Origin: Paracoccaceae bacterium
GTDB lineage: Bacteria; Pseudomonadota; Alphaproteobacteria; Rhodobacterales; Rhodobacteraceae
Reading direction: 5' to 3'
DNA length: 36,583 nucleotides
NCBI GenBank assembly: GCA_024227755.1
Contig: JAAEUB010000142.1
Location: forward strand, 1-36,583
How positions within the stretch are numbered: position 1 is the stretch's first letter; every line of letters starts with the position of its first letter. A program made the translations under genes and the position numbers. Positions 1 to 36,583 of the stretch are shown here, one piece after another. The notes beneath the pieces are model-generated. The model searched no databases, was not told the origin of the DNA, and worked only from the letters and a program-made list of their open reading frames with translations.

Positions 1-197
1 CAGGGGCAGGAGGAACCAGCCCATCGCCCGGACCCCACGCAGCCAAGGTTTTTGGGCGAGTTGTCGTCGTCTTTTTGAGGAGGGGTGATGTTTTGCAGCA
101 CCAAAAGCACCACGAGCATGGCCAGTGCAAAGCCACTCAGCCACAAAAACATTGGCGAGTTGGTGATCAGGTTCAGGCGGGTAACAAAATCGTCCAT
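1..197 (-). CDS. Partial ORF running off the left edge; possible small membrane protein (MDDFVTRLNLITNSPMFLWLSGFALAMLVVLLVLQNITPP...)
   Basis: ATG (complement of CAT at 195-197), open to the window edge, with one hydrophobic segment. No family recognised. The reading frame near the edge is ambiguous because another minus frame is also open. Confidence 0.35.
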   Translation of the reverse strand, partial: MDDFVTRLNLITNSPMFLWLSGFALAMLVVLLVLQNITPPQKDDDNSPKNLGCVGSGRWAGSSCP

Positions 198-331
198 GCG
201 TGCCTCAAAATACCCTTACATAAAACCCTATCCCCCATTGCTTGCCAAGCCCCTGCGCCCCATATAGATAAGCGCCAGCTTGCTCGGGGGAATGGCCCCG
301 GAAATCAGAAGATATCAGAGAGGAATTCGAA

Positions 332-661
332 ATGTTTGTGACACCAGCTTACGCTCAGGCCGCCGGGGGCGGGGCACTTGGGGGACTTACCAGTTTGATG
401 CCGCTGATCCTGATTTTCGGGATCATGTATTTTCTGCTGATCCGCCCTCAGCAAAAGAAGGCGAAGGAACACGCGAAGATGCTGGGTGCTCTCAGGCGCG
501 GCGATCAGGTGGTGACAGCGGGCGGTATTCTGGCCAAGGTCACCAAGGTCAAGGATGACGGCGAGGTTGAGGTCGAGATTGCCAATGGCGTGAAAGTGCG
601 TGTGGTGCAGGCAACCATTACCACCGTGATCTCAAAAACCGAACCGGCGAAAGCTGACTAA
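332..661 (+). CDS. yajC: Preprotein translocase subunit YajC
   Basis: 109 aa; single N-terminal TM followed by FLLIRPQQKKAKEHAKML and LRRGDQVVTAGGILAKV, typical of YajC; directly upstream of secDF. Confidence 0.95.
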   Translation: MFVTPAYAQAAGGGALGGLTSLMPLILIFGIMYFLLIRPQQKKAKEHAKMLGALRRGDQVVTAGGILAKVTKVKDDGEVEVEIANGVKVRVVQATITTVISKTEPAKAD

Positions 662-684
662 TACAAAACTGACAGGGCGGGCAG

Positions 685-3312
685 ATGCTTCATATTGAGC
701 TGTGGAAACGACTGGTCATCATTGGCGTCGTGGTGCTGGGTTTGGTTTATGCCAGCCCGAACGGGTTTTACACGCGCGTTGAGCAACACAATGATGCGGT
801 GCTTGAGATTGAGGCATATGGCTCAACCGCTGAGCGCGAGGCTTTGGCTTCAGCCTGGCCTGACTGGGCGCCGTCCGGGTTGGTTAATCTGGGGCTTGAT
901 CTGCGCGGCGGTGCGCATTTGCTGGCTGAGGTTCAGGTTGAGGATGTTTACGCCGCGCGCATGGATGCAATGTGGCCTGAAATCCGCGATGTGCTGCGCG
1001 ATGCGCGTTCCGAGGTCGGAACCATTCGCCGTCAGGACAGCCAGCCGGACATTCTGCGGATAAAAATCAGCCAGCCCGAGGGACTGGCGCGGGCGCTGGA
1101 ACTGGTGCGTGCTTTGGGTCAGCCGGTTGTGACCCTGACCGGTGTCGGCAGCATGGATATCGAAGTGGCGGGGCAGGGGGACGAGGTTATCGTCCAGCTT
1201 TCCGAGGCCGAGAAGATGGCCACCGATGACCGCACCATTCAGCAATCTCTGGAGATCATTCGCCGTCGTGTCGACGAGGTTGGCACCCGCGAGCCGACCA
1301 TTCAGCGACAAGGCGAGCGGCGCATACTTATTCAGGTGCCGGGGTTGGGATCAGCGGAAGAGCTGAAGGCGCTGATTGGTACGACCGCCAAGCTGACGTT
1401 TAACCCGGTTTTGAGCCGCACTGGCGATGCGGACACGGTGCCGGGGCCACGTCAGGTGCTTTATCCTTCGATGGATGAAGAAGGGATTTTCTATGTGCTG
1501 GAGCAGACCCCGGTTGTCACCGGCGAAGAGCTGACCGACGCGCAACCCAGCTTTGACCAAAACGGACGGCCTGCGGTTAATTTCCGGTTTAATCCATCCG
1601 GGGCACGTAAGTTTGGTGATTACACGGCTGAAAATGTCGGATCACCTTTTGCCATCGTGCTGGACGGCGAGGTTATTTCGGCGCCTCGGATTAACGAACA
1701 TATCCCCGGCGGATCGGGCATAATTTCAGGTAATTTCACCATCGAGGAAAGCACCAATCTGGCGGTACTTTTGCGCGCCGGTGCACTGCCTGCCGAGATG
1801 AGCTTTGAAGAAGAGCGCACCATCGGGCCGGAGCTGGGCCAAGACAGCATTGACGCGGGCAAGATCGCCAGCATCGTCGCCTTTGCCGGGGTTCTGGTTT
1901 TCATGGGGCTAAGCTATGGCCTGTTCGGGATCATCGCCAACATCGCTCTGATCCTGAATGTCGGTATGATCTTCGGGCTTTTAAGCATGATCGGGGCGAC
2001 ATTGACCCTGCCGGGGATCGCCGGGATCGTGTTGACGATTGGTATGGCGGTGGACGCCAATGTGCTGGTGTTTGAGCGCATACGCGAGGAACTTAAAGGC
2101 GGGCGCGGTCCGGCGCGCGCGATCGAGCTTGGCTATGAGAAAGCGCTATCGGCCATTCTGGACGCCAATATCACTACGCTGATTACCGCAACCATTCTGT
2201 TCATCGTCGGGTCCGGCCCGGTGCGCGGCTTTTCGGTCACGTTGGGCCTTGGTATTCTGACCTCGGTCTTCACGGCGATATTCGTGACCCGCCTGATGAT
2301 CGTTATCTGGTTCGAGCGTAAACGCCCACGTAATTTCACCATCAAGGGTATTCATCTGGTGCCTCAGGGCTTGAACCTGGATTTCTTCCGGCGCTCGGTA
2401 TTGGCGCTGGGCGGATCGGGCGCGATGATGATCGGCGCAATTGTGGTATTCCTGATGATCGGGCTGAATTTCGGTATTGATTTCAAAGGCGGCACAAGCA
2501 TTCGCACAGAAAGCGTCCATGCCGTCGATATCGGCGCCTACCGGACAGCGCTTGAGCCGCTGGACCTTGGTGACATGACCATAACGGAAGTGTTCGACGT
2601 GACTTTTGGTGCTGACAAAAACGTCGCCCAGATCAGGGTTGAGGTTCAGGAGGGCGATGCCTCGATCAGTCCCGAAACCATTAGCGCGATCAAGGACGCG
2701 TTGATTGCGGTCGATGCTGACATCACATTTCCATCGGTGGAAAGCGTCGGGCCGAAGGTCTCGGGCGAGCTGGTGACAACCGCGGTCATGGCAGTTGTGG
2801 CCGCAATTGGTGCCGTTCTGGTCTATATCTGGCTTAGATTTGAGTGGCAGTTTTCGGTCGGTGCAGTTGCTGCGCTGGTGCATGACGTGGTCCTGACCAT
2901 CGGTATTTTCGCCCTTGTCGGGATCAAGTTTGATCTGGCGATTATCGCGGCCTTGCTGACGATTGTGGGCTATTCGCTGAACGATACGGTGGTGGTTTTT
3001 GACCGGGTGCGTGAGAATTTACGCAAATACAAAAAGCTGGACCTGAAAGAGGTTTTGAACCTGTCGATCAACGAAACGCTCAGCCGGACGATCATGACCT
3101 CGGTGACCACTTTGGTGGCCTTGGGCGCGCTTTATGTGCTGGGTGGCGATGTCATCCGTGGCTTTGTCTTCGCGATGATCTGGGGCGTTGTGGTCGGGAC
3201 ATATTCCTCGGTTTTTGTTGCCTCGGCAATCTTGCTGCGACTGGGTGTAAAACGTGACTGGTCAAAGCCTGATGCCAACGCGGGCAACCAGTTTGGCAAT
3301 GTGGATGCCTGA
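685..3312 (+). CDS. secDF: Fused protein translocase subunit SecDF
   Basis: 875 aa; SecD half (GLDLRGGAHLLAEV, GIAGIVLTIGMAVDANVLVFERIREEL) followed in frame by SecF half (GIDFKGGTSIRTE, IVGYSLNDTVVVFDRVRENLR). Confidence 0.95.
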   Translation: MLHIELWKRLVIIGVVVLGLVYASPNGFYTRVEQHNDAVLEIEAYGSTAEREALASAWPDWAPSGLVNLGLDLRGGAHLLAEVQVEDVYAARMDAMWPEIRDVLRDARSEVGTIRRQDSQPDILRIKISQPEGLARALELVRALGQPVVTLTGVGSMDIEVAGQGDEVIVQLSEAEKMATDDRTIQQSLEIIRRRVDEVGTREPTIQRQGERRILIQVPGLGSAEELKALIGTTAKLTFNPVLSRTGDADTVPGPRQVLYPSMDEEGIFYVLEQTPVVTGEELTDAQPSFDQNGRPAVNFRFNPSGARKFGDYTAENVGSPFAIVLDGEVISAPRINEHIPGGSGIISGNFTIEESTNLAVLLRAGALPAEMSFEEERTIGPELGQDSIDAGKIASIVAFAGVLVFMGLSYGLFGIIANIALILNVGMIFGLLSMIGATLTLPGIAGIVLTIGMAVDANVLVFERIREELKGGRGPARAIELGYEKALSAILDANITTLITATILFIVGSGPVRGFSVTLGLGILTSVFTAIFVTRLMIVIWFERKRPRNFTIKGIHLVPQGLNLDFFRRSVLALGGSGAMMIGAIVVFLMIGLNFGIDFKGGTSIRTESVHAVDIGAYRTALEPLDLGDMTITEVFDVTFGADKNVAQIRVEVQEGDASISPETISAIKDALIAVDADITFPSVESVGPKVSGELVTTAVMAVVAAIGAVLVYIWLRFEWQFSVGAVAALVHDVVLTIGIFALVGIKFDLAIIAALLTIVGYSLNDTVVVFDRVRENLRKYKKLDLKEVLNLSINETLSRTIMTSVTTLVALGALYVLGGDVIRGFVFAMIWGVVVGTYSSVFVASAILLRLGVKRDWSKPDANAGNQFGNVDA

Positions 3313-3320
3313 GGCGGGTC

Positions 3321-3683
3321 ATGGAAATATCCGAGATCAGGTTTGACGGTTTAGACGGTGCAATCCCGATAGATGGCTACGGCCCCGGCTTTTTCCGAAT
3401 TGCCGGGCAGGTGCTGCGCGGCCCGGTCTTGGTAACGTCTGAGGCCGCCGTAAGCTGGGGCGGTTTGGAGGATTTGGCTGCCCTTTTGGCGCTGGCAGGG
3501 CAGGTGGATGTCTTGTTCCTTGGCCTCGGGGCGGAAATGACGGCACGCCCAACTGAACTTCTGAACCAGTTAGAGGCGGCAGGGATCGGGGTTGAGCCCA
3601 TGGCCAGCCCCACGGCCTGCCGGTCGTATAATGTATTGCTGGCCGACGGGCGGCGCATTGCGCTTGCGGCCCTGCCGGTTTAA
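3321..3683 (+). CDS. Mth938-like domain-containing protein
   Basis: 120 aa; [23 protein letters not shown] pattern and location between sec and ccm genes, usual in related alphaproteobacteria. Confidence 0.8.
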
Positions 3684-3691
3684 GCCGGGGC

Positions 3692-4318
3692 ATGGAATTA
3701 GCGGTTGAAAATCTGGCGGTTTCACGCGGCGGCGTGCCGGTGCTTGAGGGGGTGTCCTTTACCCTGACAGCCGGTCAGGTGTTGATCCTGCGCGGCCCTA
3801 ATGGGTCAGGCAAGACCACGCTTTTACGTTGTCTGGCAGGCTTACAGCCGCCATTGGCTGGGACGGTCTCTATGCCGCCCGAAGCGATAGCTTACGGTGC
3901 CCATGCTGATGGGCTTAAGTCCACGTTAAGCGTCGCGGAAAACCTGAAGTTCTGGGCAAACATCTATGGCACTGGCGAAATTACCCGGGCAATGAACGAT
4001 TTCAATCTGACCCATCTTGGTGCGCGCCCGGCGACGAACCTTTCAGCCGGACAAAAGCGACGGTTGGGTCTGGCGCGACTCTTAGTGACCGGACGCCCGG
4101 TTTGGCTGTTGGATGAGCCGACGGTTGCGCTGGATCAGGCTTCGGTCAAGATGTTTGCGGATGCGGTGCGCGCGCATGTGGCGGGCGGCGGTGCGGCGCT
4201 TATTGCCACCCATATCGACCTTGGGCTTGAGGCCGCAATCTTTGACATAGGCGCCTGCCGGGCCGATCCCGATAGCGGTGCCGCTTTGGTCGGCGCATTT
4301 GACGAGGCATTTGAATGA
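3692..4318 (+). CDS. ccmA: Heme exporter ATP-binding protein CcmA
   Basis: 208 aa ABC ATPase; Walker [18 protein letters not shown], signature [14 protein letters not shown], Walker B WLLDEP; followed by ccmB/C. Confidence 0.93.
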
Positions 4319-4971
4319 TTGCGCTTTTGATACGCGATATGCGCCTGTCAATACGCGCAGGCGGTGGTTTCGGTCTGGGTCTGGCATTCTTCCTGATCGT
4401 AACCGTTCTGGTGCCGTTCGGGGTTGGACCAGATACGGCAATCCTGACCCGCATCGCACCTGGTATCTTGTGGATTGGGGCGCTGCTGGCCTGCCTGTTG
4501 TCGCTTGATCGGGTGTTTCAGCTGGATTTCGAGGACGGCACGCTGGATCTGCTGGCCACCGCGCCGATGCCGATGGAGGGGGCGGTGATGGTCAAGGCGT
4601 TGGTGCACTGGCTGGTCACGGGATTGCCGCTGACGCTGGCCGCGCCTTTGTTGGCGACGCTTTTGCATCTGGGGGCCGAGGGCAAGTTTTGGCTGTTCGT
4701 GACGCTGTTGATCGGCACGCCGGCCCTGTCGATGATCGGCACTTTCGGCGCGGCATTGACTGTGGGCCTGAAACGCGGCGGGCTGCTTTTGTCGCTGTTA
4801 GTGCTGCCTTTATATGTGCCGACGCTGATTTTCGGGGCCGAGGCAGCGCGACGGGGCAGCGAAGGCATGGCGGTAACGACACCGCTTTTGATGCTGGCAG
4901 GGATCACGGCAGGAGCGGTGGCATTGCTGCCATTTGCCTCGGCGGCAGCAATTCGGATTAATTTACGGTGA
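4315..4971 (+). CDS. ccmB: Heme exporter membrane protein CcmB
   Basis: 218 aa polytopic protein overlapping the ccmA stop; [22 protein letters not shown] typical of CcmB. Confidence 0.92.
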
Positions 4972-5026
4972 TGTGACCATTTGCGGCGGGAATTAACTTG
5001 CTGGCACCCGTGCCTCGGCGTAGAAA

Positions 5027-5767
5027 ATGCCCATGTCTCTTTGGCAATACGCAAACCCGGTCAAGTTCATGGCCCTGTCCGCAAAAGTCCTGCCCTGGGT
5101 TACCGGGCTGACTGTGCTGACGCTTGTCACCGGCCTGATCTGGGGCTTTTTCTTCACACCCGGGGCGGTCAATTTTGGCACGTCGGTCAAGATCATCTAT
5201 ATTCATGTGCCCTCGGCGATGATGGCGATCAATATCTGGATCATGATGCTGGTGACCAGCCTGGTCTGGCTGATCCGACGCCATCATGTCAGCGTTCTGG
5301 CGGCAAAATCGGCCGCCCTGATCGGGTTGACCATGACCATTATCGCGCTGATTACCGGCATGATCTGGGGTCAGCCGATGTGGGGCACCTATTGGGCCTG
5401 GGATCCGCGTCTGACGTCCTTTCTGGTGCTTTTCCTGTTTTATCTGGGGTACATGGCTTTGTGGGCTGCAGTTGAAAACCCGGACACTGCGGCAGACCTT
5501 ACCTCGGTCCTTTGCATGGTCGGCTCGGTCTTTGCGCTTCTTAGCCGATACGCGGTAAACTTCTGGAATCAAGGCCTGCATCAGGGGGCAAGCCTGTCGC
5601 TTGATAAGGAAGAGAACGTCTCGGACGTATATTTTCAGCCGCTTTTACTGTGTTTGGCGGGTTTCGTGCTGTTATTTGTCACCCTGCTGCTGATCCGCAC
5701 CCGATCCGAGGTACGTCGCCGCCGGGTTCAGGCATTGGAAATGCGCGAAAGGATGGCCGATGGTTGA
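5027..5767 (+). CDS. ccmC: Heme exporter protein CcmC
   Basis: 246 aa; WGTYWAWDPRLTSFLVLFLFYLGY tryptophan-rich (WWD-type) heme-handling motif. Confidence 0.93.
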   Translation: MPMSLWQYANPVKFMALSAKVLPWVTGLTVLTLVTGLIWGFFFTPGAVNFGTSVKIIYIHVPSAMMAINIWIMMLVTSLVWLIRRHHVSVLAAKSAALIGLTMTIIALITGMIWGQPMWGTYWAWDPRLTSFLVLFLFYLGYMALWAAVENPDTAADLTSVLCMVGSVFALLSRYAVNFWNQGLHQGASLSLDKEENVSDVYFQPLLLCLAGFVLLFVTLLLIRTRSEVRRRRVQALEMRERMADG

Positions 5768-5921
5768 GCTGGGAAAATATGCGGGCGCGGTGATGTCGGC
5801 CTATGGGCTGTCACTTTTAGCGCTGGCCTTGCTGACCCTGGTAAGCTGGCTGCAATCACGTAAAACCAAAGCGGCGCTCGATGCGGCCCAAGCGCGCAGA
5901 GATGCGCGAAAGGCAGAGTAA
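5760..5921 (+). CDS. ccmD: Heme exporter protein CcmD
   Basis: 53 aa read directly: MVELGKYAGAVMSAYGLSLLALALLTLVSWLQSRKTKAALDAAQARRDARKAE; overlaps the ccmC end and precedes ccmG. Not listed in the supplied ORF track. Confidence 0.85.
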   Translation: MVELGKYAGAVMSAYGLSLLALALLTLVSWLQSRKTKAALDAAQARRDARKAE

Positions 5922-5922
5922 A

Positions 5923-6468
5923 ATGGGTATCAAGATTGCGCCGATGATGGTGCTGCCGCCGCTGATTTTCGCCGGGCTCGCAGTGATGTTTTTGTTTGGG
6001 ATGAACCGCGATGACCCGCGCGCCCTGCGTTCGACCCGCGAAGGGCAGACAGCCCCGGCTTTGACTATCACCCCATTGGGCGCAGGCGAGGCTTTCACCC
6101 AAGAAGCCTTGCAAAACGGACAGGTCAAGCTGGTGAATTTCTGGGCCTCGTGGTGTACGCCGTGCCGGATCGAGCACCCGCAGCTTGAGGCGATGGCGCA
6201 AGAGGGTATCGATATTTACGGCATAAACTATAAAGACGACCCGGCGAAGGCCCTCGGGTTTCTTGAGCGATTAGGCAATCCCTATGCCTCACTTGGCGCT
6301 GACCCGGACGGGCGTACGGCGCTTGACTGGGGGGTCTACGGCGTGCCTGAGACATTCGTGATCGACGGCAACGGCATTGTGATGCTCAGATTTGCCGGAC
6401 CGATCACCGAGAGCATTCTGGAAAGCAAAATCCGCCCGGCGATGGAAGCAGCAGCGCTATCAGAATGA
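5923..6468 (+). CDS. ccmG: Thiol:disulfide interchange protein CcmG/DsbE
   Basis: Thioredoxin fold with WASWCTPCRIEHP; start placed at MGIKIAPMMVLPP just after the ccmD stop (the ORF track starts at 5881 inside ccmD). Confidence 0.9.
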   Translation: MGIKIAPMMVLPPLIFAGLAVMFLFGMNRDDPRALRSTREGQTAPALTITPLGAGEAFTQEALQNGQVKLVNFWASWCTPCRIEHPQLEAMAQEGIDIYGINYKDDPAKALGFLERLGNPYASLGADPDGRTALDWGVYGVPETFVIDGNGIVMLRFAGPITESILESKIRPAMEAAALSE

Positions 6469-6483
6469 GTGGCTGCGCCACGC
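6453..6483 (+). repeat. Copy 1 of a 31-nt dispersed hairpin repeat AGCGCTATCaGAATGAGTGGCTGCGCCACGC-type
   Basis: 29/31 identical to 30651-30681; contains the GTGGC-TGC-GCCAC stem and the ccmG stop codon. Confidence 0.75.
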
Positions 6484-6500
6484 ACTATTCTTAGCAAAAT

Positions 6501-6695
6501 GGGGGCCAGCCCCCAAACCCCCGGAGTATTTTAGCCAAGATGAATGGGGTTTCACCTTGGCGGAAATACTCCCGCCGGAGGCTCGAGATCTGCCGAGCGA
6601 AGCGAGGCGGGCGCAAAACGCTGGCGTTTTGCGCCATGCCCAACGGGAGGAGCGCGCATCTTTGATGCGCCGACGACCGGCGGGAGCCCCCCGGT
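6501..6695. repeat. Composite intergenic multi-hairpin element between convergent ccmG and acnA
   Basis: Inverted pair CGGAGTATTTTAGCCAAG (6522-6539) / CTTGGCGGAAATACTCCCG (6556-6574); perfect 12-bp stem GGCGCAAAACGC-TG-GCGTTTTGCGCC (6610-6635); GCGCATC-TTT-GATGCGC (6654-6670); terminal GGGGGC / GCCCCCC. Confidence 0.65.
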
Positions 6696-6700
6696 TTAGC

Positions 6701-9391
6701 TTAGCCCTTGGCCAGGTTCCTCAGCACGTAATGCAGCACGCCACCATTTTCGACATATTCAATCTCGACCTCGGTATCTATGCGACATTTCAAGGCAATG
6801 TCTTTGGTGCTGCCATCTTTGTAGGTGATGGTGCATGGCACTTCCGAGAGCGGTTTCAGATCGCCGGTCAGGCCGTGGATTGAAACGCTTTCATACCCGG
6901 TAAGTTTCAGGTTTTCGCGGTTGTCGCCTGCGGTAAACTCAAACGGGATCACCCCCATACCGACCAGATTAGAGCGGTGGATGCGCTCAAAGCTGGCTGC
7001 AATAACCGCTTTGACCCCTAAAAGGTTGGTACCTTTGGCGGCCCAGTCACGTGAGGAGCCAGCACCGTATTGCTCGCCGCCGAACACTACCAGTGGAATG
7101 CCTGCGTCCTGATAGGCCATCGCGGCCTCATAGATCGAGGTTTCCTGCCCATCAGGGCCAAGGGTATAGCCGCCTTCTGTGCCCGCAAGCATCTGGTTTT
7201 TAATGCGAATATTGGCAAACGTGCCGCGCATCATCACCTCGTGGTTGCCGCGCCTCGACCCGTAGGAATTGAAGTCGCGCGGGGTCACCTGACGATCGGT
7301 CAGGTAGCGCCCGGCGGGGCTGTCCTTGGCAAAAGCACCTGCGGGCGAGATGTGGTCGGTGGTGATCATGTCGCCCAGAACTGCCAGCACCCGAGCGCCT
7401 TCAATGTCTTCGATCTTGCCAGCCTCAGCCGACATACCCTGGAAATAGGGCGGGTTTTGCACGTAAGTCGAGGAGGCAGGCCAGTCATAGGTCAGGCTGT
7501 CGGTGGTAGCCACGTCCTGCCATTTTTCATCGCCTGCGAAAACGTCGGCATATTTGGACAAGAACGCCTTGCGGGTGACGGTTTTTGCCACCAGATCGGC
7601 GATCTCGTGATTGCTGGGCCAGAGGTCTTTGAGAAAGACGTCGTTACCGTCCCGGTCCTGCCCCAGCGCATCGCGCGTGAGGTCGATATTCATGTCGCCT
7701 GCCAGCGCATAGGCAACCACAAGCGGCGGTGAGGCCAGGTAATTGGCGCGGATATCGGGCGAGATGCGGCCCTCGAAGTTGCGGTTACCCGAAAGCACCG
7801 AGGTGGCAACAAGGTCGCCTTCGTGGATCGCCTTGGAAATCTCGGGCTGAAGGGGGCCGGAATTACCGATGCAGGTGGTGCAGCCATAGCCAACAAGATT
7901 GAAGCCAAGCGCGTCAAGATCGTCCTGCAATCCGGCAGCGTTAAGGTATTCGGTCACGACCTGAGATCCCGGTGCCAGCGAGGTTTTAACCCAGGGTTTC
8001 ACCTGCATTCCAAGCGCGTGCGCTTTGCGCGCCACCAGCCCGGCCCCGATCAGCACATAGGGGTTTGAGGTGTTGGTGCACGATGTGATCGAGGCGATAA
8101 CCACCTTGCCGGAAGACATCGAATAGTCTTCGCCTTCAACCGGAACCTGCTTGTCGAGTGGGCGTTTAAAGGTGTTGTCCATCTCGCCCGCGAATGCAGT
8201 CGTCGCATCGGAAAGCGCGATATAATCCTGCGGACGTTTGGGGCCAGAAATGGCGGGCACGATAGTGCCCATGTCAAGCTCAAGCGTGGCGGTATAGACC
8301 GGCGCGTAATCCGCACCGCGCCAGAAGCCGTTTTCCTTGGCGTAAGCCTCGACCAGAGCGATGCGGTCTTCGTCGCGGCCGGTTTGCTTTAGGTAACGCA
8401 GGGTTTCGTCATCAATCGGGAAAAAGCCACAAGTGGCACCGTATTCGGGTGCCATATTGGCAATCGTGGCGCGGTCGGGCAGGGGCAGATGGTCAAGACC
8501 GGGGCCGAAAAACTCAACAAACTTGCCGACAACACCTTGATCACGCAGCAATTTAACGACTTTAAGTACAAGATCGGTGGCAGTGGTGCCTTCGACCATT
8601 TCGCCGGTGAGTTTGAAGCCAACAACTTCGGGGATCAACATCGAAATCGGCTGACCCAGCATCGCTGCCTCGGCTTCGATGCCGCCAACGCCCCAACCAA
8701 GAACGGCCAGACCGTTGACCATGGTGGTGTGGCTGTCGGTGCCAACCAGAGTGTCTGGGTAGGCCACGTTTTCGCCGTTCTGGTCCACATCGGTCCACAC
8801 GGTTTGGGCCAGATACTCGACATTGACCTGGTGGCAGATGCCGGTGCCTGGCGGTACAACGCGGAAATTGTTAAACGCTGACTGGCCCCATTTCAGGAAG
8901 GTGTAGCGTTCCAGATTACGCTCGTATTCGCGCTCGACGTTCTGGCCAAAAGCCTGAGGCGTGCCGAAATTGTCGATCATCACCGAATGGTCGATGACCA
9001 GATCAACGGGGTTCAGTGGGTTAATCTTTTCGGCGTCGCCACCCAACGCGACCAACCCGTCGCGCATGGCTGCGAGGTCCACAACCGCAGGCACGCCAGT
9101 AAAGTCCTGCATCAGGACACGGGCCGGACGATAGGCAATTTCGCGCGGGTTTTGGCCGCCTTTTTCAGCCCAGTCAGAGAAGGCTTTGATGTCGTCCAGG
9201 CTTACGGTGCGACCGCCATCCTCAAAGCGCAACATGTTTTCCAGCACCACCCGCAGGGCAGCAGGCAGGCGGCTGAAATCACCCAAACCGGCCGCTTCGG
9301 CCGCCGGGATCGAGTAATATGCAAAGTTGGCCTCGCCAACATTCAGGTTTTTGCGGGTTTTTGCATTATCTTGTCCGACTTCGATTGGCAT
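6701..9391 (-). CDS. acnA: Aconitate hydratase A
   Basis: About 896 aa from [19 protein letters not shown]; aconitase motifs [60 protein letters not shown]. Confidence 0.97.
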
Positions 9392-9473
9392 GGGGGCACC
9401 CTTTGTTGGCTGTGTGGCAATAGTCGCTTGGACGTGCCTTACTGGCATTTGCTGTGTGAGTCTATGGGCGATA

Positions 9474-9489
9474 GTATACAATTGTACAC
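9474..9489. promoter_or_regulatory. Near-palindrome GTATACAATTGTACAC in the acnA upstream region; possible operator/promoter
   Basis: 16-bp inverted repeat with one mismatched pair. On the minus strand, TATACT preceded about 16 nt upstream by CTTGAA suggests an overlapping sigma70-like promoter. Confidence 0.35.
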
Positions 9490-9605
9490 CGAAATTCAAG
9501 CAGGCAAACAATTCCGTCAGAAAAAAGGTAGCAAATCTCGCAAAACCTTGATTGGCGACAATGGGGCAGGTGGGGTATGACGGATGAGAGATTGTGGAGA
9601 CATTC

Positions 9606-10319
9606 ATGCGATTGGTTGCAAACCTCTTTGTCCTGCTCATTTGGGCGGGAACGTCTATCACGGCAACACATGCCGGTGAGCGGCCATTGGTCGTGGTTGA
9701 GCTTTTCACCTCGCAAGGCTGTTCTTCGTGCCCGCCCGCGGATGCTCTTTTGGCCCGTCTGGCCGAACGCGACGACGTTCTGGCGTTGGCTTTGCATGTT
9801 GATTATTGGGATTATATCGGTTGGGCCGATGCTTTTGCGCGGCCTGAACACACGGCGCGCCAGAAGGCCTATTCCCATGTTGCGGGCATGCGCTCGATCT
9901 ATACACCGCAGATGGTTATTGCGGGCTCCGACCATGTGATCGGCTCTAAACCGATGGAGATTGCTGACTATATCGAGATGTTTCGCGATAAACCGGCGCA
10001 GGTCAGCATGATAGCGCACGAAAAGGGCGGTGTTTTAAGCCTTGAGGCAAAGCCGGCCACACATGCACCTTTGCCGACCGAGATATTCGCGGTTCTGGTG
10101 CAGTTCACCGCGCTGGAAAACGTTAAGATTACCCGCGGCGAAAATGCTGGCCGCGATGTTGCCTATGTCAATGTGGTAACTGCGATGGAGAAGGTGGGGC
10201 ACTGGGACGGGCAGGGGATCTTGGCGCTTGAGACCCGGTTGGACGGTGATGGCCCCGCGGCGGTTTTCCTGCAGGCAGCCGGACCCGGTGAAATTCTGGC
10301 AGCGATGCGTGTGCGTTAG
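9606..10319 (+). CDS. DUF1223 domain-containing secreted protein
   Basis: N-terminal signal peptide; [45 protein letters not shown] is the DUF1223 (thioredoxin-like) signature. Confidence 0.9.
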
Positions 10320-11212
10320 GGTCCTTGATCCGATGAGGCGTGGCCAGCAGGCATCTGCCAGCGACGGTGCGCCCACAAATACTGGCCCATATTCGCCCGC
10401 ACCCGCGCCTCGAGGCTGTCATTGACTGCCTGCATCATGGTTTTGGGGTCGGAATGCGGGATTGGATCCTCGATCACTACCTGAAAATCCAATCCGTTTT
10501 GCTGCCTGATAGCATAGGCCGGGATCAAGACGGCGTCGTATTTCAGTGCCAGTTCAGCCGCCGAAAGAGGGGTCATGACCGGGTGGCCAAAAAAGCTCAG
10601 CTTTGCCCCGTCAAAGTCGCGCTGATCGGGTAGAAGTGCGATCATGTTGCCGGCACGCAAATGTCTGATCATGCCGCCCAGTCCGCGCCTGCCAACCGGA
10701 AAGGACGGCGCGGCAATTGCTTTTAGGTGGCTGGTATAATGGCGGTTAAAAAACACGTTTTTCATTGGCCGGTACAGCCCGCCCACCTGGTGGCCCGCGC
10801 GGCAGAACATAGCGCGCAGCACGTCGTAATTCCCAAAATGCCCGGAAACGGCGATGATAGGTTTTTGCGCCTCAAGCGCCGCTTCAAGTACGCTGACCCC
10901 GGGACCTTGCATTTCAAGGTTTTGGATGCGGTGGAAAAGGCCTTTGCGCGAATACATTTCGGCAACCATACGGCCAGCGTTGTTCGCCGCGGCGCGGCTG
11001 ATGCGAGCTATTTCATCGGCAGAGAGTTCCGGACAGACCCGGTCCAGGTTATCGCGCGCGCGCTTTGCATGCCCGGTTAACGGGGTCAGGACAGAGGAGG
11101 AAAGCCAGCCGTAAAAGGGGATGCGCCAGGTGTATGGCAGGATTTTTGGTGCGGTCAGAAGGAAGACCATCACAAGGTTGGTCAGCCATGCTCCCGGCCC
11201 CTTGTCTCGCAT
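10316..11212 (-). CDS. Lysophospholipid/lauroyl acyltransferase family protein (LpxL/HtrB-like)
   Basis: 298 aa; ISGHFGNYDVLRAMF-type HX4D/E region, LPDQRDFDGAKLSFFGHPVMTPLSAAELALKYDAVLIPAYAIRQ. Confidence 0.88.
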   Translation of the reverse strand: MRDKGPGAWLTNLVMVFLLTAPKILPYTWRIPFYGWLSSSVLTPLTGHAKRARDNLDRVCPELSADEIARISRAAANNAGRMVAEMYSRKGLFHRIQNLEMQGPGVSVLEAALEAQKPIIAVSGHFGNYDVLRAMFCRAGHQVGGLYRPMKNVFFNRHYTSHLKAIAAPSFPVGRRGLGGMIRHLRAGNMIALLPDQRDFDGAKLSFFGHPVMTPLSAAELALKYDAVLIPAYAIRQQNGLDFQVVIEDPIPHSDPKTMMQAVNDSLEARVRANMGQYLWAHRRWQMPAGHASSDQGP

Positions 11213-11321
11213 GTATCAGCCCGTTCCGTGAAGGTGAATTTACTGCAACAGACATAAACCGGGCGCCGCGCCGGTACAAGCAATTCGGGGGAAGGTGAAT
11301 CTCTCACTAATACCCGTGGTG

Positions 11322-12431
11322 TTATTCATCCTCGGCGATCAGCAATATCTCACCCGACGCCTCAAGGTCGCGAATGGATCCGATAACGGCGTTCATCGCA
11401 GCCTCGCCTTCTGCCGCTTTCACATTGCCGAGATTTTCCATTTCTTCGCGCAATTGTTCGGCCATGCGTTTGGACATTGCACCAAGGATAAATTCGACGA
11501 CATCGGCAAGATCGTCGGTTGCGGTGGCAAGGGCGGTGATCAATTGGGCCTGATCGATGTCGCGGGTGATTTTTGGCACGTCTCGCGGGTCAATGCGTGA
11601 AGGGATATTGGCGAAGGTGAAAATTGCCTTGCGCACCTCCGAGGCAAAGGTGGCGTCGTCTTCGTCCAGCCCCTGCAATACCTCATCGCGGGTCGCTGCG
11701 GGCGAGAAGTTGAGGATTGCCCCGACCCGTTCGACCGGCCCGTCTGCGAACGCGCTGGCGGGCTGGGCGTCGAGCTGTTCAGCCAAAGAGCGACCAACTT
11801 TTTCCACTATTTCAGGCGATATTGAGCCGGTCAGGGACAGGGCATAGGCGATCTGGCGCGCCTTTTTTCCGGGCAGGTTGCCAAGAAGTTCCGCCGCCTT
11901 CGAGACTTTCAGCTTGGATAAGAGGACCGCCGCTATTTCCGTGCTTTCCTCCTCAAGCACCGGAAGCAGGCGGGCTGCGTCGAGACCGGCGATGGTATCC
12001 CATGGATTACCGGTTAGCTTGACCCCGCCCTGCCTGCGAATCCGTGTGGCAATAGCTTCGGAAATGGAGCCGTTGAGCACTGACAAGGCGCCTTCCAGCC
12101 CGCTGGGAAATGACAGGCCGATATCTTCGATCTCGCTGACAAATTCGTTAACCACGCAGCGCAAGGTGGCCCGGTTAACAAACCGCATTTGCGACATTTG
12201 CACGGTCAGTTCTTCCTGAATGTCATCGGGCAGCGAAGCAAGGTTGACCTCAACCCCTTCGGACAGAAGCAGGCGCACAATCACCGCGGCTTTCTTGCGT
12301 TTTGACAGACGCGCGTGCGAAGGCGCGCCGATATCAGCAGGCGCGCCAGCGAGGGCCGGAAGGTCGGCCCCGCCGCCGGGGTTTTCCCCCAATGTTGCCA
12401 AAGCGTTTGCCAGCGTAACCTCCCGCGTCAA
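11322..12431 (-). CDS. FliG-like flagellar motor switch protein (orphan)
   Basis: 369 aa; C-terminal VRKAIFTFANIPSRIDPRDVPKITRDIDQAQLITALATATDDLADVVEFILGAMSKRMAEQLREEMENLGNVKAAEGEAAMNAVIGSIRDLEASGEI matches the FliG C-domain layout. Confidence 0.8.
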   Translation of the reverse strand: MTREVTLANALATLGENPGGGADLPALAGAPADIGAPSHARLSKRKKAAVIVRLLLSEGVEVNLASLPDDIQEELTVQMSQMRFVNRATLRCVVNEFVSEIEDIGLSFPSGLEGALSVLNGSISEAIATRIRRQGGVKLTGNPWDTIAGLDAARLLPVLEEESTEIAAVLLSKLKVSKAAELLGNLPGKKARQIAYALSLTGSISPEIVEKVGRSLAEQLDAQPASAFADGPVERVGAILNFSPAATRDEVLQGLDEDDATFASEVRKAIFTFANIPSRIDPRDVPKITRDIDQAQLITALATATDDLADVVEFILGAMSKRMAEQLREEMENLGNVKAAEGEAAMNAVIGSIRDLEASGEILLIAEDE

Positions 12432-12507
12432 ATGTCGGGGTCACAAAAGCAGACAGGTCTTAATAGCGCCTTACGTTCTCGCCGGTTTCATCCTTAAAAT
12501 CCGAACT

Positions 12508-13818
12508 TTATCCGTTTTCCTTAAATACCCGCGCGAAAATCGTGTCGACGTGTTTGGTGTGATAGCCAAGGTCAAACTTGTCCTCGATCTCGGCCGGGCT
12601 GAGGGCGGCGGTAACCTCGTCATCGGCCAGAAGTTCGGTTTTGAAATCCTTGCCTTCCTCCCAGACTTTCATCGCGTTGCGCTGAACCAGCTTATAGCTG
12701 TCCTCGCGGCTGAGACCGGCCTGTGTAAGCGCAAGAAGGACACGTTGGGAATGGATCAACCCACGGAATTTATTCATGTTGGTCAGCATGTTATCGGGGT
12801 AGATCACCAGTTTTTCGACCACGGATGTCAAACGGCTTAGCGCGAAATCGAGGGTAATGGTGGTGTCAGGGCCGATATTACGCTCAACTGACGAATGCGA
12901 GATGTCGCGTTCATGCCAAAGCGTGACATTTTCAAGCGCCGGAACCACCGCCATGCGCACAAGCCGCGCCAGACCAGTCAGGTTTTCTGTCAAAATTGGG
13001 TTGCGCTTGTGTGGCATCGCCGATGAGCCTTTTTGGCCTTTTGAGAAGAACTCTTCCGCTTCCAGAACCTCAGTGCGCTGCATATGGCGCACTTCAGTGG
13101 CAATGTTTTCGATCGAAGCACCGACCACGGCGAGGGCTGCGAAAAAGGCGGCGTGGCGGTCACGCGGTATTACCTGCGTCGAAATCGGTTCCGGCGTCAG
13201 GCCAAGCTGGGCACAGACATGATCCTCGACCGCTGGGTCGATATTGGCGAATGTGCCGATAGCGCCGGAAATGGCGCCTGTGGCAATCTCTTTGCGCGCT
13301 TTCTTGAGGCGGTTCAGGTTGCGGTCCATTTCGGCGTAAAAGCGTGCAAAAGTCAGCCCCATCGTGGTGGGTTCGGCGTGGATGCCATGGCTGCGGCCTA
13401 TGCGCACCGTGTCTTTGTGCTCAAAGGCACGTTTTTTCAGGGCAGCCAGCAGACCATTCATGTCGCTGATCAGAATGTCAGTGGCGCGCACAAGCTGGAC
13501 GTTGAAGCAGGTGTCCAAAACGTCCGAGCTGGTCATGCCCTGATGCACAAAGCGCGCTTCGTCGTTTCCGATGATCTCGGCGAGGTGGGTCAGGAAGGCG
13601 ATGACGTCGTGTTTGGTAACTGCCTCGATCTCGTCAATGCGCGCGACATCAAAGGTGGCGTCCTTTGCGTTCCAGACAGCCTTGGCGTTTTCACGTGGAA
13701 TCACCCCCAGTTCGGCCTGAGCGTCGCAGGCATGTGCTTCTATCTCGTACCAGATGCGAAACTTGGTCTCGGGCGACCAGATGGCGACCATTTCGGGGCG
13801 GGAATAGCGGGGGATCAT
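12508..13818 (-). CDS. purB: Adenylosuccinate lyase
   Basis: 436 aa from MIPRYSRPEMVAIWSPETKF; fumarase/lyase signature GSSAMPHKRNPILTENLTGL. Confidence 0.96.
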   Translation of the reverse strand: MIPRYSRPEMVAIWSPETKFRIWYEIEAHACDAQAELGVIPRENAKAVWNAKDATFDVARIDEIEAVTKHDVIAFLTHLAEIIGNDEARFVHQGMTSSDVLDTCFNVQLVRATDILISDMNGLLAALKKRAFEHKDTVRIGRSHGIHAEPTTMGLTFARFYAEMDRNLNRLKKARKEIATGAISGAIGTFANIDPAVEDHVCAQLGLTPEPISTQVIPRDRHAAFFAALAVVGASIENIATEVRHMQRTEVLEAEEFFSKGQKGSSAMPHKRNPILTENLTGLARLVRMAVVPALENVTLWHERDISHSSVERNIGPDTTITLDFALSRLTSVVEKLVIYPDNMLTNMNKFRGLIHSQRVLLALTQAGLSREDSYKLVQRNAMKVWEEGKDFKTELLADDEVTAALSPAEIEDKFDLGYHTKHVDTIFARVFKENG

Positions 13819-13885
13819 GGAATGCGACCTTTTCATTTGAGCAGCGATTGCGCAGGTCTTAGACTGACCGTGTGCGCACGGCAAG

Positions 13886-14344
13886 GTGTGCGTGGATTTT
13901 GGGGGAAGCGTGCCGGAACTAAGTGACTTTGAAGGGCGCTGGCGGATTGCACGCCGGATCGAGGATGCCTTGGCGGGCGCCACCGGTCTGTTTGATGGCA
14001 TTGCCATGTTCACCCGTGTGGAAGCCGGGCTGCTTTATGAGGAGGCGGGCGAATTGCGCCTGCCGGATCAGGCAGGGATGCGGGCGACACGGCGTTATCT
14101 GTGGCGCGAGGCGCAGGGCGGCGTGGATGTATGTTTCGAAGATGGCTCGGATTTTCACCACATAGATCTGGGGCGCAATGTGGTAACTGCCTGGCACGAT
14201 TGCCTGCCGGATCTATACGAGGTCAGTTATAACTTTAGCCATTGGCCGGACTGGCGGGCGATCTGGCGGGTGCGTGGGCCGAAAAAAGACTATACCCTGA
14301 TCACCGATTACCGGCGGCACACACGGGATGAAGAAAGCCCGTAG
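13886..14344 (+). CDS. DUF6314-like family protein
   Basis: LSDFEGRWRIARRIEDALAGATGLFDGIAMFTR ... YNFSHWPDWRAIWRVRGPKKDYTLITDYRR; start may be the GTG near 13910. Confidence 0.7.
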   Translation: MCVDFGGSVPELSDFEGRWRIARRIEDALAGATGLFDGIAMFTRVEAGLLYEEAGELRLPDQAGMRATRRYLWREAQGGVDVCFEDGSDFHHIDLGRNVVTAWHDCLPDLYEVSYNFSHWPDWRAIWRVRGPKKDYTLITDYRRHTRDEESP

Positions 14345-14376
14345 GCGCGCGCGCAGGGCGGCATGTGCCCAAAGCG

Positions 14377-14389
14377 TGACGGTCCGTCA
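14377..14389. promoter_or_regulatory. Perfect palindrome TGACGGTCCGTCA between the DUF6314-like gene and bioY
   Basis: 6-bp perfect arms around a central T; about 90 bp upstream of the bioY ATG; no T-run follows. Confidence 0.3.
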
Positions 14390-14476
14390 TTTCACCCGTG
14401 CGCGCTAACAGGCTTGCGCCCAGGGTGTAAGCTGGTGCAAAACGGGCACGACACGGGCTGACAGAGGATATCAACC

Positions 14477-15067
14477 ATGGCGACGACAATGAATAACAGG
14501 GTTTTAAGCGAGGTTTTTGGGGCCGATAGCGGTACCGGGCAACGCGTGAAACAAGTGGTACTGGTGCTGGCGGGGATCGCCGCACTTGCAATAGCTGCCA
14601 AGATTCGGGTGCCGATGTGGCCAGTGCCGATCACCATGCAGACCTTGGTGGTGCTGACAATTGGTGCAAGTTTCGGCACGCGACTGGGGCTGGCAACTTT
14701 GCTTGGCTACGTTGCGCTGGGCGCTGCAGGCGTTGCGGTTTTCGCCGGTGACAATGCCGGGCTGGCCTATCTGATGGGACCAACCGGTGGCTATCTGGTG
14801 GGTTTCGTTGCCGCAGCTGCCCTGATGGGTACTTTGGCGCGCAAGGGTTGGGACCGGACCGTTGCGGGCATGGCTGGTGCGATGGTTCTGGGTAATGCGG
14901 TGATTTATGCATTTGGTCTGGCCGGGATGGCGTGGCTGTTTGCCGCCGACAAGGGAATGGGTTGGGTCATGCAATACGGCATGCTGAATTTCCTGGCTGG
15001 CGACGCGGTGAAGCTGGTTTTGGCCGCGCTTATCGTACCGGGTGTGTGGAAACTGGTTCGGCGCTGA
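14477..15067 (+). CDS. bioY: Biotin transporter BioY
   Basis: 196 aa; KIRVPMWPVPITMQTLVVLTIGASFGTRLGLATLLGYVALGAAGVAVFAG and GPTGGYLVGF are BioY hallmarks. Confidence 0.95.
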   Translation: MATTMNNRVLSEVFGADSGTGQRVKQVVLVLAGIAALAIAAKIRVPMWPVPITMQTLVVLTIGASFGTRLGLATLLGYVALGAAGVAVFAGDNAGLAYLMGPTGGYLVGFVAAAALMGTLARKGWDRTVAGMAGAMVLGNAVIYAFGLAGMAWLFAADKGMGWVMQYGMLNFLAGDAVKLVLAALIVPGVWKLVRR

Positions 15068-15094
15068 ATACCCAATTAAGCGTTATCAAATTGA

Positions 15095-15134
15095 GAGGCG
15101 CAGCCCGTAGGGGCCGCGCCTCGCTTTGTTTTTA
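15095..15134 (+). terminator. Rho-independent terminator downstream of bioY
   Basis: GAGGCGC ... GCGCCTC stem followed by GCTTTGTTTTT. Confidence 0.75.
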
Positions 15135-15267
15135 AGGACGATGGGCCTAACCGGTCCCGTCACCCTGATGTTGCTTAAATCCGGCTTGTTTGGCGGCGCA
15201 GAAACCGCCGTAATGCGGTGGTTTAAAGCGCGGGTATTTCGCGAAAATCAGCCACCCGAAAATGCTC

Positions 15268-15693
15268 TCACACTTGGGCTTTTGAATGCCACCAGATGCG
15301 TACCTCGGATGCCAGACCGTCGGGGGTAAAACGCGCCGTAAGCAGCCCATCGAGATCAAGGCGCGGCAGAGGGTCGCCCGGTTGGCGGTCTGGCAGGCCG
15401 GTGCCGGTCGAGGCCGCCCAGATCTCAAACAATTCCTCGCTGGCGACCTGATAATTGACATGCCAATGGGCGATACCCGCATCAGGTTCCTCGGATAAAA
15501 CCTTGTAATCAAGGTGGATATCGCGTTGCAGAAGTATACGATCCCAGTAGATCTTCAGCTCGTCCGGGCCGACCTGAAGGGCGAATGGCGTGTTGTGATA
15601 ATGCCCGTCGGGGGTGAAAAGTTCTGCGAAACCGGGGCTGTCCTGCCCCTCCCAGACCCGCTTGTAGGCGGCCATGAAATCGTGAATGCTCAA
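15268..15693 (-). CDS. NTF2-like / SnoaL-like nuclear transport factor 2 family protein
   Basis: 141 aa; MSIHDFMAAYKRVWEGQDSPGFAELFTPDGHYHNTPF, cone-shaped NTF2-like layout. Confidence 0.75.
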   Translation of the reverse strand: MSIHDFMAAYKRVWEGQDSPGFAELFTPDGHYHNTPFALQVGPDELKIYWDRILLQRDIHLDYKVLSEEPDAGIAHWHVNYQVASEELFEIWAASTGTGLPDRQPGDPLPRLDLDGLLTARFTPDGLASEVRIWWHSKAQV

Positions 15694-15711
15694 ACGTGCC
15701 TCCTTAGGATA

Positions 15712-17199
15712 TCAGTAATCGTCACCGCCGCCCTGCTGCCATTGCTGGACCAGATTGCCAAAGCGGGTGAACTGCGCCTCAAAGGAAAGGTCAATCGTGC
15801 CGATGGGGCCGTGGCGCTGCTTGCCGATGATGACCTCGGCGCGTCCATGCAGGCGCGCCATGTCGTCTTGCCATGTTGCCGTGGCCTCCAGGTTATTTTC
15901 CTCGGGCTTTTCGCGCTCTTTATAATACTCGCCGCGATAGACGAACATGACCACGTCAGCGTCCTGCTCGATCGAGCCTGATTCGCGTAAGTCGCTAAGC
16001 TGTGGGCGCTTGTCGTCGCGGTTTTCGACCTGACGGCTGAGCTGGGAAAGGGCAACGACCGGGATTTCCAGTTCCTTGGCAATGGCTTTCAGCCCCATGG
16101 AAATCTCGCCAATTTCCTGCACCCGGTTCTCAGACGAGCCGCGCACCAGTTGCAGGTAATCGACGATCAGAAGGTCAAGCCCGTGGGTACGTTTCAGACG
16201 CCGGGCGCGGGCGGCAAGTTGGGCGATGGGCAGAGCGGCGGTGTCGTCGATATAAAGCGGGCAGGCCTCGAGCGCCTTGGCGGCGTCAACAAAGCGGCGA
16301 AATTCGCCTTCGTCCATGTCGCCCTGCCTGATCTTATGCGAGGAAATCTCAGACGCTTCAGAAAGGATGCGGCCCGCAAGCTGCTCAGCGCTCATCTCAA
16401 GCGAGAAGAAACCGACAACGCCGCCGTCAACCGCGCCCTCGCCGCCCTCGCGAAGGGTGCCTTTGCGGTAAGCCTTGGCGACGTTAAAGGCGATATTGGT
16501 AGCAAGCGAGGTTTTACCCATAGAAGGCCGGCCCGCCAGAATAAGCAGGTCCGAGCGGTGCAACCCGCCAAGCTTGCGGTCAAGGTCGGTCAGGCCTGTT
16601 GAAAGCCCCGCAAGTCCACCTTCACGCTCATAAGCCGCGTTCGCCACATTAACTGCATCGGTTACAGCCTTGAGAAAGCTTTGAAAACCGGTTTCCGATT
16701 GGCCCTGTTCACCCAACTGATAGAGCGCCTGCTCGGCTTCGATAATCTGGTCTTTAGGCTCGGAAACTACGTCAACCTTGGCGGCCTTGGCTGAAATGTC
16801 ACCGCCAAGACGAATAAGTTCGCGCCGGATCGCGAGGTCATAGATCATCTGGGCATAATCACGCGCGGCGAACGAGCTGATTGCGGCCCCGGCCAGACGG
16901 GCAAGGTAGGCTGGGCCGCCCAGTTCTTTCAGCCCCTCATCATCCTCCATGAATGCCTTAAGGGTTACCGGGCTGGCCAGCGCGTTCTTGGTGATACGTG
17001 AGGCGGCAATCTCGTAAATACGCGCATGTACGGGTTCGTAAAAATGGCTTTCGTTCAGGATCGCCGCGACACGGTCAAAGACGTCGTTATTGGTTAAAAT
17101 CGCGCCCAGAAGCTGCTGTTCAGCCTCGATGTGGTGGGGCATGAGTTCGGGGGCGGTGCCGTCTGCCTGCCCGTCATTAATCGCGCTGATCTCGTTCAT
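15712..17199 (-). CDS. dnaB: Replicative DNA helicase DnaB
   Basis: 495 aa; LLILAGRPSMGKTSLATNIA Walker A, GLDLLIVDYLQLVRG, ALSQLSRQVENRDDKRPQLSDLRESGSIEQDADVVMFVYR. Confidence 0.97.
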   Translation of the reverse strand: MNEISAINDGQADGTAPELMPHHIEAEQQLLGAILTNNDVFDRVAAILNESHFYEPVHARIYEIAASRITKNALASPVTLKAFMEDDEGLKELGGPAYLARLAGAAISSFAARDYAQMIYDLAIRRELIRLGGDISAKAAKVDVVSEPKDQIIEAEQALYQLGEQGQSETGFQSFLKAVTDAVNVANAAYEREGGLAGLSTGLTDLDRKLGGLHRSDLLILAGRPSMGKTSLATNIAFNVAKAYRKGTLREGGEGAVDGGVVGFFSLEMSAEQLAGRILSEASEISSHKIRQGDMDEGEFRRFVDAAKALEACPLYIDDTAALPIAQLAARARRLKRTHGLDLLIVDYLQLVRGSSENRVQEIGEISMGLKAIAKELEIPVVALSQLSRQVENRDDKRPQLSDLRESGSIEQDADVVMFVYRGEYYKEREKPEENNLEATATWQDDMARLHGRAEVIIGKQRHGPIGTIDLSFEAQFTRFGNLVQQWQQGGGDDY

Positions 17200-17211
17200 A
17201 ATCTGCCCATT

Positions 17212-17259
17212 CCTGTCCGGTATCCGGCCTGTCCGGCATCTGTCCTGTCAGGTATTTGG
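17212..17259. repeat. Three 16-bp direct tandem repeats immediately upstream of dnaB
   Basis: CCTGTCCGGTATCCGG / CCTGTCCGGCATCTGT / CCTGTCAGGTATTTGG at exact 16-nt spacing (starts 17212, 17228, 17244). Confidence 0.7.
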
Positions 17260-17372
17260 TTTAAGCCACGAGGGCCGGGTGATCAAATTGTATGTTTCGG
17301 TGGACGCTTTTGTGGATAAATCAGCCTACCACATTTACCGTAGGAAGTCACACCTCATACCATATCTGGGAA

Positions 17373-18047
17373 TTACCCGCGTGCTTCCTGCCATTCGCGC
17401 GGGGCGTTCAGAAAAGCCTCGACCTCGGATAATGTCGCATTATCAAACGCCTTTTGCGCCTTAGCTTCGGACAGCACGTCGGCCCATGTACATAAATGGT
17501 GAAGCTGAACCCCATGATCTGCCAGCGTTTTTTCGGTCTCGGGAAAAATGCCGTAATAAAAAATAACCGCCGTGTGGGCGCAGGTGGCCCCGGTTTCGCG
17601 AATGGCGTCAACGAAAGACAGTTTTGAGCCGCCATCGGTGGTCAGATCCTCGACCAAAAGAACGCGCTGTCCTTCTTGCATACTGCCTTCGATGCGCGCA
17701 CCGCGCCCGTAGCCTTTGGGTTTTTTGCGCACATAGGTCATCGGCAGGGCCAGGCGTTCGGCCATCAAAGCGGCAAAGGGAATGCCTGCAGTTTCGCCAC
17801 CAGCGATATTGTCAAACGCTTCAAAGCCCGCATCGCGCATCACGGTAACGGCCAGAAAATCCATCAAGATTGAGCGGATGCGTGGGTGGCTTATCGGTGT
17901 GCGGCAGTCGATATAGGTCGGGCTGGGCAGGCCGGATGCCAGCGTGAAAGGCTCTTTAGCATTGAAGTGTACTGCTTTGATTTCCAACAACATTCGAGCA
18001 GTCAGCCGGGCCATCTCGGCTTTGGTGGGGAAGGCGGATGGGATCAT
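17373..18047 (-). CDS. pyrE: Orotate phosphoribosyltransferase
   Basis: From [49 protein letters not shown] is the PRPP-binding motif of OPRTase; adjacent to pyrC. Confidence 0.94.
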
Positions 18048-18084
18048 GATTGCGGCTCCTGAAACAAGAGATTTTGTGGGGGAT

Positions 18085-18127
18085 AAGAAAATTCGAATTT
18101 TCTTGGTAAATATCTTCGAAGAAATTT
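18085..18127. repeat. TTCGAA-centred double palindrome, copy A (pyrC-pyrE intergenic)
   Basis: Perfect 20-bp palindrome AAGAAAATTCGAATTTTCTT (18085-18104) next to imperfect AAATATCTTCGAAGAAATTT (18108-18127). Confidence 0.85.
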
Positions 18128-18135
18128 GCGGTGCT

Positions 18136-19179
18136 TCATTGCACGACCCAATGCAAAGGAAAGCCGGGGTCGAAAAGACTGACCGGACCTTCGTCGGAGT
18201 TGATTTTGGTTGGGTAGGCAACCGGCGCGCCCTTGGTCAGGGTGATGCGTTCCTCATTGGCGGGCAGCCCGTAAAAGTCGGGGCCGTTCAGCGAGGTGAA
18301 AGCCTCGAGATGTTCAAGCGCGCCTTCGGCCTCGAACACTTCTGCAAGACAGGACATGGTATTGGTGGCGCTGAAACAGCCAGCACAGCCACAGGCGGTT
18401 TCCTTCAACTGGTCGACATGCGGCGCCGAATCTGTGCCGAGGAAAAAACGCGCATCGCCAGAGGTTGCGGCGGCGACAAGGGCCAGGCGGTGGTCCTCGC
18501 GTTTGGCAACTGGCAGGCAATAATAATGCGGCTTGATACCCCCGACCAGAATGTGGTTTCGATTGATGATCAGATGATGCGTGGTGATGGTTGCGGCAAG
18601 GTTTTTATCCGCGGATTTGACGTAATCCACCCCGTCTTCGGTGGTGATATGCTCCATCACTATTTTAAGGTTCGGGTGCGCCTTGCGAATGGGGTCAAGG
18701 ACACGGTCGATAAACACCTTTTCGCGGTCGAAGATGTCAATTTCCGGGTCCGTAACCTCGCCGTGAACACAAAGGGGAAGTCCAATTTCAGACATGCGTT
18801 CAAATACATCGCGGACTTTGTTAAAGTCGCTGACTCCGGAGGCGGAATTGGTCGTGGCACCTGCGGGATAAAGTTTTACCGCCGTGATCAGTCCCGCTTT
18901 CGCGGCTTGTGCCACGTCATCTGGGTCAGTGTTTTCGGTCAGATAAAGCGTCATCAGAGGGGTGAAATCTATGCCTTGTGGTATGGCTGCCAGAATACGA
19001 CCCTGGTACGCCGCGGCATCTGCGCCGGTCACAACCGGAGGGACAAGGTTCGGCATGATGATGGCGCGGGCAAAATGACGGGTGGTTTCGGGCAATACGG
19101 CCCTGAGCATCGCGCCATCGCGCAGATGCAGATGCCAGTCATCGGGGCGTCTTATTGTCAGCTTCATGCTCATCGGCAC
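18136..19179 (-). CDS. pyrC: Dihydroorotase
   Basis: 347 aa; [24 protein letters not shown] and [18 protein letters not shown] typical of E. coli-type PyrC; start may be the internal MKLTIRRP. Confidence 0.96.
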
Positions 19180-19308
19180 GAGGGATAGCGCGTCATGGCG
19201 CCGGGAGCCAGCGGTTTTCAGACCTTGAGGCGATCAAAGATCGAGAGTGCTTTTGGAGGCAGACCAGTTTGCTGTCCGCATTTCGACGACGTGCCCTGCC
19301 TGCCGATT

Positions 19309-20202
19309 TTAGTTGGTCAGGTCTATTAAGATCCTGCGCCTGCGGATGCGTTTTGCCGTTTCATATGCCTTGGTGAACCAGAGCCGTAGACGATACCCAC
19401 GTCGGCCCGTTTTCAGGAGGCGATTAAACAAGGTGCTGTCAAGCTCGCCTTTGGCCGCCGCCTGAACAACTGCTGGCAGGACATTCATGCTGATCAAATC
19501 AATCTCGATATCCGAGCCAAAGTGACGGCAAGGCAGGGATCGTACATTCTTAGATTTGAAAAGTCTGGCATGCATGGCGTCTTCGCAAACCTCAGGGTCA
19601 AAGACGACAAATACCTGCCCCGCGTTTTCACACATTTCCGGGGCATAGCCATAGCGGTCGCTGAAAGAAACGTCGCGCATCGCCGGGAAGCGTTTGTCCC
19701 AATCGGCATGGGCCGGGTCAAGGGTTGCCTGCGGTGAGACAAGAATAATATCGGCACCCGTGGCCACGACCGAGAACGCCGCCGCAGCGTAACCACACAT
19801 ATCGGCGCCGTAGAAAACCACCCGGTCAAAATCTTCAAAAAACCCGTCGTCAACCAACCGGTCGAAGTAACCATAAACGAAGTGCGAGCGAAACCAGCTG
19901 TCCTGATGGGCGATGAGGCAAAGGCTGGACCAGTCCTGGCCCTCGCTTAAGCGCCAGCCCAGTGGTTTTCCGGAAGGGTCGTCGGCACGGATATCCTCGG
20001 CACGCTCGAAGGTGACGAGCAAGGTGGTACCTTCGTCGCTGAACACCACCGAGTGGTGCTTGCCGATGGGCTCAAAATAACCGCGCGTTTCACCTTGCTC
20101 TTCCAGCTGTTCCAGCCAATCGCTGAAACTTACCGGGTCGGTGTTCGCCGTGTCGGTTATTGCGCCAATGCCCATGGTTAACTCCTGTCTGTTTAGCTGC
20201 AT
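19309..20202 (-). CDS. Alpha/beta-hydrolase-fold-like conserved protein; homologs appear to be often annotated (probably wrongly) as phosphoadenosine phosphosulfate reductase in Rhodobacterales
   Basis: 297 aa; DRVVFYGADMCGYAAAAFSVVATGADIILVSPQATLDP resembles a nucleophile-elbow region; conserved-looking SFSDRYGYAPEMCENA ... CRHFGSDIE. Family call from recall only. Confidence 0.55.
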   Translation of the reverse strand: MQLNRQELTMGIGAITDTANTDPVSFSDWLEQLEEQGETRGYFEPIGKHHSVVFSDEGTTLLVTFERAEDIRADDPSGKPLGWRLSEGQDWSSLCLIAHQDSWFRSHFVYGYFDRLVDDGFFEDFDRVVFYGADMCGYAAAAFSVVATGADIILVSPQATLDPAHADWDKRFPAMRDVSFSDRYGYAPEMCENAGQVFVVFDPEVCEDAMHARLFKSKNVRSLPCRHFGSDIEIDLISMNVLPAVVQAAAKGELDSTLFNRLLKTGRRGYRLRLWFTKAYETAKRIRRRRILIDLTN

Positions 20203-20311
20203 ATTTTTGTTGGTTCATTTATGCGCAGCGAAAACGGGTCAAATAAGGGGGGATATGTGTCAATATCGGGGAAATGTGCGCACCAAATTGGCCATTGTTG
20301 CCAAGTTGGGA

Positions 20312-21355
20312 TCAATCCTTAGTTGTGTTAGCGGATTGTGCATGCTGGAACAGTCGTCGGGCCAATGCCACCGGCATGGGACGCGCCGACGGGGTCATGA
20401 TCAGACGACCAAGAAGGGCGCGGTTCGGTTCCTCTTTCAAAAGCTCGGCAAGGCGGGACTTTCGCCACGAAACCGCAGCCTCGTGCAGGCGCATAAGTTG
20501 TGGATCAGCCCGTAATTCGGCCAGCGGGCCATCGCGAAGCCTGTCTGCGGCGCGAATCGAGTTATCTTCGACCGCGCACCAATTGCGTTCGCTCCAATAA
20601 TCCAGCCCCAGCAAGTCGGCGTCATGTACCGCGCGGCCCCGGTCACGTTTCAGGATATAGCTTTCCATTGCGCCAAGCGGGTAGTGATTTAGCTGTACCA
20701 GCCCATAGTTTTTACGTCCGAAGGGCGAAAATATTTGTTTGCGGCGAAATCTGGGATCAAGCTCACGACCCTCGCCGTCATACCAGCGGGTTTTATCAAC
20801 CTCGCCATCGACTGGACTGCGGGGCCGGTGAACGCCCAGTTTTCCGTATGCACCGTTGTTTTTATAGAGTGTTTTGAACATGAAGGCGCGCCACGGCCAT
20901 GGCATTAGTTCGGGTGCAGCACGGGTGAAACTTTCGCTTACCGGAGCGTCAACATATTCAACTTGCCCGCAATTGCCAAACAGCCGCCAGGTCAGGGTGA
21001 TGGCGTCCGCCTTGGGCAGGGCGGCGATTAGCGCGCCAAGGGTGTTGTCGCCGGTGTGAATATTGACGAATTCGTCAATATCGAGGGTCAGCAGCCAGTC
21101 AGCGTTTTTAACCAACGGGTGCTTGTCTGCGGTCTTCAGGGCAGTCCATTGCACCCCTCCGGTATGAGGGCCATCGTTGCGAATGTGGCAAAGCCAGCCC
21201 ATTTCCTCAAGCCGGTCGAGCATGGCGTCGGTGCCATCATCGCAATCATTCGAGAAAACCAGAAAATCGGTAAAACCAATGCCCCGGTGATGGGCCAGCC
21301 ATTCAAGCACAAACGCGCCTTCGTTGCGTATGGTGAGAACGGCTGTGGCCTTCAT
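20312..21355 (-). CDS. Glycosyltransferase family 2-like protein (Glyco_tranf_2_4 / GT92-like)
   Basis: 347 aa; VLTIRNEGAFVLEWLAHHRGIGFTDFLVFSNDCDDGTDAMLDRLEEMG, LTLDIDEFVNI, LNHYPLGAMESYILKRDRGR. Confidence 0.88.
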   Translation of the reverse strand: MKATAVLTIRNEGAFVLEWLAHHRGIGFTDFLVFSNDCDDGTDAMLDRLEEMGWLCHIRNDGPHTGGVQWTALKTADKHPLVKNADWLLTLDIDEFVNIHTGDNTLGALIAALPKADAITLTWRLFGNCGQVEYVDAPVSESFTRAAPELMPWPWRAFMFKTLYKNNGAYGKLGVHRPRSPVDGEVDKTRWYDGEGRELDPRFRRKQIFSPFGRKNYGLVQLNHYPLGAMESYILKRDRGRAVHDADLLGLDYWSERNWCAVEDNSIRAADRLRDGPLAELRADPQLMRLHEAAVSWRKSRLAELLKEEPNRALLGRLIMTPSARPMPVALARRLFQHAQSANTTKD

Positions 21356-21357
21356 CC

Positions 21358-22107
21358 CTACCAGTCCTTCAAAAAGGCCACGACCTTTTTATTCGAGGGT
21401 TTGGGGAAGTAGGTCAGCCCAGCCTTATGCATGGCGTCAAAAACCGCCTTAACACCCTTTTGCCCGATCCATTGCGGGTGCAGCTCAATCACCGCGCCGC
21501 GAAGTGATGAAAGATCAGCATATGGCAGTATTTTCGCCTCGGCACCTTCAATGTCACAAACCAGAAAACTTGGTTTGATTTCTTTGAAAGTTGCTTTGAT
21601 CCCGCGCACCTCAATTTCTTCGACCGATATCACCGGGCTGTTTTTACCTTCTGGTTCTTCCTCCATGGATGAGGCAAGGAAGTTTTCACGGATGTAGAAA
21701 TTGGCCTTGCCTTTGCGTTGGCCAAGAAGAGCATTGTGAACCTCAACATTGTCCACATCGTTGGCTTCGTGCATATGCTTGATATGGGGGATAAGGGCTG
21801 GGTTGGCTTCAAAGGCATAAACCTTGGATACGTTGCGGTTTCGTGCCATGAAGGTGGACATATAGCCGATGCCAGCGCCCAGTTCGATCACCACATCTTC
21901 GGGCCGGACCATTGCCTTGACCGCTTCCACCTCGCGTCGTTCATAATTGCCCAATCTCAAGGCTCGACGGCGTTTCCGGTCGATAATACGGGTGTCATTG
22001 GGTATTCTCATTCCGCGCGAGCGGAAGAACTCGGGCGTACCTTTGGGGTGCTCAACCTGAAATGATGCCTGGGGCAAGTTATCTTTCATCCTGATGTCCT
22101 TTCTCAC
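21358..22107 (-). CDS. FkbM family methyltransferase
   Basis: 249 aa; VVIELGAGIGYMSTFMARNRNVSKVYAFEANPALIPHI ... FLVCDIEGAEAKILPY. Confidence 0.9.
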   Translation of the reverse strand: MRKDIRMKDNLPQASFQVEHPKGTPEFFRSRGMRIPNDTRIIDRKRRRALRLGNYERREVEAVKAMVRPEDVVIELGAGIGYMSTFMARNRNVSKVYAFEANPALIPHIKHMHEANDVDNVEVHNALLGQRKGKANFYIRENFLASSMEEEPEGKNSPVISVEEIEVRGIKATFKEIKPSFLVCDIEGAEAKILPYADLSSLRGAVIELHPQWIGQKGVKAVFDAMHKAGLTYFPKPSNKKVVAFLKDW

Positions 22108-22134
22108 TTACTACTTCACATTTTCAACAAAGAC

Positions 22135-24480
22135 CTAGTTGTCCATATCCAGAGCGAGTGAGAATGCCACGCGCTCCAATTCAGTCAGTTTTGTTTCCAG
22201 CGCCTGAGCATAAAGGTCCGAAAACTCAGGGTTTTGGTGCAACTCGGCAGCTTTTGCCTTGTGCCATGCCAGCCCCGCCTCGTGCAGCGCCAGTAAATCC
22301 GTATCTGCACACAGTCGCTCAAGTTCGGCGCGCAGGCGCGGGATGTTGCGTTTGATGGTGTTGTCGGGATTGTCCGACCAGTCCATGCGCACCCAGTAAT
22401 TGATGCCGATGGAGCGATCGACATGTAATGCGCGACCACGCTGGCGTTTTATCAGGTAACTTTCGGCCGAGCGCAGCGCATAATGGTTAAGCTGCAGCAG
22501 GTCATAGCCGACGGTTTTAAGGTTGCTGCGCCAGCCCTTGTCTTTCACTTCATCGCTTATCGGTTGTCCCGAGCCATTGACCCATGCAACCTTGCCGCGC
22601 TTACCTTCTTTCAGCTTATTAGGCCGGTGGCAGGACAGCTTTTCATAGGCACCGATGTTTTTGACCATCGCCTTGAAGCCCCAGACGATGTGCGGCTTGG
22701 GGCAGTGTTTTGGGGCGGCGTGGTCGAACTGGTCGATAACCAGCTTTTCGTTCAGTCGTGTGACGTTATTGTGACCAAACAGCCGCCAGGTCATCGCCAC
22801 GTTGGTGGCGTCTGGCACCCGTGCCAGAAAATCGTCGAGTGTGCCGTTACCAACGCGCACATTGATGAACTCATCCACGTCGATGTGAATGACCCATTCA
22901 GCGTTTTTAATCACGGGTTCGTTCAGTGACTGGTTCAGGGCGTATTGCTGTGGTGAATTACCCTTCCAGTTGTCGTTATTGCGGTGCTCAAGCACGCCAA
23001 GTTCCTGCAACCTGTCCAAAAGCTGGGAAGTGCCGTCGGAACAGGCATTGGTGTAGATGATGAAATTGTCGATACCGATGGACCGGTGATAGGCGACCCA
23101 TTCAAGAATGTATGGCGCCTCGTCCTTCATGCAGCCGACAATAACCTTGCCTGAATTTCCTTTTGGCAGGTCGCGGCGGGTGATTTCGCTATAGGGTGCT
23201 GCCAGTTCCGCCTCGTTCACCCGACCAGTATTGTTATGCGGGGCAAAGCGGCCACCGTTCAGGTCGGCAAAGTTTTCCTGTGCCTGTTTGCTCAGGAGCT
23301 TTTGCGCCACCGGGCTAAGGGTGGTTTCCTTCTCAGTTTCAATGCTTTCGCGTGTTTCCTTTAGCGCCGCGCGGGTGGAATTATTGATCCGAGGTAAAAT
23401 GGCGGTGACAAATTGGCTGGCCCGAAATCCTCTGGTGGCGTCAGCCTCGCTCCAGATCGGCAGGGCGCGGTCGCGTTTCAGGCTGTAGCGGGTCAATGCG
23501 CGGTGTTTTTTCAAAAGGGATCTGTTGCCCTTTTCAAAGTGCTTTGAGAAACCCACTAAAGTGCCAGGAGCAATCGGGTCGCCATCAACGCTGACCGAGG
23601 TTAAAAGCCGTCGCCAAAGTTGGCGCGGTATGATGCGGCCCTTGCCCAGAAGGGCGACCAGAAGGGTGTTTATTTGACGCATCCGTGCAAGGCTGGCAGC
23701 CGATAGCTGAGCGGGATGGTGAATATCAGATACTTTGCCAATATTATCAGTAATATCAAACGTTTCGCAGGTTTCTTTAACGATCAGATCACTGGTGAAG
23801 CATAACGGGTCGTAGGGGCGGAATGTCACGCTATCTGGTCCAAAAACCTGTTCCCAGGCATCCTGAAGCCCGACATAATCCAGCCAGAACGGGGGTGCCT
23901 GAATATCCGGGAAAGCATGGGCAGCAGGGTTGAATTCTTTCCACCCTTCCAATGCCAAATCATGCCAGCTTGCGCCAGCTTCCGGTTTCGTGCTGTCGGC
24001 CAACTCGATTTCCTGAGCCAGAGACGCGGTACGCCCGGAAAGTATGGCCTCGCCGTAATGGCGCGTTAAGACCCGCGCCTGTTCATCGAGATGGGCGACA
24101 ATAGTAATGTCGTCAGACAGAGGCAGTAATAGTGCGCGCAGCCGCTCAATGGCGCTTTTGGTGGGAAGGGTGCAAAGCTGCTCGGCTGACAGGATAAGCG
24201 TATGCGGATCGTGCTTGGCCACTTCGTCGGACAATTCGCGGGCAAGCTTCTCACGCAAGCTTTGTTGTTTTTCAGGCGTGGCAGCACCGCGGTTAAAACG
24301 CAGATTATCGACGTCGGCGGGGTCGCTGACCGCCATATAAAGCCGCGTATGGTTGGAGCCACCGGCCGCGCGTGGGAAAAGAATACCCTTTTTTGCCAGC
24401 AGATCGCGCTTTTCCTGCAACACCGCTTGGATGTCTTTAGCACCGCACTCGCTGAGGCCGATATGTAGGATAACTCTCAC
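22135..24480 (-). CDS. Two-domain protein: N-terminal divergent sulfotransferase-like domain fused to C-terminal family-2-like glycosyltransferase
   Basis: 781 aa; N-term MRVILHIGLSECGAKDIQAVLQEKRDLLAKKGILFPRAAGG resembles sulfotransferase 5-prime PSB region; C-term VIVGCMKDEAPYILEWVAYHRSIGIDNFIIYTNACSDGTSQLLDRLQELG, IHIDVDEFINVRVG, LNHYALRSAESYLIKRQRGR. Confidence 0.8.
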   Translation of the reverse strand: MRVILHIGLSECGAKDIQAVLQEKRDLLAKKGILFPRAAGGSNHTRLYMAVSDPADVDNLRFNRGAATPEKQQSLREKLARELSDEVAKHDPHTLILSAEQLCTLPTKSAIERLRALLLPLSDDITIVAHLDEQARVLTRHYGEAILSGRTASLAQEIELADSTKPEAGASWHDLALEGWKEFNPAAHAFPDIQAPPFWLDYVGLQDAWEQVFGPDSVTFRPYDPLCFTSDLIVKETCETFDITDNIGKVSDIHHPAQLSAASLARMRQINTLLVALLGKGRIIPRQLWRRLLTSVSVDGDPIAPGTLVGFSKHFEKGNRSLLKKHRALTRYSLKRDRALPIWSEADATRGFRASQFVTAILPRINNSTRAALKETRESIETEKETTLSPVAQKLLSKQAQENFADLNGGRFAPHNNTGRVNEAELAAPYSEITRRDLPKGNSGKVIVGCMKDEAPYILEWVAYHRSIGIDNFIIYTNACSDGTSQLLDRLQELGVLEHRNNDNWKGNSPQQYALNQSLNEPVIKNAEWVIHIDVDEFINVRVGNGTLDDFLARVPDATNVAMTWRLFGHNNVTRLNEKLVIDQFDHAAPKHCPKPHIVWGFKAMVKNIGAYEKLSCHRPNKLKEGKRGKVAWVNGSGQPISDEVKDKGWRSNLKTVGYDLLQLNHYALRSAESYLIKRQRGRALHVDRSIGINYWVRMDWSDNPDNTIKRNIPRLRAELERLCADTDLLALHEAGLAWHKAKAAELHQNPEFSDLYAQALETKLTELERVAFSLALDMDN

Positions 24481-25133
24481 TGGGTTACGCTTTCTTTGCC
24501 TGCCTGATCAGCGGGGCGGTTTCGATTGGCATTGGCAATGCCCCACCACGGCAGGTCACGGCCAATAAAGGCGGAAACTTTAGCTTTGGCATCGGGGTCT
24601 TCAATGCTATAGGCCAGAAAATCTTTCGAATTACCAAATACTTGCCGACAGAAGGCAGTATGACCTTCGATCCAGCGGATGCGGTCCCCGTCTGACTTTC
24701 CCCAGCCTGAGGGTAGTCCGGGAACCGAAGCTTTTGGCAGGCGGCTGCGGCCCAGATTTGACCAGCGCCCTATCGAGTCTGACATTTCGGCCGCGTCACG
24801 AATTGTCAGGATGAACTTGGCGCCGGGATGGTGCGCGCGGATCGCGGATATCAGCCCCCAATCGGTTTGCGGCCACAGGTTCAGCCCCTCGCGGACAATG
24901 TCAATCTCGCTGAAGGCGTCAAATTCCTCCATCATTGCCAAGGGGTCGCCGGTATTGAAATACCCGCGATACATCAGGCGCCCGACAAAGGCGCGCTTGA
25001 GGCGATCACCATCGCTTTGCCCGGCCCGGATGCGCCAGTCTGCGACCCTCAGCCCGGCCTCGGAAAGTGCTTTGCCCAGAGAGGTGGTGCCAGATTTCGG
25101 CAATCCCAGATTTATCACCCTAAGCCGCGCCAT
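24477..25133 (-). CDS. Sulfotransferase family protein
   Basis: 218 aa; VINLGLPKSGTTSLGKALSEAGLRVADWRI is a canonical PAPS-binding loop; 3-prime region GAKFILTIRDAAEMSDSIGRW; 4-nt overlap with the downstream gene. Confidence 0.85.
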   Translation of the reverse strand: MARLRVINLGLPKSGTTSLGKALSEAGLRVADWRIRAGQSDGDRLKRAFVGRLMYRGYFNTGDPLAMMEEFDAFSEIDIVREGLNLWPQTDWGLISAIRAHHPGAKFILTIRDAAEMSDSIGRWSNLGRSRLPKASVPGLPSGWGKSDGDRIRWIEGHTAFCRQVFGNSKDFLAYSIEDPDAKAKVSAFIGRDLPWWGIANANRNRPADQAGKESVTQ

Positions 25134-26161
25134 CAGGTCAGCTCCAGCAATTCAAGCAGGGCCTGTTCTTTTTCGCCAATCGCTGAGGCCGTCAAAAGCT
25201 GAGACCGCATTTCCTGATATTCCGGCTGCGCCAGTAATTCGTCGCGCTTGGCAATATGAAGCGCCACTGTTTTTGCGTGCAGCTTGGCGATTTCAGGCTC
25301 TGCTAAAAGCGCCTTCATCTCTTTCTTAAGTCTGGGCAACAGACGCTGGATCGAAGTTTCATGCCACCCGGCATCATTGCGCTCGCGCCAATAAAGGTCG
25401 TCAAAGGCCCGGTTTTCACGGTTCACATCGCCGCGGTCATTCTTGACCATATAACTGTCGAGCGAACGCAGCGCATAGTGGTTCAAAGTGGCAAAGTCGC
25501 GTGCGCCCTGGGCTGGAAATTTGCGGATACGGTTCTTGTTGGCGGCGGCGCGAAACTTCCACTGCACCTCGCGGCCCGAGCCATCCGTCCAAACGGGCCG
25601 GTCCTCTTTAGCGACGTCTTTTTTGATGAAGGGTCGGTGCGCACCGATATACGCCATTGGAAAGTCTTTACGAAACAGGGTTTTAACTTCGATGGCTGTT
25701 TGGTCGGTCCAGATATCCGGGTTGTGGGTCTTGGTGAATTGTCCGATCACAGGGCGATCTTCAAACGCCTCGATGCCTTGATTTGCAAAGAACTGGAATG
25801 TGACAGATATGGCATGTGGGTTTTTGCAGGCCGCAATCAGTTCGGGAATTGTGCCTTTTCCTCCATGAATGTTCAAAAACTCATCGACATCGGCGACCCA
25901 GACCCAGTCGGCCTGTCTTACCACCTTTTGCTTGCGCGCGTCTTTAAGCGCCTCCATCTGGTAGGCGCGGCCCTGGGCCGGATTGGGCAAGTGCTGAACA
26001 ATTCCGCGCGCCGCTAAGGCGTCCAGCAATGTGTCGGTTCCATCCGTGCAATCATTTGAATAAAAAAGGAAATCCGTGACGCCAATCAGGCGGTTGAAGG
26101 CAATCCATTCGATCAGGAACGGGCCTTCGTTTTTCACACAGGTTACCGCGGTGATGCGCAT
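25133..26161 (-). CDS. Glycosyltransferase family 2-like protein (Glyco_tranf_2_4 / GT92-like)
   Basis: 342 aa; AVTCVKNEGPFLIEWIAFNRLIGVTDFLFYSNDCTDGTDTLLDALAARG, WVADVDEFLNIHGG, LNHYALRSLDSYMVKNDRG. Confidence 0.88.
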   Translation of the reverse strand: MRITAVTCVKNEGPFLIEWIAFNRLIGVTDFLFYSNDCTDGTDTLLDALAARGIVQHLPNPAQGRAYQMEALKDARKQKVVRQADWVWVADVDEFLNIHGGKGTIPELIAACKNPHAISVTFQFFANQGIEAFEDRPVIGQFTKTHNPDIWTDQTAIEVKTLFRKDFPMAYIGAHRPFIKKDVAKEDRPVWTDGSGREVQWKFRAAANKNRIRKFPAQGARDFATLNHYALRSLDSYMVKNDRGDVNRENRAFDDLYWRERNDAGWHETSIQRLLPRLKKEMKALLAEPEIAKLHAKTVALHIAKRDELLAQPEYQEMRSQLLTASAIGEKEQALLELLELT

Positions 26162-26381
26162 TACACCGCCCCCGATCTGACTATAGTCATTCGCATATTA
26201 CTGCCCGCCCTTGATGCCGGTTGTCCCGGTCTAACGCGTGATTGTTGCCAATACATGTGACAGTTTGCGCCATTTAGGTCAATATTTGCCTAAACGTGAA
26301 CAATCGACTGTTGCCTATAGGTTGGCGGTGCTTGACCCTGCGGCGTTCGCGTGGCCTGATCAGGCAAAACGGGGGCGAATA

Positions 26382-27287
26382 ATGAGCGATATTCCTGAAA
26401 CGATCGAAGCCACGCAGGCTTTGCTGGCGGCGCAGTCATATGTGTGTGACCGGCCCTTGGCAATCGTGGTTTTCCTTGCGCTCAAACTGGGGCGGCCATT
26501 GTTTCTGGAGGGCGAGGCCGGGGTCGGCAAAACCGAGATTGCCAAGGCGTTGGCGGCAGGTTTGGGGCGGCGATTGATCCGTCTGCAATGTTATGAGGGG
26601 CTGGACGCGGCCAGTGCCGTTTATGAGTGGAATTTTGCAGCTCAGATGGTGGCAATCCGCGCCGCTGAGGCTTCAGGCACCGGTGGGGAGGCGTTAAAGA
26701 CACAGCTTTTTTCCGACGAGTTCCTGATCCGTCGCCCCTTGTTGGAAGCAATGAGCCCGCAAGAGGGCGGCGCGCCGGTGCTGCTGATTGACGAACTTGA
26801 CCGCACCGATGAGCCCTTTGAGGCGTTTTTGCTTGAGGCTTTGTCGGATTTTCAGGTGACCATTCCCGAACTTGGTGCAATCAAGGCCCCCGAGCCGCCG
26901 ATCGTCATCCTGACTTCCAACCGCACTCGCGAGGTGCATGATGCCCTTAAGCGGCGCTGTCTTTATCATTGGGTCGAGTATCCGTCATTTGCCCGCGAGA
27001 TGGAAATCCTTGCCGCACGCGCGCCCGAGGCGTCAGAAAAACTGAGCCGCGAGGTTGTGGCGTTCGTACAAGCGTTGCGCCATGAGGACATTTTCAAACG
27101 CCCCGGCGTGGCCGAGACTATCGACTGGGCCAAATGCCTGCTGGCGCTTGACATGATCGAGCTTAGCCCGGATGTGATTGCCGACACTTTAGGCGCAATC
27201 TTGAAGTATCAAGACGACATAGCACGGCTTTCGGGCGGGGAAGCGGCGCGGATATTGAATGAGGCCAAACAAAGGCTTGCACCGTGA
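26382..27287 (+). CDS. MoxR/CoxD-like AAA+ ATPase
   Basis: From MSDIPETIEATQALLAAQSYVCDRPLAIVV; GRPLFLEGEAGVGKTEIAKALAAGLGRRLIRLQCYEGLD, LLIDELDRTDEPFEAFLLE; next to a CoxE-like gene. Confidence 0.9.
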   Translation: MSDIPETIEATQALLAAQSYVCDRPLAIVVFLALKLGRPLFLEGEAGVGKTEIAKALAAGLGRRLIRLQCYEGLDAASAVYEWNFAAQMVAIRAAEASGTGGEALKTQLFSDEFLIRRPLLEAMSPQEGGAPVLLIDELDRTDEPFEAFLLEALSDFQVTIPELGAIKAPEPPIVILTSNRTREVHDALKRRCLYHWVEYPSFAREMEILAARAPEASEKLSREVVAFVQALRHEDIFKRPGVAETIDWAKCLLALDMIELSPDVIADTLGAILKYQDDIARLSGGEAARILNEAKQRLAP

Positions 27288-27296
27288 AACCGGCGC

Positions 27297-27339
27297 AAAA
27301 TTCTTCAAAGAATTTTGGTAAGAAAATTCGAATTTTCTT
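27297..27339. repeat. TTCGAA-type double palindrome, copy B (moxR-coxE junction), inverted relative to copy A
   Basis: Near-perfect AAAATTCTTCAAAGAATTTT (27297-27316) plus the same perfect AAGAAAATTCGAATTTTCTT (27320-27339) seen at 18085. Confidence 0.85.
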
Positions 27340-27362
27340 GCCTGCCTTGCGGGGGGTGGACA

Positions 27363-28610
27363 TTGCCTGAATATCCGGCCCTTGATCTGCCTGAAAACCC
27401 GCGTCTAACCGCCAATCTTACCCATTTCGCCCGTGCGTTAAGGGCCGCCGGGTTGCCGGTGGGTCCAGGCAAGGTGATCGAGGCGGCGCGGGCGGTGGCG
27501 GCCGCTGGGTTTTCTGAACGCCGCGACTTTTTCTGGGTACTGAACGCGGTTTTTGTTTCGCGCCCTGAACACAGGGCGGTATTTGCCCAGGTCTTTCGTC
27601 TGTTCTGGCGTGACCCGCGATATCTTGAACACATGATGGCAATGATGCTGCCTGCAATTCGTGGTGTGGCCGAAGAACGCGTGACCAAGCCTGCAGAAAA
27701 GCGCGCCGCCGGGGCGCTTTTGGATGGGGTGGAGCGTGATGCGCCGGATCTGCCGGAAGGTGAGGCGACGGAGCTTGAAATCGACGCTTCGCTGACAATG
27801 TCGGAACAAGAACGCCTGCGCAGCCTTGATTTTGAACAGATGGACATGGCTGAAATGGCCGAGGCGAAACGCATGCTGGCGCGGCTGGCTTTGCCGGTGC
27901 CGCCGCTGATCTCGCGCCGCTATCAGGCGACCCACAGGGGCCACAGCCCGGATTGGCGCCGAACCTTGCGTCAGGCGATGCGCTACGGTGGCGAAGTGCA
28001 GGATTTTGCCCGTAAAAACCACCGGATACGCTGGCCGAACCTTGTGGTCCTGTGTGACATTTCAGGGTCGATGTCGGCCTATAGTCGCGCGGTTTTGCAT
28101 TTCCTGCATGCGGTTTCAAACCATAAAGGAGCGGGATGGGCGCGTGTTCATGGCTTTACCTTTGGCACGCGGCTGACAAATATCACCCGCCATCTGGCCA
28201 CCCGTGATGTGGATGCAGCACTGGCCGCTGCCGGGGCCATGGCGCAAGACTGGGAAGGTGGCACACGCATCGGCGACTGCCTGCATGCCTTCAACCGCGA
28301 CTGGTCGCGCAGGGTGTTGGGGCAGGGGGCGGTATTGATCGTCATCACGGACGGGTTGGAGCGCGGTGACCCGGTGCAACTGGCCCGGGAAATGCAGCGC
28401 CTGCACCTGTCCGCCCGTCATCTGATCTGGCTTAATCCGTTGCTGCGCTGGGATGAATTTGCCCCCAAAGCTGCCGGTATCCGCGCCATGTTGCCTCATG
28501 TGGATGCCTTTCGCGCAGGGCATAATATTGCTGCACTTGAAGGGCTGGCCGAGGCAATTTCACGCCCGGCTGATGCGGGCGAAAAGGCACGTTTGATGGC
28601 GATGCTTTGA
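27363..28610 (+). CDS. VWA-domain CoxE-like protein
   Basis: LPEYPALDLPENPRLTANLTHFARALRAAGLPVGPGKVIEA ... LVVLCDISGSMSAYSRAVLHFLHAV (MIDAS DxSxS); TTG start proposed because the track start at 27315 lies inside the palindrome. Confidence 0.88.
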   Translation: MPEYPALDLPENPRLTANLTHFARALRAAGLPVGPGKVIEAARAVAAAGFSERRDFFWVLNAVFVSRPEHRAVFAQVFRLFWRDPRYLEHMMAMMLPAIRGVAEERVTKPAEKRAAGALLDGVERDAPDLPEGEATELEIDASLTMSEQERLRSLDFEQMDMAEMAEAKRMLARLALPVPPLISRRYQATHRGHSPDWRRTLRQAMRYGGEVQDFARKNHRIRWPNLVVLCDISGSMSAYSRAVLHFLHAVSNHKGAGWARVHGFTFGTRLTNITRHLATRDVDAALAAAGAMAQDWEGGTRIGDCLHAFNRDWSRRVLGQGAVLIVITDGLERGDPVQLAREMQRLHLSARHLIWLNPLLRWDEFAPKAAGIRAMLPHVDAFRAGHNIAALEGLAEAISRPADAGEKARLMAML

Positions 28611-28696
28611 AGTAGACCCGTTTGGCCGTGCATTTGGTTGGACGCCCGCACTTTTCCTCTCTTGCAACCACCGCGCCGCTGCGCCACCTTGGTTTT

Positions 28697-29665
28697 ATGA
28701 GCGAGATAAACGACATTCCCGAAAAGGCACTGATCTGGCACCGTGACGGGCGCGGTGCGGTTTTGGCCACTGTAGTACAGACCTGGGGATCAGCTCCGCG
28801 CCCGGTCGGCAGCCAATTGGCGATCAGTGGCAAAGGCGAGATTGCCGGCTCGGTCTCGGGCGGTTGTGTCGAGGGCGCGGTGGTTGTCGAAGCGCAGGAA
28901 GCGCTGGGCGACGGGCGTTCGCGGGTTCTGGAATTTGGCGTTTCCGACGACGAGGCCTTTGCCGTCGGGCTGGCATGTGGAGGCAAAATCAGGGTGCTGG
29001 TTGAGCCGGTTGGGGCCGGATTGAGCGAGGAGATACTGACGCAGCTGGTCGAGGCACGAACAAAACGTATTCCGGTGGCCTATGTGGTTGATACGGGAAA
29101 CTGGACGCGGGCAATTGTGGATACGGGATCATATCCCGAGCGTTTTCGCGCCGACAAGTCCGGCTTTGAAGCTGACGAGTTCACGTTTGTCGCCATTCAC
29201 AACCCACCCCTGCGGATGATCGTGGTGGGGGCGGTCCATATCGCACAGGCCCTGATACCGATGGCACAACTGGCGGGGTATGATGTGACATTGATTGACC
29301 CGCGCGCGGCTTTCGCAACGCCCGAGCGATTTAAGGGGGTTCAGATTGAGGTCGATTACCCCGACGAGGTGCTGGCGGGTTTCGGGCTGGATGCGCGATC
29401 GGCCATGGTCACCCTTTCACACGACCCCAAAATTGATGATCCGGGGATCATCGCGGCCCTGCAATCAGACGTTTTTTATCTGGGCTGTCTTGGCTCAACC
29501 CGCACCCATGCCAAACGGGTGGCGCGACTGGAAACTGCGGGTTTCAAAGCTGATGCGATTGCGCGGATACATGCGCCTGTTGGGCTTGATCTCGGCTCGC
29601 GCACTCCGGCCGAGATTGCCCTTTCGGTGATGGCTGAGATTACCCAAAGCCTCAGGCGCGGCTGA
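28697..29665 (+). CDS. XdhC/CoxI family protein
   Basis: From MSEINDIPEKALIWHRDGRGAVLATVVQTWGSAPRPVGSQLAISGKGEIAGSVSGGCVEGAV ... YLGCLGSTRTHAKRVARL. Confidence 0.92.
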   Translation: MSEINDIPEKALIWHRDGRGAVLATVVQTWGSAPRPVGSQLAISGKGEIAGSVSGGCVEGAVVVEAQEALGDGRSRVLEFGVSDDEAFAVGLACGGKIRVLVEPVGAGLSEEILTQLVEARTKRIPVAYVVDTGNWTRAIVDTGSYPERFRADKSGFEADEFTFVAIHNPPLRMIVVGAVHIAQALIPMAQLAGYDVTLIDPRAAFATPERFKGVQIEVDYPDEVLAGFGLDARSAMVTLSHDPKIDDPGIIAALQSDVFYLGCLGSTRTHAKRVARLETAGFKADAIARIHAPVGLDLGSRTPAEIALSVMAEITQSLRRG

Positions 29666-30642
29666 TGCGGTTTGGCCCGGTACCTTTGCTCGATGCGAAA
29701 GGCGCGGTGCTGGCGCATTCAGTGGCCATAAAGGGCGGTCGGCTGCGCAAAGGAATTGTCCTAACAGCCAAACATTTGGAGACTCTTGCCGAAGCGGGGG
29801 TGCAAAAGGTCACGGTGGCGCGGCTTGAGCCGGGCGATGTGGGCGAAGATGCGGCCGCGACCCGGTTGGCGACAGCCTTGAAGGGCGCGGGGCTTCGCGC
29901 CTCAAAGGCTTCGACCGGGCGGGTAAATCTATACGCTGAGGCTGCTGGTATTTTGCAGGTTGATCGAAGCGCTGTGAATGCGCTTAACCAAGTTGAGCCG
30001 ATGATCACCTTGGCAACCTTGCCACAGTGGCGACGGGTGGAGGCGGGCGGTCTGGTGGCGACGGTCAAGATCATATCCTATGCAGTGCCAGAGGTGGGAT
30101 TGAAGCAGGCATGCAAGGCTGCTTTGGGTGCCGTCCGGCTTCGCCAGCCCGTATTCTCCAAGGTGTCGCTGGTTCAAACAATGGTGGGCGAGGGGGACGG
30201 TGAAAAGGGGCGCCGCGCGCTTGTCACCAGACTTGAGCGTTTGGGCGTAGAGCTTGTGTCCCACGATCTTGTGCCCCACGAGATCGAGGCTTGCAGCCGA
30301 GGGCTGAGCCGGGCTGGAGGCGAGGTTTTATTTGTCCTGACTGGGTCTGCGACCTCTGACATTCACGACATCGCACCCGAAGCTTTGCGCGCGGCAGGGG
30401 GCAAGGTCACCCATTTTGGTATGCCGGTAGATCCCGGTAACCTGTTGTTTATTGGTGAGTTAAACGGCAAACCAGTGATCGGCCTGCCGGGTTGCGCGCG
30501 ATCGCCTGCGTTAAACGGGGCCGATTGGGTGATGGAACGTATTTTGTGTGGTGTTCCGATTGGTGGCGAGGATATTGCCGCGATGGGCGTGGGTGGATTG
30601 CTGAAAGAAATGCCGTCGCGTCCTTACCCCCGCGAGGGATAG
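29665..30642 (+). CDS. Molybdopterin-binding protein (MoCF_biosynth-like)
   Basis: 325 aa; overlaps the xdhC stop as TGATG; GGEVLFVLTGSATSDIHDIAPEALRAAGGKVTHFGMPVDPGNLLFIGELNGKPVIGLPGCARSP. Confidence 0.85.
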   Translation: MRFGPVPLLDAKGAVLAHSVAIKGGRLRKGIVLTAKHLETLAEAGVQKVTVARLEPGDVGEDAAATRLATALKGAGLRASKASTGRVNLYAEAAGILQVDRSAVNALNQVEPMITLATLPQWRRVEAGGLVATVKIISYAVPEVGLKQACKAALGAVRLRQPVFSKVSLVQTMVGEGDGEKGRRALVTRLERLGVELVSHDLVPHEIEACSRGLSRAGGEVLFVLTGSATSDIHDIAPEALRAAGGKVTHFGMPVDPGNLLFIGELNGKPVIGLPGCARSPALNGADWVMERILCGVPIGGEDIAAMGVGGLLKEMPSRPYPREG

Positions 30643-30650
30643 CGTGAGGT

Positions 30651-30681
30651 AGCGCTATCAAAATGAGTGGCTTCGCCACGC
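30651..30681 (+). repeat. Copy 2 of the 31-nt dispersed hairpin repeat
   Basis: AGCGCTATCAAAATGAGTGGCTTCGCCACGC, 29/31 identical to 6453-6483; hairpin GTGGC-TTC-GCCAC. Confidence 0.75.
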
Positions 30682-30820
30682 TGGTTTCTGATTGGTGCCA
30701 AACCCGAATCTTGCATTTTTACTGCGACATTCTGGCAGGATTTCTATTCCCTTAAGGCCAAAGTCGTGTTTAACTTGATGAAAACAAGAAAAGACAAAAG
30801 AAAAGACATGGGAGAAAAAT

Positions 30821-31303
30821 ATGACACAGGTCTCAATGACCGTGAACGGCAAGGCTGTTTCGGTCGAAGCTGAAGGAAACACCCTTTTATCGACATTTCT
30901 GCGTGAGGGGCTGGGGATGACCGGCACTCATGTTGGCTGTGACACCAGCCAGTGTGGCGTTTGCGTGGTGCATGTGAACGGCCGCCCGGTGAAAAGCTGC
31001 AATATGTTTGCTGCCGAGGCCGAGGGCGCTGAAGTTGCCACGATCGAGGGGATGGCGAACGAAGATGGCTCTCTAGGTGTCATTCAGCAGGCGTTTCAGG
31101 ACAATCACGGGCTGCAATGCGGGTTTTGCACACCAGGCATGGTGATGTCGGCGGCCGCGCTTTTAGCCGAAAACCCAAAACCCAGCGAGGCCGAGATCCG
31201 CGCCTATCTCAGCGGTAACCTGTGTCGCTGTACGGGGTATCACAATATTATCAAATCAATTCTGGCAGCGTCCGGACAAGAGATGAAGGTGGCAGCAGAA
31301 TGA
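30821..31303 (+). CDS. coxS: CO-dehydrogenase-like [2Fe-2S] small subunit (CoxS-like)
   Basis: 160 aa; [24 protein letters not shown] and [17 protein letters not shown] ... [12 protein letters not shown], the two [2Fe-2S] motifs. Confidence 0.93.
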
Positions 31304-31665
31304 AGCATTTTCCTATACTCCACGTCGCAGCATTGTCGCTTTTGTTACCGTTCACCGCATCGCAGGGTCTGGCCGAGGGTTGGTCGGTATATGACCTTGG
31401 CGAAATGGCTGATCGCGAAACCTGTAAGAGCAAGGCGCGCAATGTCATCAACTCCTATATCTTCAAATACGGCGGGGGCAATACGTCCGAGGCCAGCTGG
31501 TCAGTGTACGGCTATGACCTGGAGCCGGGAGATCAGGATGCGGTCATTATGTGTCCGTGGGTTCCCGGCGGCGGGGTCATGGCCATTTTGAATGTGCACG
31601 GGGAAACCAGTGATGAACAACGTATCTTTACTGCCGATACGATTGATCTGTTCTGGAACAAATAA
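31300..31665 (+). CDS. Small secreted protein of unknown function embedded between coxS and coxL
   Basis: ATG at 31300 overlaps the cox[57 protein letters not shown]... has a clear signal peptide (SQGLAEG cleavage region). Confidence 0.8.
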
Positions 31666-31717
31666 TGCGCAACCGGCCTGTCAGGCCATGGATTAGCGCA
31701 AAAAGGGAGGATTACAC

Positions 31718-34093
31718 ATGCCAGCAGACGGCACAGCAAACGGCGGCATAGGAGCTGCAACCAAGCGGCGCGAGGATGTCCGGTTTTTAACCGGCAAGGG
31801 AAATTATACCGACGACATCAATATGCGCGGACAGGCCTATGTGGTTTTCGTGCGTTCTCAGGTCGCCCACGGCGTCTTGAACGGCGTTGATACCGCAGAC
31901 GCGTCCGCAATGCCCGGTGTAATCCGGGTATTCACCGGCGCAGATTTCGCCGAGGTGGGCGGGGTGCCCTGTGGCTGGTGTGTTACCGACAAGCATGGTG
32001 AACCGATGCAGGAACCCAAGCACCCGGTGCTGGCCGAGGGCAAGGTGCGCTATGTCGGCGATGCCATTGCTGCTGTGGTTGCCGAAACCGAAAGCCAGGC
32101 ACGCGATGCGGCCGAGGCGGTCGCTGTTGACATCGAAGAATTGCCCGCCGTGGTTGATATGAAGGCAGCTTTGGTTGAAGGCAGCACCAAGGTGCACGAC
32201 GATTTAGGCTCAAACCTTTGTTATGACTGGGGTTTTGTTGAAGAGAACAAGGATGCGGTTGAGCAGGCGATGTTCAGTGCGGCCCATGTGACGACGCTGG
32301 AGCTGGTCAATAACCGGCTGATTGCCAATGCGCTGGAGCCTCGGGTTGCGATTGGTGACTATAATTCTGCGGCTGGTGATTCGACGCTTTATACAACCAG
32401 CCAGAACCCGCATGTGATCCGCCTGTTGATGGGCGCGTTTGTGCTGGGCATTCCCGAACATAAGCTGCGCGTCGTTGCCCCGGATGTGGGCGGTGGATTT
32501 GGCTCGAAGATCTTCCACTATGCGGAAGAGGCTTTTTGCACCTTTGCCGCGAAGGCGTTGAATATGCCGGTGAAATGGACCGCGCAACGTTCAGAAAGCT
32601 TTATCACTGATGCGCATGGGCGTGACCATGTGACCAAGATTGAACTGGCCTTGGACGAGGATAACAATTTCACCGCCGTGCGCACCGAAACTTACGCCAA
32701 TATGGGGGCCTACCTTTCGACCTTCGCGCCAAGTGTGCCGACATGGCTGCACGGCACATTGATGGCCGGGAACTATAAGACCCCGGTGATTTATGTGAAC
32801 GTCAAGGCGGTCTTCACCAACACGGTGCCGGTCGATGCTTACCGCGGTGCCGGGCGACCCGAGGCCAGTTTCCAGTTGGAACGTGTCATCGACAAGGCAG
32901 CGCGCGAACTGGGCGTTGATCCCATTGCGCTTAGGCGCCACAACTTCATTACCGAGTTTCCTTATGCGACCCCGGTGGCGGTGGAATATGACACCGGTGA
33001 CTATAACGCCACCATGGATAAGCTTGAGGAGATCGGTGATCTTTCGGGCTTTGAGGCGCGCCGCGCCGCCAGTGCCGAAAAGGGGCTTTTGCGCGGGCTT
33101 GGGGTCAATTGCTACATTGAAGCCTGCGGTATTGCGCCTTCTAGCCTTGTTGGCCAATTGGGCGCGCGCGCCGGACTTTATGAAAGCGCGACCGTAAGGG
33201 TCAACGCCACCGGCGGTCTGGTGGTAATGACCGGCAGCCATAGTCACGGGCAAGGTCACGAAACCGCCTTTCCACAAGTGGTGGCCGATATGATCGGGAT
33301 TGATGCAAGCATGGTCGAGATCGTGCACGGCGATACTGCCAATACACCGATGGGCATGGGGACTTACGGGTCCCGGTCCCTGGCGGTAGGCGGAAGTGCG
33401 ATGGTCAAAGCGACCGAGAAGATCATTGCCAAGGCCAAAAAAATAGCGGCCCACCTGATGGAGGCCGCCGATAGTGATATTGAGCTCAAGGATGGTCAGT
33501 TCAGTGTTGCCGGCACCGACAAATCTGTGGCCTGGGGCGATGTTACCCTGGCTGCTTATGTGCCGCATAATTACCCGCTGGAAGAGATAGAGCCGGGGCT
33601 GGAGGAAACCGCGTTTTACGACCCGGCCAATTTCACCTATCCCGCCGGTGCCTATGCCTGCGAGGTCGAAGTTGATCCCGAGACCGGTAAGGTCAGTATC
33701 GCCAGCTTTGCGGCGGCAGATGACTTTGGCAATATTGTCAATCCGATGATCGTTGACGGTCAGGTGCATGGCGGCATAGGTCAGGGTATCGGTCAGGCGC
33801 TGCTGGAACACGCGGTTTATGACGAGGATGGCCAGTTGCTAAGCGGCTCTTTCATGGATTATGCCATGCCGCGTGCTGATGATGTGCCGTTTTATACCGT
33901 TGATCATTCCTGTCAGACACCGTGTACGCATAACCCCCTGGGGGTGAAAGGCTGCGGCGAAGCAGGTGCAATTGGCAGCCCGCCGGCGGTGGTCAATGCC
34001 GTTGTCGACGCGCTGCAAAGGGCAGGCCACGACATCACCCATATCGACATGCCACTTTCGCCATCGCGCGTTTGGTCAGCAATTAATTCCTGA
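31718..34093 (+). CDS. coxL: CO-dehydrogenase-like molybdopterin large subunit, form II type (CoxL-like)
   Basis: 791 aa; active-site-loop motif [18 protein letters not shown] (form II AYRGAGR, not form I AYXCSFR); [30 protein letters not shown]. Confidence 0.93.
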
Positions 34094-34105
34094 GGAGGAC
34101 GAGAC

Positions 34106-34891
34106 ATGTATGCATTCGACATAAAACGGCCTTCCAAGCTGAAAAAAGCCAGGAAGATATTGAAGAAAAATGAAGGCGCGCAGGTTTTGGGCGGTGGTCA
34201 AACCCTGATCCCAACCCTGAAACAACGTCTTGCTGCACCTTCGGCGCTGGTCTCATTGGCCCGGATTGACGAGCTGAAAGGCATCAGGCAAAAAGGTGAC
34301 GAGTTGATCATCGGTGCCGCTTCAACACACGAGGAAGTGGCGGCAGATGGCACCATCGCGGCGCTTTCTTCGCTTGCCGGTGGCATTGGAGATCCGGCCG
34401 TGCGCGCTCGTGGAACCATTGGCGGCTCGCTTGCCAATAATGATCCGTCGGCCTGTTATCCGGCAGCGGCTTTGGGGCTTTGTGCCACCATTGTCACCAA
34501 CAAGCGCAAGATCTCGGCAGATGAGTTTTTCACGGGGCTGTTCGAGACAGCTTTGCGCGACGGTGAAATCATCAAAGCCGTAAACTTCCCGATACCAGAA
34601 GCTGCGGCCTACGAAAAGTTTGACCAGCCCGCCAGCCGCTTTGCGCTGGTAGGTGTCTTTGTCTCGCAATGCAAAGGCGATGTACGGGTAGCGGTAACCG
34701 GAGCTTCGGAAGACGGAGTATTTCGCTGGGCTGACGCCGAAGCGGCGCTGGCCGAAAACTTCAACCCAGCCGCACTTGAAGGGCTTTCTGTCGATCCCGC
34801 AGGGATGATCGCCGACATACATGGCAGCCCGGAATACCGGGCGCATCTGATTGGCGTGATGGCCAAAAGGGCAGTGGCCGCAGCGGGCTGA
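34106..34891 (+). CDS. coxM: CO-dehydrogenase-like FAD-binding medium subunit (CoxM-like)
   Basis: 261 aa; [33 protein letters not shown] and [26 protein letters not shown] (FAD-binding motifs). Confidence 0.93.
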
Positions 34892-34894
34892 AGC

Positions 34895-35305
34895 TTGGCT
34901 GTGATCGCTGATATCTGGGGCAGCTTTCGTCGGTTGCCCCTTTGGGTGCAGGTCTGGGTGGCGTTGATACTGGTGCCGGTGAATTTGGCGTCGCTTGCAT
35001 TTGTGGGGCTTGCAGACGGGCGATGGGTCGCGTTGTTTGCGGTTGGTGGGATGCTACCAAATGTTGCCATCATGATCCGAGAGCGTGGGTTATCAAAAGC
35101 CATGGCGCTGCCTCATCTGGTGATTTGGATTCCATTGGTCGGAGTGGTCGCGTGGATCTTGCTGATGTATCGGTTATTTGGATCGGAGCCTTCCACCAAT
35201 TTCATGACATTTCTCATGTTGCTCTTGGTAACCGATTTGATCTCACTTGGCTTTGATGTTCCGGACGCTTGGAAATGGTGGAAAGGGTCGCGCGATATCG
35301 CCTGA
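34895..35305 (+). CDS. Small polytopic membrane protein, downstream of coxM
   Basis: 136 aa; multiple hydrophobic segments; TTG start 3 nt after the coxM stop implies cotranscription. Confidence 0.65.
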   Translation: MAVIADIWGSFRRLPLWVQVWVALILVPVNLASLAFVGLADGRWVALFAVGGMLPNVAIMIRERGLSKAMALPHLVIWIPLVGVVAWILLMYRLFGSEPSTNFMTFLMLLLVTDLISLGFDVPDAWKWWKGSRDIA

Positions 35306-35320
35306 GCGCTTGTCCAAAAC

Positions 35321-35348
35321 AAAAGCCCCCGCGAAATGCAGGGGCTTT
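35321..35348. terminator. Terminator-like hairpin after the cox-like operon
   Basis: AAAAGCCCC ... GGGGCTTT inverted repeat. Confidence 0.65.
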
Positions 35349-35377
35349 CAGTTTCACTGATCGCTTTAGGCCGGGGC

Positions 35378-35503
35378 CAAGGATTTTCGAAAATCCTTGC
35401 GTAAGCGCTTTCGAAAGCGCCTCCTCCCCCCTTTGACCTATTTCGCTCTCGGCGAAAATGGGATTTTCACCTGTCGCAATAGATTTTCAAATGAAAATCT
35501 ATT
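35378..35503. repeat. Cluster of palindromes (TTCGAA-type), copy C region
   Basis: Perfect CAAGGATTTTCGAAAATCCTTG (35378-35399), perfect GCGCTTTCGAAAGCGC (35405-35420), TTTCGCtctcgGCGAAA, and AATAGATTTTCA-AA-TGAAAATCTATT (35478-35503). Confidence 0.85.
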
Positions 35504-36044
35504 TTGGAAGTGGCCCGATCATCATGATCATCTGGCGGCCTTCCATCTTGGGCATGCTTTCGACCTTGCCGATCTCTTTGGTGTCTTCCGCCACCCGTTC
35601 CAGCAATTCGCGGCCCAGATTCTGGTGCGCCATTTCGCGGCCACGAAAGCGCAAGGTTACCTTGACCTTGTCGCCATTGCCCAAAAACTTGACCACGTTG
35701 CGCATTTTGACGTCATAATCATGTACATCGGTATTGGGGCGGAATTTGACTTCCTTAACCTCGATGATCTTTTGCTTTTTGCGCGCCTCGCTCTCACGTT
35801 TCTGCTGTTCATATTTGAACTTGCCGAAATCCATGATCTTACAAACGGGCGGATTGGCATTGGGCGAGATCTCGACCAGGTCAAGCCCGGCCTCGTCGGC
35901 CAGTTCCATGCCGCGCGCAGGGCTGACAACGCCAACATTGTCTCCATCTGCTCCAATAAGCCGAATTTCGGGGGACGTGATGCGTCCATTGACGCGTGGC
36001 CCCGTATCGCGTTGCGGCGGGGCGTTGTGTGGTCTGCGGGCTAT
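35499..36044 (-). CDS. infC: Translation initiation factor IF-3, apparent non-canonical ATA start
   Basis: ORF track start (35909) is internal; in-frame upstream sequence reads [89 protein letters not shown] ribosome-binding site upstream of the ATA at 36044-36042. Confidence 0.9.
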
Positions 36045-36238
36045 AACAAAGTTCCTTATTCAGTTTGCATGCACATTGGAGCGGAAGTTAAAGGCAGGTT
36101 TGCGCGCTTTCAAGCCAATAGTTGCGTTTTTGGGCCAGGAATGGTCAAAGTCCCCTTGCAAACCGACCGGCCATAGCGCATGGCCAGAATTATCGATGCG
36201 GGTAGTTCCCCGCGAATTACCAAGGTGAGGATGTCATC

Positions 36239-36583
36239 ATGAAAAAGGGTGTAGCAATTCTTCTGTTGCTGGCTGCAACAGCATTTGCGGGATACACGTG
36301 GTATTCCAACAATCAGGCGATGCTGGCGCAAGAGGCGGCAACCGCTGCCGCCGCTGCTGAAGCCGCCGCCGCCGAGGCTGCGGAAGCTGCTGCCGCGGAA
36401 GCCGCCGCTGCTGAAGCCGCCGCCGCTGAGGCCGCAGAAGCTGCTGCCGCAGAAGCCGCCGCTGCCGAAGCCGCCGCCGCCGAGGCTGCAGAAGCTGCTG
36501 CCGTGGAAGCCGCCGCTGCTGAAGCCGCTGCCGCCGAGGCTGCTGAAGCCGCCGCCGCGGAAGCCGCCGCTGCTGAAGCCGCC
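36239..36583 (+). CDS. Partial CDS: N-terminal signal/TM segment followed by an 18-residue Ala/Glu tandem repeat
   Basis: MKKGVAILLLLAATAFAGYTWYSNNQAMLAQEAATAAAAA then (EAAAAEAAEAAAAEAAAA)n; SD-like AAGGTGAGG upstream; open to the window edge; absent from the ORF track. Confidence 0.75.
   Translation, partial: MKKGVAILLLLAATAFAGYTWYSNNQAMLAQEAATAAAAAEAAAAEAAEAAAAEAAAAEAAAAEAAEAAAAEAAAAEAAAAEAAEAAAVEAAAAEAAAAEAAEAAAAEAAAAEAA
36359..36583 (+). repeat. 54-bp coding tandem repeat, four full units plus the start of a fifth
   Basis: Units at 36359, 36413, 36467, 36521 and 36575, in register at exactly 54 bp, with mainly third-position differences. Confidence 0.9.

Follow-up and report, generated by a model that had tools for sequence, protein, structure and literature searches.

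A tightly packed gene cluster in a 36,583-nucleotide stretch of Rhodobacteraceae DNA (the window, taken from a draft assembly of 539 contigs) raises the question of which glycan its products might build, and whether all of them act as enzymes. Taken together, the evidence tips toward a chromosomal operon, conserved among relatives, that would make a short sulfated surface glycan and in which two helper domains would be non-catalytic. Roseobacters are numerous in the sea and attach to algae, and a chromosomally fixed locus points to a surface feature common to dozens of genera. Our search, which covered open literature, turned up no experimental work on the locus.

Locus Layout and Family Assignment

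The cluster runs from 26161 to 19309 as six minus-strand ORFs, tightly packed except for the last one. Coordinates and strand agree with an earlier interpretation made from the DNA letters (the sequence-only reading), as do the contacts that it had reported: the ST and fusion genes overlap by 4 bp (24477/24480), GT1 and ST have one base in common (25133), and 2 bp separate the genes at 21355/21358. A further gap of 27 bp lies at 22107/22135. The features, in order of transcription, are:

25133 to 26161, minus strand: GT1, PF13704/GT92-like glycosyltransferase of 342 aa that opens the operon (Pfam)
24477 to 25133, minus strand: ST, PAPS-type sulfotransferase of 218 aa with an intact PSB loop, NLGLPKSGTT (Pfam Sulfotransfer_4)
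22135 to 24480, minus strand: fusion of 781 aa, predicted pseudo-sulfotransferase (residues ~1-400) plus PF13704 glycosyltransferase (residues ~440-781)
24427 to 24465, minus strand: degenerate PSB loop of the fusion, HIGLSECGAKDIQ, which in canonical relatives reads HIGLEKTGSTSIQ
21358 to 22107, minus strand: FkbM-family methyltransferase of 249 aa, variable operon member (TIGR01444, E = 7e-21)
20312 to 21355, minus strand: GT2, PF13704 glycosyltransferase of 347 aa (Pfam; own tree clade)
20176 to 20311, minus strand: spacer between GT2 and LAST, a long gap conserved among relatives
19309 to 20175, minus strand: LAST, predicted degenerate alpha/beta-hydrolase-fold protein of 288 aa (a longer ORF begins at 20202)

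The gap ahead of the last ORF measures 109 bp, as originally described, if the longer ORF from 20202 is taken. The true start of LAST is probably the ATG at 20175, since AGGAG lies upstream of it and relatives almost invariably have Met10 of the longer ORF; with this start, the gap to GT2 becomes 136 bp. A long gap recurs here in relatives (median 114 nt over 62 loci), so LAST may have its own promoter. Promoter and terminator scans gave no signal above chance, and no RNA families or tRNAs were detected in the window.

Profile searches place all three glycosyltransferase (GT) domains in PF13704 (Pfam, E = 5e-19, 1e-22 and 1e-21), with scores of 69.1, 80.5 and 77.4 bits against a curated cut-off of 27.5. 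GT2 and the fusion are 35% and 29% identical to GT1. In a tree, the three fall into three supported clades, each spanning genera, indicating that the GT duplications predate the genera compared; the proposal that the GTs are diverged paralogs is thereby borne out. The motifs said to be shared by them are real, but only loosely so and not to the letter: the fusion deviates with DEAPY...YHR...NF and GT1 with AFNR.

The ST was found to match Sulfotransfer_4 (Pfam, E = 7e-9), and its loop NLG[LF]PK[ST]GT, which carries the PKxGT of a 5'-PSB loop, is present in 77 of 77 relatives. The methyltransferase scores 75.2 bits with TIGR01444 (cut-off 37.7) and 41.1 bits with PF05050 (cut-off 22.7). All the families that the sequence-only reading had named, PF13704, sulfotransferase and FkbM, were thus recovered by profile. 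Sequence searches of solved structures returned no relative.

A Sulfotransferase Fold without PAPS-Binding Residues

Pfam does not recognize the N-terminal half of the fusion, and no sulfotransferase model matches any of 30 fusion homologs. For the predicted structure of the N-terminal domain (pLDDT 92), the top Foldseek match is the sulfotransferase 3rnl (E = 1e-3, prob 1.00, modest TM of 0.48); NDST1 ranks second, and 3-OSTs appear among the matches that follow. BLASTP aligns the N-half with an alphaproteobacterial protein that has an intact loop (L209, E = 3e-23), pairing the fusion's HIGLSECGAKDIQ with HIGLEKTGSTSIQ and its AHLDEQARVLTRHY with VFLRRQDRLAVSRF. The family profile of the N-half also matches several HIGxxKTGT proteins.

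The residues expected to hold PAPS are gone. The PSB Lys is present in only one of 63 fusion homologs, the PSB Thr/Ser is also lost, and the Arg of the second, 3'-phosphate motif is replaced by D/E in 62 of the 63. Judged by these alignments, the N-half is a pseudo-sulfotransferase, that is, a predicted sulfotransferase fold from which the PAPS-binding residues are missing in nearly every one of the 63 homologs. The earlier label "sulfotransferase-like" is incomplete: fold and homology stand, but the PAPS-binding residues are lost. An active sulfotransferase is disfavored, as both PAPS motifs are lost.

A Degenerate Hydrolase at the End of the Operon

LAST has no Pfam or NCBIfam match. Its structural model (pLDDT 86.8) gives 290 matches in the PDB at E <= 0.001; those listed are alpha/beta hydrolases, with E of about 1e-6 and modest TM-scores of 0.4-0.5. 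Among the matches listed, the Neisseria capsule O-acetyltransferase 6yuo has the top target-normalised TM (0.52). The elbow FYGA[G/D]xCGY carries Gly in 46 of 49 homologs (window included) and Asp in the other three, Ser never occurring there, and the catalytic His column is not conserved. On the basis of this model and the alignments, LAST is a predicted alpha/beta-hydrolase-fold protein in which the nucleophile Ser is replaced and the His is not conserved. The sequence-only reading, correct in all the families it named, had left this sixth gene without one.

In public records, LAST homologs are labeled "phosphoadenosine phosphosulfate reductase." We reject this assignment in view of the lacking Pfam and NCBIfam matches and the alpha/beta-hydrolase fold; the label is a propagated misannotation that needs correction.

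Relatives of LAST also occur in other clusters, often fused to PF13704 or to GT32-like domains (a label resting on weak matches to Gb3_synth, Gly_transf_sug and Caps_synth), and these keep GASMGG[YF] and [LM]GH[RQ]L, with both the nucleophile Ser and the His in place. In Paracoccus albus a LAST-like domain is joined to a sulfotransferase, and on P. inhibens pPGA1_65 another is joined to a polysaccharide pyruvyl transferase, with a gene for polysaccharide export and others for sugar nucleotides nearby. This range of fusion partners ties the LAST-like domain to glycan work.

Conservation and Inheritance of the Cluster

To compare gene order, we used about 50 genomes and 80 contigs of relatives, the latter including Tritonibacter, Phaeobacter, Sulfitobacter, Tateyamaria, Maritimibacter, Thalassovita, Pelagimonas and Salipiger. 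The fusion was found in about 50 of 150 sampled Rhodobacteraceae genomes, nearly all of different genera, and the cluster occupies a fixed site in about a third of the sampled genera. In most, the order is dnaB, pyrE, pyrC, LAST, GT2, (FkbM), fusion, ST, GT1, followed by divergent AAA and coxE genes. Tritonibacter mobilis is among the species that carry the locus. Among the 80 contigs, GT1 is present in 78, ST in 77, GT2 in 74, LAST in 62 and FkbM in 49, several absences stemming from contig ends. Counting a zero gap as overlap, GT1 and ST overlap in 66 of 74 relatives and ST and fusion in 73 of 76, typically by 1 or 4 nt. The operon-like packing described earlier is retained in relatives.

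Fusion and ST travel together. In the 150 genomes, both occur in 47, the fusion alone in 3, the ST alone in 1 and neither in 99 (Fisher p = 4e-34, kinship among genomes ignored). In four genomes the ST has been relocated, yet both genes are retained. An extra C-terminal domain of the relocated ST superficially resembles a pseudo-sulfotransferase, but RTG is kept in two of three copies, and we do not count it as one.

Across 60 loci, mean identity is 0.76 for GT1 and 0.80 for the C-terminal half of the fusion, compared with 0.78 for pyrC and 0.75 for coxE; the ST (0.53), the N-terminal half of the fusion (0.53) and FkbM (0.49) form the lower end. Against housekeeping distances, five of the six genes give Mantel correlations of 0.49-0.63, similar to those of pyrE and coxE (0.51-0.58), and FkbM gives the lowest (0.28). 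As the distances of five genes track those of the housekeeping neighbors, the cluster core is mostly inherited vertically, whereas the methyltransferase is more labile. By these comparisons, the cluster is a largely vertically inherited, fixed chromosomal locus. A search of a plasmid collection gave no ST match and no match spanning 80% of the fusion. For loci of the GT1-ST-fusion type, a horizontally acquired O-antigen-like island is rejected, since order and flanks are fixed and the distances follow housekeeping genes.

The same site holds other cassettes in other genera: fusions of GT32-like and hydrolase domains, and a GT fused to an unrelated N-half (L177, L179, L182). LAST is retained beside these alternative cassettes, and in one genome (L196) it stands alone between AAA and pyrC.

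Proposed Pathway and Alternatives

What the sequences show directly is gene content, synteny, co-occurrence, overlaps between genes and loss of motifs; for the pathway, we infer substrates, acceptor, order of steps and the roles of the degenerate domains. In the cytoplasm, each of the three GTs (GT1, GT2 and the one in the fusion) would transfer a single sugar to an acceptor, which may be LPS, capsule, a glycolipid or a protein. The ST, given its intact motif, would sulfate the chain using PAPS, the supply of which is provided for outside the window by an APS kinase gene in the genome; FkbM, if present, would O-methylate the chain. The product would then be exported by machinery encoded elsewhere. 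The sulfation and methylation of a glycan foreseen in the sequence-only reading remain the likely chemistry, but methylation is not fixed, FkbM occurring in 49 of 80 relatives. The predicted surface feature is hence a sulfated, variably methylated glycan, made by GT domains as conserved as their housekeeping neighbors.

Both degenerate domains are candidates for helper or docking functions rather than enzymes. The pseudo-sulfotransferase half would perform no chemistry and probably holds the ST, or a sulfated or sulfatable acceptor, beside the GT, which would couple sulfation to extension. LAST may have been retained to bind the glycan or a partner within this pathway. A more specific and decidedly tentative version is a gate of two pseudoenzymes, in which the fusion N-domain docks the ST or reads the sulfated acceptor and LAST is a dead, glycan-binding hydrolase; if so, the fused GT would extend only correctly sulfated chains. 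The three genomes that keep the fusion in the absence of the ST speak against the proposed pathway. Together, the pseudo-sulfotransferase-GT fusion and the degenerate hydrolase offer concrete tests of pseudoenzyme organization in glycan assembly.

No flippase, polymerase or export family was matched among the six genes, and the flanks are pyr/dnaB and cox-like genes. From this absence it had been argued that the acceptor may be made elsewhere or be a protein or lipid; the observation holds for the six genes, but the argument is weak, as two Poly_export (Wza-type) genes and a Wzy_C/WaaL-like gene are encoded in the genome outside the window and indicate that export routes exist there.

That the cluster specifically decorates LPS core or O-antigen, similar to rhizobial LPS sulfation, is a possible though doubtful reading. 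The Wzy_C/WaaL-like gene, a lipid A acyltransferase gene about 8-9 kb from the cluster, and the housekeeping-level conservation and vertical inheritance of two GTs, which fits a core structure, would agree with it. However, cluster and conserved flanks are devoid of LPS-core genes, the neighbors being pyrimidine, dnaB and CO-dehydrogenase-like genes. Synthesis or decoration of an exopolysaccharide or capsule for attachment has a similarly limited chance: although the two Poly_export genes and the setting of the pyruvyl transferase fusion on pPGA1_65 are in line with it, polymerase, flippase and initiating sugar transferase are absent from the six genes and from the conserved gene order.

Catalysis by the fusion N-domain and LAST through unusual residues, for instance Cys136 of LAST, is unlikely. 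Such activity could account for the invariant R, N, Q and W residues of the fusion N-domain, the invariant D202, D208, H211, R171, R176 and R183 of LAST, and the Cys found at position 136 in 43 of 49 LAST homologs; yet this Cys is G or A in the other 6, and the fusion has parted with both PAPS motifs. Sets of GTs and methyltransferases are common in protein glycosylation, and all six proteins appear cytoplasmic and soluble, but a protein acceptor, for example flagellin or a pilin/adhesin, is improbable, no target protein gene being linked to the cluster. Moreover, a motility screen in P. inhibens, a strain that may not carry the locus, found no glycosyltransferase among the eight genes that proved essential outside the flagellar cluster (PMC12363192).

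Relation to Known Systems

The short sulfated surface glycan that we favor would draw on several known families. Each of the three GT domains exceeds the curated cut-offs of PF13704 (Glyco_tranf_2_4) and PF01697 (GT92) and keeps the D-x-D as D[IV]DEF; in contrast to these families, one GT here is fused to a predicted pseudo-sulfotransferase. Like PAPS-dependent sulfotransferases (PF17784, PF13469), the ST has a PSB loop and a conserved SxRD region, and the rhizobial LPS sulfotransferase LpsS would be its functional analogue. It differs in belonging to a GT operon outside LPS loci and in being paired with a homologous domain of the same fold that has no PAPS motifs. That domain, the N-half of the fusion, is homologous to bacterial sulfotransferase-fold proteins with a HIGxxKTGTTxLQ loop, but is devoid of their PSB Lys, Thr/Ser and 3'-phosphate Arg. 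Finally, LAST has the predicted fold of alpha/beta-hydrolase glycan O-acetyltransferases and esterases, such as Neisseria 6yuo or Asp2-like proteins, and stands apart from them in having neither the nucleophile Ser nor a conserved His.

Flanks of the operon in the window

A CO-dehydrogenase-like/molybdenum hydroxylase cluster, oriented divergently from the operon, occupies one flank, and its AAA gene probably starts at ATG 26383 rather than at GTG 26238. About 8-9 kb from the operon lies a lipid A acyltransferase-like gene, which adjoins fliG.

26238-36583, cluster encoding AAA, coxE-like, XdhC, MoCF_biosynth, Fer2 and FAD_binding_5 proteins
10316-11212 and 11322-12431, lipid A acyltransferase-like gene and fliG

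Related genes in other genomes

Among the loci from relatives (L-numbers), three sets of proteins lie at these coordinates.

Relocated sulfotransferase (511-522 aa)
L088:3198-4766
L089:8385-9938
L090:8059-9594
Fusion-type GTs of the other cassette
L182:8707-10989
L177:9811-12210
Large multidomain proteins (1049-1742 aa)
L192:2538-7766
L193:6113-9262
L194:4861-9087

The relocated sulfotransferases carry an extra C-terminal domain that is sulfotransferase-fold-like; a PBP1A-type gene adjoins them in L088 and L089, accompanied in L089 by an amidase gene. In the fusion-type GTs, the N-terminal half (~390 aa) differs and may represent a degenerate GT domain, as hinted at by a self-match of E=0.02 only. 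Both the fusion gene and pyrC appear split over two frames in L078 (genome G009), which probably reflects assembly sequence errors or decay.

In the large proteins, a PF13704 GT shares a single chain with at least one GT32-like domain and with an alpha/beta-hydrolase domain that is intact. Their genes are adjoined by a degenerate LAST gene (the family of the last operon gene), and by a canonical-loop sulfotransferase in L192 and L194. Plasmid p2 of Thioclava sp. GXIMD4216 (L198) harbors three LAST-family genes beside a sulfatase-like gene, with adjoining genes labelled formylglycine-generating enzyme and PAPS reductase, the latter label being probably wrong.
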